Positions 1 to 64,000 of a DNA stretch of 64,000 bases are shown here, piece after piece. Origin of the DNA: Spirochaetota bacterium (GTDB lineage: Bacteria; Spirochaetota; UBA4802; UBA5368). The stretch spans positions 1-64,000 of the forward strand of contig DATIKU010000048.1 in assembly GCA_035477215.1 (NCBI GenBank), read 5' to 3'. Positions within the stretch are counted from its first letter, which is position 1. Every line of letters begins with the position of its first letter. The notes under the pieces are model-generated. The model was not told where the DNA came from, made no database searches, and saw only the letters and a program-made list of their open reading frames with translations. Made by a program: the position numbers and the translations under genes.

Positions 1-1
1 A

Positions 2-298
2 TACCAGGAATTCATCGACCGGTACGGCGAATCGGAGTTCGCGAACATGGCCTATTACCGCAGGGGCCACATACTGCAGTTTTATCTCAAACAGCACGAT
101 GAGGCCGTCGCCTGCTTCGAAACGCTGATCGGACGGTACCCAGACGCCATGACGCGCGCCGAGGCATACCTGGGCCTCGCGCGGACCTATCGCGCGATGG
201 GCAGGGAAGAAAGGGCGCTAACGATCGTCCGCACTCTGGTCGAAAAATTCCCAGATTCGCTTTCCACGGAGGAAGCGAAGATTGAATTCAAGCTCTGA
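2..298 (+). CDS. TPR-like repeat protein, C-terminal fragment
   Basis: Only the last 98 codons lie in the window; the reading frame is open to the left edge. The residues form helical pairs of the kind found in tetratricopeptide/YbgF-like repeats: one repeat around YYRRGHILQF and the next around AEAYLGLARTYRAMGREERA, ending EFKL. Such repeats mediate protein contacts, often in the periplasm, but nothing here shows the partner. The stop lies 29 bases before the next gene, whose product carries a signal peptide, so the two may be co-transcribed. The specific function is unknown. Confidence 0.75.
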   Translation, partial: YQEFIDRYGESEFANMAYYRRGHILQFYLKQHDEAVACFETLIGRYPDAMTRAEAYLGLARTYRAMGREERALTIVRTLVEKFPDSLSTEEAKIEFKL

Positions 299-327
299 AC
301 CGACAACGCCTCACGAGGACCGGAAGA

Positions 328-1353
328 ATGAAGAGAACGACAGCGCTGATACTCTCCGCTTTAACACTGTGCGCCGTTGCCGTGTTTACGGGTGACGGGC
401 TTTTAGGCCAGGCCGCGCCGGTCGCCCGCGTCCACAAAATCCAGGGGAATGAAGTCATAATCTCCGGGAAAATCGGCGAGAACCTCACCATGGGAGTGCC
501 GGTATACGTGGAGACCGAACAGGGAATCGTCGTACTCCAGGTATACTACCCGATGCAGACCATGGGCAAGTGCCGTGTAACGAAAGGCGCAATCGGATCG
601 ATCAGGCCCGGCATGGCGGTCTATCCTGGCAGAGGGCCTCAGAGGGCCGAGGCGGCGATGGGCCAGGGGGAAGTCCGGGTGATCGGCGGGATGTCGTTCG
701 TATTCGTTCGCGGCGGCGAATTCCTTATGGGTTCGCCCGAGAGCGAGGGTAACGATCACGAACGCCCGCAGCGGCGCGTGAGCGTGGACGGCTTCGCCAT
801 CGGTCTGCACGAAGTATCGCAGGAACAGTACAAGGCGATCATGGACGAGAGCCCCAGCTACTTCATCGGCGAAATTCTTCCAGTTGAAAAAGTCACCTGG
901 GACGAGGCGATGGAATTCTGCCGGCGCTTTGGGACCCGTTACGGGGTTAAGGCCCGGCTGCCGTACGAGGTGGAGTGGGAGTACGCCTGCCGCGCCGGCT
1001 CCAGGACGAGGTATTACTGGGGGGACGATCTGGATCTCGGCTACTGCTGGTACGAGCAGAACTCGACCGGCGAGACCCAGTCCTGCGCACGCAAGGACCC
1101 GAATGCCCTCGGCCTGTACGACATGATCGGCAACGTGTATGAATGGTGTATGGACTGGTACTCCTCGGATTATTACGCCACCGCCCCGGCGAAAAATCCC
1201 CGGGGGCCGGCCGAGGGCACGGAGCGCGTGATACGGGGCGGCGCCTGGTCGAGCGGCGCCGACGACCTGCGCTCGGCGATGCGCACCGGCGAGGCCCCGG
1301 GCAACCGGTTCAGCAACATCGGTTTCCGCGTGGTCATCGAGCAGCGCAGATAG
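328..1353 (+). CDS. Exported formylglycine-generating-enzyme-fold (SUMF1-like) protein
   Basis: The product is 341 residues with an N-terminal signal peptide (about residues 1-29, hydrophobic stretch LILSALTLCAVAVF). A short beta-rich region (about 33-100) precedes an FGE/SUMF1 fold (about 113-338) marked by FVRGGEFLMGS, WDEAMEFCRRF, RLPYEVEWEYACRAGS, NVYEWCMDWY and RGGAW, and closing with NIGFRVV. True sulfatase-activating FGEs have a cysteine pair in the segment after the RGGS/W motif. Here that segment (WSSGADDLRSAMRTGE) has no cysteine, so sulfatase maturation is unlikely and a binding or other catalytic role is more plausible. It probably acts in the periplasm or at the outer membrane. 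The gene lies 17 bases upstream of the DNA glycosylase gene. Confidence 0.85.
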   Translation: MKRTTALILSALTLCAVAVFTGDGLLGQAAPVARVHKIQGNEVIISGKIGENLTMGVPVYVETEQGIVVLQVYYPMQTMGKCRVTKGAIGSIRPGMAVYPGRGPQRAEAAMGQGEVRVIGGMSFVFVRGGEFLMGSPESEGNDHERPQRRVSVDGFAIGLHEVSQEQYKAIMDESPSYFIGEILPVEKVTWDEAMEFCRRFGTRYGVKARLPYEVEWEYACRAGSRTRYYWGDDLDLGYCWYEQNSTGETQSCARKDPNALGLYDMIGNVYEWCMDWYSSDYYATAPAKNPRGPAEGTERVIRGGAWSSGADDLRSAMRTGEAPGNRFSNIGFRVVIEQRR

Positions 1354-1370
1354 CCGGCATCCCGGTCGTC

Positions 1371-2030
1371 ATGCACCGCTCCACGCGCGAATTGCTCGCC
1401 GAACTCCGCGCCATCCATCGGGCGATTCGTCCCGATATAGAGCGGCAGCTCGCACGCTTCAAGGCCGTGTGGAGGGACGGCAGCGACGAGGACATCTTCT
1501 GCGAGCTGGTTTTCTGCCTTTTCACTCCGCAGTCATCCGCCCACCGCTGCTGGAACGCCGTTGAAATACTGAAGGCGAACGACCTGGTATTGCGCGGCCG
1601 GTGCGAGGAGATCAGCGAACGCATCAACATGGTGCGCTTCAGAAACAACAAGGCTATATATCTGGTAAAAGCCCGCGAACAATTCAGCAACAACGGAGAA
1701 ATGAGGATCAAAAGCATCCTCGACTCACGGTCCGACGTCTTCGAGCGCAGGAATTTTCTTGCCTCAAATGTCAAGGGGATGGGCTGGAAGGAAGCGAGTC
1801 ATTTCCTGCGCAACACGGGTTTCGGGGCAAATCTCGCCATCCTCGACCGTCATGTTTTGAAAAATCTTGTTTTGCTGGGCGTCATTCCCGATATCCCCGC
1901 ATCGCTCACGCTCCGGCGCTACCTCTATATCGAGGAGCGGATGCGCGCCTTCGCGAAGAAAATCCGCATCCCGCTCGCACACCTCGACTTCGTATTATGG
2001 TTCAGAGAGGCGGGGGACGTGTTTAAATGA
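1371..2030 (+). CDS. ogg: Ogg2-type 8-oxoguanine DNA glycosylase/AP lyase
   Basis: The product is 219 residues of helix-hairpin-helix DNA glycosylase, which removes 8-oxoguanine and nicks the abasic site in base excision repair. The helix-hairpin-helix segment GMGWKEASHFLRNTGF carries the Schiff-base lysine, followed by the catalytic aspartate in LAILDRHVLKNL, the order found in bacterial and archaeal Ogg2 enzymes. The open frame extends further upstream inside the preceding gene, but similarity to the family begins at MHRSTRELLAEL, so the ATG at 1371 is chosen. The length fits Ogg2 (about 210-220 residues). A tRNA gene follows 119 bases downstream. Confidence 0.85.
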   Translation: MHRSTRELLAELRAIHRAIRPDIERQLARFKAVWRDGSDEDIFCELVFCLFTPQSSAHRCWNAVEILKANDLVLRGRCEEISERINMVRFRNNKAIYLVKAREQFSNNGEMRIKSILDSRSDVFERRNFLASNVKGMGWKEASHFLRNTGFGANLAILDRHVLKNLVLLGVIPDIPASLTLRRYLYIEERMRAFAKKIRIPLAHLDFVLWFREAGDVFK

Positions 2031-2149
2031 GCCGGAATGTCCGCTTTATAGAACCACATCACGCCATTCCTTTATTTTTTACACCCGTTCGCAATATTTT
2101 TGTTTACACTCGAAGCGGCGAAAGTATAATTTGGTCTGCTTTCAAAGCA

Positions 2150-2224
2150 CGGGGCGTAGCGCAGTCCGGTTAGCGCACATGACTGGGGGTCATGGGGTCG
2201 GAGGTTCAAATCCTCTCGCCCCGA
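2150..2224 (+). tRNA. tRNA-Pro (anticodon GGG)
   Basis: A complete cloverleaf can be folded by eye. The acceptor stem CGGGGCG pairs fully with CGCCCCG, followed by discriminator A. The D stem is GCGC/GCGC, the anticodon stem CATGA/TCATG with loop CTGGGGG placing GGG at positions 34-36, the variable loop GGGTC, and the T arm GGAGG-TTCAAAT-CCTCT. The gene does not encode the 3' CCA. Its length is 75 nt. Confidence 0.95.
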
Positions 2225-2571
2225 AGCTTGGGGTTCAATTTTCGTATCGCAAGGGAGAGCGCCTCTCTGATGGAGAGTGACTGTCGTATACCACAGCCGT
2301 CGTTGACCGGAAGAGAGAAATCCCGCCATGCCAGCGCCGTGCCGCGGCCTTCGAGCAGATCGTCCGACATTGTTGCGAACACAACCGCGCCATCATCTCA
2401 ACGTGTCGCATTTAAGGAAACCCCCGAAGCCGGAATCCGCCCTCATGTCCGGAAATGACGGTCCGGCGGGCCTTGCCCGGCGGAAGCCCGGTCGCCGATT
2501 ATTTCGGCTTGGAATGAGTATATTTTTCTTTTTGTGATAGACTGAGCTCATCGAGGGAGGCAATCGGACAA
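2225..2571. other. Intergenic region without a recognisable gene
   Basis: These 347 bases lie between tRNA-Pro and the EIIA-zinc-ribbon gene. Two short open frames here (about 70-90 codons) are Arg/Pro-rich with no recognisable motif and no convincing ribosome binding site. The ribosome binding site of the next gene (GGGAGG, 2555-2560) is clear. A TTGGAA at 2509-2514 could be a -35 element, but no -10 lies at the right distance. Confidence 0.5.
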
Positions 2572-3390
2572 ATGATTCTGGAAAACTATCTTGATAAAAC
2601 GCAGGTCTTCTTTCTGAAGAACACCGAAAAGCAGATGGTCATAAAGGAGATGCTTCAGCGCCTTGAAAAGCTGGGGCGCATCGAACATTCGGACCGCTAT
2701 TACGCGCAGGTGATCCACCGCGAGTCGCTCGAGAACACCGGCATCGGAGCGGGGCTCGCCATCCCGCACGCAAGGACCGATTCGGTGCACAACTTCATCT
2801 CCATACTCGGCGTTTCGACCGGGGGGATCGATTACCAGTCGTTCGACAACGCCCCGGTACGGTACGTTCTGCTCAGCATTTTCCCCACCGACATGAGCAC
2901 CAAGTACCTCTACCTGGTTGGAATGATGTCACGGATATTCTCGAACGATGAAAAACGAAAGGAGCTTGACGAGGCGACGACCCCGGCCAAGGTCTACTCG
3001 AAACTCACGAAGAACTCCAGACAGTATTTCGAGAGCATTTCGCAGAAGGAGGAACCGGGCTCCGAAAGCGCCGTGAACCTCTCCAACGTTCCATCTTTCG
3101 ACCTCGACCTACTCATCCGCCTCGACAGCCTTTACCGCCTCTACGACGAAGATAAAAGCATCGATTCGACCGGCAAAAAAATCGAAGGCCTGCGCAAGCT
3201 CATCGACAACCGTTCGCTCACCTATTACGAGCGCATGCGCAAGAAGTGCCAGAACCCCTTCGCCATCATCGACAAGAGCAGCTGCAGCGGTTGTCATCTC
3301 GAGATCCCGCCCATTTATCTCAAGCAGATCCGTGAATCCATGGGCATTTCGGTGTGCACGCACTGCGGAAGGTTTCTGATCATACTCTGA
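2572..3390 (+). CDS. PTS EIIA (EIIA-Ntr/fructose type) domain fused to a C4 zinc ribbon
   Basis: The product is 272 residues. The N-terminal part (about 1-155) is a PTS_EIIA_2 domain, with the phosphorylatable histidine in GLAIPHARTDSVHNF. A linker and short coiled region (about 165-225) lead to a C-terminal zf-RING_7-type zinc ribbon, CSGCHLEIPP through CTHCGRFLI. That ribbon is normally found in small nucleic-acid-binding proteins preceded by a long coiled coil. EIIA-Ntr proteins take phosphate from NPr and regulate nitrogen, potassium and envelope functions rather than transport sugar. The fusion suggests phosphorylation-controlled binding to nucleic acid or to a protein, which is inference. 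No EI, HPr/NPr or permease gene is nearby. A strong ribosome binding site precedes the ATG and a strong terminator follows. Confidence 0.85.
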   Translation: MILENYLDKTQVFFLKNTEKQMVIKEMLQRLEKLGRIEHSDRYYAQVIHRESLENTGIGAGLAIPHARTDSVHNFISILGVSTGGIDYQSFDNAPVRYVLLSIFPTDMSTKYLYLVGMMSRIFSNDEKRKELDEATTPAKVYSKLTKNSRQYFESISQKEEPGSESAVNLSNVPSFDLDLLIRLDSLYRLYDEDKSIDSTGKKIEGLRKLIDNRSLTYYERMRKKCQNPFAIIDKSSCSGCHLEIPPIYLKQIRESMGISVCTHCGRFLIIL

Positions 3391-3398
3391 AGACGCGC

Positions 3399-3425
3399 GG
3401 CGCCCGGTAGTCCGGGCGCCTTTTA
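3399..3425 (+). terminator. Rho-independent terminator after the EIIA-zinc-ribbon gene
   Basis: A perfect 9-bp stem (GGCGCCCGG / CCGGGCGCC) with a TAGT loop is followed by TTTTA. It begins 8 bases past the stop codon and separates this gene from the convergent cardiolipin synthase gene. Confidence 0.85.
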
Positions 3426-3432
3426 TCAAGTC

Positions 3433-4707
3433 CTACAACAGGTTTCTGAAGCGGTAAAAAAACCACTCGAGCAGGAAGTTCCACACCGATCGCTTTCTCC
3501 AGTTTTCGAGCCGCATCTCCACGCTCTTCTTTAGGTCCGCGAAGAACACCCGCTCCATTTCGTCGCCGAACGGCTGGTCGAGGATTATGGCGTTGAGCTC
3601 GAGATTGCGCGAAAAACTCCTGCGGTCGATGTTCGACGAGCCCACGGTCGACCAGATACCGTCAATCACCGCCGTCTTGGCGTGCAGCACCGAGCGCGCA
3701 TATTCGTACACACGGATGCCATGCCGCAAGTACCGCTTGAAAAGGTAGCGGCTGGCATGCTGGACGATTGCCATGTCGCTCTTCCCCGGCAAAAGCAGCC
3801 GTACGTCGACGCCGCGTTTAACCGCACGCACCAGCGCCCGGTAGATCCTCGCATCGGGGATGAAGTACGCGTTGGTGATATAAATGGACTGCTTGGCGAA
3901 ATTTATGGCGGAGATATACGACTCCTGTATCGGCTTCACCTGCCTTCGCGACTTGCTGCAGAGCACCATGAGGAGCTTTTTGCCCGGTTCGTTCATATTG
4001 GGAAAATGCCGCGAGATGTCGACGACGGCACCGCCGTAGCGATACCAGTTCTCGAAGAAGAAAAACTGGACATCGCGGACCGCCGGCCCTTCTATTCTCA
4101 GATGGGTGTCGCGCCAGTTGCCTCCCTTGTACCTGCGCCCCGCGTATTCGTTGCCGATGTTCATCCCGCCCACGAACGCCGTCCGTCCGTCAACCACCAG
4201 GAGCTTGCGATGGTCGCGCATGTCGAGGTTGAAGTATTTCCTCCAGGGAATGATCGGATGAAACTCGATGACCTCGACGCCGCCCGTGCGCATGAAAGCG
4301 AACAGGGCCAAAGATGTGCCGATACAACCGACCGCGTCGTAGATTACGTTGACCTCGACGCCCTTTTTCGCCTTCTTTACGAGGAGCTCGGCGATCATCC
4401 AGCCGACCGCGTCGCTGTTGAAGATATAGGTCTCGAGATTGACGCTCCACCGTGCGGAGTTGATTGCATTCACGAATTCATCGAAGCAGGCGTCGCCCGA
4501 GGTCAGCAGCCTCACGCGGTTTCCGCCCGAAAGCCCGCCTATCCGCAGGCGCCTCATCTCGCTTAAAAAGCCAGGAAGAAAGAACCTGTTTTTAAAACGG
4601 GCGAGCGCCTCCTTCGCCTGCCTGCCGGCCTTAAGCGCCCGCGGCAGGGGGCCGTCAAGCCCGCGTTTTTCTTCCCGGGGCCGGTTGTTTCGGTTTTTAT
4701 TTCGCAT
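3433..4707 (-). CDS. cls: Cardiolipin synthase, phospholipase D family
   Basis: The product is 424 residues. It would transfer a phosphatidyl group between phosphatidylglycerol molecules (or a related donor) to make cardiolipin in the inner membrane. Two HKD motifs are visible: HRKLLVVDGRTAFVGGMN (His near residue 165) and HAKTAVIDGIWSTVGSSN (His near 340), each with the GG/GS-N continuation typical of the family. There is no N-terminal pair of transmembrane helices as in ClsA; the layout resembles the shorter ClsB/ClsC group, with a basic N-terminal tail. The C-terminus (WNFLLEWFFYRFRNLL) is aromatic and could form an amphipathic membrane anchor. It lies 44 bases downstream of clpC on the same strand. 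Confidence 0.9.
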   Translation of the reverse strand: MRNKNRNNRPREEKRGLDGPLPRALKAGRQAKEALARFKNRFFLPGFLSEMRRLRIGGLSGGNRVRLLTSGDACFDEFVNAINSARWSVNLETYIFNSDAVGWMIAELLVKKAKKGVEVNVIYDAVGCIGTSLALFAFMRTGGVEVIEFHPIIPWRKYFNLDMRDHRKLLVVDGRTAFVGGMNIGNEYAGRRYKGGNWRDTHLRIEGPAVRDVQFFFFENWYRYGGAVVDISRHFPNMNEPGKKLLMVLCSKSRRQVKPIQESYISAINFAKQSIYITNAYFIPDARIYRALVRAVKRGVDVRLLLPGKSDMAIVQHASRYLFKRYLRHGIRVYEYARSVLHAKTAVIDGIWSTVGSSNIDRRSFSRNLELNAIILDQPFGDEMERVFFADLKKSVEMRLENWRKRSVWNFLLEWFFYRFRNLL

Positions 4708-4751
4708 GGCATGGGGTTAGACGTGATCGCATGGTGCGCGGTGTGTACGCT

Positions 4752-7223
4752 TCAGGAGACACCGGCCGGCTCTCTGGCGGGTTTTTCGGGTTTTGACGGG
4801 CCGTCCTCAATGGGCTTGAAACTGATCGAACGGGCTTTTACCGACACCCGTATCCTCGTGCTGTCGCCAAGGCTTCCCCTCAAGAGCTCCATGGCCAGCG
4901 CGTCCTCAACCTCGCCCTGCACCACCCTGCGCAGGTAGCGGGCGCCGAATTTTTCATTGAAGCCTTTTTCGGCGAGATGGCGTTTTGCCGCGGGCGAAAA
5001 GACGAGCTCGAGGCCCCGTTCCCTGAGACGATCGTTAAGCTCGCGGAGCATGAGGTCCACTATTTTACGTATGTGCTTCTGGTCGAGCCGGTGGAAATAT
5101 ACGACTTCGTCGATACGGTTAAGAAACTCCGGACTGAAGAGATGCTTAAGCTCGTCGTACACCTTTTCGCGCCCGTCCTCCGCGGCCGTCCGCTCCCCGG
5201 AGAAACCCATTTTACCCATTCTCTGGAATTCGCGGTTGCCCACGTTCGAGGTCATGATTATGACCGCGTCCCTGAAGCTGATTGACGAGCCGAAACTGTC
5301 CGTAAGTTCTCCCTCTTCGAGTACTTGGAGCAGGATGTTGAACACGTCCGGGTGGGCCTTTTCGATTTCGTCGAACAGCACCACCGAATACGGTTTGCGC
5401 TTGATCTTTTCGGTAAGCTGGCCGCCGTCGTCATAGCCCACGTATCCGGGAGGCGCTCCGATGATGCGCGATACCGAATGCTTTTCCATGTATTCGGACA
5501 TGTCGAGCCTGATGAGGGCGTTCTCGTCTTCGAAGAGGAACTCGGCGAGCGCCCTGGCGAGTTCCGACTTCCCAACGCCCGTGGGCCCAAGGAATATGAA
5601 CGAGCCGATAGGCCTCCTTCCGCTTCGAAGCCCCGTGCGCGAGCGCCGTATGGCCTTGCTTATCACCTTTATCGGCGCGTCCTGGCCGATTATCCGCCGG
5701 TGAAGCTCCTCCTCCATTCGCAGGAGGCGCCGCGTTTCGGTCTCCTCGAGCCGTTCCACGGGAATGCCCGTCCACTGCATGACGATGTCCGCTATCTGTT
5801 CCGAATCGACAACTATCGCGTACTCGTTCGCCTTGCGCTGCCAGTCGCCGGTTTTCGCCGTCAGGACGTTCTTCTTCTCACGAATAACGTCGCGAAGCCC
5901 AGCCGCCGCCTCGTACTCCTGGGACTTCACGAGATCGTTCTTCCTGTCGTTGAGAGCGTTGATCTCGTCTTCGAGCTCCTTTATATTGGAGGGCTTGTCG
6001 CAGTTCTCGAGTCGAGCCTTGGAGCCCGCCTCGTCGATGAGGTCGATCGCCTTGTCCGGGAGGAAGCGGTCGTGAATGTACCGGCTGGCAAGGTGCACGG
6101 CCTTGCGAAGCGACTCGTCGGTAAACCTGACCATATGGTGGGTCTCGTACCGCGCCCGGAGCCCCTTTAGTATCTCGATCGTTTCGTCGACCGTCGGCTC
6201 CTTTACGATTACGGTCTGGAACCGGCGCTCGAGGGCGGCGTCTTTTTCGATATGCATTTTATACTCGTTGAGCGTCGTCGCCCCCACGCACTGGAGCTCG
6301 CCGCGCGCGAGCGCGGGCTTCAGTATGTTGGCCGCGTCGACCGCTCCCTCGGCCGCGCCGGCGCCGATGATGGTGTGCAGTTCGTCGATGAAGATGATGA
6401 CGTTTTCGGCAGCGCGGATCTCCTTCATGATGCGCTTGAGGCGCTCCTCGAACTCGCCGCGGTACTTGGTGCCCGCCACCACCGCCGCGATATCGAGCGC
6501 CAGCACCCGTTTGTTCTGAAGCGGCTCGGGCACCTGCCGGGTGACGATGCGCTGGGCAAGCCCCTCCACGATGGCGGTCTTGCCGACGCCCGCCTCGCCG
6601 ATGAGCACCGGGTTGTTCTTCGTCTTGCGTGAGAGTATGCGGATTACCCGGTCGACCTCCTTTGCTCGACCCACAACGGGATCGAGCCTGTCCTCCGAGG
6701 CGAGCGCGGTGAGATTCTGGGCGAACTCGTCGAGGGTCGGGGTCTTGGTTTTTTCCGGTATCTTCTCTCCGGAGACCGAAACGGACTGAATGCCGAGAAT
6801 CTTTAGTATCTCGGCCCGCAGCACGCCGTATTCGATCCCCGATTTAACCAGGTCGTCGATCCCGGCGCAGGTACCGTCCTTGAAGATCGCCATCAGCAGG
6901 TGTTCGGTGCCGATGTAATTATTTTTAAGCCTGCGGGCCTCATCGCGCGCCGTTTCGATGATCTTGTTATAGCGGGAGCTTACTGGAACGTTCCCGAGAA
7001 TGATGGTGGTGCCCGATTTGCGTATCGACTGTTCTATGTTTTTCCTGAGCACGTCGAAATTGACGCCGAGGCTTTTAAGTATCCGGGCGGCCACCGAATC
7101 GTCGTCTTTTAGAAGCGCAAGAAAGATGTGCTCCGGCCCCAGGGAATCGGAGTTCAGGCGCCGCCCTTCGGACTGGGCGTACACCTCGAGTACCTTCTTC
7201 GACCGTTTGGTAAAATCGTACAT
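4752..7223 (-). CDS. clpC: ClpC-type AAA+ unfoldase
   Basis: This is an unfoldase that feeds substrates to ClpP. The product is 823 residues from the second ATG, chosen because GGAG lies 9 bases upstream of it; the first ATG at 7229 would be only 3 bases from that site. Family order is complete: a double Clp N-domain (about 1-145), the first AAA module with Walker A GEAGVGKT (about 209), a UVR/coiled middle segment ([18 protein letters not shown], about 420-450) and the second AAA module with Walker A GPTGVGKS (about 546). The middle UVR segment separates ClpC from ClpA and ClpB. In Firmicutes the N-domain reads phosphoarginine tags made by McsB, and mcsB and mcsA lie directly upstream here. 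Confidence 0.95.
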
Positions 7224-7238
7224 TCCCATTTACTCCGC

Positions 7239-8279
7239 CTATTTGAACCGATCGCGCAGAAAGTCGGCCCGGTAACTGTCGCAATCGAAAGCGCTTCCGA
7301 ACAGCCTCCGGGCGCTCTTCTGCAGATGCGACCACTGCACGGTAACCATTAAATCATTTATCCTGTGTAAATCAATATTTTTTATGATCGATAATATCAC
7401 GCCGAGCCTGATGTTTGAAAGGTGCTCCATGGCGTCGGGATAGCTCAGGATACGGGAATGCTGCAGCACGCCGTAAGAACGCCAGATCCTGTCCTCCATC
7501 TGGCGGGAATGCTGCATGAGATAGTCGTCCCGCGCCTCGTTCTCCATATCGATAACCATGGCGACAACCTCGTCCAGCTCCTCCAGGATGTCCACCTCCG
7601 ATTTGCCAAGCGAAACACGGTTGGATATCTGGTACATGCAGGCGACGGTCTTGCCTCCGTCCCCCGCCGAGCCGCGCATTTCGGCCCCGTAATCGCGGAC
7701 CACCCGCGTGACGTCCGCGATGGAGCGCATAAAGGTGAGCGTGGGAAGGTGCATCATGGCCGATATTCGAAGTCCCGTGCCCAGGTTGGAGGGGCACGCG
7801 GTCAGATAGCCGTAATCGTCCGAATACGCGTAGGCGGCGAGTTGATTGAGCGCGTCATCAAGCCTGTCGGCGAGCCTGAAGGTCTCCATCACCTGAAAAC
7901 CCGGATTGATGACCTGAATACGGAAATGGTCCTCCTCGTTGACCATTATCACGAAATTCCTTTTTTCTCCGAGGACCACCGAACAGTTGGGGGCCGTTTC
8001 CATTTCGCCGGTGATGATGTTTCTCTCGCGCAGAAAGCGCTTTTCGTCGGGGTCCAGGCCCTCGAGCCTGAGGAGTCGTGCGCCATCATGGAGGGACATA
8101 TCGGCCGCGAACCGCTCGATAACGGAGTTGATTAACCGGAGGTCGCCGTCGTCCTGCCGCCGGGGGAAGCTCACCGCGGCGAGGTTTCTCGCAAGGCGCA
8201 CCCTGGTCGACAATACGACATCGCCGCTGGGCCCCTGTCCCGTCCAGAAGCCCGGTTTCTCAAAAATATCCTCGAACAT
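7239..8279 (-). CDS. mcsB: Protein-arginine kinase McsB
   Basis: The product is 346 residues of the phosphagen-kinase fold. It phosphorylates arginines of misfolded proteins using ATP and so marks them for ClpC-ClpP. The signature STRVRLARN near the N-terminus (ATP binding) and the guanidino-kinase motif NEEDHFRIQV (about 113-122) are both present. The length fits bacterial McsB and lacks the N-terminal domain of creatine and arginine kinases. The gene lies 12 bases downstream of mcsA and 9-15 bases upstream of clpC, so the three form one operon. No CtsR gene, the usual Firmicutes repressor and fourth member, is present. Confidence 0.95.
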   Translation of the reverse strand: MFEDIFEKPGFWTGQGPSGDVVLSTRVRLARNLAAVSFPRRQDDGDLRLINSVIERFAADMSLHDGARLLRLEGLDPDEKRFLRERNIITGEMETAPNCSVVLGEKRNFVIMVNEEDHFRIQVINPGFQVMETFRLADRLDDALNQLAAYAYSDDYGYLTACPSNLGTGLRISAMMHLPTLTFMRSIADVTRVVRDYGAEMRGSAGDGGKTVACMYQISNRVSLGKSEVDILEELDEVVAMVIDMENEARDDYLMQHSRQMEDRIWRSYGVLQHSRILSYPDAMEHLSNIRLGVILSIIKNIDLHRINDLMVTVQWSHLQKSARRLFGSAFDCDSYRADFLRDRFK

Positions 8280-8291
8280 CGCCGGGCCCCG

Positions 8292-8825
8292 CTACTGGGC
8301 GGTCTCACTGTCGCGTATCTTGTCCCGCAGCACGGCCGCCTCCTCGTACCGCTCCTCCTCGACCGCTTTGTCCAGCTTCTTCATTAAATCCGAGAGGACG
8401 TCCGTCTTTTCGGCGACATTTACGCTTTTATCGAACAGGACCCTGACGGGCGTCTTCATCTCGATATAGTTAAGCGGCATCTTTCCGACGTGGCGTTTCT
8501 CGCCGTGGTAATTAACGACAACCGGATCGAGAGTGGACCGCAGGTAACGGTAGCACTCCGGACAGCCGAGCTTGCCGGTTTTCTTGTAGTCAAGGAATGT
8601 AAAACCGCATCCGCGACAGCGATTGGGATCGACCATGCCTCCCGCCTCTTCGACATCGAGGAAGGAGAGCATATCGGGAACCGTAAGATTGAAATTGGCG
8701 AGTTTGGAGTTGAGCCCGATCTCGCGCGCGCACGATTCGCACAGGTGCACCTCGGATTTTACGTTCTTGATGATTTCCGTAAGATGCACCGTGGCTTCGT
8801 TATGTTTGCATTTTTCACAGAACAT
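8292..8825 (-). CDS. mcsA: McsA-like UVR-domain zinc protein, activator of McsB
   Basis: The product is 177 residues. The N-terminal treble of Cys pairs (CEKCKHNEA, CESCAREIG, then CRGCGFTF and CPEC) would bind zinc. The C-terminal UVR motif (DKAVEEERYEEAAVLRDKIR, about 151-170) is the ClpC/UvrB interaction element. In Firmicutes McsA stimulates the arginine-kinase activity of McsB and forms a complex with it. It is the first gene of the mcsA-mcsB-clpC operon, with a plausible promoter about 60 bases upstream. No CtsR box (repeated GGTCAAA) or CIRCE element can be seen. Confidence 0.92.
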   Translation of the reverse strand: MFCEKCKHNEATVHLTEIIKNVKSEVHLCESCAREIGLNSKLANFNLTVPDMLSFLDVEEAGGMVDPNRCRGCGFTFLDYKKTGKLGCPECYRYLRSTLDPVVVNYHGEKRHVGKMPLNYIEMKTPVRVLFDKSVNVAEKTDVLSDLMKKLDKAVEEERYEEAAVLRDKIRDSETAQ

Positions 8826-8881
8826 ACGACCTCTTCAGCGGAAGGTTCATCCATCCGAATCACTCCGCTCTGATTAAGTGT

Positions 8882-8909
8882 ATAATAGATCGAGTATCTT
8901 GTCTACCAA
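8882..8909 (-). promoter_or_regulatory. Candidate sigma-70-like promoter of mcsA-mcsB-clpC
   Basis: On the minus strand a -35-like TTGGTA (8909-8904) is followed after 16 bases by a -10-like TATTAT (8887-8882). It lies about 60 bases upstream of mcsA. An overlapping alternative (TAGACA/TATACA) is also possible. Confidence 0.45.
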
Positions 8910-8989
8910 AATTATCACCTTATTTCGGGCCCCTTAACAGCCGGCCTCCCCGGATTCGTTATCAAAACAACCCGATATCCCGATTTTTA

Positions 8990-9011
8990 TACCACCGCCA
9001 TAATGGTGGTA
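8990..9011. repeat. Inverted repeat TACCACC-N8-GGTGGTA
   Basis: Two perfect 7-base arms surround an 8-base spacer in the divergent region between mcsA and the holin-like gene. It is not followed by a T-tract in either direction, so it looks like an operator or RNA hairpin rather than a terminator. No cognate regulator is apparent. Confidence 0.45.
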
Positions 9012-9253
9012 ATCCATACTTGCAGTGAATATTAAGCGGGGGGATAACCGTCGCGCATCTCAATTACGCAACAACTTTATTGACATTTTGCCATACTTTC
9101 GGCATGGTTTGCCGATACATGAACCGGTTGCATGACCCGATACGCCGGAGCCGCGCCCGGCGCAGGCCGGGGGAGGCGCCCGATATTTTTGGATTTATAC
9201 CGGTTCTCGATCTCGAAAGGGGACCGGGAAGGCCGCGAAAAGGAGACGACGAC

Positions 9254-9601
9254 ATGGCAAACCTTCTTATGCGATGGTGCGTAATTACCGCGGGAATCTG
9301 TGTTGCATCGCACCTGCTCCCCGGATTTACCGTTTCCTCGGTCTCCATGATGATCATCGGGGCAGCGGTCCTCGGGCTTCTCAATGTTACGCTCAGGCCC
9401 CTGCTTCTTCTGCTTACCCTGCCGCTCAACCTGCTGACGCTCGGGCTCTTCACCCTGGTGATCAACGGTCTCATTATATACATCACCGGCGGACTGATAA
9501 AAGGATGGCATATCGGCTCTTTCTGGACGGCCCTGGGCGCTTCGCTTATTATAAGCGTCATATCGCTCGTCGCCAACGCGGTTCTGCGGTTCGACCGATA
9601 G
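9254..9601 (+). CDS. Phage_holin_4_2/YvlD-type small membrane protein
   Basis: The product is 115 residues and almost entirely hydrophobic, with four predicted membrane helices (about 3-20, 27-47, 52-75, 85-110). The pattern LGLLNVTLRPLLLLLTLPLNLLTLGLF is the hallmark of the family once named for phage holins (spans here quoted in part: PLNLLTLGLF). It is now found as a chromosomal membrane protein of unknown function in many bacteria. The start at 9254 is supported by AGGAGA seven bases upstream and by the family's usual length. The ATP-grasp gene starts 3 bases after its stop, so they are probably co-transcribed. It is not evidence for a prophage. Confidence 0.82.
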   Translation: MANLLMRWCVITAGICVASHLLPGFTVSSVSMMIIGAAVLGLLNVTLRPLLLLLTLPLNLLTLGLFTLVINGLIIYITGGLIKGWHIGSFWTALGASLIISVISLVANAVLRFDR

Positions 9602-9604
9602 CCC

Positions 9605-10822
9605 ATGTTGTTTAAAAAGCGAAATACCGCCGCGCAGGCGCATTTCGTTTCGATAGGGGCCGGAGAAAACCAGGTCCCCCTTATCGCGGAGGCGGCCAGG
9701 CTCGGCTACCGGATCATCGCAGTCGACCGCAACCCCATCGCCCCGGGCGCGTCCCTGTGCAATTTGAAAATAATCGAATCCGTGGAGAACCACATCGAGA
9801 TATTCCGCCACCTTCAGGAGCCGCTCATCTGCGGGGAAATCGCGGGCGTCCTCACAAAATCCTACGGCAATGCCGTCAAAACGGCATGTTACATCGCCGA
9901 ACGCATCAACAAACCGCTCATACCCTTTCAGCGGATAGACGACTTCATCAATAAGAAGAAGATGAAGGCGGTGCTGGTTCGGGCCGGCATATCCACTCCG
10001 GAATTACTGGCGGTTGAACAGGGAACCTCCCGGAGGAAAATCGCCCGGCTCGGCTTTCCCCTCGTCGTCAAGCCGGTCACGGGGCACGCCAAAAAGGACG
10101 TTCGCCTGGTTGCGAACCAGCGCGAGCTCGAAGCGGCGCTGAAGGGGCGGAAATCGAAGGGAAACCGGTTTATCGTGGAACGCTTTTCTGAAGGGAGCGA
10201 GATCATCGCCGCCGGGATCGTGTTCCGCGGCACCTACCACCTGGCGTCCCTTTCGGATAAAACGCTCTCGCCCGCGCCCTACTTCGTCGACGTCATGCAC
10301 TCGTCCCCCTCGCGCTTCGGGCATCTCCGCGACAGGATCACGGCTCTGGGACAGCGCATAACGGAAGAATTCGAGATTGCCGTTTCTCCGCTCATCATGG
10401 AAATCATCGTGGGCGCCGACGGCGAGCTCGGCCTGATCGAGGCGGTCCCCGAGTTCGGCGGCGAGTTCATTCCCGAGCTTCTCATCCCGGAAAGCACCGG
10501 GTACCGGTTCATACGGGAAACCATAAAAGCGGCCACAAATACCGGTTTCACGCCGCCCGCATGGCGGGCGGAAAAGGCCGTCGTGGTCCGGTACATAACC
10601 GGCAACTCCGGCAGGCTTGTTTCATTCGACCACAGGCCGCGAAGGGTGCCCGGACTGGTGGCATGGAAGATGTTCAAGCGCGAAGGGGCCGAGATCCGCG
10701 GCCTCGCCGCCACCAACCACGACCGCGTCGGGGTCGTCATTACGCGCGGGCGCACTCACCAGGCCGCGCTTGACGCCGCCGGGCGCGCCGTCGCTGCACT
10801 CAAAATCACCATAGAGGGGTGA
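9605..10822 (+). CDS. ATP-grasp superfamily carboxylate ligase, substrate unknown
   Basis: The product is 405 residues. It follows the ATP-grasp plan: an N-terminal Rossmann-like lobe (VSIGAGENQVPLIAEA; IIAVDRNP), a central domain with KMKAVLVRAGIST and PLVVKPVTGHAKKDV (the ATP-binding lysine loop), and the acidic metal site in the MEIIV and GLIEAVPEFGGEFIPEL segments. These enzymes join a carboxylate to an amine or thiol through an acylphosphate. The layout is closest to PurK/carbamoyl-phosphate-synthase-like members, but no specific purine motif is evident. The methyltransferase genes that follow directly suggest a biosynthetic or envelope-modifying pathway. The substrate cannot be deduced. 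Confidence 0.82.
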   Translation: MLFKKRNTAAQAHFVSIGAGENQVPLIAEAARLGYRIIAVDRNPIAPGASLCNLKIIESVENHIEIFRHLQEPLICGEIAGVLTKSYGNAVKTACYIAERINKPLIPFQRIDDFINKKKMKAVLVRAGISTPELLAVEQGTSRRKIARLGFPLVVKPVTGHAKKDVRLVANQRELEAALKGRKSKGNRFIVERFSEGSEIIAAGIVFRGTYHLASLSDKTLSPAPYFVDVMHSSPSRFGHLRDRITALGQRITEEFEIAVSPLIMEIIVGADGELGLIEAVPEFGGEFIPELLIPESTGYRFIRETIKAATNTGFTPPAWRAEKAVVVRYITGNSGRLVSFDHRPRRVPGLVAWKMFKREGAEIRGLAATNHDRVGVVITRGRTHQAALDAAGRAVAALKITIEG

Positions 10823-10830
10823 CGGACCAT

Positions 10831-11475
10831 ATGGATTCCGAACGGGCATGGGAGCGGCATTACACCAGGGACAGGTCGGTGCTCCGCTACCCGGACGAAA
10901 ACCTCGTACGCATGCTCGTCCCGTTCATTAAAGACCGCAAGTCCCGTGCGCCCCGCGCACTCGATCTTGGCTGCGGTACGGGCCGGCACGTTGGCCTGCT
11001 TCTCGAGATGGGACTCGAGCGGCCGGTGGGGCTCGACACCAGCTTCAACGCGCTTTCCCTGTGCGCGGGGCTCTACGACGCCCCGTTCGTGCAGGCCGAC
11101 GCGCGGGCGCTTCCGGTGAGGTCCGATTCGCTCGACATCGTGGTGGCGTGGGGTTCGCTGCACTACACCGTCAAGGGGGATCTCGCCCCGATGCTCGCCG
11201 GGGTGCTTCGCGTACTCAGAAAGGGCGGCCGGCTCTTCGGCACGCTGCGCAACACGCGCGATACTTTTTTGAAAAAAGGCCTCCATCTCGGCGGCGACGT
11301 CTGGAAAACCGGCCTCGACGATATAGAAAGCTCCACCGTTGCCTTCTACTCCGAGGATGAGCTCCGCGCGGCCCTGTCGCCGTTTTCATCCTTCCAATAC
11401 GGTTTCATGGAGCGCAGTCCGCTCGGAAAACCGGATTCGGTCATATCGCACTGGTACTTCCAGGCGGAGAAATGA
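10831..11475 (+). CDS. Class I SAM-dependent methyltransferase (Methyltransf_11 type)
   Basis: The product is 214 residues with a Rossmann fold. The SAM motif I is ALDLGCGTGRHVGLL, followed by the acidic residue of motif II in PVGLDTS, then VQADARALPVRSDSLD and IVVAWGSLHY. The ATG at 10831 is chosen because GAGGGG (10814-10819) precedes it; a GTG at 10819 would overlap that site. The start lies 8 bases after the ATP-grasp stop and its own stop overlaps the next methyltransferase by 4 bases (ATGA), so translation is probably coupled. The substrate is unknown. Confidence 0.85.
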   Translation: MDSERAWERHYTRDRSVLRYPDENLVRMLVPFIKDRKSRAPRALDLGCGTGRHVGLLLEMGLERPVGLDTSFNALSLCAGLYDAPFVQADARALPVRSDSLDIVVAWGSLHYTVKGDLAPMLAGVLRVLRKGGRLFGTLRNTRDTFLKKGLHLGGDVWKTGLDDIESSTVAFYSEDELRAALSPFSSFQYGFMERSPLGKPDSVISHWYFQAEK

Positions 11476-12389
11476 GCGCCCCGTTTCACGATCCATCTAT
11501 ATACGAGCCGCCCCTGTCGGTCTGCGCGCTGTGCGGAAGCGGCCGGATCGCGCCGCTCTATGAGATTCGGCGCTACACGCCGCCTTTCCGGATCGACCGC
11601 TGCGGCGCGTGCGGCTTCATCTTCATGAATCCTCGATTTACGGACAACATAATACGGGGTTTCTACGGCGAGGACTATTACCGGGGCTCCGCCGAGTACG
11701 CATATTACGACGAACGGGAGGCGGAGCGCTTTGCCCGCCACGTCTGGAAGGCGCGCCTGCGCGTGATCGCCCGTTACGCCCGCGGCGGCAGGTTTCTCGA
11801 TGTGGGAGCCGCATTCGGCGGACTCCTAAAAGCGGCCTCGGCGCGATACGACGTCTACGGCATCGAGCCGTCGGAATATTCCGGCCATGAAGCCCGGAAG
11901 GTCTTCGGCGAACGCGTGCACATCGGCACGCTTGAGGATCATCCCTTTAAAAGCGGTTTCTTTTCGGCCATCACCATGATCGAGGTGATCGAGCACCTCG
12001 CCGACCCGACGCGCGCCCTGCGCGAGTGCCATCGCCTGCTACGGGACGGCGGCGTGCTCGTGGTGCAGACGGCCAACATGGCAGGGATACAATCCCGCCT
12101 GCAGGGCGAACGATATGCCTATTTCATGCCGGGACATCTTTCGTATTTCACCAGAAGAAACCTCACCGACCTGCTCCGGAAATCGGGGTTCGCGCGCGTC
12201 GTCGCCTATCATCCGGTTGAATTCGGGCTTCTTCCTAAATTGCTGAAGTCTCGTTTCACCTTCGAATCGGTATGGGACTACCGGCGATGGTTCCGGATCG
12301 CCTGGTACCACCTCGCCAGCAGGCTCCACTACGGCGATTTCGCCCTTACCAGTTCGATGGTGCTCTACGCTATCAAACAGCCGAAATAG
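11472..12389 (+). CDS. Zinc-knuckle class I SAM methyltransferase (Methyltransf_23 type)
   Basis: The product is 305 residues. An N-terminal zinc-binding element (CALCGSG, then CGACGFIFMNPRF) is typical of methyltransferases acting on sugars or cell-surface and secondary-metabolite intermediates. The SAM fold follows with FLDVGAAFGGLLKAA (motif I), YGIEPSE (motif II) and ITMIEVIEHLADP, then a C-terminal extension with NMAGIQSRLQGERY and the YFMPGHLSYF segment. The FxNPR motif after the zinc knuckle is a hallmark of this group. It overlaps the preceding methyltransferase gene by 4 bases and is the last gene of a four-gene plus-strand run starting with the holin-like gene. Confidence 0.87.
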   Translation: MSAPFHDPSIYEPPLSVCALCGSGRIAPLYEIRRYTPPFRIDRCGACGFIFMNPRFTDNIIRGFYGEDYYRGSAEYAYYDEREAERFARHVWKARLRVIARYARGGRFLDVGAAFGGLLKAASARYDVYGIEPSEYSGHEARKVFGERVHIGTLEDHPFKSGFFSAITMIEVIEHLADPTRALRECHRLLRDGGVLVVQTANMAGIQSRLQGERYAYFMPGHLSYFTRRNLTDLLRKSGFARVVAYHPVEFGLLPKLLKSRFTFESVWDYRRWFRIAWYHLASRLHYGDFALTSSMVLYAIKQPK

Positions 12390-12391
12390 TG

Positions 12392-12421
12392 TTGACTTTT
12401 GTAACTGAATGGCGTTCAGTT
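12392..12421 (+). promoter_or_regulatory. TTGACT promoter element with TetR-like operator
   Basis: A -35-like TTGACT (12392-12397) is followed by a perfect inverted repeat, AACTGAA-TGGCG-TTCAGTT (12403-12421). Its right arm falls where the -10 would lie. The arm and spacing resemble TetR/AcrR-family operators. It is about 170 bases upstream of the barrel gene and just after the methyltransferase stop. No TetR gene lies in the window. Confidence 0.45.
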
Positions 12422-12589
12422 TGTCCGGCGGCCGGAGAGTATTCCGACAGGCAGTGCGGCTCCGGTCGTCATCGGGTTGTTTTTACGGGAATTGCCGCGG
12501 CCCTCACGTTATCGTCGCAGGCATTGGATGCGCGGTGGTTTACGGGTTTTTCGGCAATTCATCATCATTCGCCAAGAGGAGATACAGGT

Positions 12590-13885
12590 ATGAAAAAATG
12601 TCTGGTTGTTTGTCTGGCGCTTTTCATGGCGCTGGCGTTCCTTCCGCTCGGCGCACAGGCCGCGAGGCTGAGCGAGGACACGCTGGCAAAAAAGAAGGAG
12701 GGCTGGTACCCGACGGGACTTCCGCTGGTAAACTTTTCCAGCGATGACGGGTTCGGCTACGGCGTGCGCGGGTATATGTATTACAATGGCTCGAAGGGCG
12801 ACCCCTATTTCGACAGCACCCCGTATTTCATGCAGCTCTATGCGCAGTTCTTCGCGACGACGGGCGGCGTCTATTACCACGAACTGAACCTCGACATGCC
12901 CTACTTCATGGGGACCAAGTTCCGCATACTCTCGGCGGCCGTGCTGAACAAGGACAAGAACGCCAACTTCTTCGGCCTGGGCGCGGACAACGCCAAGCGG
13001 AACCTGTATGACGACCTTGGTAATGAATACGATAAGTATTCGGATTTCAAGGAAGATTTCCTGGACGTTGCCGGCAACGAAAAATGGCACAAATACTCCA
13101 TAAGCAAGCCCAAGTTCTACTTTTATCTTTTCCGCGACATCACTGAGGAACTGAAGCTCATGGTTGGCGCCGAGTTCAAGAAGATCGAGATAAGCCCCTG
13201 GGGCGGAAAGGAATTCGATAATAATCTCCAGAACACCACCCTTCTCGAAATCTGGCAGCCGGAAGGCTACGATGGTGGCTGGACGAACTTTGGCCGTGCC
13301 GGCATCGGCTATGACACGCGCGATTTCGAACCCGATCCTAAAAAAGGTTACTATGCCGAATACTGCTTCGAAGCGGCGACGGGGATCATCGGTTCCGATT
13401 ACGATTTCACCAAGCACAACGTGCAGCTCATGTATTTCCTGACGCCGTTTAATCCCCTCACCTTCGGTTTGCGGGCCGGATACACCACCTCCGCGAACGA
13501 CATCCCGTTCTACGAGATGGATTACTTCGGCTTCGCGCTCAACCGCCGGCAGGGCCTCGGCGGCAACCGCACGCTGCTCGGTTACAAAAAGAGCCGCTTT
13601 GTGGGCAAGACGATGACCGTGGCCAACGCCGATGCGCGGTTCCAGTTCTGGGAAATCACCGGCGGCGGGCAGCGTTTCGCGTTCAAGCTTATCGGATTTT
13701 ACGACACCGGAAACGTGTACGACGAGGCGGGCAATCCCTTCGACAGCCCGCGCTGGGCCGATTACCATCATTCCTACGGCGGCGGGCTCGCCATCGCCTG
13801 GAACCTCTCGACGATCGTCCATTTCCTCTATGGTATGAGCGAGGAAGACTCGTCCATCTCGATCGACTTCAACTACAAGTTCTAA
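12590..13885 (+). CDS. D15/Omp85-type outer-membrane beta-barrel protein
   Basis: The product is 431 residues with a signal peptide (MKKCLVVCLALFMALAF, cleavage after AQA). The rest is rich in alternating aromatic strands (GYGVRGYMYYNG, FYFYLFRDI, NADARFQFWEI) and ends in NYKF, with the terminal Phe recognised by the Bam complex. RAGIGYDTRDFEPDPKKGYYAEY is the D15/surface-antigen hallmark (here the core is YDTRDFEPDPKKG). No POTRA domains are present, so it is a stand-alone barrel of the type seen in many spirochaetes and Bacteroidetes, rather than BamA itself. The start is fixed by AGAGGAGA upstream and by the signal peptide; the open frame continues upstream but is not coding. A bidirectional terminator follows. 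Confidence 0.88.
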   Translation: MKKCLVVCLALFMALAFLPLGAQAARLSEDTLAKKKEGWYPTGLPLVNFSSDDGFGYGVRGYMYYNGSKGDPYFDSTPYFMQLYAQFFATTGGVYYHELNLDMPYFMGTKFRILSAAVLNKDKNANFFGLGADNAKRNLYDDLGNEYDKYSDFKEDFLDVAGNEKWHKYSISKPKFYFYLFRDITEELKLMVGAEFKKIEISPWGGKEFDNNLQNTTLLEIWQPEGYDGGWTNFGRAGIGYDTRDFEPDPKKGYYAEYCFEAATGIIGSDYDFTKHNVQLMYFLTPFNPLTFGLRAGYTTSANDIPFYEMDYFGFALNRRQGLGGNRTLLGYKKSRFVGKTMTVANADARFQFWEITGGGQRFAFKLIGFYDTGNVYDEAGNPFDSPRWADYHHSYGGGLAIAWNLSTIVHFLYGMSEEDSSISIDFNYKF

Positions 13886-13902
13886 GAGGGCTCACTGCCG
13901 AT

Positions 13903-13936
13903 AAAAAAGAGGCGCCTTCGGGGCGCCTCTTTTTTT
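13903..13936. terminator. Bidirectional Rho-independent terminator
   Basis: GAGGCGCC/GGCGCCTC form a perfect stem with a TTCGG loop, flanked by an A-tract on the left and a T-tract on the right. It can end both the barrel gene (plus) and the NAD(P)HX repair gene (minus), which converge here. Confidence 0.9.
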
Positions 13937-13952
13937 GCGTTCGCGATTGCCA

Positions 13953-15500
13953 TCAAAGCTCCGCCATCGCCTTTCTGAGATACTCCACCGTATCGGTCGC
14001 CTTAAGCACCATAACGCCCGAGGCCTCGACCGCCAGATCCGCCGCGCGCCCGTGAAGATACGCGCCGATCCCCGCCGCCTCAAGCGGCCCGATTCCGCGC
14101 AACAGAAGCGATCCGACAACCCCCGCAAGCACGTCGCCGCTTCCCGCGGTGGCGAGCGCCCGGTTGCCGGTTGTGTTGATGAGCGAGCGCTTTCCGTCCG
14201 AAACGATCGTCGCGGGCCCCTTGAGGAGGGCGACCGCACCGGTGCGCGATCCAAGATGAAGCGCCGCGGCGAAGCGGTTCTTTTTAATCGAGTCGACCGG
14301 TTGGCCGAGGAGCCGCGAGGCCTCGCCGAAGTGGGGCGTTATGACGAAGGAAACGCCCTCCGGCAGGGACGTCTCTTCGAGGTAACGCGCGAGATGATAA
14401 AGCCCGTCGCCATCCACGAGCGCGAATCCGATGCCACTCTTCGGAAGCGAACCCATGACCGTCGCAAAGACGGCCTGCGACTCGTCAGTGCGCCCCATTC
14501 CCGGACCGATGACGAGCGCGTCGTAGCGCCGCTCCCCGTCAAGAAAGGCCCGAACTCCTGCTTCGGCCGCCCCGGGGCCCCCCGAAACGGGGAATGACCG
14601 TGTCATAAGCTCGGGGATCTTTCCCGCTATGACCGCGCGCGCCGTTTCGGTGGTGAGGAGCGTCGCGAGTCCGACGCCCGCCTCGAAGGCCGCCATCGCG
14701 CTCATCATGATGGCGCCTTCCATGCAGTCGAAACCGCCGACAAGCAGCAGGTGGCCCGCGTCGCCCTTATACGAATCGGCGTAATGTTCAACGGCGAGCC
14801 GCGCACGCGCATAGTCCGCGTCGAGCAGGTCGGTGGTAAGATCGTCGCTCTCAAGGAGACTGCGGGGAAATCCGATATCGGCCACATGGACCTCGCCCGT
14901 GTATTCGCGGCCGGGCCATGTTACAAGCGAGATCTTGGGCAGGCCGATCGTGACGGTATACGCGGCGCGAACGACGGGCCCCTCCGGGCCGCCGCCGCCC
15001 GATGGCAGGCCGCTTGGCATGTCCACGGAGAGTACCGTTCTCTCCGAGGCGTTGACGGCGTCGATGATCTCCGCCGTCGCCGCGCGCACCGGGCCTTCAA
15101 AGCCCGTTCCGAGCAGGGCGTCGATTATGAGGTCGTACCGGCCGAAATCGATGCGCCCAACGGTGTCCGGCCCGGCAATCTCGGTTATCGGAAGGCCGCC
15201 GTTCACGCACGCGTGCAGAAACACCGCCGACAGCGGCGTCACTCCCTCCTTCGCTCCCGCGAGAAAGATCTCGACCGGGATGCCGCGCCCGGCGAGATGA
15301 AAAGCGGCGACGAAACCGTCTCCGCCGTTATTGCCGCTTCCGCAAAAAACGGCGACGGCGCCTTCCCCGCGGTAAACCGATTCGGCGAACTCCGCGACCG
15401 CCTTCCCCGCCCCGGCCATAAGCGTCTCGCCGGGGATCCCCATCACGTCGATCGTCTCGGCGTCGATTCGGCGCATTTCTTCGGCGGTCACCGCTTTCAT
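13953..15500 (-). CDS. nnr: Bifunctional NAD(P)HX epimerase/ADP- or ATP-dependent dehydratase
   Basis: The product is 515 residues. It repairs hydrated NADH and NADPH. The N-terminal YjeF_N domain (about 1-215) epimerises the R and S forms, with GSGNNGGDGFVAA and DALLGTGFEGP. The C-terminal YjeF_C ribokinase-like domain (about 225-510) dehydrates the S form, with GDAGHLLLVGG, VIGPGMGRTDES, FVITPHFGEASRLLG, LLKGPATIV and TAGSGDVLAGVVG (the catalytic GSGD loop). The length matches the fused bacterial form. It starts directly after the lipoprotein gene's stop on the same strand (TAG-ATG contiguous), so the two are probably co-translated. Confidence 0.94.
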   Translation of the reverse strand: MKAVTAEEMRRIDAETIDVMGIPGETLMAGAGKAVAEFAESVYRGEGAVAVFCGSGNNGGDGFVAAFHLAGRGIPVEIFLAGAKEGVTPLSAVFLHACVNGGLPITEIAGPDTVGRIDFGRYDLIIDALLGTGFEGPVRAATAEIIDAVNASERTVLSVDMPSGLPSGGGGPEGPVVRAAYTVTIGLPKISLVTWPGREYTGEVHVADIGFPRSLLESDDLTTDLLDADYARARLAVEHYADSYKGDAGHLLLVGGFDCMEGAIMMSAMAAFEAGVGLATLLTTETARAVIAGKIPELMTRSFPVSGGPGAAEAGVRAFLDGERRYDALVIGPGMGRTDESQAVFATVMGSLPKSGIGFALVDGDGLYHLARYLEETSLPEGVSFVITPHFGEASRLLGQPVDSIKKNRFAAALHLGSRTGAVALLKGPATIVSDGKRSLINTTGNRALATAGSGDVLAGVVGSLLLRGIGPLEAAGIGAYLHGRAADLAVEASGVMVLKATDTVEYLRKAMAEL

Positions 15501-16577
15501 CTATTTCCACTCCATCACTTCGACGTCTTTCCTGCTTACGTGAGCGCTGTAGAGCTGGCCGTTCTCGTCGGCGAAGATGTCCTCATAGAATTTATTGTCT
15601 TTCATCTGGACCAGCACGTTGTTGATGACGTTGCCGTCGAGGTTCAGGATGGCGAACTTAATTTTAGCGCCCTCGACGTTCCATAAAAGCAGGTGCTTGT
15701 CATCGACGAGGTTGAAGAGCTCATTTTTAGGGTCCGGAATGGTGATTGTGCTGCGTTCTTCCTTTCGACCCCTTTCGACCGAATAATTGTAGATCTTTCT
15801 GTATTTGAAACGCGACCCGTGGTAATAGGCGACCGAAACGAGGAAGTCCTCGCCGCTCGAGAACGTCTTGATGCCCTCGATCCGACCCGTGTACGTTTCG
15901 CCCTTCTCGGTTTCCCTGAAGTCCTGGGCCCCGAGGTTTATATAGAAGTTCCTCTTGCGGTTGTCGAAGCGGTACACGCTCCAGGTATCGAACGATCTCG
16001 ACACGACGAAAAGCCTGTCGTGCCGGTCGATCTGAATATCCTCTATGTAATAAAACGGAATATCCGGGCTCCCCTTCTGGCCGATGGTATGCATTAGGCC
16101 GCCCGATTTGTCGAATACGAGTATATAGCTTGGCGAAAAGTCGATTTCTTCGCCGCGCTCCGATCGCATGGCGCCGCCCGAGGGCATGAGGCGGTTCTGC
16201 ACGTAGATTGACCCGCGCGAATCGACCGCCATCACGCCGATGACGCTGAAGTTGAACGACGACTGCTTTACGTCGCCGGCGTCCTCGCGCGACACCCTGG
16301 GGCCGATCACCAGGAGCGGGTCCCCGCCGCGGTCGAGCACCTGCAGCCGTTTGAGCATGTTGTCGGCGGTATAGATTTTGCCGTCGAACACGCGCACGGT
16401 GAAGGACTGGTTGAACACCCCGCTTTCGTTGAAATCCATCATAACGCCGCCCGGGGCGCCGGCATTCGGTATCGAACAGAGTTTTTTGCCCTTGAGGGCG
16501 CTCACCTTCCACTGCCCGCAGGAAACAGGGCCGATTAAAAGGGCCGTGACGATCGCCATGGATATCGCTTTTTTCAT
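15501..16577 (-). CDS. Lipoprotein with predicted beta-propeller repeats
   Basis: The product is 358 residues from the ATG at 16577, chosen because it gives a clear lipoprotein signal (MKKAISMAIVTALLIGPVSC, Cys about residue 20) with GAGG just upstream. The open frame reaches back to 16937, but that part has no signal or motif. The mature protein has spaced blade-like segments (FNFSVIGVMAVDSRGSIYVQN, in part; VDDKHLLLWNVEGAKIKFAILN, in part) of the six-bladed propeller type found in spirochaetal lipoproteins. It probably sits on the periplasmic face of a membrane. The function is unknown, and its close linkage to the nicotinamide repair gene may be incidental. Confidence 0.75.
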   Translation of the reverse strand: MKKAISMAIVTALLIGPVSCGQWKVSALKGKKLCSIPNAGAPGGVMMDFNESGVFNQSFTVRVFDGKIYTADNMLKRLQVLDRGGDPLLVIGPRVSREDAGDVKQSSFNFSVIGVMAVDSRGSIYVQNRLMPSGGAMRSERGEEIDFSPSYILVFDKSGGLMHTIGQKGSPDIPFYYIEDIQIDRHDRLFVVSRSFDTWSVYRFDNRKRNFYINLGAQDFRETEKGETYTGRIEGIKTFSSGEDFLVSVAYYHGSRFKYRKIYNYSVERGRKEERSTITIPDPKNELFNLVDDKHLLLWNVEGAKIKFAILNLDGNVINNVLVQMKDNKFYEDIFADENGQLYSAHVSRKDVEVMEWK

Positions 16578-16617
16578 AAAACCTCGCAGTACACGGGACG
16601 GCTGTCCATCTGTACAC

Positions 16618-16646
16618 TGCATAGTAAAGGCCCGGCTATAATTCAA
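16618..16646 (-). promoter_or_regulatory. Candidate promoter of the lipoprotein-nnr operon
   Basis: On the minus strand TTGAAT (16646-16641) and TATGCA (16623-16618) are 17 bases apart, about 40 bases upstream of the lipoprotein start. The -10 match is only moderate. Confidence 0.35.
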
Positions 16647-16749
16647 GAGAAAAACTCCCGCATGCCCGGTCCCATCCTCCCCCGATGCCATACCGCGCAA
16701 TCCGGGAGAGGAAGGCACCCGCGGCGGACCGTGCGGGGCGAATAAAAAA

Positions 16750-16768
16750 TATTTTGCGTTGCAAAATA
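16750..16768. repeat. Inverted repeat TATTTTGC-GTT-GCAAAATA, candidate operator
   Basis: Two perfect 8-base arms surround a 3-base centre. It lies 23 bases upstream of the -35 element of the candidate acyl-CoA dehydrogenase promoter. The size and symmetry suit a dimeric repressor or activator. No adjacent regulator gene exists. Confidence 0.5.
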
Positions 16769-16791
16769 ATTGAATTTTGATTGCATTGATA

Positions 16792-16821
16792 TGGACAAAG
16801 CCCAATCTGCGTTCATATACA
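16792..16821 (+). promoter_or_regulatory. Candidate promoter of the acyl-CoA dehydrogenase gene
   Basis: TGGACA (16792-16797, one mismatch to TTGACA) and TATACA (16816-16821) are 18 bases apart. This would give a leader of about 110 bases before the ATG at 16938. Confidence 0.45.
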
Positions 16822-16937
16822 CGACAGAGTTGATTCGGACCCTGAAACGTCACGCCCGCCCGGTTGCGATCGGTAGGGGCGGACGACGCCTTTCCCGGTT
16901 GCGAAACCGGCCTATTATCGAATGCGAGGAGAATCAA

Positions 16938-18089
16938 ATGGATTTCATGCTATCAGACGAGCAGCAGATGGTTAAAGACATGTGCCGCAAGTTCGCCGAT
17001 AACGAGCTTGCGCCCAAAGCGGCCGAGTATGACAGGACGCACGAGTTCCCGTGGGAGCCGGTTAAAAAACTCGGCGAGATGGGAATGCTCGGCGTGGTCT
17101 ACCCCGAGGAATACAACGGCGCGGGCATGGATTACGTCTGTTACGCAATCGCCGTCGAGGAGATCTCGCGGGGATGCGCCTCCAACGGAGTAATCGTTTC
17201 CGCGCACAACTCCCTGTGCCTTTCGCCCATATACTATTACGGCACCGAAGAGCAGAAGAAAAAATACCTTCCAAAACTCACCACCGGCGAATGGATCGGA
17301 TGTTTCGGCATAACCGAACCCGCCGCGGGTTCCGACGCCGCCGGCACCAAGACCACTGCCGAGCTTAAAAACGGCAAATGGGTGCTCAACGGCACCAAGA
17401 ACTTCATAACCAACGGCGGCGTCGCGCATATCGCGGTCGTGATGGCCATCACCGAGAAGGGAGTGGGCCACAAGGGCCTCTCGATGTTCATCATAGAGAA
17501 GGGAACGCCCGGCTTCTCGGTCGGCAAGGTGGAGGACAAGCTGGGCATCTGCGCGTCGTCCACGACCGAGCTCGTCTTCGATAACTGTGAGATCCCCGAG
17601 GCGAACATCCTCGGCAAAAAGGGAGAGGGCTTCGCCGTCGCGATGCATACGCTCGACGGTGGCCGGGTCGGCATCGCCGCCCAGGCCGTCGGTATCGCCC
17701 AGGCGGCGCTCGACGCGGCCGCGAAGTACGCCAAGGAGCGCGTGCAGTTCAACCAGCCGATCGCCAAGCTCCAGGCGATCCAGTGGATGATCGCCGACAT
17801 GGCCACCGATATCGACGCGTCGCGGCTGCTCACCTATCGGGCGGCGCAGCTCATCGGCACCGGAGACCGCAGAAAGTATTCCCGTTACGCGGCGATGGCG
17901 AAGCTCTTCGCCTCCGAGGCTTCGCACCGCGTCACCCACAAGGCCATACAGGTGTTCGGCGGCTACGGCTATATAAAGGAATATCCCGTCGAGCGCCATT
18001 ACCGCGACGCGCGCATCACCGAACTGTACGAGGGCACCTCGGAGATCCAGCGCCTCGTCATTTCATCGAACGTACTGAACGATTACTGA
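16938..18089 (+). CDS. Acyl-CoA dehydrogenase (short-chain/butyryl type)
   Basis: The product is 383 residues, a typical flavin enzyme of beta-oxidation or branched-chain amino-acid breakdown. It oxidises an acyl-CoA to the 2-enoyl-CoA and passes electrons to ETF. Visible signatures are CFGITEPAAGSDAAGTKT, FITNGG, the FQVFGGYGY-like segment (KAIQVFGGYGYIKEYPVER) and the catalytic glutamate in ELYEGTSEIQRLVIS. The start at MDFMLSDEQQMV is supported by GAGGAG upstream and by family length (about 380). The gene stands alone between a candidate promoter and a strong terminator, so it is monocistronic. Substrate chain length cannot be fixed by eye. Confidence 0.93.
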   Translation: MDFMLSDEQQMVKDMCRKFADNELAPKAAEYDRTHEFPWEPVKKLGEMGMLGVVYPEEYNGAGMDYVCYAIAVEEISRGCASNGVIVSAHNSLCLSPIYYYGTEEQKKKYLPKLTTGEWIGCFGITEPAAGSDAAGTKTTAELKNGKWVLNGTKNFITNGGVAHIAVVMAITEKGVGHKGLSMFIIEKGTPGFSVGKVEDKLGICASSTTELVFDNCEIPEANILGKKGEGFAVAMHTLDGGRVGIAAQAVGIAQAALDAAAKYAKERVQFNQPIAKLQAIQWMIADMATDIDASRLLTYRAAQLIGTGDRRKYSRYAAMAKLFASEASHRVTHKAIQVFGGYGYIKEYPVERHYRDARITELYEGTSEIQRLVISSNVLNDY

Positions 18090-18094
18090 GACAC

Positions 18095-18134
18095 GCGGTC
18101 TCCCCGCCCTGCGGCGGGGAGACCGCTTTAAAAT
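18095..18134 (+). terminator. Strong Rho-independent terminator after acyl-CoA dehydrogenase
   Basis: A perfect 14-bp stem (GCGGTCTCCCCGCC / GGCGGGGAGACCGC) with a CTGC loop is followed by TTTAAAATTTT, starting 5 bases after the stop codon. Confidence 0.92.
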
Positions 18135-18304
18135 TTTATTGATTTTATCGCATCCCGCCCCATTCATCGATCACATCGCGTGTGCGGCGCGTCTGACGTG
18201 TTGCATAATCGGATTTTCGGGCGCCCCCGCCGAAGGCGATGGGACTTTACGACAATCCATGGATGTGCTAAAGATCTATCAATTACCATACTGTGGAGAA
18301 CAAA

Positions 18305-19495
18305 ATGGAAATCCTCACAGGCGGACTCGAAAACGTTCCCGGCTACGTTTTTTCAGCGGTTGAGTGCGGCATCAAGTACCCGAACAGGCTCGATCTCTCG
18401 CTGATCGCCGCCCTGAACCCGTGCCATGCCGCCGGAGTATTCACTACCAACCGCGTGTTCGCCGCCCCGGTGCGGCTATGCCGCGAGCGGACCGGCCTGC
18501 CCGTACGCGGGATACTGATCAACGCAACCAACGCCAACGCCTGTACGGGCGATGAAGGATACGCCAACGCCCGCAATCTTGCACGGGAGACGGCGCGCCT
18601 GCTCGGCGCGCCCGAAGATTCGATCCTGATGGCGTCCACCGGCGTCATCGGCGTGCAGCTTCCGGCCGAAAAAATGCATATGAACCTGCCCAAACTTGTG
18701 GAGTCCGCGTCGCCTTCGAAGGGAGGGATGGTCGCGAAAGCGATCATGACTACCGACACCTTCGCCAAGGAATATGCCGTGCGCTTCGACTGCGAGGGGG
18801 CCGTGTACACCATTGCCGGCACGGCGAAGGGCGTGGGAATGATGGCCCCCAACATGGCCACCCTGCTCGCCTTTCTGCTCACCGACATGCCGCTGGCAAA
18901 AACCGATCTCGACGCGGCATTCCGACGCTGTATCGCGAAAAGCCTTAACGCCATCACCATCGACGGGGACATGTCCACCAACGATACCGCCATACTACTC
19001 TGCCCGGTCTCAGATTCGCCCCGCACATCCACGACCGGCGTCGCGTCGTTCGAGGAGGCGCTTCTATCCGTGTTGAAAAAGCTTGCCGAGCTCCTGGTAC
19101 GCGACGGCGAGGGGGCGACCAAGTTCGTGCGGGTAATCGTAAAGCGCGCCGCCGACGATGCCGACGCCCGTCTGGCCGCCAGGGCGGTCGCCCAGTCGCT
19201 CCTGGTGAAGACAGCGCTTTTCGGCAACGACCCCAACTGGGGGCGTATCGCCTGCGCGGCCGGCTACTCGGGCGCGCAGATCGACGAGTCGAGGCTTTCG
19301 ATTCTGATCGACGACGCCATGCTGCTCTGCAATGGAACGCCGGTCAACTTCGTGCGCGCCGAGCTCCAAACGCGGCTCGCGAAGAAGGACCTCGTCATAA
19401 CGGTCGACCTCGGCATGGGCGATGCCACGGCGGAATACCTGACCACTGACCTGTCGTACGATTATGTGAAGATAAACGCCGAATACACGACATGA
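18305..19495 (+). CDS. argJ: Glutamate N-acetyltransferase/ornithine acetyltransferase ArgJ
   Basis: The product is 396 residues. It moves the acetyl group from N-acetylornithine to glutamate, the recycling form of arginine biosynthesis. The autocleavage and catalytic site KGVGMMAPNMATLLAF contains the Thr nucleophile, and GNDPNWGRIACAAGYSGA is the second hallmark. The ATG at 18305 is preferred over a GTG at 18293, as GGAG lies six bases before it. argD, argF and argG follow after an unrelated gene, while argB, argC and argH are not in the window. Confidence 0.95.
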   Translation: MEILTGGLENVPGYVFSAVECGIKYPNRLDLSLIAALNPCHAAGVFTTNRVFAAPVRLCRERTGLPVRGILINATNANACTGDEGYANARNLARETARLLGAPEDSILMASTGVIGVQLPAEKMHMNLPKLVESASPSKGGMVAKAIMTTDTFAKEYAVRFDCEGAVYTIAGTAKGVGMMAPNMATLLAFLLTDMPLAKTDLDAAFRRCIAKSLNAITIDGDMSTNDTAILLCPVSDSPRTSTTGVASFEEALLSVLKKLAELLVRDGEGATKFVRVIVKRAADDADARLAARAVAQSLLVKTALFGNDPNWGRIACAAGYSGAQIDESRLSILIDDAMLLCNGTPVNFVRAELQTRLAKKDLVITVDLGMGDATAEYLTTDLSYDYVKINAEYTT

Positions 19496-19567
19496 ACCGT
19501 ATTTCATTCTTGACGAAATGAGCTTTCTGGACGACAATAACGGCATACAGGAGTCGGGAAACAGGCC

Positions 19568-20713
19568 ATGGCTATCACATCGCGATTCAGGCGCGGGATT
19601 CTACGCCCGCCAGGCGGCGTTGCGGTTATCGCCGCCATTGCGCTCTGTTTCATCTCCGTCCTGACGGCAATGCCGGCGGCGGCCGAGACCAAGGCCCCGG
19701 CATATCCCGAGGGGAAGGTAATACTGTATAATTTCCAGAATACAGGCAAGGCCGGCGAGTACGGTTATTACTCGTATATCATCCCCGATTCGATCACGAC
19801 CGAGCTCAAGCGGTCGAAGAAGTACGAGGTGCGGTCCTTCCCCGTTATTTTCGAATATGTGGAACCTTCAGCGCCCGAGGAGGTGAGAACAAACCGTATC
19901 CGCCTCCTCGCCGACCGGGGAAAGGAATTCAACGTGGACTTCGTCGTGACCGGCTCCTACTATGTGGAAAACCGGACGATCTTCATAAAGACGCAGATCT
20001 TCGACGTCCATGAGCAGAAGATCATGGATATCCACGAGACGAGCGAGGAATTGGGCGCGATGCTCCTTGTGATCATCGACCGGCTGTCGGAGAAGATCAA
20101 CACCGAGCTTCAGAAGGGTGTGGCGGTCAAGGCGGCCAGGACGGCCTCCTCTCCGTACGCTCCCTTCTACAACGCCTTCAACGGGTTCAGCTTCGGCGCC
20201 TCAACCGGGATTGTCAACATACACGGCCCGTGGGGTGACATTTACGACAAGACCACGTCGGCCTCCCTCTACATCGGCTATGATCTGGCCACATCCGGTT
20301 CGGCCAAGAGCGTTCCCGTGCTTCGCGATATGGCGGTCTCGCTGCAATACGATTACATGTCGGCCGACACCCGGGACAGCAACGAACCGACACGATCGAT
20401 TTTCACCCTTCGGTCCTTTTACCTTAACGGAACGTACCTGTACCGCATGGAAAGCTTTTTCGCCCTCACCGCGGGAGCGGGAGCGGGCCTGGCCATCTCG
20501 CTTGTTGAAATCCCCGGCGCGGATGTAAACGGCCCGGCGGAAATACTCGACTCGCGCAGGTCTTACGACCCCTGCCTTAACCTTTCGGTGGGTGCGCGGT
20601 TCATTTTCTCGCGAATCGAGTTTGGCGCGGGACTGGCCTACCATCGCATTTTCTTCGCCGACCGGGGCATGGATTACACGCTGATTTATTTCAGCTTCGG
20701 CTACCTGCTGTAG
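19568..20713 (+). CDS. Exported protein: CsgG/TolB-like N-domain plus probable beta-barrel
   Basis: The product is 381 residues. A signal peptide (about 1-41, AAIALCFISVLTAMPAAA) is followed by a domain of about 150 residues (GKVILYNFQNTG, FVVTGSYYVENRTIFIKTQIFDV in part, LSEKINTELQ) of the CsgG/TolB-N kind. The second half (about 195-381) has the alternating small and aromatic residues of outer-membrane strands (ASLYIGYDL, RSFYLNGTYLYRMESF) and ends YFSFGYLL. I infer a periplasmic domain joined to a barrel. It separates argJ from argD-argF-argG. The function is unknown; it has no enzymatic motif and is probably unrelated to arginine synthesis. Confidence 0.7.
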   Translation: MAITSRFRRGILRPPGGVAVIAAIALCFISVLTAMPAAAETKAPAYPEGKVILYNFQNTGKAGEYGYYSYIIPDSITTELKRSKKYEVRSFPVIFEYVEPSAPEEVRTNRIRLLADRGKEFNVDFVVTGSYYVENRTIFIKTQIFDVHEQKIMDIHETSEELGAMLLVIIDRLSEKINTELQKGVAVKAARTASSPYAPFYNAFNGFSFGASTGIVNIHGPWGDIYDKTTSASLYIGYDLATSGSAKSVPVLRDMAVSLQYDYMSADTRDSNEPTRSIFTLRSFYLNGTYLYRMESFFALTAGAGAGLAISLVEIPGADVNGPAEILDSRRSYDPCLNLSVGARFIFSRIEFGAGLAYHRIFFADRGMDYTLIYFSFGYLL

Positions 20714-20825
20714 CCGTCACCTGCCTGTTTTTTAATTGACATTAAGAAAGAATGTCCGACTCTGATATACACGATCGGGGTTTTGTCCCCGACGTTTTTA
20801 TTTTATGCCGTCTCAGGATAACATT

Positions 20826-22040
20826 ATGACTTCGAAAAGGCTCAGGGAAATAATGGAGAGCGACCACAAGCACCTCTTTCAGAATTACGGTGAACGTCTT
20901 CCGGTCTGTTTTACGGAAGGAGAAGGCTCGCTCCTCTTCGACCAGGACGGCAGGCGCTATATCGATTTTTTCGCCGGCATAGCGGTAAGCACCCTCGGCC
21001 ACGCGCACCCGGGGTTCGTAAAAAGGCTGCAGGCCCAGCTCGAACGGCCGATTCACTCGTCCAACTGGTTTTTCAACAGGGAACAGGCCGCCGCGGGCAA
21101 ACTGGTGGGAGAGCTCTCCTTCCCGGGAAAGACCCTCTTCGTCAACAGCGGGACCGAGGCGAACGAGGCCGCGCTCAAGCTCGCGCGCGCCCACGGACAG
21201 TCGATCTCGCCCGAAAGGTACGAGATCCTTTCCTTCGAGGGCTCGTTTCATGGCCGCACCTTCGGCGGAATGTCCGCCACGGCGCAGGAAAAAATACGCA
21301 AGGGATTCGGCCCCCTGGTTCCGGGCTTCACCTATCTGCCCTTTAACGACCTTTCGGCCGCCGAGCGCGAGATCGAGCGCAACGGTCGCGTGTGCGCGGT
21401 CATCACCGAACTCATCCAGGGCGAGGGCGGCATTCGTATAGCGGACAGGGATTTCATCAAAAATCTCGCCGCGATGTGCGCAAAGCGCAATATCCTCGTC
21501 ATCATCGACGAGGTGCAGACCGGTGTCGGGCGGACCGGTCGCGCCTTCGCGTACCAGCACTACGGCATCGAGCCCGATATCATCACCCTGGCCAAGGGCC
21601 TGGGCGGCGGCGTGCCGGTCGGAGCGCTCCACGCGCGCAAAGAGCTGGCCCCGCTTTTCGGCAAGGGCGTCCACGGCACCACGTTCGGAGGCAACCACCT
21701 GGCGTGCGCCGCGGTCGAATTCGTATTGAAAGAGATTAAAAAGCCGGCGCTCGCCAAAAACGTCTCCACCGTCTCGATCTTCATATTTGAGCGGTTGCGA
21801 GCCATGAAGGCGAAGTATCCCCAGATCAACGAAGTACGGGGCATGGGCCTGCATATCGGCATCGAGCTTTCCGTACCGGGGATGAACATCGTCAAAAAAG
21901 CGCTCTCGTCGGGCCTCATCATCAACTGCACGGCGGACAAGGTGATCCGGATAATGCCCCCGCTCACCATTTCCATGAAGACCGTTAGGGAAGGCATGAA
22001 AATCCTCGAAACAATTTTAGCGCGCGAGGCCAAAGCGTGA
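20826..22040 (+). CDS. argD: Acetylornithine aminotransferase ArgD
   Basis: The product is 404 residues of the class III PLP aminotransferases. It converts N-acetylglutamate semialdehyde to N-acetylornithine with glutamate as amino donor. The PLP site shows LVIIDEVQTGVGRTG and, further on, TLAKGLGGGVPVGA with the Schiff-base lysine. Other marks are NSGTEANEAALKLAR and HGTTFGGNHLACAA. The ATG at 20826 is chosen because AGGA lies seven bases before it, while the ATG at 20805 has no ribosome binding site. Its stop overlaps the argF GTG by 4 bases. Confidence 0.95.
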   Translation: MTSKRLREIMESDHKHLFQNYGERLPVCFTEGEGSLLFDQDGRRYIDFFAGIAVSTLGHAHPGFVKRLQAQLERPIHSSNWFFNREQAAAGKLVGELSFPGKTLFVNSGTEANEAALKLARAHGQSISPERYEILSFEGSFHGRTFGGMSATAQEKIRKGFGPLVPGFTYLPFNDLSAAEREIERNGRVCAVITELIQGEGGIRIADRDFIKNLAAMCAKRNILVIIDEVQTGVGRTGRAFAYQHYGIEPDIITLAKGLGGGVPVGALHARKELAPLFGKGVHGTTFGGNHLACAAVEFVLKEIKKPALAKNVSTVSIFIFERLRAMKAKYPQINEVRGMGLHIGIELSVPGMNIVKKALSSGLIINCTADKVIRIMPPLTISMKTVREGMKILETILAREAKA

Positions 22041-22975
22041 AAATCCCGAAACTCGCATCAAAGGACCTGGTCTGCCTCACCGATCTCTCTGTACGTGAAA
22101 TGCTGAGCATCTTCGATCTTTCGTCACGACTGAAAAAGGACCTCGCGGCGGGAAAACGCACGCCGGTGCTTGAAGGAAAGACCCTGGCGATGATCTTTGA
22201 AAAGAATTCCACCCGCACGCGCGTCTCGTTCGAGGCCGGGATGTTTCAGCTCGGCGGCTGTGCCCTTTTCCTGAGCAAGGACGACATTCAGCTCGGCCGC
22301 GGCGAGACCGTCGCGGACACGGCGCGTGTTCTGTCGCGCTATGTCGACGGCATCATGATACGGACCGACCTGCATTCCAAGGTTATGGAACTCGCTAAAA
22401 CCGCGACCGTTCCGGTCATAAACGGCCTGAGCGACCTCTTCCACCCGTGTCAGGCGCTGGCGGATTTCTTTACCATTTACGAACGCGAAAAGAAACTGGA
22501 AAAGGTCAGGCTCGCCTACGTCGGAGACGGAAACAATATGGTCCATTCGCTCCTCATCGGCGCGGCCATGCTTGGCATGGACATCGCGGTCGCGTGCCCT
22601 AAAGGGTATCAGCCCGACAGCCATGTAAGCGCCCTGGCCTTCCAGATTTCGTCGCGGACCGGCTCCAAGGTAACGGTGACGACCGACATCAATCTCGCCG
22701 TGGAAGGGGCCCACTACCTCTACACGGACGTGTGGACCAGCATGGGAATGGAAAAGGAGGCGAATCGGCGCAGAAAGGCCTTCGCTGATTTTAAAATCAC
22801 CCGGAAGGTCTTGCGGAAGTGCGCCGACCGGTGCGCGGTGATGCACTGCCTGCCCGCCCATCGCGGGGAGGAGATCGATGACGACGTCATCGATTCCGAC
22901 TGCTCGATCGTCTTCGACCAGGCCGAGAACAGGCTCCACGTGCAGAAGGCGCTGCTCTGCGCGTTGATGCAGTGA
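22037..22975 (+). CDS. argF: Ornithine carbamoyltransferase ArgF
   Basis: The product is 312 residues. It makes citrulline from ornithine and carbamoyl phosphate. Carbamoyl-phosphate contacts FEKNSTRTRVSFE and HPCQALADFFTIYE are present, with the ornithine-side motif CAVMHCLPAHRGEEI near the C-terminus. The start is GTG, inside a GTGA overlap with the argD stop, which indicates coupled translation. A second enzyme of this fold (aspartate carbamoyltransferase) is excluded by HCLPAHRG. argG follows after 76 bases. Confidence 0.95.
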   Translation: MKIPKLASKDLVCLTDLSVREMLSIFDLSSRLKKDLAAGKRTPVLEGKTLAMIFEKNSTRTRVSFEAGMFQLGGCALFLSKDDIQLGRGETVADTARVLSRYVDGIMIRTDLHSKVMELAKTATVPVINGLSDLFHPCQALADFFTIYEREKKLEKVRLAYVGDGNNMVHSLLIGAAMLGMDIAVACPKGYQPDSHVSALAFQISSRTGSKVTVTTDINLAVEGAHYLYTDVWTSMGMEKEANRRRKAFADFKITRKVLRKCADRCAVMHCLPAHRGEEIDDDVIDSDCSIVFDQAENRLHVQKALLCALMQ

Positions 22976-23051
22976 CAACACCGCATAACCGGACAAGAAA
23001 ACGGCGGGAGCGCCCGCGGGCGGCCCGGGCCATATACGGAGGGAGAACGCC

Positions 23052-24255
<1,204 letters not shown>

Positions 24256-24266
<11 letters not shown>

Positions 24267-25200
24267 TTTTTTAAGACGGCTCGAAGCGGGCTACTTCGCG
24301 CGTTGCGGCGACAGCGCACTGCGCGCGGCGGCCTGGAGCGGGCTTTGCCGACGCTACCCTCCATCCATCGAGGACTGCGCCTTCACCGAAAAAACTCCGC
24401 CCTCCACCATTTTCGCGCGCGACGCGGGCGACCTGGGTATCGCCATCCTCTGGATCGTCCAGGCCGCGCTGGTGCGCCCCATCGCCGCCGAAACCGGTTT
24501 AACCGAAAACCATGCACCTGCCCCGGCGTCGATTGGTGCGCTCGCCCATTCCGAGAACCCGGCACACCCCATGCGCGCGCTGATCGAAGGGCGTTCGCTC
24601 CGCCTTTCGGGTGAGAAAAAATACATTACCGGGGGGCTGGACGCTGATTTTCTCCTCGTCACCGCGCTCGACGAAAGCGGTGAGACACGGCGCATCTTTC
24701 ACCTGCCGGCGGGCCTTCTGCCGGCCGGCGCGCTCGTGGAGCTCGAACTGGGGATGCTGCGAACCACGAGTCACGCGCGGCTTTCACTAACGGATTTCAC
24801 CCTTGATGAGGCCTTCCCGCTTCCGGCCGACGGCCGTGCGGTGAATCGGGCGATCAAGCGCTGGGGGATGGTGGAGCGCGCCCTCATCCTCGAGGCGTAT
24901 ATCGGGCTGTGCATATACCTGGTACGGCGGCCTGATATCTCAGGCATCATGGGACCGGCCACCGCGGAACGCCTCGGGAGGCTCCTCGATGAGCAGGCCA
25001 AGTCGCGCCGCGCCCAGGTCGATGCCGCCATGAGCGGTGAACGGATAGACCCCCGTGGCGTCGACATCGTCGAAGTCGCCAGGGCGGCGAAGCACGCAGC
25101 CGAAAGGGCCGGGGCCGCCAACCTCCCGGCCACGGAGCTTGCGCGTATTGACGACCTGAAACTGGCCCGACTGTTCGCGCCCCGTCCTGAAGACCGATAA
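24256..25200 (+). CDS. Degenerate acyl-CoA-dehydrogenase-like protein
   Basis: The product is about 314 residues. A middle-domain signature of acyl-CoA dehydrogenases is recognisable ([23 protein letters not shown]; the core is GEKKYITGG). The N-terminal part ([17 protein letters not shown]) fits the helical domain. The C-terminal half is short and lacks both the GxxGY segment and the catalytic glutamate motif (YEGTSEIQ in the complete paralogue at 16938). The start is uncertain: a GTG at 24256 overlaps argG by 11 bases, and an ATG at 24226 would overlap by 41. It may be a structural or assembly paralogue or a decaying gene. High use of alanine and arginine resembles the neighbours, so recent transfer is not indicated. 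Confidence 0.6.
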
Positions 25201-25302
25201 ATATGGCTCCTTCTCCGGTAAATTACTTGCATTTGAAACCCCGTTTCACCTACTGGAAACGACGCGTTTTAAAATTCACTGTTTGACACCGGACGACTGG
25301 CC

Positions 25303-26211
25303 ATGTTCAAGGACGTTGAATCGACAATAAAGGCGCTCGAAAGCCAGCAGTACATCTGCTCGAAAGAGATCGCAACCACAGTTTTTCTCGCAATGAAGAT
25401 GGAAAAGCCCGTACTGGTCGAGGGGCCCGCCGGCGTGGGTAAAACCGAGCTTGGCAAATGCGTGGCATTGGCGCTCGGCATGGACCTCCTCCGGCTCCAG
25501 TGCTACGAGGGACTTGACGAGGCAAAGGCGCTCTACGAGTGGGAATACGCGAAACAGCTCCTCTACACCCAGATACTCAAGGACAAACTCTCGGCGCTCC
25601 TGGAGGGGGAAAAGACGCTTTCGGACGCGGTCGAGAGGCTCACCACGGAAGAGGACGTATTCTTTTCCGAGAAGTTTCTCATCCCCCGCCCCATACTGAA
25701 ATCGATCACCGCGAAAAGGCCCACACTGCTGCTCATCGACGAGATCGACAAGTCCGATTCGGAATTCGAGGCGTTTTTGCTCGAGGTGCTTTCCGACTTT
25801 CAGGTGTCCATTCCCGAAATCGGCACAATCAGGGCCGAGCGCAAACCCTTCGTGCTTCTCACGTCCAACAACGCGCGCGAGATGTCCGACGCGCTCAAGC
25901 GCCGCTGCCTGCACCTGTATATCAATTTCCCGTCACAGAAGCAGGAGGAAAGGATCGTCACGATAAAGGTGCCGGAGTGCGGCGAAAGCCTGATAGGCGA
26001 GCTCGTTGCCGCCGTGCACCGGATAAGGGAGCTGCCACTCAAAAAAGAGCCCAGTATCAGCGAGACCCTGGACTGGGCCAAAGCTCTGACTCTCCTCGGC
26101 TGCGACGTGTTGCGCCGCGACCTCGCCGTCGATACGCTCAACTTCCTTTTAAAATACGAAAAAGACATCGAGCTGGTAAAAAAGCACTCAGGCGAGGTGT
26201 TCGTGCAGTAA
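25303..26211 (+). CDS. MoxR-type AAA+ ATPase
   Basis: The product is 302 residues. Walker A is EGPAGVGKTELGK (about residue 47), Walker B is LLLIDEIDKSD and sensor 1 is VLLTSNNAREMSDAL, all in the order found in the MoxR branch. MoxR ATPases act as chaperones with VWA-domain partners and insert metals or activate complexes. The gene starts 28 bases upstream of the CoxE-like VWA gene, which is the standard pairing. The inserted region after Walker A (LYEWEYAKQLLYTQIL) is the CoxD-like feature. Its target here is unknown; no carbon-monoxide dehydrogenase genes are present. Confidence 0.9.
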   Translation: MFKDVESTIKALESQQYICSKEIATTVFLAMKMEKPVLVEGPAGVGKTELGKCVALALGMDLLRLQCYEGLDEAKALYEWEYAKQLLYTQILKDKLSALLEGEKTLSDAVERLTTEEDVFFSEKFLIPRPILKSITAKRPTLLLIDEIDKSDSEFEAFLLEVLSDFQVSIPEIGTIRAERKPFVLLTSNNAREMSDALKRRCLHLYINFPSQKQEERIVTIKVPECGESLIGELVAAVHRIRELPLKKEPSISETLDWAKALTLLGCDVLRRDLAVDTLNFLLKYEKDIELVKKHSGEVFVQ

Positions 26212-26239
26212 GCGACTTCCGCGGGCGAGGCGGGAAGTC

Positions 26240-27607
26240 ATGGTACGACGATCAAGCGTTATGCCCTATGCCACCGAAGAACAGCGACGCGGAACGCAAA
26301 AGATCCTCGAGTTCGTCAGGATACTTAAAGATGCGGACGTGCGGGTCTCTCCGTCTGAGGCGATCGACGCGTTCGGCGCACTCGGCCACGTCGACTTCAC
26401 CGACAGGGCCCTTTTTAAACAGGCACTCGCGACCACCCTCGTCAAGGACTACACCGATATTCCAATTTTCGAACGCTGTTTCAGCGAATTCTTCGACAGG
26501 CGGCCGGCTGACGAGATGGACAGTCCGCCGAAAGTCCTCCGAGACACCGGTGCGGACGAAAACGGCCCCTCCTCCGAAAACCTCCGCGAGGCTGAGGACG
26601 CGATAGACGCTTTTCTCGAAAGCCTGCCCGAGGAAACCCTGGCAACGCGCTCCATGCGTGACATTGTGAACATCATTCTTGACGATGAATCGCTCGCGTC
26701 CTCGTCCGGAGCGCTCGGCATGATGATCATGAACGCGCGCACGCGCCGGGGGCGGTCCGAAAGCGCCGGGGATGAGGAGGAAGACGATGCCACGACCAGG
26801 TTCATCATCGGCCGCGTTCGCCGAAGGATAAGGGAAAGGTACATCGGAAAGTCCATACGCAGGCGCGAGGAATATCTTCTCAATAAATATATTTATCAGT
26901 TGAAGCCCGCCGAGGTCCAGGAGATGAGGGAACTCGTCAAACGATTCGGCCAGAAACTTAAAAACAGGATATCCCTGCGCAAGAAACGCGTAAAGCACGG
27001 CGGGCTCGACGTCAAGCGGACGTTCCGAAGCAACCTGGCCCATGGCGGAATCCCCTTCAGGCTTTTTTACCGCGACAAGAAGATCGACCGGCCCCAACTC
27101 GTGGTGCTGTGCGATATCTCGAGCTCGGTAAACCAGTACTCACGCTTCATGCTGCTCCTCACCTACACGCTGCAGGGGCTGTTCTCGAAAGTCCGAACTT
27201 TCGCCTTTATCAGCAACATGGTGGAAATAACGCCGCTCTTCATGGAAATGGACCCCGAGCGCGCGCTCAACTCGATCTTCACCGACACCGACTTCACCTA
27301 CGGCTTCGGAAGCAACTATGGCAGGTGTTTCGACCAGTTCGTCGAAGGCTACAGCGAATCGCTGGGGAGAAAGACCACGGTGCTGGTGCTCGGCGACGCG
27401 CGGAACAATAACCAGGACCCGGGGATCGACTCGTTCATGCGAATAAAGGAGTCCTCGCGCAACATCTTCTGGCTCAACCCGGACAGGCGCCACCTCTGGG
27501 ACTGGAGCGACAGTATCGCGGGCCTTTACGCCGCGCACTGTGCCGAGATGAAAGAAGTGAATAATTTTCTGGACTTATCTGAATTCATCGATAAGCTCTT
27601 CAAGTGA
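26240..27607 (+). CDS. CoxE-like VWA-domain protein, partner of the MoxR ATPase
   Basis: The product is 455 residues. The C-terminal half is a von Willebrand factor A domain of the CoxE type. The metal site DxSxS is present in LVVLCDISSSVNQYSRF, and the later GDARNNNQDP and FGSNYGRCFDQF segments fit the fold. The N-terminal 200 residues are charged and helical with no known domain. The gene follows the MoxR gene by 28 bases and ends 1 base before a Cache histidine kinase ATG, so the kinase is probably in the same operon. The ATG at 26240 has GAGGCGGGAAG upstream; MPYATEEQ at 26261 is an alternative. Confidence 0.87.
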   Translation: MVRRSSVMPYATEEQRRGTQKILEFVRILKDADVRVSPSEAIDAFGALGHVDFTDRALFKQALATTLVKDYTDIPIFERCFSEFFDRRPADEMDSPPKVLRDTGADENGPSSENLREAEDAIDAFLESLPEETLATRSMRDIVNIILDDESLASSSGALGMMIMNARTRRGRSESAGDEEEDDATTRFIIGRVRRRIRERYIGKSIRRREEYLLNKYIYQLKPAEVQEMRELVKRFGQKLKNRISLRKKRVKHGGLDVKRTFRSNLAHGGIPFRLFYRDKKIDRPQLVVLCDISSSVNQYSRFMLLLTYTLQGLFSKVRTFAFISNMVEITPLFMEMDPERALNSIFTDTDFTYGFGSNYGRCFDQFVEGYSESLGRKTTVLVLGDARNNNQDPGIDSFMRIKESSRNIFWLNPDRRHLWDWSDSIAGLYAAHCAEMKEVNNFLDLSEFIDKLFK

Positions 27608-27608
27608 T

Positions 27609-29540
27609 ATGAAACCCAGGATACAGGCGAGCCTTAGCATAAAACTGATCTTCAGCCTCGTTTCGGTGGTGCTCATCATCGGCTCCGCCTCCATTACCAT
27701 CGGCCTGCGAATCATCAACAACAACATCGTGGGACAGGCCTACGAGCAGGTCCAGAACGACCTCAAGACCGCGCATTACATTTACGAAGACAAGATTCAA
27801 ATAATCAATCTCTTCATGCGCCACCTTTCGCTGCTCGCCTACCTCCACGACGCCGTAGAGTATAACGACAGGAGGCTTCTCGTCAACAAGCTCCAGGAGG
27901 TCAAGCGGGAGCTCGGTCTCGACATCCTTAACATAGTCGATCCCGCCGGCAGGGTGATCGTCAGGGCGGGCAATCCGGCCAGGACGGGCGACAGTGTTTC
28001 GGACGACAAGTATGTCAGTTACGTCCGGACCAACCTCAAATCCTGTTATGGTTCGGACATCATTTCCCGCGAACACCTGGTCCGGGAAGGCGGGGACCTC
28101 GCCAACAGGGCGTTCATCGAATTCATTCCCACGCCCATGGCTCGAAAAACCGATGCCACCTATGAGGACAGGGGGCTCGTCCTCAAGGCCGCCTCGCCCA
28201 TGATCCGCGACGGCAGGCTTATCGGAATCATCTACGGAGCGCGCCTGATCAACCGTAACTACGACATGGTCGACCAGATCAAGAGCCTCGTTTTTAAGGA
28301 AAAGAAATACCATGGGTTTGAATACGGCACGGCGACGATTTTCCTCGATGACCTCCGCATTTCGACAAATGTCCTCAGGGAGGACGGGGTGCGCGCCATC
28401 GGCACGCGCATTTCCGAGGAAGTCTACAAGAAGGTGTTCGAGCGCGGGAATCTGTGGCTCGACAAGGCCTTCGTGGTCAACACCTGGTATATTTCCGCCT
28501 ACAGCCCCATTTACGACCTGCACCGCAAGGTGATCGGCATACTCTACGTCGGCATCATAGAAAAAAAGTTCAACGACATCAAGAGGGAAACCACCGTTCT
28601 TTTCCTTGCCATCATCATCGTGACCCTCATAATCGCCGTCGGGCTTTCGATCTATCTCATCCAGAATTTCCTGCACCCCGTCAACAATCTGGTCAACGCG
28701 TCGAAGGAGATCGCCGATGGCAACTACAATATTCAGATCCCTGTCGACTCCAGGGACGAGTTGGGCTATCTCTGCAAGACCTTCAATTCCATGGTCTCCG
28801 CCATCGTCGAGCGGGACAATCTCCTCAAGGAGGATACGCAGAACCAGATAGTACAGTCGGAAAAGCTGGCCTCGCTGGGGAAGCTCGCCGCGGGCATCGC
28901 CCACGAGATCAACAATCCCCTTACCGGAGTGCTCACCTACAGCTCCATCCTGCTCGAGGATCTCAAGGACACCGAGCATAAAGACGACCTCGAGGTGATC
29001 GTCAACGAGACTCTGCGCTGCCGCAAGATCGTCCGCGAGATCCTCAACTTCGCCAGGGAAACGCGAATCGAGAAGGAGCGCTCGAACATAAACAAGGTCA
29101 TCAACGAAACGCTTTCGCTGCTCGAAAAGCACGTCAACTTCCAGAACATCAGCATCGTCAAGGACTTCGACTCCGCCGTGCCCGACATGGAGGTCGATAT
29201 CAACCAGATTAAATCGGTCGTCAACAATCTGTCCCTCAACGCCTCGGATGCGATGCCGGAGGGCGGCACGCTTACCATCCGAACAGGCTTCGATTCCATA
29301 CAGAACGCCGTGATCGTCGAGTTCATCGACACGGGGCATGGCATCAGCGAGGAGAACATAGGCAGGATATTCGATCCCTTTTTTACGACCAAGCAGACCG
29401 GAAAGGGCACCGGACTGGGTCTTGCCGTCACCTATAGCGTCATCAAACGACATAACGGCTCCATCACCGTAAAAAGCTCGACGGGAGAGGGGACTACATT
29501 TACCATTGTTTTACCCGTGGCGCAGGGCGGGTCCCAGTGA
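27609..29540 (+). CDS. Membrane sensor histidine kinase with Cache and HAMP domains
   Basis: The product is 643 residues. A membrane helix (about 9-31) and a second one (about 332-357, LFLAIIIVTLIIAVGLSIYL in part) bracket a periplasmic domain with two Cache-like tails (SPMIRDGRLIGIIYGARL and SPIYDLHRKVIGILYVGI). Then come a HAMP segment (about 358-410), the dimerisation histidine in AAGIAHEINNPLTG (His 432) and the ATP lid NNLSLNASDAMPEGG, DTGHGISEENI, GKGTGLGLAV. It should autophosphorylate on sensing a small extracellular molecule. Its start lies 1 base past the VWA gene. The cognate receiver may be the hybrid protein encoded 182 bases downstream. Confidence 0.93.
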   Translation: MKPRIQASLSIKLIFSLVSVVLIIGSASITIGLRIINNNIVGQAYEQVQNDLKTAHYIYEDKIQIINLFMRHLSLLAYLHDAVEYNDRRLLVNKLQEVKRELGLDILNIVDPAGRVIVRAGNPARTGDSVSDDKYVSYVRTNLKSCYGSDIISREHLVREGGDLANRAFIEFIPTPMARKTDATYEDRGLVLKAASPMIRDGRLIGIIYGARLINRNYDMVDQIKSLVFKEKKYHGFEYGTATIFLDDLRISTNVLREDGVRAIGTRISEEVYKKVFERGNLWLDKAFVVNTWYISAYSPIYDLHRKVIGILYVGIIEKKFNDIKRETTVLFLAIIIVTLIIAVGLSIYLIQNFLHPVNNLVNASKEIADGNYNIQIPVDSRDELGYLCKTFNSMVSAIVERDNLLKEDTQNQIVQSEKLASLGKLAAGIAHEINNPLTGVLTYSSILLEDLKDTEHKDDLEVIVNETLRCRKIVREILNFARETRIEKERSNINKVINETLSLLEKHVNFQNISIVKDFDSAVPDMEVDINQIKSVVNNLSLNASDAMPEGGTLTIRTGFDSIQNAVIVEFIDTGHGISEENIGRIFDPFFTTKQTGKGTGLGLAVTYSVIKRHNGSITVKSSTGEGTTFTIVLPVAQGGSQ

Positions 29541-29722
29541 GACCAGGCGCGTAACCGCCGATGGCGGGCATTTCCACAATAAGTGCTTGAAATTCATCGC
29601 ACCGTGTCGCAGTTTATTCCCGGACTCGGTGTGCCGTCTTCCCCGGCGGCGGGGAACCATAAAACGGCTGCCTGAGGCGGGCGTTCGGGCGCGATGATTC
29701 CGTATCCGGAAAAGGGCATAAA

Positions 29723-30799
29723 ATGGCCATGATAAAGATTCTTATCATTGATGATGAAGAAGTGGTTCTCAAGAGTTCTTTGCGAATTCTCAAGAACGAA
29801 GACTACGAGATCGACACGGCCCCGGCCGGCATCGAGGGTCTCGAGATGGCGAAGAGCAAAAAATACGATATCGTCATCACCGACCTCATGATGCCCAAAC
29901 TCGGCGGAATGGAAATACTCAAAACCCTCCAGAAGGAACAGCCCGATGTTACCGTCATCATCTTCACCGGATACGCCACGGTGGAAACGGCCCGCGAGGC
30001 CCTGAAAAACGGCGCCTTCGACTATATTCCGAAGCCCTTTACTCCCGACGAATTGAGGGAAATCGTTAAAAACGCGATCGCCTCGCGTCAGGACAGCTCG
30101 CATACGCGGATGCTTGACCTCATGTCCATCGTGTCGCACGAATTGAAAAGCCCCATAAGCGTGGTGCACACCACCGCCGAGACGCTCTACAAGGGCTACT
30201 TCGGCAAGCTTGACCCCAGCCAGGAAAAGACGATCGAGACCATCTTGCGCAACTGCCAGTACCTCGAAGACATCATCCGCAACTACCTCGACCTTTCAAA
30301 GATGGAACTTAACAACATAGAGGCCTTCACCCAGCCGATCGACCTGGCGGAGGAGGTCGTGAAGCCGGTTGTGGAACTGCCCGAACACGTCGCAAACATG
30401 AAAAAGATGCCCATTACCACCGACCTCAAGGTAAGGCCCGTAATCAACGGCGATCCGAATTTACTGAAGATACTGGTCACCAATCTTGTCAACAACGCCA
30501 TTAAATACGGCAAACCCGAAACCGAGATCAAGCTGACGCTCGAGGAGAAAGGTGGCGCCATAGCGCTTTCCGTCTTCAACGAGGGCGTTGGAATATCCCG
30601 AGAAGACATAGAGGCAAGGCTGTTTCAGCGCTTCTCCCGACTCAAACAAAAGGGAACCGAAGGTGTAAAGGGAACGGGCCTGGGGCTTTATATATGCAAA
30701 ACCATAGCGGAAAAGCACAATGGCACCATAGCCGTTGAATCGGAACAGGGGAGCTGGGCGAAATTCACCGTGACCCTTCCCGTCTTTAAAAAAGAATAG
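29723..30799 (+). CDS. Soluble hybrid: response-regulator receiver plus histidine kinase
   Basis: The product is 358 residues with no membrane segment. The N-terminal receiver (1-120) has the acidic pair Asp10-Asp11, phosphoacceptor Asp54 (IVITDLMMPKLGG) and Lys104 (YIPKPFTP). It runs straight into a kinase core with His139 (SIVSHELKSPISVV), NLVNNAIKYGKPE, FNEGVGISREDIE and GTGLGLYICKTIA. A phosphorelay protein that both receives and sends phosphate without a DNA-binding output is implied. It probably takes phosphate from the Cache kinase encoded just upstream. The final target is not visible, though the STAS gene follows. The start has GGAAAAGGG upstream. Confidence 0.92.
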   Translation: MAMIKILIIDDEEVVLKSSLRILKNEDYEIDTAPAGIEGLEMAKSKKYDIVITDLMMPKLGGMEILKTLQKEQPDVTVIIFTGYATVETAREALKNGAFDYIPKPFTPDELREIVKNAIASRQDSSHTRMLDLMSIVSHELKSPISVVHTTAETLYKGYFGKLDPSQEKTIETILRNCQYLEDIIRNYLDLSKMELNNIEAFTQPIDLAEEVVKPVVELPEHVANMKKMPITTDLKVRPVINGDPNLLKILVTNLVNNAIKYGKPETEIKLTLEEKGGAIALSVFNEGVGISREDIEARLFQRFSRLKQKGTEGVKGTGLGLYICKTIAEKHNGTIAVESEQGSWAKFTVTLPVFKKE

Positions 30800-30918
30800 C
30801 CGGTGGATTTTTGTTCTTTACATGACCCCGCACGGGTCTGATACATTGTTCGGGGGCCGGTTTGACCGGGCCAGTGACCGCGGTTGAGCCGCGATTTCAA
30901 CGAAAATATTTTTTTGCG

Positions 30919-30948
30919 TTGACATGTTCACTCCGGAAAAAGTAGTCT
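30919..30948 (+). promoter_or_regulatory. Candidate promoter of the STAS gene
   Basis: A consensus TTGACA (30919-30924) is followed after 18 bases by TAGTCT (30943-30948). It gives a leader of about 70 bases before the ATG at 31025. Two GC-rich inverted repeats (GGCCGGT.. and CGCGGTTGAGCCGCG, about 30855-30895) lie just upstream; they could end the kinase transcript but lack a clean T-tract. Confidence 0.45.
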
Positions 30949-31024
30949 TTCTGCTTATGCCGGAATGCGGCCTTACCGTAAAATAAAGGGAATCATCTTT
31001 TGATGGGGCGATTTGGAGGGGCTG

Positions 31025-31348
31025 ATGGAAATAGAATTCAAGGACCTGGGGGAACATAAAATAGTGGAGGTAAGCGGCGAAGTGGACCTCTATAACGTCA
31101 GCGAGTTGAAGAAGGCGCTTTTCAGCATAACTGACGGCAAGCATTCCAGCGTAATAGTCGACCTCAAGAACGTCAATTACATGGACTCGTCGGGGATCGG
31201 CGCCCTGGTGGCCGGCCAGAAAAAGATGAAAGCCCACAGCGGGAAATTCGCTCTTGTCAACATACACGACGACGTTTTGAACATTCTCAAGCTCGCCACG
31301 CTCGACAAGTTTTTCAAGATATTCGAAAGCGAGGATGAGCTGCTGTAG
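31025..31348 (+). CDS. Anti-sigma-factor antagonist (STAS domain)
   Basis: The product is 107 residues, a single STAS domain of the RsbV/SpoIIAA family. The phosphorylatable serine lies in NYMDSSGIGALVAG (around Ser55). In its unphosphorylated form such a protein binds an anti-sigma kinase and frees a sigma factor. The ATG at 31025 has GGAGGGG upstream. It is convergent, 6 bases apart, with a gene for a SpoIIE-type phosphatase that could dephosphorylate it. No RsbW-type kinase or sigma-factor gene lies in the window, so the switch target is encoded elsewhere. Confidence 0.93.
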   Translation: MEIEFKDLGEHKIVEVSGEVDLYNVSELKKALFSITDGKHSSVIVDLKNVNYMDSSGIGALVAGQKKMKAHSGKFALVNIHDDVLNILKLATLDKFFKIFESEDELL

Positions 31349-31354
31349 CCGCCG

Positions 31355-32992
31355 TCAGGAGACCCTCTTCATAACCAGCATCGTCATGTCGTCATGTTGC
31401 GGTGCCGCCCCCTGGAAGGTCGAAACGTCTTCGACTATCCTTTCGACTATTCCCTGAGCGTTAAGATCGCTGCTGGCCATGAGCAGCTTCTGCAGGCGGG
31501 GGCTGCCGTATTCCTCTCTTTTTTCGTTACGCATCTCGGAAACACCATCCGTATATAACACTACGATATCACCCGGATCGAGCCGCACCTTCGCTTGCGC
31601 GTATTCAACGTCCTCGGTTATTCCAATGGGAATGCCTTCCAGGTTCGTCACCGTGCACCTGCCCAGCGATGCCCGATAGCAAAACAGCGGTCCGTGCCCG
31701 GCGTTCGAGAAAGACAGCTCTCCCGTTTCGCGGTTGTAAATCATGAAGAAAAGCGTGGCGAACTTGTCCACGGCGAAGTCGGCGCTGAGGGCGTCGTTGA
31801 TCGAACGGACGATGGTCGCGCAGTCCACACGTTTATTGTTCTTGACCGAGTTGGTGAACACGGTGCGTATCATGACCATCACGAGGGATGCGGGAACCCC
31901 CTTGCCCGAAACGTCGCTGATAAGGGCCCCCACCCTTGTGTCGCTGATATCACTGTAATCAAAATAATCGCCTCCCACTCCCTTCGCCGCGCGAGTGAAA
32001 CCCTTTATCTGGATGCCCGTCTTCTCGTAAAATCCCATGGGATTGAGCCCCTCCTGGATTTCCTTCGCCAGTTCGAGCTGCTCCTCCATGATCCTTGATT
32101 CGATCTCCAATTCCTTGGCTTTTTTCAGTTTCTCCGTCATCATGTTAAAATCCTTGGCGAGAAGCCCCAGCTCATCGGACCTGTTGATGTCGATTTTATA
32201 TTCCAGGTCGCCCGTTGAAATTATCGCGGCCCCCTCGGAGAGTTTTCTGATCGGCTTGATCGTCACGCTGGCAAGAATAAACGATCCTGCGATCGCCGCG
32301 GCGAGAAAAAAGACGGCGATTACCATGATGTTCCGGGTGACCTCGGCGATCTGATCACGGATGATCCGGTCGGAAAACCCCATTCGGACCGAGGCGATCC
32401 TGTTTTTAAACAGGGTATGGAGCACCGGACTGGAAAAATCATATATGATGCCTCCCTTTTCGACCGGGTCCGGAAAGTCGAGCATGAGAGGGCGCTCGGT
32501 CTCGGCGTATTCCTTCGCTTTCCGCGTTATTTCATCATCCTCCATATCGCTTCCGTTTTTCTCTGGATCGAAGTTCTGTATGATCCTTCCGTTCGGATCG
32601 AAGATATAGACGTAGCGGATCGACGGGATCTTCTGAACGTTACGAACGGCGGCTATCAGCGCGAGTTCGTCCTTCGCGCTGATCGATTCCTGGGCCGTAT
32701 TGGTGAGGTGCTCGATCTCGCGCTCGGCGAATTTAATGATTTCGGCCTTGAGAAGCGCGCTTTCCGTGCGGATAAAATAGAGCGTCATGATGATGATGAC
32801 AACTGATACGAGCGTGATGATCGCCAGGGAGAACTTCATCCTCAGACCGAACCCCACCTTCGGTCCCTCCCGGCGCGCGGCCGCGTCTTTCCCGGCCCCA
32901 CCTTTTCCTTCCCGTTTTTTCGCGCCGGGACCATCCTTGACCGCCTCGGGACGAGTGTCGCCGGTTTTTTTCTTTCTGTCCTCTGCGCCCAT
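31355..32992 (-). CDS. Membrane-bound PP2C (SpoIIE/RsbU) serine phosphatase with HAMP domain
   Basis: The product is 545 residues. A basic, low-complexity N-terminal tail (about 1-45) leads to a membrane helix (SLAIITLVSVVIIIMTLY), a periplasmic sensor region of about 150 residues, and a second helix with a HAMP region. The SpoIIE phosphatase domain (about 320-545) has metal-site aspartates in GVGGDYFDY, ISDVSGKGVPASL, VLYTDGVSEM and QHDDMTML. It should dephosphorylate a STAS antagonist, most simply the convergent one at 31025. The start is among GTG 32998, ATG 32995 and ATG 32992; 32992 has the best 5-base spacing to GGAAGG. It overlaps the TPR gene's stop by a few bases only in the longest form. 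Confidence 0.93.
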   Translation of the reverse strand: MGAEDRKKKTGDTRPEAVKDGPGAKKREGKGGAGKDAAARREGPKVGFGLRMKFSLAIITLVSVVIIIMTLYFIRTESALLKAEIIKFAEREIEHLTNTAQESISAKDELALIAAVRNVQKIPSIRYVYIFDPNGRIIQNFDPEKNGSDMEDDEITRKAKEYAETERPLMLDFPDPVEKGGIIYDFSSPVLHTLFKNRIASVRMGFSDRIIRDQIAEVTRNIMVIAVFFLAAAIAGSFILASVTIKPIRKLSEGAAIISTGDLEYKIDINRSDELGLLAKDFNMMTEKLKKAKELEIESRIMEEQLELAKEIQEGLNPMGFYEKTGIQIKGFTRAAKGVGGDYFDYSDISDTRVGALISDVSGKGVPASLVMVMIRTVFTNSVKNNKRVDCATIVRSINDALSADFAVDKFATLFFMIYNRETGELSFSNAGHGPLFCYRASLGRCTVTNLEGIPIGITEDVEYAQAKVRLDPGDIVVLYTDGVSEMRNEKREEYGSPRLQKLLMASSDLNAQGIVERIVEDVSTFQGAAPQHDDMTMLVMKRVS

Positions 32993-32994
32993 CA

Positions 32995-34914
32995 TCACCT
33001 TCCTAACAATACCAGACTTTTACGTATGTTGTTCCTCGCCTTTTCGTGGGTCGGATCGATCACCAGCACCTTGCGCCATTCCTCAATGGCCTTGTCGAAA
33101 TTATTGTTTGTATAATAATTGATTCCGTTATAATAATAGGTTCGCACGAGCGTTTTCTGCTTATCGGTAAGACCACCCCTTTCCGGGGAGACCTCCCCGC
33201 CGCCGAAGCGAAGCTGGGACTCGATCCGGTTCATCGCAATCAGTGATCTGGTATGGTTCGGGTCCCGCGCGGCTACCCAGCGAAAATGGCCAAGGGCCGC
33301 CTCGATATTCCCCTGGCCCCCGCGCTGGTAGAGCTCCATGCCCTGCGCGTAGCGCGCCTCGGTCTCCTGCGGATTAACGCCCGCCGGCGCGGTCCGCTCC
33401 GCCCCCCGTTTCGCCGCGCCGATAAGGTCGTTGATCTCGGGATAGTCGGCGGATATTGACCGTATCAACTCGAATTTTGTCAACGCCTGCGCGAACTTCC
33501 GTCCCTCGAGGAGCTCCTTGCCCTCATCGACGATCTTCTGCGCGAAATCCTGAAAGGCGGCGGGATTCAACGCCAGTTCGCATTTCAAAAGGTGTTCGAG
33601 GGCAATGCGGTTTTTAGGGAATAACCGGAGGATATCATCCCACCGCTTTCTCGACTCGATGTAATTGCCCCTGTCATAGAGCTGCCTGCCGGATACAATC
33701 AGAGGGTTTATTATATTATAATAGGGTGAGTCAACATCGACCACCTCTTCCTCTATATCGCGGATGGCTTCCTTGACCATGACGATGTACTTTTTTGCCA
33801 GTTCATTGCCGGCGTCAAGGACCAGGGTTTTTTCCAGATGGGAAAGCGCTTCCTTATACCGGCCTTCCGAATATGCCAGAAGTCCGTTCTGGAACTCGCG
33901 GTCGATGTTCCGAAGCCGGAGCATGCGCTGCTCCTCGGCGTATTCCTTCCGGAGCCGGCCCAGGCCATCCAGCCGCGCGCGGGTGTCTTTATAGTTACTG
34001 ACCATCGAAAGGGCGTTTTCAAAATCATCCGCCGCCTGGTCGAAGTTCTTTTTGCGTATGTTTTCGATGCCCGACAGATAAAACTGCTCGGCCTGGATGC
34101 GCGCGAGCTCAAGGTTTCTGCTTGATTCGAGGATTTCGTCGATCCGGTCTATGTATCTCTTCGCCTCGCGGTTTTTGATATCGAGTGAAAGTATCTCCTC
34201 AAAATCGTTCCGCGCGTCCTTATATTTCTTCTCCCCGAAAAGGGCAACCCCGGCGGCCAGGAGGAGCTGAATCTTCTCGTATTTGAGCCGGTTCGAAATC
34301 GCCAGCTCCGCGTTTCGCAGGCCCTCGAGTGCAACCGTGTCGTTGGGGACGAAATCGAGCACTTCCTTGTAGTTTGAAAGCGCCTGTTCAAATTTCATGG
34401 ACTTCATGTTTTCGGCGGCGTCCTGCATGAGGGCGATGTAGCGCTGTTTAAGCTCTTCCGACAGGCGCTTTTTGGCAAGCTCGATCCGGAGCTCTTCCTG
34501 AAGCCTGCGCATGTCCTCGCGCATTATCTGCAAATCCGGATCCGCCGGGTCGATCCTGTACGCGACTATGAAATTCGCTATCGCCACGTCCGAGTCGTCC
34601 TTGGCCTTCTGAACGTCCACCGGAAGCTCCTGACGGGCCAGCCGGTAATGAAACCGGGCCTTCTGATAGGCGAGGTCCTTGCGGTGCTTCTCCTCGTAGA
34701 GCATCTCGATCTTTTTCTGGATGTTTTCGTTGTCGGGCTCGATTTCGAGGATGCGCAGCCATTCTCCAAGCGCCCGGGTGAATTCCTTGTTCATGTAAAA
34801 TTCGCTTGCGCGGCGGTCGAGCTCCTCAATGCTTTGAGGCCGCGCCACGGACGACATCATCATGATCGCGATGAGCACAAAAACCGGTGTTTTTTTTCTG
34901 ATTCCGTATCTCAT
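32995..34914 (-). CDS. Exported TPR-repeat protein co-transcribed with the phosphatase
   Basis: The product is 639 residues from the ATG at 34914, chosen because it opens a signal-peptide-like stretch (TPVFVLIAIMMMSSVARP). The rest is helical repeats with the TPR pattern (KEFTRALGEWLRILEIEPDN, in part; EGRYKEALSHLEKTL; NNNFDKAIEEWRKVL). It may scaffold a complex in the periplasm. It sits behind a strong promoter and its stop (TGA at 32997-32995) abuts the phosphatase start, so it could pass an envelope signal to the phosphatase. That link is inference. The longer open frame upstream lacks protein features. Confidence 0.85.
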   Translation of the reverse strand: MRYGIRKKTPVFVLIAIMMMSSVARPQSIEELDRRASEFYMNKEFTRALGEWLRILEIEPDNENIQKKIEMLYEEKHRKDLAYQKARFHYRLARQELPVDVQKAKDDSDVAIANFIVAYRIDPADPDLQIMREDMRRLQEELRIELAKKRLSEELKQRYIALMQDAAENMKSMKFEQALSNYKEVLDFVPNDTVALEGLRNAELAISNRLKYEKIQLLLAAGVALFGEKKYKDARNDFEEILSLDIKNREAKRYIDRIDEILESSRNLELARIQAEQFYLSGIENIRKKNFDQAADDFENALSMVSNYKDTRARLDGLGRLRKEYAEEQRMLRLRNIDREFQNGLLAYSEGRYKEALSHLEKTLVLDAGNELAKKYIVMVKEAIRDIEEEVVDVDSPYYNIINPLIVSGRQLYDRGNYIESRKRWDDILRLFPKNRIALEHLLKCELALNPAAFQDFAQKIVDEGKELLEGRKFAQALTKFELIRSISADYPEINDLIGAAKRGAERTAPAGVNPQETEARYAQGMELYQRGGQGNIEAALGHFRWVAARDPNHTRSLIAMNRIESQLRFGGGEVSPERGGLTDKQKTLVRTYYYNGINYYTNNNFDKAIEEWRKVLVIDPTHEKARNNIRKSLVLLGR

Positions 34915-35006
34915 TGTAATCTGCGGCCGGTACGGCCGCGTGCTCCATGAATATCCCCGATCACCCGCGCGTTGCGGATTGCCCCACCGCCGCGCATTCA
35001 ATATTA

Positions 35007-35035
35007 ATTATACTGATTTTCCCCTACAACAGCAA
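35007..35035 (-). promoter_or_regulatory. Strong promoter of the TPR-phosphatase operon
   Basis: On the minus strand TTGCTG (35035-35030) and a perfect TATAAT (35012-35007) are exactly 17 bases apart, with an AT-rich downstream stretch. The predicted transcript starts about 86 bases before the TPR gene's ATG. Confidence 0.7.
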
Positions 35036-35069
35036 CAGAGATTGCGCATACGCTTATTCCGGCGTACGC

Positions 35070-35513
35070 TTACCGGCTTATCGTGACAAACGTCCGATTG
35101 GACATAAGCCACCCCTGCGCCGCCATTTTGCCCTCGGTAAACCTGATAAAAACGGCATCTCCGCGCACGATCTGATACGGCCGGCCGCTCGTCCTCTTTA
35201 CGGCGCTCGCCTCGAAGGAGAGCGATCGATGTACGAAGGGATTGCCGTCCTGGTCTTTGCGGATATCCTTCTCGTTCGCGTCCTCCACCGATGTGACCAT
35301 CAGATCGGTCAGGTAATAGTCGCGGTACATGTCCCTGAACACGGCTTCGCTTTTTGGATACGCCTCACACCGTGCATAGTTCTGATAATTCAAGTCCTGG
35401 ATCGCCCTCGCCCATTTCGTGATTACATAGGCGGGCTCAGGCGTTTTTTCCGACTTCTTACAGCCCGCCGCCACAAGGGCAATGACGATGAAAACAAAGA
35501 TGGTTCTTTTCAT
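35070..35513 (-). CDS. Small lipoprotein of unknown function
   Basis: The product is 147 residues. It begins with a lipoprotein signal peptide (MKRTIFVFIVIALVAAGC, Cys at residue 18). The mature part has a helix followed by a probable mixed fold (FIRFTEGKMAAQGWLMSNRTF near the end, in part) similar in size to NTF2-like domains, but no family is certain. A very strong ribosome binding site (GAGGAGG) precedes the ATG. It lies 68 bases downstream of the AMMECR1 gene on the same strand, so it could be the third gene of that operon. Confidence 0.8.
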   Translation of the reverse strand: MKRTIFVFIVIALVAAGCKKSEKTPEPAYVITKWARAIQDLNYQNYARCEAYPKSEAVFRDMYRDYYLTDLMVTSVEDANEKDIRKDQDGNPFVHRSLSFEASAVKRTSGRPYQIVRGDAVFIRFTEGKMAAQGWLMSNRTFVTISR

Positions 35514-35581
35514 ACTGTACCTCCTCGACCGGTGCCGTACATTTAATTATCGTGCGCCGCGGAGCCGCGCTTTACGGAAAG

Positions 35582-36157
35582 TTACTTAAGGCCGTGCGCC
35601 TTTTCGCCGAAAACCTGGGCGGAGAACTTTTCTATTTTTGTACCCTTCGCCCGCCAGGCGTCCCCGGGCAGGCCCGCCTTGTAACACGTATGCTCGAGGA
35701 AAGTATTCCCGTCCCAGCCACATTCGGTGGCCACCTGGGGAAGGAGCAGCCCGGTTCGGTACCCGGCGCTGATAATAAGCCCGTCGCGACCGATGACGAT
35801 CTCGGATACGTCCCGCACCTCCTCGATCGGGGACATGATGGATATCTCTATATCGATGATGTCGTATTCCCGTTTCCCGAGCGGGGGAAAGCGCGGATCC
35901 TTGAACGCCGAAGCGTTCGCCATGTCGATGATCGTCTCAGGGATTGTCTTTATTCCCTTGATATAGCCTATGCACCCCCGCAGTGCGCGGCCGGCATGCA
36001 GGGTCACGAATGCCCCGCATTTTTCGGCGAAAATCCGGTCGCTGAAATCATCTACCATATCGATTTCGGGCAGGCCCTTTCCGTCGAGCACGTTCCGGAT
36101 GGTCCGTCGCGCCAGTCCGAGCAGCCTGACCTGCTGTTCCCCGCTCAGTTCTATCAT
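35582..36157 (-). CDS. AMMECR1-domain protein (AmmeMemoRadiSam system protein A)
   Basis: The product is 191 residues from the ATG at 36157, which aligns with the usual start of the family (IELSGEQQVRLLGLAR). The family hallmark is present as TLHAGRALRGCIGYIKG (usual form LRGCIG), followed by FPPLGKREYDIIDIEISIMSP. An upstream ATG at 36214 is possible. The biochemical role of this conserved family is poorly known. The partner MEMO gene lies directly upstream (68 bases), as in the three-part AmmeMemoRadiSam set, but the radical-SAM member is not in this window. Confidence 0.87.
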   Translation of the reverse strand: MIELSGEQQVRLLGLARRTIRNVLDGKGLPEIDMVDDFSDRIFAEKCGAFVTLHAGRALRGCIGYIKGIKTIPETIIDMANASAFKDPRFPPLGKREYDIIDIEISIMSPIEEVRDVSEIVIGRDGLIISAGYRTGLLLPQVATECGWDGNTFLEHTCYKAGLPGDAWRAKGTKIEKFSAQVFGEKAHGLK

Positions 36158-36225
36158 CTTTCGTATCCTGTGGTTCCGTCCATGTCCCGGCCCTTTCGTT
36201 ACGGCAGCGACCATTGCTCTTTCAT

Positions 36226-37047
36226 TTATTTAACGATCGCTGCCGCCAGGTAACCGACCACCTGGTCCCTGCCGCCGGCGGTATCGCCCGAATTGGCGTA
36301 CTTGAGCACTTCCACGCGGGACGCTCCCATAAGGCTCCCCAGCTCCATGCCCGTCAGTACCGGCCCCTCTCCACACGCCTGGGACCTGTCGGCGCGGAGG
36401 GAACCGGACAGTTCGCCCGTGTTATAGCGCCTGAGCGTTTCGATGAAGACCCCGTCGATCCTCCTGGCCTCCTCGTACGGATGGTAATGCGAAAGGTCCG
36501 TGGAGATAACGACCACGAAACGTCTTTTTTCTCCCGCCAGGACTTCGGCCATCTCCGCGGCCAGCGAGCGGCAGACCGCAAGGTCCGTCGTCCCGACGAC
36601 GATCGGAACCAGGGTGAATTCGCCGAGCACGCGCTGGAGGAAAGGCACCTGCACCTCGAGCGAGTGCTCGCTGTCGTGCGCCTCGCGGATGAACGTAATG
36701 CGGGACTTCTTTACCAGTTCACCGCCTATCGCCTCGTCGATGGTCGCATCGCCGAGCGGGGTGGCATACAGGCCGGAGGGGATGACCGACGCGCCGTCGA
36801 AACGGGCGCGATGACAGGGCGCCAGCACCACCGCCACCTGCACGCCCAGGCCCTTCAGCAGATTATACGAATACGCCGCGACCGGCCCCGAATAAACGTA
36901 CCCGGCGTGCGGAACGATAAGCCCGAAAAGTTCACCCCCGATACCGACTTTGCCCGCATTTTTAAGATAGGTGTCTATATCGGTCGCGAGTTTCCCGGGG
37001 TTTGAAGGATAAAACGAACCTGCGACCGCCGGCTTCCTGTGCCACAT
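36226..37047 (-). CDS. MEMO-family protein (AmmeMemoRadiSam system protein B)
   Basis: The product is 273 residues. The start at 37047 gives WHRKPAVAGSFYPSNP, the conserved N-terminus, with GGGAGG upstream. Family residues are visible: a His in IVPHAGYVYSGP, another in LAPCHRARFDG, STDLSHYHPYEEA, and the Cys in ACGEGPVLTGM. MEMO is related to metal-dependent extradiol dioxygenases, and human MEMO1 has been reported to bind metal. The bacterial role is unclear. It is linked to the AMMECR1 gene. Confidence 0.9.
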   Translation of the reverse strand: MWHRKPAVAGSFYPSNPGKLATDIDTYLKNAGKVGIGGELFGLIVPHAGYVYSGPVAAYSYNLLKGLGVQVAVVLAPCHRARFDGASVIPSGLYATPLGDATIDEAIGGELVKKSRITFIREAHDSEHSLEVQVPFLQRVLGEFTLVPIVVGTTDLAVCRSLAAEMAEVLAGEKRRFVVVISTDLSHYHPYEEARRIDGVFIETLRRYNTGELSGSLRADRSQACGEGPVLTGMELGSLMGASRVEVLKYANSGDTAGGRDQVVGYLAAAIVK

Positions 37048-37121
37048 ATCAACCTCCCGGTTCGCGGAAAACGCCCTCAGGCCTGCGCAATCCCACGGGC
37101 CTCCGCGCGGGCGCATCCCCT

Positions 37122-37805
37122 TTACTGTCTTCGCGCGGCAAGTTCGAGCTCGACTTTCTCAAGAATTCCGGCAGCCAGCTCCTTCTTCGGCATGAGCGGA
37201 AAATCGATCCGTCCGCCGCCGCGCGTGAAAATGACGACGATATTGGTGTCCGCCGAAAAACCGGCCCCTTCCTTTGCGACATCGTTGAGGCAGATCATGT
37301 CCAGGTCCTTTTCCTTCAGCTTTGAGAGGGCATAGGCCTCCGCATTGTGCGTTTCAGCCGCGAACCCGACCACGAAGAGCCCCGCGAGCAACGGGTCGGC
37401 GGCCTTCCTCGACGCGACGGTTTTCAGTATATCGGGATTTTTGATTAGGTCTATCCTTAGCTCTTCCGATTGCTTCTTGATCTTGAGGGTCGCGCGCCCG
37501 GCGGGACGATAGTCGGCGGGCGCGGCCGCCATGATGAGCACCGCGCCGCCCGTAAGCTCGTTCATCACCGCGGCGAGGAGCTCTTCGGTGGACTCCACCC
37601 CTACGGTACGATACGGCCTGCCGGCCAGAAGTGACCGGTCCATGGGACCGTGGATGAACACCGTATCGCCCGACAGTGAATGTGCCGCGTCCGCGAGGGC
37701 CACTCCCATCTTGCCCGACGAGGCGTTCGATATATACCGCACCGGGTCGATCCACTCGCGCGTGGGACCGCCGGTAACGATGATCTTTCTATTCCTCAAG
37801 AACAT
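37122..37805 (-). CDS. coaB: Phosphopantothenate-cysteine ligase, stand-alone CoaB
   Basis: The product is 227 residues, the C-terminal half of the usual bacterial Dfp/CoaBC. It ligates cysteine to 4'-phosphopantothenate in coenzyme A synthesis. The start MFLRNRKIIVTGGPTREWID leads to the hallmark VRYISNASSGKMGVALAD, then AAAPADYRPAG, KIKK and FVVGFAAETHNAEAYA (in part), with a C-terminal LCLNDVAKEG-like segment (ICLNDVAKEGAGF). The gene starts inside the 3' end of coaC (17-base overlap) in a different frame. Bacteria usually have one fused protein, so this is either a true split or a one-base frameshift in a fused gene. Confidence 0.9.
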   Translation of the reverse strand: MFLRNRKIIVTGGPTREWIDPVRYISNASSGKMGVALADAAHSLSGDTVFIHGPMDRSLLAGRPYRTVGVESTEELLAAVMNELTGGAVLIMAAAPADYRPAGRATLKIKKQSEELRIDLIKNPDILKTVASRKAADPLLAGLFVVGFAAETHNAEAYALSKLKEKDLDMICLNDVAKEGAGFSADTNIVVIFTRGGGRIDFPLMPKKELAAGILEKVELELAARRQ

Positions 37806-38322
37806 CCATGGCAGCCCTGTAAATGGTCTCGACCTCGGCCAGCTTTCCGTATCCGAAATCGCCGCAGGCCACCGGACCCTCCGCGGGCTCGACGAAGCGC
37901 ACGCCCCACGATTTGAGCTTCTCCATGTTCGCCTGTACGGCACGGTGTCCCCACATATTGGGATTCATCGCCGGCGCGATCACGACCGGGCAGAGCACCG
38001 ACAGGAAGGTGGTGCTGAGAAGATCGTCGGCAATGCCGTTTGCGAATTTCCCCAGGATGCTGGCCGTAGCCGGCGCAACCACCATGAGCGCGGCATCGTC
38101 CTTGAGCTCGATATGGCCCATGGCGCGGCGCTCGCGGGCGAACGTTTCGGTATAGACCGGGTTTCCCGAGAGCGTCTCGAGCGTGAGCGGCGTGACCAGG
38201 TGGACGGCGTTTTCGGTAAGAACGCAGTGCACCGAATATCCCGCCTTGACGAAGAGGCGCGTGAGATCGCATGCCTTGTATGCGGCGATGGATGACGAGA
38301 TTCCGAGTATTATCTTCTTCAT
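37789..38322 (-). CDS. coaC: Phosphopantothenoylcysteine decarboxylase, stand-alone CoaC
   Basis: The product is 177 residues with bound FMN. It decarboxylates phosphopantothenoylcysteine in CoA synthesis. ILGISSSIAAYKACDLTR, HIELKDDAALMVVAPATAS, GIADDLLSTTFL, VIAPAMNPNMW and the catalytic cysteine in VACGDFGYG are all present. It ends MDVLEE just where the linker to CoaB would begin. Its start overlaps the mutL stop by 4 bases (38319-38322). Confidence 0.92.
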   Translation of the reverse strand: MKKIILGISSSIAAYKACDLTRLFVKAGYSVHCVLTENAVHLVTPLTLETLSGNPVYTETFARERRAMGHIELKDDAALMVVAPATASILGKFANGIADDLLSTTFLSVLCPVVIAPAMNPNMWGHRAVQANMEKLKSWGVRFVEPAEGPVACGDFGYGKLAEVETIYRAAMDVLEE

Positions 38323-40106
38323 GATCGTTTGAACAATTTCTCCATATCGGATCTGCCGAGCCTGTAGACGAACGGCCTTCCGTGCGGACAGCGTAGTTCA
38401 TACGCGCCGGAGAAGGTCTTCTGTATGATCAGATCAATCTCCTGCGCCAGGAGGCCGTCACCCGCCCTCCGCGCCGAATGGCAGGCGAGCCGCCGCGCAA
38501 CACGCTCCCTCACGCCCATCGTTTTACCTTCATCGCCCGTCAGCGACTCGACCAGGTCCGCGAAAAAACCGTCGATGTCGATCCCCGCGGCGAGCACCGG
38601 CACGGAGCGGACTATGACAGCATTTTCCGAAAATTCGTCCATGTCAAATCCTATTTCGGCGAGGAAGGAGGCATGTTCGCCGATGACGCCAAATTCCTCC
38701 AGCGAAAGCTCTATAACCTTCGGAAAGACCAGCGCCTGCGATTCGAACGATGATTCCTTTTTCATGAGCTCATCGTAGATGAAACGCTCGTGCGCGGCGT
38801 GAAAATCGACGATGCAGAGCGATTCGGCGTCCTCGCAGAGAATGTAGGTGTCGAAGACCACGCCGAGCGCGCGTACCGCGGTTTGCCCGCGAAGATCACG
38901 GTAGAGCGCAGCTCCCTCGTTTACGATGCTTCGCGCCGTCTCATTGTCCGCGCCCTCCGCCGGCCGGTCCGCTCCGAGGCGGCACGCATCAGCCGCTGTT
39001 TGGGACGTCCCGCCCTCCCGGAACTCGTCCGCGCCGAAGGGAAGGACCTCATCCCGTCCATACTCCGTTTCGCCGCCCGGGGCGGATTCGGTCCTCAACG
39101 CTCCCTCTCCGATCGCATGGGGCCGCTCTCCGAGCGCCTTGCGGCAGAGTGCCGTAATAAGGTTGTCGAAATACTTCTGGTCGAAAAACTTGATCTCACG
39201 CTTCGCCGGATGGATATTGACATCGATGAGTCCGGGGTCCACGTCGATGAACAGTATCGCCGCGGGAAGGCGCCCCTGCGCGGCGATGCCCTCGTAGGCG
39301 CGCGACAGGAGAAATCCCAGGTAGCGATACTCCACCGCTCGCCTGTTTACATAGAGCATTTGCATGGAGCGTGTCGATTTGAGAAACTCCGGCGTCGAAA
39401 GGAATCCTTCTATCGATACGCTGATATCGGACAGGCGGGCCGGCTGGAGCCGCTTCATCGTTTCGCTTCCATAAACCTGCGCAGCGCGCTCGGCGATGGA
39501 GGACGTTCGCTCCAGCCTGATGCCCGGCTTCCCTTCAGAAAGCAGGGCGAAGCGTATTTCGGGATGGGCGAGCGCCATTCGCAAAAAAATTGCGCGAATG
39601 TTCCGCATCTCGGTTGTCTTCGATTTCAGGAACTTTTTACGCGCCGGTGTATTGTAAAAAAGGTTTTCGACGATGATGGTGGTCCCCACCGGACCCGCAT
39701 AGTCGCGCATTTCGAGCGATCCCTCGCGATACGCCAGGCGGGCACCCTCTTCCCCGCCGGATGTCCTGGTATACATGGTTATGCGCGATATTTCCGCTAT
39801 GCTCGAAAGCGCCTCGCCGCGAAAACCGAAGGTGGCGATCCGCTCGATATCGCCGATCTCACGGATTTTACTGGTCGCGTGTTCCATGAGCGCGAGCGCC
39901 ACGTCGTCGCGGTGTATCCCCGAGCCGTTGTCGCGTACCACGATCTTTTTAAGTCCGCTGTCGTAAATCTCCACCTCGATCTCCGTGGAGGCTGCGTCGA
40001 TGGAGTTCTCCACGAGCTCCTTGACGACCGAAAAGGGCCCCTCCACCACTTCGCCGGCGGCGATCTTCTTTTTTACCGATTCTGGCAGTATCTGTATGCG
40101 GTTCAT
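38319..40106 (-). CDS. mutL: DNA mismatch repair protein MutL (endonuclease type)
   Basis: The product is 595 residues. The N-terminal GHKL ATPase (about 1-330) has VKELVENSIDAASTEIEVE (in part), VRDNGSGIHRDD and FGFRGEALSSIAEIS. The linker is short and charged. The C-terminal domain has FHAAHERFIYDEL (cf. DQHAxxExxxxE), ACHSARRAGD and CPHGRP, the zinc and nicking motifs of endonuclease-type MutL found in bacteria without MutH. It nicks the daughter strand after MutS recruits it; mutS lies 13 kb away. The second position of the nicking motif is Phe and not the usual Gln. coaC and coaB follow in one operon. Confidence 0.95.
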   Translation of the reverse strand: MNRIQILPESVKKKIAAGEVVEGPFSVVKELVENSIDAASTEIEVEIYDSGLKKIVVRDNGSGIHRDDVALALMEHATSKIREIGDIERIATFGFRGEALSSIAEISRITMYTRTSGGEEGARLAYREGSLEMRDYAGPVGTTIIVENLFYNTPARKKFLKSKTTEMRNIRAIFLRMALAHPEIRFALLSEGKPGIRLERTSSIAERAAQVYGSETMKRLQPARLSDISVSIEGFLSTPEFLKSTRSMQMLYVNRRAVEYRYLGFLLSRAYEGIAAQGRLPAAILFIDVDPGLIDVNIHPAKREIKFFDQKYFDNLITALCRKALGERPHAIGEGALRTESAPGGETEYGRDEVLPFGADEFREGGTSQTAADACRLGADRPAEGADNETARSIVNEGAALYRDLRGQTAVRALGVVFDTYILCEDAESLCIVDFHAAHERFIYDELMKKESSFESQALVFPKVIELSLEEFGVIGEHASFLAEIGFDMDEFSENAVIVRSVPVLAAGIDIDGFFADLVESLTGDEGKTMGVRERVARRLACHSARRAGDGLLAQEIDLIIQKTFSGAYELRCPHGRPFVYRLGRSDMEKLFKRS

Positions 40107-40178
40107 GGCCTGATTCGTTATTAAACGATTACTCCCGCGGCCACGCCGGCGTTCATGTTCGCCGCGGCGCGTCCCGCT

Positions 40179-40913
40179 CTACAGGCGCGCGGCGAGCCCG
40201 GGGAGCGTGGTGCCGACCGGTCCCTGGATGAAGACGTCGGTAATCGAATGAGTGAGGCCGGTCGATTCGAGGTTCATCTCGATGACCCGGCCGCCGTTGG
40301 ATTTAACGATATACGGTATGCTGCTTGCGGGGTAAACGACCGCCGAGGTGCCGATGACCAGTATTACGTCGGCCAGATTGGAAAGCCGTTCGGACTCGGC
40401 GAGCGCCCGCACGGGGATCGCCTCGCCGAAAAAAACGACACTCGGCTTGAGCACGGCCGAACAGTCGCAACAGGGCGGCACCCTGTCTTTAAGCTCGAAT
40501 TCGCCCGCGCCGTAGCTCCGGCCGCAGTTGAGGCAGTCGAGCCGGCCGGCGTTGCCGTGAAACTCTATGACGCTCTTGCTTCCCGCCGCCTGATGGAGGT
40601 TGTCGATGTTCTGAGTGATGACCGACCGGAGGATGTTCATCCTTTCGAGATCGGCAAGCGCCCTGTGCGCCGGGTTCGGTGAGGCGCTCGATGTGAGCTC
40701 GATGAGCTCGAATACCATCTTCCATATCTTCTCCGGATTTCGCCGGAACGCGTCTATATGCGCATATTCCAGGGGATCGTACTTCTCCCACAGTCCGCAG
40801 GCGCCGCGGAAATCCGGGATCCCGCTTTCCACCGATATCCCGGCCCCGGTGAGGCATATCACCGTCTTCGCGCCTCCTATGATCTCCGCCGCCTGCCGAT
40901 ATTGTTCTTCCAT
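40179..40913 (-). CDS. cobB: Sir2-family NAD-dependent protein deacylase
   Basis: The product is 244 residues. It removes acyl groups from lysines using NAD+. The NAD pocket TGAGISVESGIPDFRG, the QNIDNLHQAAGS loop, the catalytic His in EFHGNAGRLDCLNCG and the four zinc cysteines (CLNCG and CCDC) are all visible. The ATG at 40913 is preferred over an in-frame TTG at 40919. It stands apart from mutL by 72 bases, on the same strand. Whether it is a deacetylase or a desuccinylase cannot be decided by eye. Confidence 0.94.
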   Translation of the reverse strand: MEEQYRQAAEIIGGAKTVICLTGAGISVESGIPDFRGACGLWEKYDPLEYAHIDAFRRNPEKIWKMVFELIELTSSASPNPAHRALADLERMNILRSVITQNIDNLHQAAGSKSVIEFHGNAGRLDCLNCGRSYGAGEFELKDRVPPCCDCSAVLKPSVVFFGEAIPVRALAESERLSNLADVILVIGTSAVVYPASSIPYIVKSNGGRVIEMNLESTGLTHSITDVFIQGPVGTTLPGLAARL

Positions 40914-41166
40914 GCCCAACCCCGTTTACGATAAACGTGATGAAAATCCAGGGAATACCCGTTTCCCTCCGCCACAGGCGGGGGAAACCCGCCCTGCCTA
41001 TCCATCCAAAAACAACTCTGACTGCGTAGCATAGTAAACGGAGCGAAAGGGACCTTCGTCAAGAGAAAAATGTTTGCGTATTTTGGCGGGATGGTGAGTT
41101 TTGAAAGCCCCCGGATGCCGACATAAACGCATCGGGAAACGATTCAATTAAGGATGGCCGGGGCGT

Positions 41167-41508
41167 ATGGGAACTGGAGCTGAAGAGATTCGGGAAAAAA
41201 CCGACGAACTTGCGGAGCTCATCCGCCGCCATCCCCTTGCGGTCCGCCACGACCGGCTGCGCTCGGAAGTGAACGCCGAAGCGCCCTCTCGCGAACTTTT
41301 CGTGCGATTGATTCGGCTGGGCGCCATGATCGACCGTACGGCGAGAACGGGAAGCGCGGCCGAGATCCCGGCGGAGGAGAAGAAGGAGCTGGAAAAATCG
41401 CTCGAAGCGAACGGACTGGTCAGGTCGTATATCGAGGTACGCAGGGAGCTTGTCGCTTTGATCGTTGAGGTGATGGAAAAAATCCGCAATCCCGATGCGA
41501 CGACCTGA
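41167..41508 (+). CDS. Small helical protein, probably YlbF/YmcA-like
   Basis: The product is 113 residues, almost all predicted helix (EEIREKTDELAELIRRHPL and ELVALIVEVMEKIR). The length and the pattern of two long helices fit the YlbF/YmcA (Com_YlbF) family, whose Bacillus members bind RNase Y. I cannot confirm that, and no Y-complex partner is in the window. GGATGGCCGGGG precedes the start. It is a lone plus-strand gene between the sirtuin and the Cys-rich membrane peptide. Confidence 0.55.
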   Translation: MGTGAEEIREKTDELAELIRRHPLAVRHDRLRSEVNAEAPSRELFVRLIRLGAMIDRTARTGSAAEIPAEEKKELEKSLEANGLVRSYIEVRRELVALIVEVMEKIRNPDATT

Positions 41509-41555
41509 ACCGAACCGCGCCCCGGACCATGCGACTGCGGCCCGACCCCACTTAT

Positions 41556-41732
41556 TCAGCGCGCCTTTTCTTCGTCGCAATCGGGCGAATCGTCAACTCC
41601 CCGCCCGGCACAATCGGCCACGGGACAGCGGTCACACTCGCACTCGCGGCTGCCGGCAATCATCCTGCGCACCCGGATGATACCGTAGACGGCTGCGGCC
41701 AGGGTGATTATCAGAACCAGCGCCTCCTGCAT
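41556..41732 (-). CDS. Cys-rich small membrane peptide (FeoB-associated type)
   Basis: The product is 58 residues. One membrane helix (about 5-22, ALVLIITLAAAVYGIIRV) is followed by a basic turn and five cysteines (ECECDRCPVADC, later PDCDEE). The arrangement resembles FeoB-associated Cys-rich membrane proteins, but no feoA or feoB is present, so iron transport is not supported. The ATG at 41732 is set by GGAGG six bases before it. It could bind a metal or join disulfides at the membrane surface. Confidence 0.6.
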   Translation of the reverse strand: MQEALVLIITLAAAVYGIIRVRRMIAGSRECECDRCPVADCAGRGVDDSPDCDEEKAR

Positions 41733-41885
41733 CGCCAACCTCCGTAATCAAGCTACCATATTTCAGGGCCTGAAGCAAGGAATTCGATCTACCATTTTTT
41801 TATTTCCCGCCGAAAAAGTTTTAACTTTTCACCTCCGCCATTCGTTTTCACAGTAATACGTCATACAATTCGAAGGAGAACGACC

Positions 41886-42242
41886 ATGTTCAACTACACC
41901 GCCGCGACAATCGAGGGTAACGTCACCCACGATCCGGTCATGCGAACAACCAAGACCGGCAAGGCCATCTGCACGTTTTCGATCGCCATAAACCACTTCA
42001 CCTCGCCCGACACGCCGCCGAAGGTTTCGTACATCGACATCGAGACATGGGAGAAGGTCGCCGAAATGTGCGGCAAAAACATCTCCAAGGGTAAAAAGAT
42101 TATGGTGATCGGCACGCTCAAGCAGGACCGCTGGGAGGGCAAGGACGGTAAAACCCAGTCCAAAATCAAACTGGTGGGAAAGGAGATACGCTTCCTCGAC
42201 GTCAAGAAAAAGGAGGGCGGAGTCGCCGAGCGGGCGGTTTAA
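41886..42242 (+). CDS. ssb: Short single-stranded DNA-binding protein (OB-fold)
   Basis: The product is 118 residues, an OB-fold of SSB type: NYTAATIEGNVTHDPVMRTT, CTFSIAINHF, IDIETWEKVAEMCGKNISKG (in part) and KIMVIGTLKQDRWEGKDGK. The usual length is 150-180. The acidic C-terminal tip that recruits repair proteins (DDIPF-like) is absent; the protein ends VAERAV. It may be a second, specialised SSB. A clear ribosome binding site (GAAGGAGA) precedes the start, but no convincing promoter is seen. Confidence 0.85.
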   Translation: MFNYTAATIEGNVTHDPVMRTTKTGKAICTFSIAINHFTSPDTPPKVSYIDIETWEKVAEMCGKNISKGKKIMVIGTLKQDRWEGKDGKTQSKIKLVGKEIRFLDVKKKEGGVAERAV

Positions 42243-42352
42243 CGCTCCCCGGGACAGTGCACCATGTGACGTCCAGCCGAATTGTGTTTGCAAAGGGCGC
42301 CGCTATTGCCATACCTGCGATATAAATTAGCAATTCGCCGGGAGGTCCCTTG

Positions 42353-42466
42353 GTGTACGACGGTCCCATCTACGCGGTCAACCTGTTCGATATAGCCGAC
42401 AGGGAGGAGTACATGGCGAACTCGCGCCGCTCGGCGCGCAAGGTGGCGGCCCGCGCCCGTTGTTGA
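42353..42466 (+). pseudogene. Truncated remnant of a small dimeric alpha/beta-barrel (DUF1330-like) gene
   Basis: A GTG-started frame of 37 codons encodes VYDGPIYAVNLFDIADREEYM and then an Arg/Ala-rich tail ending in RARC. The first 25 residues have the alternating hydrophobic strand and helix entry of DUF1330/EthD-like small proteins, which are about 90-110 residues long. GGAGG stands ten bases before it. No continuation is found in any frame before the convergent next gene, so the rest has been lost. The family link is tentative. Confidence 0.4.
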
Positions 42467-42473
42467 AACAGGG

Positions 42474-43280
42474 TTAAGCGACGGGGAAATAGTCCGCGGC
42501 GACTTTTTTGAGCAGGGAGGGATGATCGGACATGACGGCGTCCGCACCGGTGTCGTAGAGACGGCGCATGGCCTCTTCTTCATTGATGGTCCATACGTGG
42601 ACGCGCAGGCCCTTTTTATGCGCCTGCTCAACGAAGGCATTGCTTACGACCCTGGAGGGACCGAAGAATTCCGGTATCTGGAGGGCGTCGGCCGGAAAAC
42701 TTTTTTTTAAATAAAGAAAGCCCGACCTGAACAGAAAATAATAGAACAGCGCCTCGGAAAGCGAAAACGATGTGGCCATTTCGGGAAATCTCTCCCTTAC
42801 GGGTCTGATGTTTGCGGCGTGCTCCGAGGCTGTCAGCACCCGGTGTTGGGCGGCGCATTTCTCTATGATCTTGCAGTAATACGGCACCTGGGCCGGGTTT
42901 TTGGCCTTGAGGTCGATATTGAACCGCTGTCCCGGAAATTCCTCGAGCAGCTCCTCGAGAGAGATCAGCGACAGCCCCTTGGCGCGAAAGGGAAAGCTTT
43001 TCCCCCCGTCGACAGAGAAGCCGTACCCCGCGTCGAATTTTTTAAGGTCCGCCAGCGTATAGTCCGCCACAAGGCCGCTGCCATCGCAGATCCGACCCAG
43101 CTCGCCGTCGTGAGCCACCACGAAACGGTTGTCTTTCGTAAAGTGCACGTCGGTCTCGACTGCGTCCACACCGATCTTTACCGCCTCCCTGAACGAGAGA
43201 AGCGTGTTCTCGGGATACCCTCCCGATGCGCCGCGATGGGCGAAAACCCTGGGTTCGGGAATGAAAAATTTCTTGCTCAT
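42474..43280 (-). CDS. glpQ: Glycerophosphodiester phosphodiesterase
   Basis: The product is 268 residues of the GDPD TIM barrel, cytoplasmic as no signal peptide is present. It hydrolyses glycerophosphodiesters to glycerol-3-phosphate and an alcohol. FAHRGASGGYPENTLLSFRE holds the first His and the metal-site Glu, IGVDAVETDVHFTKD the second acidic pair, and VVAHDGEL the second His. The C-terminal VHVWTINEEEAMRRLYDTGADAV (in part) closes the barrel. The start is fixed by family length. It may recycle phospholipid head groups; the cls gene is far away. Confidence 0.92.
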   Translation of the reverse strand: MSKKFFIPEPRVFAHRGASGGYPENTLLSFREAVKIGVDAVETDVHFTKDNRFVVAHDGELGRICDGSGLVADYTLADLKKFDAGYGFSVDGGKSFPFRAKGLSLISLEELLEEFPGQRFNIDLKAKNPAQVPYYCKIIEKCAAQHRVLTASEHAANIRPVRERFPEMATSFSLSEALFYYFLFRSGFLYLKKSFPADALQIPEFFGPSRVVSNAFVEQAHKKGLRVHVWTINEEEAMRRLYDTGADAVMSDHPSLLKKVAADYFPVA

Positions 43281-43463
43281 GGCCTGCCAACTCTCCGGCT
43301 ACGGAATCGGACGACAGCCGCGGCAATCCGGAAGCCGCTACACAACCCTGACGCGCCGGCCGTACCCGGCCGCTGAAGGATTTAAACCCGCATTTCCAGG
43401 GTATCGAACAAACTTATTGTAAAGCGGCTCAAAATCCCAATAGTCAAGAAAAATAAAATTTTA

Positions 43464-43492
43464 TTGATTTTAATTGCAGGACCGGTTATACT
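43464..43492 (+). promoter_or_regulatory. Strong candidate promoter of the unknown 181-residue gene
   Basis: TTGATT (43464-43469) and TATACT (43487-43492) are exactly 17 bases apart in an AT-rich stretch. The leader before the ATG at 43547 would be about 50 bases. Confidence 0.6.
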
Positions 43493-43546
43493 TAAGGTTG
43501 AATTTTGACGGCTGTCCGCATATCTTCAGCGTGAAGGAAGCCCATT

Positions 43547-44092
43547 ATGGCAAAAGCAACCTCCCTTCTTAAGGCGTACCTCGGCAATACCATACCGGCC
43601 AATGGCGGTTTTATCATCTCTTCGTTTTTTGACAACGATTCGGCATATACCATTTACGAGATCACCTCGTACGTAAACGTAAAGGATATATACAAAAGCC
43701 CGGATGGGCTGGTATTCAAAACCGACGGCAACAGAACGCACATCCTCGTCGAACCGGCCTCGTTTACCCAGCGATTCTCCGAACCGGTACACCGCGAGAA
43801 GGGCAAGTCCATACCCTACCGTTTCTCCGAGATGGAAGTGATAACCGGCAAGAAACAGGAAAAGATCATGGTTCCCATAGAACCGATCATGCTCTATTCT
43901 TCGTTCACCATTCTGGACACCGTGGGCGAGAATTTTTCGTTCGTGTTCCACCCGACCGAAGACGTCTACATGGCGATGAGGAAGTTCATAGCTGACACCA
44001 TGTACAATGACTGCAACCTCACCAAGGACGAATGCAAGCGCGCATCAGAGCTGGCGCTTTCCACCATCAAGAAGTTCACAATCTGGAAATGA
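43547..44092 (+). CDS. Unknown protein
   Basis: I do not recognise this 181-residue product. It has no signal peptide, membrane helix or catalytic motif. The first 130 residues alternate hydrophobic and polar residues (GGFIISSFFDNDSAYTIYEI in part; PIEPIMLYSSFTILDTVG), which suggests a beta-rich fold. The C-terminal part is helical with two cysteines (NDCNLTKDECKRASELALS). It has its own strong promoter and ribosome binding site (GAAGGAAG), so it is a real, regulated single gene between the GDPD gene and the CorC-like gene. No neighbour explains its role. Confidence 0.75.
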   Translation: MAKATSLLKAYLGNTIPANGGFIISSFFDNDSAYTIYEITSYVNVKDIYKSPDGLVFKTDGNRTHILVEPASFTQRFSEPVHREKGKSIPYRFSEMEVITGKKQEKIMVPIEPIMLYSSFTILDTVGENFSFVFHPTEDVYMAMRKFIADTMYNDCNLTKDECKRASELALSTIKKFTIWK

Positions 44093-44119
44093 CCGCCCGC
44101 CGGGGCGCCGATTATTTGA

Positions 44120-44150
44120 TTGACAGGGGCGGACCTCCGGATTGAATACT
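44120..44150 (+). promoter_or_regulatory. Candidate promoter of the CorC-like/recO operon
   Basis: A consensus TTGACA (44120-44125) is followed after 18-19 bases by GAATACT (44144-44150), about 50 bases upstream of the ATG at 44196. The spacing is slightly long. Confidence 0.4.
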
Positions 44151-44195
44151 ACCGGTGTGCCACGTAACACTCCTTTACAGGATGAACGATTGACA

Positions 44196-45050
44196 ATGAC
44201 ATCGGATAATTCGGATTTACCAAATTCACCCGGACGGTTTATACTGCGTGACCTCTTATTGAAAATCAGGAACCGTCTCACTGGTTCCCCGCGCGAAACC
44301 GCAACCGGGGAATCCCAACCCGGGGAAGGTCCCTACCTTGAAACCGCCGAGCAGGAGATGATACGCGGCGTTATGGGACTCGCGAGCAAAAATGTCCGCG
44401 AGATCATGATACCGCGCATCGACGTTGTGGCGGTCTCCTCTGCCATTTCGCTCAACGCGCTGGTGAAGGTCATCGACGACGCCGGCCATTCCCGCATTCC
44501 GGTCTACAACGAAACAATCGACAACATCGCCGGGATCCTCTATGTAAAGGAACTCCTTCCCTTTATCGCGCACAAACCGCGCAAATTCGAGCTAAAGAAG
44601 ATGCTGCACAGGCCCTACTTCGTCTCGGAGACCATGCCGCTGGACAATCTGCTGGTTGAGTTTAAAAGACGGAGGCTGCATCTCTCCTGCGTAGTTGATG
44701 AATACGGCGGTTTCGGCGGGATTATCACGCTCGAGGACATCATCGAGGAGATCGTCGGCGACATCAAGGACGAGTTCGACGACGACGAGGCCCCCGAAAT
44801 ACGCAAGATCGGCCGCAACTCCTACGAGGTCGATTCGCGCATGACGCTTTCTGATTTCAACGAGGAAGCGGGAATGAACCTGCCGGCCGACGAGTTCGAC
44901 ACGATCGGCGGGTTTGTCTTCGATCTGTTCGGCAAGATACCGAAGATAAAAGAAACGGCCCGTTTCGAGAACGTTTCGTTCAAAATAAAGGAAATAAAAG
45001 GCACCCGCCTTACGCGCGTGATCATCACGATATCGCCCCCCAGACAATAA
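44196..45050 (+). CDS. CorC/HlyC-type protein with paired CBS domains
   Basis: The product is 284 residues. An N-terminal lead (about 1-55) is followed by a CBS pair starting at VREIMIPRIDVVAVSS and ending near CVVDEYGGFGGIITLEDIIEEI (in part), then a CorC_HlyC domain (SRMTLSDFNEEAGMNLP, DTIGGFVFDLFGKIP). It lacks the CNNM membrane domain of long CorB/hemolysin-like members and so resembles E. coli CorC, linked to magnesium and cobalt efflux and lipoprotein processing. The ATG at 44196 is chosen because the -10 region of the candidate promoter lies within the longer open frame. recO starts 1 base after its stop. Confidence 0.88.
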   Translation: MTSDNSDLPNSPGRFILRDLLLKIRNRLTGSPRETATGESQPGEGPYLETAEQEMIRGVMGLASKNVREIMIPRIDVVAVSSAISLNALVKVIDDAGHSRIPVYNETIDNIAGILYVKELLPFIAHKPRKFELKKMLHRPYFVSETMPLDNLLVEFKRRRLHLSCVVDEYGGFGGIITLEDIIEEIVGDIKDEFDDDEAPEIRKIGRNSYEVDSRMTLSDFNEEAGMNLPADEFDTIGGFVFDLFGKIPKIKETARFENVSFKIKEIKGTRLTRVIITISPPRQ

Positions 45051-45051
45051 A

Positions 45052-45801
45052 ATGGAAATAAGGAAGGCCACCGGTCTCGTCCTGCATTCGCGGCAGTCGG
45101 GAGAGGCCGACGTTCTTGCGCGCATACTGACCGGCGAGTTCGGTAAAACGAATTTTGTGTTCAAGGGGCTTAAAAAAAGCAAAAAGCGCCCGCTCGCGGC
45201 CGGGGAGCCTGGCACCATTCTTCAGCTCATGTACCACCGGCACGACAACCGGGACTTCCAGGTGGTGAACGAGTTCAGGGTAGTCAGGCACCGACTCGAC
45301 CTCAGGAGCGACCTCGGATGTATTCTTCACCTTTACTTCATACTCGAGGTGGTCGACAAGACGACCGGCCACGATGATCCGCAGTCCCGCGTCTATTCGC
45401 TCGCCACGGCGGCGATCGACGCGCTTGCCGAAAGCGTACACCACGTCCACCTTTCGGCGTTTTTTTTGATTCACCTGCTGCGCTTCCACGGCGTCCTGCC
45501 CGATCTCAACCGCTGCAGAATGTGTGGAACGACGAATTTAAGGTCATTTACGCTGGATACCACGGATTTTATGCCGGTCTGCGATCGCTGTCTCACTTCG
45601 CGAACGGGCGGCAGGACGGCACTCGACGTCACTGCGCGGGAATTCGTCACGGCCGCGCTCGGCGTCAGGTTCTCGTCCCTCGAGTGCGAACGTTTCGCCG
45701 CCGGGGCGATCTCCAGCCTGCTTTTCCATCTTGCACTGTTCGTCGAAAGCTATTTCCGCTGCGAGATTAAATCAAAGGGAATGCTGTTTTCCGGGTTGTA
45801 G
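45052..45801 (+). CDS. recO: DNA repair protein RecO
   Basis: The product is 249 residues. RecO anneals single strands and loads RecA with RecR and RecF. The N-terminal OB-fold shows ATGLVLHSRQSGEADVLARI in part and LKKSKKRPLAAGEPG. A C-terminal zinc site (CRMCGTTNLRSF and CDRC) follows a helical region. The ATG directly follows the CorC gene's stop after 1 base, so the two are translated together. recF and recR are not in the window. Confidence 0.9.
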   Translation: MEIRKATGLVLHSRQSGEADVLARILTGEFGKTNFVFKGLKKSKKRPLAAGEPGTILQLMYHRHDNRDFQVVNEFRVVRHRLDLRSDLGCILHLYFILEVVDKTTGHDDPQSRVYSLATAAIDALAESVHHVHLSAFFLIHLLRFHGVLPDLNRCRMCGTTNLRSFTLDTTDFMPVCDRCLTSRTGGRTALDVTAREFVTAALGVRFSSLECERFAAGAISSLLFHLALFVESYFRCEIKSKGMLFSGL

Positions 45802-45897
45802 CCGTGCAAATCCAAGGGGACCGGAAAAATTGCTTGATTTTACGTATACGCCCGCGGGAAACTCTCAATTCAGCCTACCATCACGTCAGAGGTTGTC

Positions 45898-47193
45898 ATG
45901 ATCGATCGCTATTCGCGCGGGGAAATCGCCAATATCTGGACGCTTGAGAACAAGTTCAGGATATGGCTCGACATCGAAATCGCCGCCTGCGAGGCCAACG
46001 CCCGACTCGGCCTCGTCCCCGACGAGGACCTCGCGATCATCCGCGACAAGGCCGACTTCAACGTCGAGCGTATCCTTGAAATTGAAACCCAGGTGCACCA
46101 CGACGTCATCGCCTTTCTCACCTGCGTGGGCGAGTACGTCGGTCCTTCGAGCAGGTTCATTCACTACGGCCTCACCTCGAGCGATATCGTCGATACGGCG
46201 CTCTCCATACAGATGAAGCAGTCCGGCGGGATCATTGTAAAGGGGATCGAAACGCTTATCGAAAAACTGCGCGGCCTGGCGCTGAAGCACAAGAAAACAC
46301 CCTGCATGGGCCGTTCGCACGGCGTACACGCCGAGCCTACCACCTTCGGCATGAAGATGGCGCTCTATTTTAAGGAATTCCAGCGAAACCGCGACCGCCT
46401 CGCCTGTGCAATCGAAAACGCGTCCTACGGCAAGCTCTCGGGCGCGGTGGGAACCTACAGCAACATCGATCCCGAGGTCGAGCGCTACGTCTGCGATAAG
46501 ATGGGCCTTAAGGCCGAACCCGTCGCCACACAGATCATCCAGCGCGACCGCCACGCCGAGTTCATGGCGGCGCTCGCCATCACCGCCGGAAGCCTCGACA
46601 AACTCGCCACGGAGATCCGACACCTCCAGCGCACCGAGGTGCGCGAGGTGGAGGAGCCTTTCCAGAAAGGCCAGAAGGGATCGTCGGCGATGCCTCACAA
46701 GCGCAATCCCATCCTTGCCGAGCGCGTATCCGGACTCTCGCGCGTCATCAAGGCGAATATGAACGTGGCGCTCGACGACATGACCCTCTGGCACGAGCGT
46801 GACATTTCGCACTCGTCGGCCGAGCGCGTAATCCTCCCCGACTCGACCGTGGCGCTCGATTACATCATCCACCGCATGATCTTCATCCTCGACGGGCTCG
46901 TCGTCTACACCGACTCCATGAGGGAAAACCTGGAGCGCACGGGCGGCCTTTTCTATTCGCAGTCATTGCTGCTGAAACTCGTCGAAAAGGGCCTATCGCG
47001 CGAGGACTCCTACGCCCTGGTCCAGGACATCGCCATGCGGGTGTGGAAGAAGGAGGGAACGCTCAGGGAGCTCGCGGAGCGCGATCCGAAAATCGGCGCA
47101 TTGCTCGACAAGCACGAGCTCGACGCCTTATTCGACATGTCCGGCTATCTTAAAAATATCGATTATGTTTTCAAAAACGCGGGTCTGGAATAG
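45898..47193 (+). CDS. purB: Adenylosuccinate lyase PurB
   Basis: The product is 431 residues. It releases fumarate from SAICAR and adenylosuccinate in purine synthesis. The fumarase/aspartase signature GSSAMPHKRNPILAERVSG contains the catalytic loop; HYGLTSSDIVDTAL and MGRSHGVHAEPTTFG are further hallmarks (HxxxxEP). The length matches the bacterial family. It starts a plus-strand run to mutS, with a 54-base gap to the next gene. The related enzyme ArgH is excluded by TSSD and by the overall fit to PurB. Confidence 0.95.
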   Translation: MIDRYSRGEIANIWTLENKFRIWLDIEIAACEANARLGLVPDEDLAIIRDKADFNVERILEIETQVHHDVIAFLTCVGEYVGPSSRFIHYGLTSSDIVDTALSIQMKQSGGIIVKGIETLIEKLRGLALKHKKTPCMGRSHGVHAEPTTFGMKMALYFKEFQRNRDRLACAIENASYGKLSGAVGTYSNIDPEVERYVCDKMGLKAEPVATQIIQRDRHAEFMAALAITAGSLDKLATEIRHLQRTEVREVEEPFQKGQKGSSAMPHKRNPILAERVSGLSRVIKANMNVALDDMTLWHERDISHSSAERVILPDSTVALDYIIHRMIFILDGLVVYTDSMRENLERTGGLFYSQSLLLKLVEKGLSREDSYALVQDIAMRVWKKEGTLRELAERDPKIGALLDKHELDALFDMSGYLKNIDYVFKNAGLE

Positions 47194-47247
47194 GAAGGCC
47201 GACCTGATGGCGGCGCCATTTTCGCCGATCCCGCACCGAGGATAACA

Positions 47248-48438
47248 ATGAACAAGAAAACCCACCAGCCCCTCGGGGGAATGAAGGTGCTCGATTTCAC
47301 CTACCTGCTGCCCGGGCCCTACGGGAGCATGATGCTCGCGGACCTTGGCGCCGACATCGTCAAGATCGAGAATTTCAACAACCCAGACCTCATGCGCATC
47401 TCGGCACCGTTTATAGACGGCGTCTCCGCCGCCTACGCGCATATCAACCGCGGAAAGAAATCGCTTGGGCTCGACCTCAAGCGCGCCGAATCGAAGGAGA
47501 TAGTCGCGCGGCTTCTCGCCGACTATGATATCGTACTCGAACAGTTCAGGCCCGGCGTGATGGGCAGGCTCGGCCTGGGCTATGACGACGTGAAAAAGAT
47601 CAGTCCCCCGGTTATTTACTGTTCGCTCACCGGCTACGGCCATACCGGCCGTTACGCCGACCGCGCGGGGCACGACATCAACTACCTTGCGCTCTCCGGC
47701 ATAGACTCGTACTCGGGCCGCGCGGAGACCGGCCCGACGCTTTCCGGCATCCAGATCGCCGATGTCTGCGGCGGCGGCAAGAACCTTGCGATCGCGGTGA
47801 TGGCCGCTTTTATCCGCAGGCTCTCCAGCGGCGAAGGCTGCTTCATAGACCTTTCCATTACCGACAGCACCTTCGCGCTCTCGGCCTTCCAGGCGGCCGG
47901 ATACCTTGCCGGCGGCGGCGAGGTCGCGCGCGAGGGGGAAATCCTCAATGGCGGCGCTGTCTACGATTACTACCGGACGGCCGACGACCGCCACCTTTCG
48001 GTCGGTTCGCTTGAACCCAAGTTCGCGGAGAGCTTCTATCGCGCGATCGGCATGAGCGAGATGGCGTCTCCGGGGCTGTTGTCGCACGAGGAGCTCGCGG
48101 CCTCGAAGCGGCGGGTCGCGGAGATAATCGCAGGGCGCACGCTTCTGCACTGGCGGGGCGTGTTCGCGCATCTGGACGCATGCGTGGAGCCGGTGCTCAC
48201 GATCGGCGAGGCGGTCCAGTCGCCTCCGCTCGCGGACAGGGGGATGGTGGCCGAAGTAACCAGTCACACCGGAAAGCCGCTGCGCCAGGTGGCCGGTCCA
48301 ATAAAGATCGGCCCCGGCGAATGCACGGCGCGCGAGGCGGGCACGCCGCTCGGATACCATAACGAGGCCATTCTCTCCGCGCTGGGTTATTCGAAAGACG
48401 AAGTCGACGAATTCAGAAAAAACGGCGTCATCAACTGA
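47248..48438 (+). CDS. Class III CoA-transferase (CaiB/BaiF type)
   Basis: The product is 396 residues. It transfers CoA between carboxylic acids through an aspartyl intermediate. The N-terminal motif VLDFTYLLPGPYGSMMLADLG in part, GADIVKIE, NRGKKSLGLDLK and the aspartate in GIQIADVCGGGKNLAI fit the family. The substrate cannot be told; alpha-methylacyl-CoA racemase is a relative. The stop TGA shares a base with the miaB ATG (TGATG). Confidence 0.9.
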   Translation: MNKKTHQPLGGMKVLDFTYLLPGPYGSMMLADLGADIVKIENFNNPDLMRISAPFIDGVSAAYAHINRGKKSLGLDLKRAESKEIVARLLADYDIVLEQFRPGVMGRLGLGYDDVKKISPPVIYCSLTGYGHTGRYADRAGHDINYLALSGIDSYSGRAETGPTLSGIQIADVCGGGKNLAIAVMAAFIRRLSSGEGCFIDLSITDSTFALSAFQAAGYLAGGGEVAREGEILNGGAVYDYYRTADDRHLSVGSLEPKFAESFYRAIGMSEMASPGLLSHEELAASKRRVAEIIAGRTLLHWRGVFAHLDACVEPVLTIGEAVQSPPLADRGMVAEVTSHTGKPLRQVAGPIKIGPGECTAREAGTPLGYHNEAILSALGYSKDEVDEFRKNGVIN

Positions 48439-49751
48439 TGAAAAAGCGTTATTACATCGAGACCTTCGGCTGCCAGATGAACAAGGGCGACTCGGACCTG
48501 ATGGCCCTTTCGCTCGAGACCGCCGGCTACGAGCGCACCGAAAGCGAGGACAGCGCGGACGTCCTCGTCTTCAATACCTGCTCGGTCCGCAGCCACGCCG
48601 AGGCGCGGGCGATTGCGCGCATCCGCTCCGCGCGGCGAAACAAAAATTCGCTGGTTGTCATCGCCGGCTGTATGGCCCAGCGCCTCGGCGAATCGCTCAT
48701 TACCGACGCTACGGCCGACCTGGTGGTGGGCCCGTACCAGTCTCCGAAGATAGGCGATATCATAGCCGGGCGCCTCGAGGGCCGCGGCGCCCGGGCGTTT
48801 CTCTCGCAGGCGGCGGAGGACTTCGCAGGACGTATGCATCCGTCGGCGGCCCTTGGGCGGGACAAGCGGAGCTTCCATAAATGGGTCACCATCACACACG
48901 GCTGCGAGAATTTCTGCTCCTACTGCATCGTCCCGTATGTCCGTGGCAGGCTCATTTCCTTCCCTTCGGAAGCGATCGTCCGCCACGCCCAGCGGTGCGT
49001 CGCGGGCGGCGCGACCGAGATCACCCTGCTGGGACAGAACGTCAACCAGTACGGGATGGACAGCGGAGACATCCCCTTCCACCGCCTGCTCGAGCGGGTG
49101 GCCGGTGTTCCGGGCGTCCTCCGGGTGAACTTCCTTACCTCGCACCCCATGGATTTCCACGACGACATCGTGCGCGTCGTCGCCGATCACGGCAACATCA
49201 CACGCTCGATACACCTCCCCCTCCAGAGCGGCTCGGACAGGATTCTCGTGCTCATGAACCGAAGATATACCATGACCCGGTACAACGATATAATCGAGCA
49301 CCTCCATAAAACGCTTCCCGACCATGCCGTTTCGACCGACCTCATCGTTGGCTTTCCCGGCGAAACAGAAAAAGACTACGAACTTACGCTCGACGCCGTG
49401 CGGCGAATCCGCTTTGACGAGGCCTTCATGTACGCATACTCCCCGCGCGAGGGGACCCCGTCATTCGCCCTGAAAGAGGAGTTGGGGCGCGCGCAGAAGA
49501 TCGAGCGCCTCAAGCGGCTTATCGAAATCCAGCGCGCAATATCGCGCGAAAAACTTCTCGCCCGTATCAACCGCTCGGAGGAGCTCATCGTCGAGGGCCG
49601 AAGCAGAAGATCTCCCGGCGAGTACCGCGGAAGGACCTACCTTAACCATCCCGCCGTTCTGCCGGGCGGCCCCGGCGACGTGGGTCGCAAAATACGCATC
49701 GTCATCAAGGACGTGCGGGGCTCGACCCTCTATGGGGAACGAAGTGCGTAA
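48438..49751 (+). CDS. miaB: tRNA-2-methylthio-N6-dimethylallyladenosine synthase MiaB
   Basis: The product is 437 residues. It is a radical-SAM methylthiotransferase that adds a methylthio group to i6A37 of tRNA. Three cysteines for the first cluster are in FGCQMNKGDSD, FNTCSVRSHAEA and IAGCMAQR; the radical-SAM cluster is HGCENFCSYCIVPYVRGR. VNFLTSHPMD, STDLIVGFPGETEKDYE and AYSPREGTPS are typical, and a C-terminal TRAM domain follows. The start overlaps the CoA-transferase stop by one base. The order CoA-transferase, miaB, TPR-SPOR and mutS is a tight chain. Confidence 0.95.
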   Translation: MKKRYYIETFGCQMNKGDSDLMALSLETAGYERTESEDSADVLVFNTCSVRSHAEARAIARIRSARRNKNSLVVIAGCMAQRLGESLITDATADLVVGPYQSPKIGDIIAGRLEGRGARAFLSQAAEDFAGRMHPSAALGRDKRSFHKWVTITHGCENFCSYCIVPYVRGRLISFPSEAIVRHAQRCVAGGATEITLLGQNVNQYGMDSGDIPFHRLLERVAGVPGVLRVNFLTSHPMDFHDDIVRVVADHGNITRSIHLPLQSGSDRILVLMNRRYTMTRYNDIIEHLHKTLPDHAVSTDLIVGFPGETEKDYELTLDAVRRIRFDEAFMYAYSPREGTPSFALKEELGRAQKIERLKRLIEIQRAISREKLLARINRSEELIVEGRSRRSPGEYRGRTYLNHPAVLPGGPGDVGRKIRIVIKDVRGSTLYGERSA

Positions 49752-50877
49752 GGCGGCCCTCGCCTGCGCGCTCCTCGTCTCGCTGTGCGGGGCCGCGCTG
49801 TCGGCCCCGCCCTCCGAAAAGGAGTACCTGGCCAGGATCAGAGCCCTCGCCGAAAAGAGGGAGGCGGACAAGCTTCGCGAGCTCGCCGCGGAATTCTACC
49901 GGACCTGGCCGCAAAGCGACGCGGTCGCCGACGTGCGGCTCTTCGTTGCCGACGTCGAGGAGTCCCCGGACGAGGCCATACGACAGTACCGCATACTCCT
50001 CGACAAGTACCGCTATTTCAAAAAAAGGGACCTCGCGGCGCTTCGAATCTGCGAAACGCTCTACCTCTGCGCGCGCTGGGAGGAGCTTGCCGCAGAATCG
50101 GCGAGGGCGGAGGCGACATTTCCGAAGAGCATGCATCTTTCGCGTTATATGCTGTACAGGGCCAAGGCGCTCATTCATCTGGAGCGTTATGATGAGGCGC
50201 GCGCGGCCTGCCGGCGGGCGACCGAGACCAACCGCAACTACAACGCGCTGGCAGACGTGCTTTTGGTCCTGGCGTACGTGGAAAGAAAATCGACGGGCTA
50301 TTCGCGCGCCTATCTCCATTCGCTCAGGGAGCTCATTACGGGCTTCCCCGATGCGCCGGCGGCGCCGGCGGCGCTGTATCTTCTGGGGCGCTTCTATGAA
50401 AACAGGGCTGATTACGGAAGGGCGTACAGCGCCTATGACGATCTCATGCGACGCCATCCCCGTGCCGTGGAGAGCGGGTTCGCCGCGGGAAGGATGGTAG
50501 AGGTTAAGGCGCATAACCCGAGGCCCCTGCCCTACCTTCCGGAGGATGCCGCCATCAGGGGCGCCGAGGAGCTCGACATACGCCCCGAGATGGAAACTGG
50601 ACAAATCGACGACGACGCCGACATAACGTACGCGATCGCTCTCGGGCCGTTCCATTCCAGGGCCGATGCGAAACGCGTACTAAAAATCATATCCGGCGAG
50701 TTCGCCCCGATCCAGGAGGTGTCCGTTGCGGGACGCCACCTTGTATATGTAGGCCGCGCACGGGACACCGACTCCGCGATATCGCTCAAGATCCGGCTGG
50801 CCGAGGAGTTCGCCATAAACGGCAATATAGTCAGGATTCGCAAGGACGAAAACCGACGGTACATCTACGGAGATTGA
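49732..50877 (+). CDS. Exported TPR and SPOR-domain protein
   Basis: The product is 381 residues. A signal peptide (AALACALLVSLCGAALSA) is followed by helical repeats of the TPR type (about 40-260; AALYLLGRFYENRADYGRAY in part). The C-terminal 75 residues (ITYAIALGPFHSRADAKRVL onward, in part, to NIVRIRKDENRRYIYGD) form a SPOR domain that binds glycan strands stripped of stem peptides at division sites. So it probably acts in the periplasm on peptidoglycan. The start is the ATG at 49732 or a GTG at 49744; the latter has GGGGAACGAA before it and yields a tidier signal peptide. It overlaps miaB by 8-20 bases and ends 2 bases before mutS. Confidence 0.8.
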   Translation: MGNEVRKAALACALLVSLCGAALSAPPSEKEYLARIRALAEKREADKLRELAAEFYRTWPQSDAVADVRLFVADVEESPDEAIRQYRILLDKYRYFKKRDLAALRICETLYLCARWEELAAESARAEATFPKSMHLSRYMLYRAKALIHLERYDEARAACRRATETNRNYNALADVLLVLAYVERKSTGYSRAYLHSLRELITGFPDAPAAPAALYLLGRFYENRADYGRAYSAYDDLMRRHPRAVESGFAAGRMVEVKAHNPRPLPYLPEDAAIRGAEELDIRPEMETGQIDDDADITYAIALGPFHSRADAKRVLKIISGEFAPIQEVSVAGRHLVYVGRARDTDSAISLKIRLAEEFAINGNIVRIRKDENRRYIYGD

Positions 50878-50879
50878 GA

Positions 50880-53456
50880 ATGGACGCCAGGCTCACACCC
50901 ATGCTGAAACAGTACCTCGAGATAAAGAAAAAATACCCCGGTGAAATACTCTTCTTCCGCATGGGCGACTTTTATGAGATGTTCTTCGAGGACGCACACA
51001 CCGCATCCAGGGTTCTCAACATCGCGCTCACCGCGCGCCAGAACGACGTGCCCATGTGCGGCGTTCCCCACCATGCCGCCGAGAGCTACATCGCCCGCCT
51101 GATCAAAGCGGGCCACCGGGTCGCCATCTGCGAGCAGATGGAATCCGTCCCCTCGTCCGGGACCGTGGTGCGCCGCGAGGTGACGCGGGTCATAACACCC
51201 GGAACCCTCGTTGAACAAAACCTCCTGCAGTCCGATGCCAACAACTTCCTTGCCTCGGTCGTGGAGAATGAGGAAAAGATCGCCTTCGCGTTCGTCGACA
51301 TCTCGACCGGCGACTTTTTTCTCTCGTCGATGGCACGCTCAAGCGACATGTTCCGCGGCGAGCTCGCCCGCTTCTCTCCGCGCGAGGCCATCCATCACTG
51401 CTTTGCCGGCGCCGATGACGGCGTGCTCAGGTACCTTAAAAGCCAGGGTATACCGGTCAACAAAATCAACGACTGGCTGTATGATGGGGACTATCTCGCC
51501 TCCAGCATCGCCGAGGCGTTCCAGCTGGCCGGCATCAAGGGTCTGGGAATAGACGACGAAATCGAAATACTGGCCGCGGGTTCGATCCTCGAATATCTCA
51601 AGGACACGCACAAGAAGGCCTTCGGCCATCTGAAGCCCCCCAGGCGGATCGTCTCGTCCGACTACATGGCGCTCGATGAGGCGACAATCGCGAACCTCGA
51701 GCTTATACGCAACCAGCAGGAAGGCACGCGCGAGCGCACCCTCTATGCCGTGCTCAACCGTACGAAGACGGCCATGGGAAGACGTCTTCTCGAGCGCAAC
51801 ATCCTCCAGCCGCTCCTTCTCCGCAATGAAATCGAAAAGCGCCTGGACACGGTGCGCCTTTTTTACGAATCGGCCGAGCTTACGGGCGGCGTGCAGGGGC
51901 GGCTTGACGGCGTCTACGACATCGAGCGCCTGCTTGCGCGCTTCGTCATCGGCCGCTCGACGCCGCGCGATTATCTCGCTCTTTCCTCCTCAATACATGC
52001 CGCCGCGGATGTCGCCCGTATTATGGAGGGCCTTTCACACGAGCTGTGCGCCCGCGTAAGGACCGCCGCCGGCGACGGCGGGCCACTCGCCGCGGATATC
52101 GGCGCCGTCATCGACGAAAACCCGGCGCTTTCTCCCGAACAGGGCCGGGTTGTGCGGCCGGGCCACAGCGCCGAGCTCGACCGGCTCTACGATCTGAAAA
52201 AGGACGCCAAAGGCTGGATCGTCGAGTACCAGGAGGATGAAAAACAGAGGCTCGGCATACCCACCCTGAAGGTCAAATACAACAGGGTGCTGGGATATTA
52301 CATCGAGGTGAGCAAGGGCCAGTCGCCCAGGGTGCCGCCGGACTACTTCCGCAGGCAAACGCTGGTGGGGGCCGAGCGCTTCACCACCGAGCGCCTGCAG
52401 AATTTCGAGTCGGACATACTGGGCGCCTCGCAGAAGATCGTCGCACTCGAAACAGCCGAGCTTGCGAAGCTCCATGCCAGGGTGCAGGCGCACAGGCCAA
52501 TGCTCCAGGAACTCGCGGGAGCGCTCGGGGAGGTCGACTACTTCTGCTCGCTCGCCGTCGCCGCGCTCGAGAACAGGTTCGTCCGGCCCCTGTTCAACGA
52601 CGGGGGCGTGATGAACATATCGGGCGGCAGGCATCCCATCGTCGAGAAGTATTACACGAGGGAGGTCTTCATACCCAACGACGTGCGCATGGACGATGCC
52701 GGCGATTTCATCAAGATCATCACCGGTCCAAACATGTCGGGCAAGTCCACCTATATCCGCATGGCGGCGATAATCCAGCTCATGGCGCAGACGGGCTCCT
52801 ACGTGCCCGCCGCTTCGGCCGATCTTCCCATAGCCGACCGCATCTTTACGCGCATCGGCGCATCGGACAACATCTCCCGCGGCGAATCCACTTTCCTCGT
52901 CGAGATGAACGAGACCGCCCTCATCCTCAATAACGCGACCGCGAAAAGCCTTATCGTGATGGACGAGGTCGGCCGCGGCACCAGCACCTTCGACGGACTC
53001 TCCATCGCCTGGGCCGTGGTCGAGTACATATTGCGCTATATCCGCGCCAAGACGCTCTTCGCCACCCACTACCACGAGCTCACGCGCCTGGGCGGCAGGC
53101 AGGGTATCGTTAACTACAACGTGCTGGTGAAGGAGCACCTGGGCGGGGTGGATTTTCTCCACCGGGTGGTGCCCGGCGCCGCCGACAAGTCGTACGGCAT
53201 ACACGTGGCGCGCCTGGCGGGCATACCCAGGGAAATCACAGCGCGCGCCCGAAAGATTCTGGAGCGCATGGAAAAATCAAACCGCGCGGGAAGCGCCGCC
53301 GGCGCCGGCGAAGAGAATGAACCGACCGAACAGCTCGAGATGTTCAATGCCACCAATCACCTCGTTGTCCAGGCCATCCGCGCCGTCAACATCGACACGC
53401 TCACGCCGCTGGAAGCGATCAACGAGCTCAACCGGCTGAAAAAGCTCGTAGAGTGA
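50880..53456 (+). CDS. mutS: DNA mismatch recognition protein MutS
   Basis: The product is 858 residues. The mismatch-binding motif FFRMGDFYEMFFED (Phe-x-Glu in DFYEMF) is at the N-terminus. The middle has connector and clamp regions, and the ATPase domain has Walker A ITGPNMSGKSTYIRMAA (about residue 616), MDEVGRGTSTFDGLSIAW and the helix-turn-helix end EQLEMFNATN. ATG 50880 (GGAG upstream) is preferred to a TTG at 50874. Its length matches MutS1, and the full Phe-x-Glu motif excludes MutS2. The partner mutL is at 38-40 kb. Confidence 0.96.
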   Translation: MDARLTPMLKQYLEIKKKYPGEILFFRMGDFYEMFFEDAHTASRVLNIALTARQNDVPMCGVPHHAAESYIARLIKAGHRVAICEQMESVPSSGTVVRREVTRVITPGTLVEQNLLQSDANNFLASVVENEEKIAFAFVDISTGDFFLSSMARSSDMFRGELARFSPREAIHHCFAGADDGVLRYLKSQGIPVNKINDWLYDGDYLASSIAEAFQLAGIKGLGIDDEIEILAAGSILEYLKDTHKKAFGHLKPPRRIVSSDYMALDEATIANLELIRNQQEGTRERTLYAVLNRTKTAMGRRLLERNILQPLLLRNEIEKRLDTVRLFYESAELTGGVQGRLDGVYDIERLLARFVIGRSTPRDYLALSSSIHAAADVARIMEGLSHELCARVRTAAGDGGPLAADIGAVIDENPALSPEQGRVVRPGHSAELDRLYDLKKDAKGWIVEYQEDEKQRLGIPTLKVKYNRVLGYYIEVSKGQSPRVPPDYFRRQTLVGAERFTTERLQNFESDILGASQKIVALETAELAKLHARVQAHRPMLQELAGALGEVDYFCSLAVAALENRFVRPLFNDGGVMNISGGRHPIVEKYYTREVFIPNDVRMDDAGDFIKIITGPNMSGKSTYIRMAAIIQLMAQTGSYVPAASADLPIADRIFTRIGASDNISRGESTFLVEMNETALILNNATAKSLIVMDEVGRGTSTFDGLSIAWAVVEYILRYIRAKTLFATHYHELTRLGGRQGIVNYNVLVKEHLGGVDFLHRVVPGAADKSYGIHVARLAGIPREITARARKILERMEKSNRAGSAAGAGEENEPTEQLEMFNATNHLVVQAIRAVNIDTLTPLEAINELNRLKKLVE

Positions 53457-53518
53457 GCTCACGCCCGGCGGTATGCGCCTGAAAGCGCAGTACACGCGCG
53501 AAAGCCCTCGTCACATAT

Positions 53519-53546
53519 GAAAGCGCGATTGGCCAATCGCGCTTTC
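53519..53546. repeat. Perfect 28-base palindrome downstream of mutS
   Basis: GAAAGCGCGATTGG and its exact reverse complement abut without a loop, between the convergent mutS and slipin genes. There is no T-tract, so it is not a typical terminator, although the RNA hairpin could still stop or stabilise transcripts. The neighbouring bases repeat parts of it (GAAAGCGCAGTACACGCGCG at 53481-53500 and GAGTACACGCC at 53550-53560). Confidence 0.7.
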
Positions 53547-53587
53547 AACGAGTACACGCCGATCCGGCGCCCGATGTACCGCGAAAC

Positions 53588-54331
53588 CTACTTCTTCATG
53601 AAATGCGACATGATATCAATCGGTATGGGAAAGAGCGTGGTCGAGTTGTTCTCGGCGGCCACTTCCCTGAGCGTCTGCAAATAGCGAAGCTGCAGCGCTA
53701 TCGGGTGCGCCTCCATGAGCGTGGCCGCCTCGATGAGCTTTGCCGCCGCCTGGGCCTCGGCCTGGGCGTTGATGATCTTCGCGCGCCGCTCGCGCTCGGC
53801 CTCGGCCTGCTTGGCCATTGCCCGCTGCATCTCCTGCGGCAGGTCGACGTGCTTAACTTCTACGGCGGTCACCTTGATGCCCCACGGGTCGGTGTGCGTG
53901 TCCAGGACGTTCTGGAGCTCGGTGTTGATGCGCTCGCGGTCGCTTAAAAGATCGTCGAGCTCGTTCATGCCGAGGATGCTGCGAAGGGTCGTCTGCGCGA
54001 GCTGAGAGGTGGCGTACATGAAGTCCTCCACCTCGGTCACCGCCTTGTTCGGGTCGACGACCCTGAAATACAGCACCGCGTTCACCTTGACCGAAACATT
54101 GTCCTTGGTGATGACGTCCTGCGGCGGCACGTCCATCGCCACGAGGCGCAGGCTCACCCGCACCCATTTATCGATGAACGGTATGACGATGATGACTCCG
54201 GGCCCTTTATGGCTTTTTAAAAGCCTTCCAAGGCGGAACACCACGGCTCGCTCGTACTCCTTGATAATCTTAACCGAAGCGATGACGAAGAGCACCGCAA
54301 GGATCATCAGTGTGGGAAACAACTCAAACAT
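53588..54331 (-). CDS. Slipin (SPFH/stomatin-family membrane protein)
   Basis: The product is 247 residues. One N-terminal membrane helix ([16 protein letters not shown]) is followed by the SPFH domain ([59 protein letters not shown]) and a coiled Ala/Glu tail ([20 protein letters not shown] in part). Slipins form large rings at membranes and are regulated or processed by NfeD-type proteases. The gene follows nfeD with a gap of 96 bases on the same strand, the classical pairing. A strong ribosome binding site (GAGGAGG) precedes it. Confidence 0.93.
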
Positions 54332-54427
54332 AGTACACCTCCTCTGTGTTGTGGGATAGTATCACTCCTGCGCCCGGAGCCGGAAGCCCCGCTCCGCGTG
54401 CCTTTTACTCTCGAAAAACGATCGTTC

Positions 54428-55735
54428 TCAGGATTTTTTCACGAAGAGCGTCATCCCCTTCGAACCAGCCACAATGATCCTGTCGTCCCGCTTAATTTCG
54501 TCTTCCGAGGTCGCGTTCCATATCTCCCCGTGGACGAACACCTTGCCGTTACCGTCGAAATCCCTGATCGCCACGCCGGCCTCGCCGACAAGCCCCTGCA
54601 TGCCCGTGGTGACCTGGCTTTTATGCGCCAGGACGACCGACCGTACCACTACGAAGAAGAAAGCCAGCATAAAGACGACAACTGCGATTATCGAACGCAT
54701 TGGAATCTGTCCTCCCGGAAGCGGGGAATCGAAGAGGATCATCGAACCGAATATAAACGATGCGATCCCCCCAACGGTCAAAAGACCGTAGCTCGCGATT
54801 TTAAGCTCGAGTACGAAAAGCACAACGGCGAGGATGATGAGCACAAGCCCCGCCAGGTTGATCGGCAGCACCCGCACCGCCATGAGAAAGATAAACAGGG
54901 CCACCGCCCCGATCACCCCGGGCACGATAAGCCCCGGGCTTTTGAACTCCATACCGATGCCCGCCACGGCGATGATGAAAAGCAGAAACACCATTTGAGG
55001 ATCGGCGAAGAAATTGAGCAGCCGTTCTTTCCAGTCCATTTCGAACGACAGCACCGACAGATTCGCCGTCGAAATCGTCACCATGGTGCCGTTAACGTCC
55101 ACCCTCCGGCCGTTGAGTTTCACCAGCAGGTCGTCCACGTCCTCGGCGATTATGTCCACCACGCCGAGCCTGTAGGCCTCGAGGTAGGTGCTTGAAACCG
55201 CGTCGCGGATGGCGCGCACGGTCCAGTCGACGTTTCGTTTCCGTTTCTGGGCAAGGCTCATGCCGTAGGCTATGGTGTCGTTGAGCACCTTTTTTTCCAT
55301 AATGCCCCCGGCCGATTTTCCCTGCTCGTCCTTCTGGCCGAAGTTCAGAAACGGGCTTACCGGGTGCATGGCGCCGATCCCCGTTCCGGGCGCCATCGCG
55401 GCGATATGCGAGGCGAGCATGATGTATCCGCCCGCCGAGGCCGCCTGCGCACCCTTGGGAGCGGCGAACACCACGATCGGGGCATCGGACGATAGAATGG
55501 ACTTGATGATCTCGCGCATGGAGCCCATGAGGCCGCCGGGTGTGTCCATCTGAAGAATGATGAAGTGCACCTTTTCCTTGTTGGCCTTGTCGATCGATTT
55601 TATCACATGCTCGCTGATGATCGGATTCACCGATCCATCGAGCTTAATTAGCGCGTAACGGTCCGCCGCGAACGAGGGTGCGGCGAACGCCGAGGCGATG
55701 AAAAACAGCGCAATCCTTACAATGGTCTTTCTCAT
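54428..55735 (-). CDS. nfeD: NfeD membrane-bound serine protease (ClpP-class plus NfeD domain)
   Basis: The product is 435 residues from the ATG at 55735, chosen for its signal-peptide-like stretch (RIALFFIASAFAAPSFA). A ClpP/SppA-type domain follows: LQMDTPGGLMGSMREIIKS (in part), APKGAQAASAGGYIMLASH with the catalytic Ser in the SAGG loop, then a lysine-bearing GKSAGGIMEKKVLND. About four membrane helices (residues ~235-350) precede a C-terminal OB-fold NfeD domain (GLVGEAGVAIRDFDGNGKVFVHGE in part). This is the long membrane-protease form. The adjacent slipin is its usual partner and probably its substrate. A promoter lies 137-165 bases upstream. Confidence 0.93.
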   Translation of the reverse strand: MRKTIVRIALFFIASAFAAPSFAADRYALIKLDGSVNPIISEHVIKSIDKANKEKVHFIILQMDTPGGLMGSMREIIKSILSSDAPIVVFAAPKGAQAASAGGYIMLASHIAAMAPGTGIGAMHPVSPFLNFGQKDEQGKSAGGIMEKKVLNDTIAYGMSLAQKRKRNVDWTVRAIRDAVSSTYLEAYRLGVVDIIAEDVDDLLVKLNGRRVDVNGTMVTISTANLSVLSFEMDWKERLLNFFADPQMVFLLFIIAVAGIGMEFKSPGLIVPGVIGAVALFIFLMAVRVLPINLAGLVLIILAVVLFVLELKIASYGLLTVGGIASFIFGSMILFDSPLPGGQIPMRSIIAVVVFMLAFFFVVVRSVVLAHKSQVTTGMQGLVGEAGVAIRDFDGNGKVFVHGEIWNATSEDEIKRDDRIIVAGSKGMTLFVKKS

Positions 55736-56172
55736 GGCATGTATCCCTGTTATATCGGCAATACCCGCCACGCGTCTACGACCGCAACCAAAAGGGATGC
55801 GGGGCTTTTCACCTGCCGCCGGCGCGGGCACGATCGGGCTGTTCGTCGTTGCTTGTCTCCCTGTCTAAAAAATGGTACGTATAAAAATCGACGGTGTCAA
55901 GTAATAATTCTCCGGCACGCCGCCCCCCTGCCGGCCGAACAGATCGCAAAACTCCGTATAATCGGACTCCGCCGCGGGTACAAATTACCGATAATGGTAC
56001 TGGAAGCCGGAAGGACTTACGTCGATGGCCCAGCATTACCTCCCGTATGAAAGCTTTGTGTCCCGGGAAGGCGTTTTGTTACACCGCTCGGCCTTGGTCG
56101 AAGGACGCCCTTGAATGTGCTTGCACTTCAGCGGGATTTCGATGTACGGTTCGCCTGAGCAGAGAGGAATCT
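55736..56172. other. Divergent intergenic region, nfeD to the HEAT-repeat gene
   Basis: Apart from the nfeD promoter, these 437 bases hold no recognisable gene. Toward the HEAT gene, TTGCAC (56121-56126) and TACGGT (56145-56150), 18 bases apart, could be a weak promoter. Open frames entering the gap have no protein-like features. Confidence 0.45.
55872..55900 (-). promoter_or_regulatory. Candidate promoter of the nfeD-slipin operon
   Basis: On the minus strand consensus TTGACA (55900-55895) and TACCAT (55877-55872) are exactly 17 bases apart, giving a leader of about 130 bases before nfeD. Confidence 0.6.
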
Positions 56173-57354
56173 ATGAAAACCTATATCAAATTAATATGTA
56201 TAGCCGCGACGGTGTTCAGCATGACCGCCTTCTCCGACCGCCTTTTTGCACAGGCGAAAAACTCGAAAACACCCGCCACCGTAAAAAAGGCGGAGAAACC
56301 CGTCGAAACGGCCGAACAGAAGGAGCGCAAACAGAAGGAGAGGCAGGCCGAGAACGAGCGGAAGCGGGCGGAGTGGATCGAAAAAACCATACTGTACGGC
56401 ATAAACAAGGACCGCCGCGAGGCTATCAACATGATACTCGGCATCAGGGACGAGGCCCTGAAGCGCCGCCTCGGCGATGGGCTCGCCGACGTAATCAGGA
56501 ACGAGACCGATCCCGAAGTGAGGGCAAAAGCGATCACTGTCGCGGGCGATCTGAAAAACAACACGACCGCGCCGGCCATGATGGAGGCGCTCGACAGCGA
56601 CTCCGAGGACGTGCAGATCGCCGCCATAAATTCGCTCAAAAACCTGAAATACGCCCCCGCCCGAAGCGTCCTCGCGGAGAAGCTGAAGGCGCGCAACCTG
56701 TCGAAAGACTCCAACCTCACCGAAAGCCTTATAAACGCGATGGGCGAATTCGAGGCGGGGGAGCTCGCCGAATTCGCGAAGACAGCTATCAAGGATACAA
56801 AGACGACCCGTAGCATACGCGGCTCCCTTACCCTGTTTATGGGGAAACTGGGATCGGCGGCGCCGAAAGACTTCCTCGTCGAACTTCTTAAAGATGAGGA
56901 CGAGGACAGGGACGTACGCGGCTACGCCGCCAACGCCCTGGCCCGGCTCAACGCGAAGGACAAGACCAAAGACATTGACGCGGTGATCGCGACAATAGAG
57001 TCGTATCCATTTCAAAAGCGCAAAGAACACTACACCCTGTATATCTACTGCGTTGCCGCGCTTGCGAAGCTCGGCGACGAGAAGGCCTATCCCCGCCTCG
57101 TCGAAGCGCTGAAAAGCGACAACTCGATGGTGCGCCTTCGCGCCGTCCGGCTCCTCAGGGACATGAAAGACCAAAGAACAATTGACATTTTGAAATATAA
57201 ACGCGATTATGACCCGAGTAGGGCGGTGCAGAAGGCGGCCCGCGAAGCGCTGGCGGAGATGGGCGTCAAATCCGAAGGCGGAGAAAAAGCCCCGGATGCG
57301 ACGAGGAAAGACGGACGCGATGAGCCCGCTTTGGACGAATCCTCCGAAAAATAG
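56173..57354 (+). CDS. Exported HEAT-repeat protein
   Basis: The product is 393 residues from the ATG at 56173, chosen for its signal peptide (KLICIAATVFSMTAF, cleavage near LFAQA) and AGAGAGGAA upstream. A lysine/glutamate-rich linker (about 25-70) leads to HEAT-like repeats (VRAKAITVAGDLKNN, VQIAAINSLKNLKYAPA, VRGYAANALARLNAKD, VRLRAVRLLRDMKDQ). These usually form a curved scaffold for protein binding; the absence of a lipobox suggests a soluble periplasmic protein. It leads a three-gene run with short gaps (16 and 14 bases): this gene, a membrane protein and an esterase-like protein. Confidence 0.85.
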   Translation: MKTYIKLICIAATVFSMTAFSDRLFAQAKNSKTPATVKKAEKPVETAEQKERKQKERQAENERKRAEWIEKTILYGINKDRREAINMILGIRDEALKRRLGDGLADVIRNETDPEVRAKAITVAGDLKNNTTAPAMMEALDSDSEDVQIAAINSLKNLKYAPARSVLAEKLKARNLSKDSNLTESLINAMGEFEAGELAEFAKTAIKDTKTTRSIRGSLTLFMGKLGSAAPKDFLVELLKDEDEDRDVRGYAANALARLNAKDKTKDIDAVIATIESYPFQKRKEHYTLYIYCVAALAKLGDEKAYPRLVEALKSDNSMVRLRAVRLLRDMKDQRTIDILKYKRDYDPSRAVQKAAREALAEMGVKSEGGEKAPDATRKDGRDEPALDESSEK

Positions 57355-57370
57355 AACCCGGTTACTGGTT

Positions 57371-57784
57371 ATGCACGGTAAAACTTCTTTTGAGAAAGGC
57401 CGCATTGTTGACAGGCTGAGGGCGGTGGGGACGCTGTGTCTCTTTATCCTCGCCTCGGCATTCGCTTCGGCAATCCTGATGGACATTATCGTATACCCGG
57501 TCGCACTGCTCGCGGTGAGGGACAGGTCCGTATTCAACATTATCGTCGCCTGGTCCATATGGCTCGGTCTTGCCGCGGCGCTCGTCTATCTTTTCGCCAG
57601 AAGGATCCATTCGCTCCGAAGGGACGGGTATACGCGCGGCGAGATAGCGAAACACATGAGCCTGCGGCCGCTCAAGGCGGCCGGAGCGCTCCTTTCCCTG
57701 CTCCTCGTGTCGACCGCGGTTATAGCGGCTATCTACGTACTGTTCGGCTATAACTACTACTTTATGTATAAACTCTCGAACTGA
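57371..57784 (+). CDS. Three-helix inner-membrane protein, function unknown
   Basis: The product is 137 residues. Three hydrophobic segments are visible (about 18-42, 52-72 and 98-124), with a positively charged loop (RRIHSLRRDGYTRGEIAKH) between the second and third. No family motif is recognised. The ATG at 57371 begins 16 bases past the HEAT gene stop; an ATG at 57320 in the same frame would overlap the HEAT gene. The next gene starts 14 bases downstream, so it is probably the middle gene of an operon. Confidence 0.65.
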   Translation: MHGKTSFEKGRIVDRLRAVGTLCLFILASAFASAILMDIIVYPVALLAVRDRSVFNIIVAWSIWLGLAAALVYLFARRIHSLRRDGYTRGEIAKHMSLRPLKAAGALLSLLLVSTAVIAAIYVLFGYNYYFMYKLSN

Positions 57785-57798
57785 TCGAGCGTTAGGCG

Positions 57799-58731
57799 AT
57801 GCCCGTAACCGGCGATTTCGACCGTTTTTTCCTGCACCTTCCCCCCCTCGACCGCGAGGAGGATTTCGATACCTTCTGGAAAAACTCGCTTTCGGAACTC
57901 AAAAAAATCCCAATAGAGCCCTCGTTCACGCCCGTCAACACCGCCCGTTCACCCTTTAACAAGTTCGAGGTGACGTTCAGTGGGATGTTCCGCTCGTCGG
58001 TCTCCGGCAGCCTTCTTGTTCCCTCGAACGCCCGCAAGCCCAGGGCCGTCATCATCATCCACGACTATAACCGCCCCGATCCATATGCCGGTTATCCGCT
58101 CGACGGATCCATCGCCTATTTTTTCCTGCGCCTTCGGGGACATGGCGATATGCGCGCCGTCGAACCGGAGAAAAGCCCGGGCTATATGGCGGACTCGATC
58201 GGGGACGCGGCCGGCTACTATATGCGGGGGGTATACCTCGACGCCTACCGGGCGATAGACGTCCTCAGGCTCAACGACCGGCTTGATTGCAGCGCCATCG
58301 GCTTTATGGGAAAGGGCCTCGGCGGCGCGGCCGCCGTGTTCGCCGCGGCCAACTCGAGCCGCCCGACTGCGCTTGTGCTCGACACGCCCTCGTTCGCGTA
58401 TCTGCCCGAAAGCCAGAACGTATCGACTGGCGAGGCCGCCGTCGAAATAAACGAATACCTGTCGCTTCAGAGGACGAAGAAGAAGCTTATAAAGAAGAAC
58501 CTGTCGTACTTCGACGCCATCAATTTCACCGACCGCGTTGCCGGCCCGGCGCTCTTCACCGTGGGTTTCAAGGACACCATCTCGCCCCCGCAATGCGTCT
58601 TCGCGCTCTTCAACCACCTGAGGTGCGAAAAGACGATCGAGGTCTATCCGGACGACGGCAACGACGCGGGGGGTGCGGCGCAGTTTGAAAAATCCATCCG
58701 GTGGCTTATTGAATTTTTCGACGGCCTGTAG
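57799..58731 (+). CDS. Acetyl-xylan-esterase-like protein without its catalytic Ser and His
   Basis: The product is 310 residues of alpha/beta-hydrolase fold, most like the AXE1/cephalosporin-C deacetylase family (FDTFWKNSLSELKK at the N-terminus, YMRGVYLDAYRAIDVLRL, GPALFTVGFKDTISPPQCVFA). In active members the nucleophile elbow is GGSQGG; here it is GKGLGG, with Gly173 in the Ser position. The acid Asp259 is kept. The His position (usually YxxxGHEGG) is Asn288 in YPDDGNDAGG. So hydrolysis by the usual mechanism is not expected, and a binding or scaffold role is likely. There is no signal peptide. It closes the HEAT-membrane-esterase run and is convergent with the YibE/F gene. Confidence 0.82.
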   Translation: MPVTGDFDRFFLHLPPLDREEDFDTFWKNSLSELKKIPIEPSFTPVNTARSPFNKFEVTFSGMFRSSVSGSLLVPSNARKPRAVIIIHDYNRPDPYAGYPLDGSIAYFFLRLRGHGDMRAVEPEKSPGYMADSIGDAAGYYMRGVYLDAYRAIDVLRLNDRLDCSAIGFMGKGLGGAAAVFAAANSSRPTALVLDTPSFAYLPESQNVSTGEAAVEINEYLSLQRTKKKLIKKNLSYFDAINFTDRVAGPALFTVGFKDTISPPQCVFALFNHLRCEKTIEVYPDDGNDAGGAAQFEKSIRWLIEFFDGL

Positions 58732-58734
58732 CGG

Positions 58735-59850
58735 TCAGGACGTTTCGCGGCGGCCGCGGTTCAGCCATACGCCCACCGCGGCGGTCACCGGAACGGAAAC
58801 CAGCATCCCCATGCATCCCACGAACGACCGCAGCACCTCCACAAGGATCTCGTTGTGCGAAAAGATCATCGACATCGGCATCCGGGAATCATAGCGCAGG
58901 TAGATAATCAGTATAAGTGACAGCGCCCCGCCGACGTACGCCATGACGAGCGTGTTCACCATGGACCCCAGGTTGTCGCGCCCGACCTCGAGCGCGGAGC
59001 GGAATGCCGTGCGCGAATCGACGCCGGGATGCACCACGTAGAACTCGTTGACCGCCGAGGAAATCGAAATCGAGACGTCCATCACCGCACCCAGCGCGGA
59101 AAGGATCATCCCCGAAAGCGCGATATCGCGCAGGTTTATGTTCGTGCTGGTGGTGTAGAAAAGCGTGAGCAGCTCGTCGGTGACGATTCCGGAAAGATGC
59201 ATCGTCCATCCGAACGCGACGCTGAAGGCCATCGAAACGAGCACCCCCGCCGAAGCGCCGGCGATCGCCGTGAGCGTTTTTTTGCCCAGGCCCGTTATGA
59301 GCGGAATGGTGACGCCGATGGCCGCGATCGATACCAGCAGCACCGAAAGAAGCGGCGGGTGGCCCTTAAGCGTAAGCGGTATAAAAACGAAGAAGACGAG
59401 CAGCACCGTAAATGAAAGCCCGAACAGCGATAGTATCCCCCTGCCCCGTCCTACCAGAAACAGTGAAACAAGGAAGATCGCCGCGAGCGTAATGAGACCG
59501 GAGGTGTTATCGATATCGTGCATGGTGAGATATTCGTCGTTACCATCGTCCGACAATATCGTGTTCTGCCCGATGAAAATCGTGTCGCCCTGTCGGTACT
59601 TCACATAGTCTGGTACGTTTTCGTCTCCCTTGAAGGTAACTGTTTTAAGATCACCTTTATGAGGCCCCGAGAGCAAGCGGAACGAAAAAACCGTTTCCAG
59701 GTAGGGCTGTCCCTGTGCGGTTTTGCGGGTCTTCTCTATTTTCTCGATTTTCGCGCGGAAGTAATCCACATCCTTCTGGTATGGACCGGCGCCGGAGGCG
59801 ATCGGGAAAAGCATAATCGCCAGGAATAAAAGTCGTATTAATGATTTCAT
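58735..59850 (-). CDS. YibE/F-like membrane protein
   Basis: The product is 371 residues. After a signal peptide (SLIRLLFLAIMLFPIASG) comes a beta-rich stretch with KGDLKTVTFKGDENVPDYVKY (in part) and GQNTI. Then there are about seven membrane helices, one carrying LSGMILSALGAVMDVSISISSAV (in part) and another GRDNLGSMVNTLVMAYVGGA, both hallmarks of the YibE/F family. The family's role is unknown. It lies 88 bases downstream of the TPR-NHL-VWA gene on the same strand and 3 bases from the convergent esterase-like gene. Confidence 0.88.
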   Translation of the reverse strand: MKSLIRLLFLAIMLFPIASGAGPYQKDVDYFRAKIEKIEKTRKTAQGQPYLETVFSFRLLSGPHKGDLKTVTFKGDENVPDYVKYRQGDTIFIGQNTILSDDGNDEYLTMHDIDNTSGLITLAAIFLVSLFLVGRGRGILSLFGLSFTVLLVFFVFIPLTLKGHPPLLSVLLVSIAAIGVTIPLITGLGKKTLTAIAGASAGVLVSMAFSVAFGWTMHLSGIVTDELLTLFYTTSTNINLRDIALSGMILSALGAVMDVSISISSAVNEFYVVHPGVDSRTAFRSALEVGRDNLGSMVNTLVMAYVGGALSLILIIYLRYDSRMPMSMIFSHNEILVEVLRSFVGCMGMLVSVPVTAAVGVWLNRGRRETS

Positions 59851-59938
59851 TGTGCATTGACCGCCATTTGTGCAATTGTTTGGCCATTGCCGCCGAAAAA
59901 TCGCGCGAAATGTACCGGATAGTACGACCGAACCGGGC

Positions 59939-61984
59939 TCAGGGAACGAAATAACCGCCCCACTCGGTGCCCTTCTGCTTGCGGTAGTTGACCTCGATAC
60001 GAATGTCCGACCACCAGCCCTTCAGCGTCGGCGACTTGAAGGTGGAATAGACGAGGATGTAGCGGTACTCCTCACCGTTTCGTATGCGATCGTATATGCC
60101 TCGCAGCCCGTCCATCTCGCGGGCGGTGAAGAGTGCGCCGCCAGTTGCAATGGCGATGCGCTCGAGCACCGGGTTCTTTTCCTTGAGGCATACGATGTAA
60201 ATGGGAACATGATGGCTCTTCGCGTAATCTATGATGATTTTCTCCGAGTACCGGACGAACGAATCCTCGGCCACGATGCCGTCGGTGAGCAGAATGACCC
60301 CGCGACGGTTTATCCTCGGCACCACATCGGCAAGCGCGTTATACAGCGCCTTTCCAATGTTCTTACCCTCGCCGTAGGTACGCGTCTTCAACGCCTTCAG
60401 CGCCCTCCTGCGGCTCCAGTCGAAATCGCTCTCCGTGCGGTAGTCGTCGTTGAACCCGGCGACCTTGAGCGAATCGTCCCTGCGCATTTTCTTTAAAACG
60501 AACTCGGCGACCCAGGGGATGTCGTTGTGATATCCGCCCATTGAACGGGAGCGGTCCACGCACAGCACCATTGAAGCGGAGGGCGATTTGCCCTTCAGGT
60601 AGTCGATATAGATGCCCGACGGGCGCGCACCATCCTCGGTGACGGAGAAATTGTCGCGCGTGAGCCCGTACAGGGGTTTGCCGCCGCGGTCGCGCACATT
60701 GAGGTACAGCGCCACCGCCGGGAACTTCTTCACGTCGATCGACGCGATCTCTATGTCGTAGTTGGAATAGCGCCGCTCGAGCGGGGAAAAGATAAAAAGC
60801 CGTTCCTGCAGATAATCAAGGCAGTAGAGAAAGCCGTCCCGGTCCACGAGCCCGGCGTAGGGTCGCCTGAAACTCCTTTTCCCGCCATCCCACGAGGCGA
60901 ATTTCGTCGCGTTTTTATTCGCCGGATCGAAAAATATAAGTCCCTGTTTCTCGTCGGCCACCAGAAGCGACGCGTTGTGCAGTGTTATCCCCCGCGGCTT
61001 TTCCGAACCCTCTATTGCAAGATTGTCCAGAAAATTCCCCGAATCGTCGAAAACGGCCACGCGGTTGTTGCCGGTATCGGCGACGTACACCCGCTCCCTT
61101 TCCGCCGCGCAGTCTGAGGGCTTTTCGAGCTGGCCTTCGTACGAACCCTGTTTGGCGAAGGTGAGGATGAAGGTCCCGCTCTCATCGAACTTCTGCACGC
61201 GATGATTGCCCGAATCGACCACGTAGATGTTTCCCCGCGGATCGAAGCACACTCCCTGGGGTCCGTGGAACAGTCCCTCTGCGTTGCCGCTCGAGCCGAA
61301 GGTCTTGAGTATCTTCATGTCCTCGTTCATGAGATATACGCAGTCGCGCCCGAAATCGGTGACGGCGAGCCGCCCCCTGTAATAATCGATTCCATAGAGT
61401 TTACTGTCCAGGGCCGGCGCAAACACGTCGATCCCCTGCTTGTTGGGGTCGATCTTCACGAGCTTGCCCGAGGAAAACGAGGTGATGTAGGCGTTTCTCG
61501 CGGTGTCCACGGCCACGTCCACCGGATTTGGAAAGCGGAATCGTTTGAGGTCCGCGGAGGCGTATTCGTCGGCGAGCACGAATTCACCGGTGCGGCCGGG
61601 CGCAAAAAGCCCGCCCTCGCGGAAGCGGATCGCGTCGATCCTGGCGCGGACGAGCGCGTTGTCGGGCGCCTCGTCGGAGAGTATCTCCCACTCGCCCAGC
61701 GCCTCGTCGGTAAAGCCCGCCAGCCGGTACGAGCGGGCGAGGTACTCGCGCGCGGTATAGTAGTCGGGATGGATAACGAGCGCCTTGCGAAAAAACTCCA
61801 CCGAGGCCAGGTAGCGCATGTTGTTGAAGTGGACCATGCCCTGGCGGAACTGTTCCTTGGCCCGTTCGAATTTGATCAGGTCGCCGGATTGCGCCCGGGC
61901 GGGCGTAACCGAAACGAGTATCAGGACGGCGATGAACGCGGCGGCAATGCACGCCCATACGCCGGGGGCGGAAGGCTTTCTCAT
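59939..61984 (-). CDS. Secreted TPR-NHL-propeller-VWA protein
   Basis: The product is 681 residues. A signal peptide (IAAAFIAVLILVSVTPARAQ) is followed by TPR-like helices (about 40-115; FRQGMVHFNNMRYLASVEFF in part), then an NHL-type beta-propeller (about 150-410) with repeats such as PQGVCFDPRGNIYVVDSGNHRV (in part) and RVYVADTGNNRVAVFD. The C-terminal part (about 415-681) has GLTRDNFSVTEDG, as in VWFA-related secreted proteins, and a VWA domain with the DxSxS site in VLCVDRSRSMGG and LLTDG. It probably lies in the periplasm or on the outer face. Its binding partner is unknown. Confidence 0.88.
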   Translation of the reverse strand: MRKPSAPGVWACIAAAFIAVLILVSVTPARAQSGDLIKFERAKEQFRQGMVHFNNMRYLASVEFFRKALVIHPDYYTAREYLARSYRLAGFTDEALGEWEILSDEAPDNALVRARIDAIRFREGGLFAPGRTGEFVLADEYASADLKRFRFPNPVDVAVDTARNAYITSFSSGKLVKIDPNKQGIDVFAPALDSKLYGIDYYRGRLAVTDFGRDCVYLMNEDMKILKTFGSSGNAEGLFHGPQGVCFDPRGNIYVVDSGNHRVQKFDESGTFILTFAKQGSYEGQLEKPSDCAAERERVYVADTGNNRVAVFDDSGNFLDNLAIEGSEKPRGITLHNASLLVADEKQGLIFFDPANKNATKFASWDGGKRSFRRPYAGLVDRDGFLYCLDYLQERLFIFSPLERRYSNYDIEIASIDVKKFPAVALYLNVRDRGGKPLYGLTRDNFSVTEDGARPSGIYIDYLKGKSPSASMVLCVDRSRSMGGYHNDIPWVAEFVLKKMRRDDSLKVAGFNDDYRTESDFDWSRRRALKALKTRTYGEGKNIGKALYNALADVVPRINRRGVILLTDGIVAEDSFVRYSEKIIIDYAKSHHVPIYIVCLKEKNPVLERIAIATGGALFTAREMDGLRGIYDRIRNGEEYRYILVYSTFKSPTLKGWWSDIRIEVNYRKQKGTEWGGYFVP

Positions 61985-62043
61985 GATTCGAAGTCCGGAA
62001 AGATATTCATGGCTGCATCCCTCCTTCCCATTATCGTCTTATG

Positions 62044-64000
62044 TCACTTTTTTTTCAAGACAGATTTAAGGTATTTCCCGGTATACGAGCCCTTTGCCGC
62101 GGCGATCTCCTCCGGGGTGCCGCTGGCCACGATGAAGCCCCCGGCGTCGCCCCCCTCGGGCCCCAGGTCGATGACCCAGTCGGCGTTCTTGACCACGTCG
62201 AGATTGTGCTCTATAACAATCACCGTATTGCCCCGCTCCACAAGCGATGAGAGCACGTCGAGGAGCTTGCGGATGTCGTCGAAATGGAGGCCCGTGGTCG
62301 GCTCGTCGAGGATGTAGACGGTCTGACCGGTCGCGCGGCGCGAGAGCTCGGTGGAGAGCTTTACGCGCTGGGCCTCCCCGCCCGAAAGGGTCGTGGCGGG
62401 CTGTCCCAGCCTGATATAGCCAAGCCCCACCCTGTTGAGCGTTTCGAGCTTCGAGCGGACGGCCGGGATGTTCTCGAAGAACGAAAGGGCCTCCTCCACC
62501 GTCATGTCGAGCACCTCGAAGATGTTTTTTCCCTTGTAGCGCACCTCGAGCGTTTCGTGGTTGTAACGCTTGCCCTTGCAGACCTCGCACGTAACGTAAA
62601 CGTCGGGAAGGAAGTGCATTTCGATGCGCTTGATGCCGTCGCCCTCGCAGGCCTCACAGCGGCCACCCGGAACATTGAATGAAAATCGGCCCGGGCGGTA
62701 GCCACGCACCTTCGACTCGGTAAGTTGGGTGAAGAGGTCGCGGACCGGCGTGAAGAGCCCCGTGTAGGTCGCCGGATTGGACCTCGGCGTGCGCCCGATG
62801 GGCGACTGGTCGATATCGATGACCTTGTCGATCCTTTCAACGCCCGTTATTTTATCGAAGGCGCCCGGGTGCTCCTTCGATTTCATCACCAGCGACGACA
62901 GGGCCCGGTACAAAATCTGGATCACCAGCGTGGATTTGCCCGAGCCCGATACCCCGGTTACGCAGGAGAACACGCCCAGCGGAAATGCGACGTCGATCTT
63001 TTGGAGATTGTTCTCGCGCGCGCCCTTTATCTCGATGAAGCCGATAGGTTCACGCCTCGCCGGCGGAATCGGGATGCGCTCCTTCCCGGAAAGATAGCGC
63101 CCGGTAAGGGACTTTTCGTTCGCCTCTATCTCGGCCGGGGTGCCCTCGGCCACCACGTACCCGCCTTCCAGTCCCGCGCCCGGCCCCAGGTCCACCACGT
63201 GGTCGGCCTCGCGGATGGTTTCCTCGTCGTGCTCCACGACGATCACCGTGTTCCCGATGTCGCGCAGATATTTCAGGGTTGCAAGCAGCCGCCGGTTGTC
63301 GCGCTGGTGCAGCCCTATGCTCGGCTCGTCCAGGATGTAGAGCACGCCCATGAGGCTCGACCCGATCTGCGTGGCGAGCCTGATGCGCTGCGCCTCGCCC
63401 CCCGAAAGCGTGCCCGCCGCGCGGTCGAGCGTGAGATAGTCGATGCCCACGTCGTTTAGAAAACCCAGCCGCTTGCGGATTTCCTGGAGCACCTGCGCGG
63501 CGATTTTGGCCTCCGTTTCGCCGAGCTCGATATTCTCGAAGAATCCGTGCGCCGAACGTATCGACATGGACGCAATCTCATTGATCGGCCTGCCGGCCAC
63601 CCGAACGAAGAGGCTTTCGACCCGTAAACGCTTCCCGCCGCACTCGTCGCACACGCGGTTGGACATGAACTTTTCCATCCACTCGCGCATCTCCTCGGAC
63701 TTGGTCTCGCGATAGCGACGCTCGAGGTTGGGAATCACTCCCTCGAACGAGCGTGAAAACTTGTACTCCGCATCGTAACGCTTGATGTCGTAATCTATTT
63801 TGACCGGGCCCGAGCCGAAGAGTATGACGTCCCTGATCTTCTTCGGGAGCTTCTTCCACGGCGTGCGCGCGTCGAACTTTAAATTCTTCTCGAGCGTCTC
63901 GATCTGCTCGCGATACCAGTAGCTGGTGGTTTTGCCCCACACCTCCAGAACGCCGTCGTAGAGCGATTTATCGGGATCGGAAACAATTAACTCCGGGTCG
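62044..64000 (-). CDS. uvrA: Excinuclease ABC subunit A (UvrA), C-terminal part
   Basis: The reading frame is open to the right edge of the window, so about 651 of some 940 residues are present and the N-terminal third lies outside. UvrA recognises bulky DNA damage and loads UvrB in nucleotide-excision repair. The visible part starts in the segment [19 protein letters not shown] and contains the first zinc module's second half ([12 protein letters not shown]), the ABC signatures [17 protein letters not shown] and [18 protein letters not shown], the second Walker [12 protein letters not shown], the second zinc finger CEACEGDG to [10 protein letters not shown], and [16 protein letters not shown] near the end. 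The internal Met at 63942 is not the start. uvrB and uvrC are not seen. Confidence 0.96.

Follow-up and report, generated by a model that had tools for sequence, protein, structure and literature searches.

Results

Gene content of the locus

The window analyzed here is a stretch of 64,000 nucleotides on a contig of 125,620 bases (C48), which belongs to a 3.57-Mb genome assembled in 62 contigs whose close relatives are Spirochaetes metagenome-assembled genomes. Seven genes make up the block of interest. Five of these, encoding a MoxR ATPase, a VWA protein, a Cache-HAMP sensor kinase, a hybrid kinase, and a STAS protein, are read from the plus strand, and the two encoding a SpoIIE-type phosphatase and a TPR protein are read from the minus strand (Table 1). 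The original prediction had listed these seven genes with their positions and orientations, and all were borne out: the gaps of 28, 1, and 182 bases between the first four genes agree to the base, and the domain assignments are backed by Pfam profiles. The catalytic motifs of the locus are all intact, including the H-boxes of both kinases and the receiver aspartate. The STAS reading frame most likely starts at the ATG at position 31025, which follows a GGAGG sequence. A search for structured RNAs returned nothing at the gathering threshold.

Table 1. Features of the locus, given in window coordinates.
Feature	Position	Strand	Remarks
Degenerate acyl-CoA-dehydrogenase-like protein	24226..25200	+	Directly 5′ of MoxR
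MoxR-type AAA+ ATPase, CoxD-like	25303..26211	+	Pfam AAA_5/AAA; intact Walker motifs
VWA protein, CoxE-like VWA	26240..27607	+	VWA_CoxE 6.8e-38; intact DxSxS (DISSS); N-terminal part helical, uncharacterised
Sensor kinase	27609..29540	+	Pfam sCache_3_3 + HAMP + HisKA + HATPase_c
Hybrid kinase	29723..30799	+	Pfam Response_reg + HisKA + HATPase_c; cognate neighbour of sensor kinase
Promoter-like element 5′ of STAS	30919..30948	+	TTGACA, 18 bases, TAGTCT; weak in the window's genome
STAS anti-anti-sigma-type protein, 107 aa	31025..31348	+	Pfam STAS 9e-23; DSSG phospho-loop
SpoIIE-type PP2C phosphatase	31355..32998	-	Pfam SpoIIE 2.2e-50 + HAMP; weak Cache match; two transmembrane segments
TPR protein, exported	32995..34914	-	Pfam TPRs; 4-base overlap with phosphatase gene start

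Two further gene groups lie on either side of the block. An argJ-argD-argF-argG cluster with a gene for an outer-membrane-like protein (18293-24266) precedes it and is syntenic in much of the order. AMMECR1-like and MEMO-like genes, identified by eye and without a profile, adjoin it 3′ of the TPR gene (35582-37116).

Gene order across the Spirochaetota order

The comparison set comprised 46 genomes of the same Spirochaetota order, with loci compared from about 45 of them. Adjacency was counted in those genomes whose contigs permitted the test, and because these genomes are related, the counts do not represent independent events. On this basis, MoxR and VWA genes are adjacent in 32 of 32 genomes, VWA and STAS in 30 of 30 drawn from five families (allowing for kinases in between), STAS and SpoIIE in 39 of 39, and SpoIIE and TPR in 37 of 37. 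The flanks are looser. The argG-MoxR junction is kept in 15 of 25 genomes and broken in 10, and the TPR-AMMECR1 junction is kept in 11 of 30 and broken in 19, whereas the VWA-STAS junction is interrupted by kinases alone and persists even where the flanks are rearranged. Because the flanks rearrange while the block stays together, the cohesion of the block exceeds the regional synteny seen for the arg genes. Gene order at this locus is thus conserved far beyond chance, and the expectation that it would recur in relatives holds.

A TPR-phosphatase-STAS unit present throughout the order

A STAS orthologue was found in 44 of the 46 genomes (both misses are assemblies that are 71-73% complete) and a TPR orthologue in 42, with the misses falling mostly in incomplete assemblies. 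No comparable match to either protein was found in 13 genomes of other orders. The STAS-only protein scores above the cut-off of TIGR00377, and its DSSG phospho-loop, with the serine typical of RsbV-type proteins, is invariant in all 41 sequences aligned. The phosphatase retains the PP2C aspartate motifs (GGDYFDY, SDVSGKG, TDG, and HDD), with the metal-binding aspartates expected of the RsbU-type partner; by both fold and sequence it matches the SiaA, RssB, and SpoIIE phosphatases. It is a two-pass membrane protein in which the segments flank an extracytoplasmic Cache-like domain. Most orthologues of the TPR protein begin with a signal-peptide-like sequence. It is strongly supported that TPR, SpoIIE, and STAS form one unit and, by analogy with characterized systems, this unit is most likely a partner-switching phospho-switch.

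STAS also appears to be independent of the genes that precede it. In shuffled sequences TT[TG]ACA would be expected 5′ of STAS in 5.9 genomes and CTTTACA in 0.4; the counts observed are 27 and 17 of 41 genomes, respectively. This excess is found alike in VWA-bearing and VWA-less genomes, and nothing comparable was found for either motif upstream of the VWA, SpoIIE, or TPR genes. The excess makes separate transcription of STAS probable. Furthermore, none of the genomes without MoxR-VWA has lost STAS, which directly follows argG in five of them; one of the VWA-less genomes (G037) still has 28 residues of the VWA C terminus between argG and STAS, a relic revealing that MoxR-VWA was deleted in place. 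A separate observation is that one genome (G033, contig C28, L136) encodes a second STAS protein, about 70% identical to that of the island, without an adjoining SpoIIE or TPR orthologue.

Candidate kinases and sigma factors

The original prediction noted that an RsbW kinase and a sigma factor are missing from the examined stretch. This is correct, and no RsbW-type serine kinase, a further component of an RsbU/RsbV-type switch, was found among the genes of the locus. Such proteins are encoded elsewhere in the genome, which has several RsbW-like proteins along with 15 matches to STAS and 19 to SpoIIE; sigma-70 region 3 occurs in four of its proteins. Two stand-alone HATPase_c_2 proteins (C47:20450-20869 and C53:32387-32851) are candidate RsbW-type kinases; neither is tied to the island STAS by conservation, and none is universal in the order. 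A search for a conserved cognate RsbW gave a best candidate family that many STAS-bearing genomes have but some lack, and the assignment of one particular kinase was therefore not possible. The candidate on contig C47 stands in a row with genes for a separate STAS protein and a small membrane protein (L137, 7396-8885), and the three make up a self-contained partner-switch set in the same genome.

The MoxR-VWA pair

The MoxR protein, with intact Walker A (GPAGVGKTE) and Walker B (LLLIDEID) motifs, adjoins a VWA_CoxE protein that has the MIDAS residues, as in pairs of the CoxD/CoxE type. MoxR orthologues are 70-94% identical within the order. MoxR-VWA of this type is absent from 11 of the 46 genomes, and where present it always abuts STAS; it was never seen away from it. 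The predicted structure of the VWA protein is of low confidence (pLDDT 61), and a fold search with it gave just a weak VWA match. Among NCBIfam families, MadB is nearest to the MoxR protein, but the scores for both MadB (345 bits against a cut-off of 475) and MadC (158 bits against 600) are too low, and no paper describing this family was found in the literature searched.

No metalloenzyme gene lies beside MoxR-VWA, and the neighbors are an acyl-CoA-dehydrogenase-like gene and the STAS or kinase genes. The nearest plasmid MoxR-VWA pairs, however, adjoin genes of the xanthine-dehydrogenase family, the XdhC family, or methanol dehydrogenase, and both CoxD/CoxE and NorQ/NorD are MoxR-VWA maturation pairs (PMC3471820, PMC4240915, PMC9976466). 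These neighbors and roles favor a redox complex, which is our best guess for the client. About two in three loci have the acyl-CoA-dehydrogenase-like gene directly 5′ of MoxR, and its product is a possible partner of the pair. Two variants were observed in other genomes: G015 (L066) encodes a divergent second MoxR-VWA pair elsewhere, again after an acyl-CoA dehydrogenase gene, and in G006 (L044) the VWA homology is in two pieces about 200 bases apart, such that this copy may be interrupted or diverged at its N terminus.

A kinase pair linked to hydrogenase operons

Most genomes of the order have one orthologue of the hybrid kinase, and outside families f1 and f6 it is located elsewhere. Away from the STAS locus, the Cache kinase usually lies directly 5′ of the hybrid, and the two are a cognate pair. 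Families f2, f4, and f7 include 15 genomes with one or both kinases inside a formate dehydrogenase/[NiFe]-hydrogenase operon that also encodes the formate dehydrogenase alpha subunit, a hydrogenase maturation protease, a single receiver, and further subunits resembling HyfB/NuoL, NuoC/D, NuoH, ferredoxin, and NuoB. Judged by this gene content, the complex would belong to group 4 and be formate-hydrogenlyase-like. No hydrogenase match was found in the 0.9 Mb (60 stretches) sampled of the 3.57-Mb genome that contains the window.

Kinase genes lie between VWA and STAS in f1 and f6 only, with f6 (one genus) having the hybrid alone, and both kinases adjoin STAS only in the window's own family. Five f6 genomes keep the Cache kinase in the hydrogenase operon and have the full hybrid between VWA and STAS; in a further f6 genome (G030), the Cache kinase follows VWA. 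In the hybrid tree, the copies that lie between VWA and STAS in f1 and f6 cluster in a single clade (support 0.84); the Cache-kinase tree has weak support in this part. Because these hybrids group together, the hybrid tree is consistent with one relocation of the hybrid to the VWA-STAS junction. In the hydrogenase operons of f6 genomes (L169-L173), a receiver-only stub comes next after the Cache kinase. It shares about 60% identity with the hybrid's receiver, which gives the impression of a truncated hybrid or a duplicated receiver.

Co-inheritance of MoxR-VWA and the hybrid kinase

When only genomes with a completeness of 90% or more are counted, the hybrid kinase is present in 22 of 22 with VWA and in 1 of 8 without VWA (Fisher 3.9e-6, a test that ignores phylogeny). 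For all 46 genomes, the counts are 31 of 35 and 2 of 11 (Fisher 2.9e-5, likewise ignoring phylogeny). The absences fall on about four separate branches. Few independent events underlie this co-inheritance, and the genomes are metagenome assemblies. VWA-bearing genomes in which no hybrid was detected include G041, G044, and G030, with assemblies 71-85% complete. An exception of the opposite kind is G020 (L159), a member of family f5 that lacks MoxR-VWA and has a kinase pair. Because its kinases cluster with f7 copies, the tree suggests that the pair was acquired horizontally. MoxR-VWA and the hybrid kinase thus co-occur and are lost together, which ties them by inheritance even though they are mostly unlinked physically.

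Discussion

Two proposed modules at one locus

We favor, with moderate confidence, a reading of the stretch as a composite of two modules, namely the TPR-SpoIIE-STAS switch and the MoxR-VWA pair with its kinases. In partner switching, a signal turns on a phosphatase, the STAS serine is dephosphorylated, and its partner is exchanged (PMC8256260, PMC11418112). In the first module, the exported TPR protein and the membrane PP2C phosphatase, with its Cache-like sensor, HAMP, and SpoIIE domains, would read an envelope signal, and the phosphatase would then dephosphorylate the serine of the STAS DSSG loop. A cognate RsbW-type kinase, presumably encoded elsewhere, would phosphorylate this serine, and the state of STAS would set the binding partner of that kinase or of another target. 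In the second module, the CoxD/CoxE-type MoxR-VWA proteins would act as a remodelling pair, co-inherited with a kinase pair whose normal place is the formate dehydrogenase/[NiFe]-hydrogenase operon. MoxR-VWA would most likely help to assemble a redox complex or control its activity, and the kinases might report on the conditions of that complex; in the window's family, they appear to have moved between VWA and STAS. Set against a strict separation of the modules is the unbroken VWA-STAS adjacency, also with rearranged flanks, which argues for some link between them.

One explanation of this adjacency is that it is inherited synteny without functional meaning. We lean against this explanation but regard it as the most credible of the alternatives, since the arg cluster and the AMMECR1/MEMO neighbors are also kept in many genomes. 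Those flanks did break in a sizable share of genomes, however, and the VWA-STAS junction never did, kinases aside.

A second question concerns output. The STAS switch may act on a sigma factor or, as in SiaC-SiaD of Pseudomonas (PMC8457831), on an enzyme. We consider an enzyme doubtful: the best curated-family match and the best fold match of the phosphatase are both SiaA, and no RsbW or sigma gene adjoins, but the STAS protein matches the anti-sigma-antagonist superfamily above cut-off and RsbW-type proteins are present in the genome.

It is unlikely, to our minds, that STAS gates MoxR-VWA, with its phosphorylated or unphosphorylated form binding VWA or MoxR to switch remodelling and the adjacency reflecting a direct complex. 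Such gating would account for the constant adjacency in five families, for the confinement of this MoxR-VWA type to STAS loci, and for STAS identities of 78-98% in VWA-bearing genomes, which are strong relative to neighboring genes. Nevertheless, STAS is nearly as conserved (72-86%) in genomes that lack MoxR-VWA, so the phosphatase and kinase suffice to explain its conserved surface, and the regional synteny around the arg genes is likewise kept in many genomes. Slightly less likely again is the fuller scheme in which the partner-switching STAS would control the MoxR-VWA machine, such that an envelope signal read by TPR and phosphatase toggles redox-complex assembly, with the hydrogenase-linked kinase pair recruited to the locus.

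The original prediction placed all of these genes in one circuit converging on STAS, and its support ends at the conserved TPR-phosphatase-STAS unit; for the kinases, such convergence is unlikely. A circuit in which STAS is the common target of MoxR-VWA, both kinases, and TPR-SpoIIE is improbable: the genes run co-directionally with short gaps, and in f1 and f6 the kinases sit at exactly the VWA-STAS junction, which kinases alone interrupt, but their orthologues occupy hydrogenase operons in other families (f2, f4, and f7), STAS has its own promoter-like element and outlives MoxR-VWA, and no protein able to pass histidine phosphate to the STAS serine was seen in the locus. Routing a histidine-kinase signal to a STAS protein needs an intermediary such as HptB-PA3346 (PMC8256260). 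Because neither an Hpt protein nor a receiver-phosphatase able to serve as this relay was found among the locus genes, we do not assume that the histidine kinases act on STAS.

Comparison with known systems

We found no published account of such a locus in the literature searched. Its parts are of known kinds; the way they are arranged appears undescribed in that literature, as do the TPR-phosphatase-STAS unit found across the order and the joint inheritance of MoxR-VWA and hydrogenase-linked kinases. Within this uncultured spirochaete order, an envelope-to-STAS phosphatase switch, present as a single copy and open to in vitro assay, thus occurs in nearly all genomes. Most MoxR-VWA pairs have, to our knowledge, no known client, so a partner identified by co-inheritance opens one to direct testing. 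The phylogenetic profile provides such a lead, as it ties this orphan chaperone pair to the two-component pair found in hydrogenase operons.

The switch resembles RsbU-RsbV-RsbW and SpoIIE-SpoIIAA-SpoIIAB in combining a SpoIIE-family PP2C phosphatase with a STAS protein that has a phospho-serine loop. Unlike in those systems, the kinase and sigma genes lie outside the locus, the phosphatase and STAS genes are convergent rather than in one operon, and the phosphatase, a sensor that spans the membrane twice, is coupled to an exported TPR protein. SiaABCD of Pseudomonas aeruginosa (PMC7647112, PMC8457831) likewise has a membrane PP2C phosphatase with HAMP acting on a partner-switch protein, and SiaA is the closest phosphatase by curated family and fold; here, in contrast, there is no SiaB-type kinase or SiaD-type cyclase in the locus and the partner is a canonical STAS protein.

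The tandem MoxR and VWA_CoxE domains recall CoxD-CoxE and NorQ-NorD, and the nearest plasmid relatives are at metalloenzyme operons, whereas here a STAS switch rather than a metalloenzyme adjoins and most loci have an acyl-CoA-dehydrogenase-like gene 5′. A MoxR-VWA couple is also part of the MoxR-vWA ternary conflict systems (PMC7159879), but we rejected a defence or conflict role, as the locus has no VMAP, iSTAND, FtsH, or other third component and no PADLOC match. Finally, the formate hydrogenlyase-type group 4 [NiFe]-hydrogenase operons of related families carry the orthologous kinase pair together with a single receiver gene, whereas the window holds the kinase pair only.
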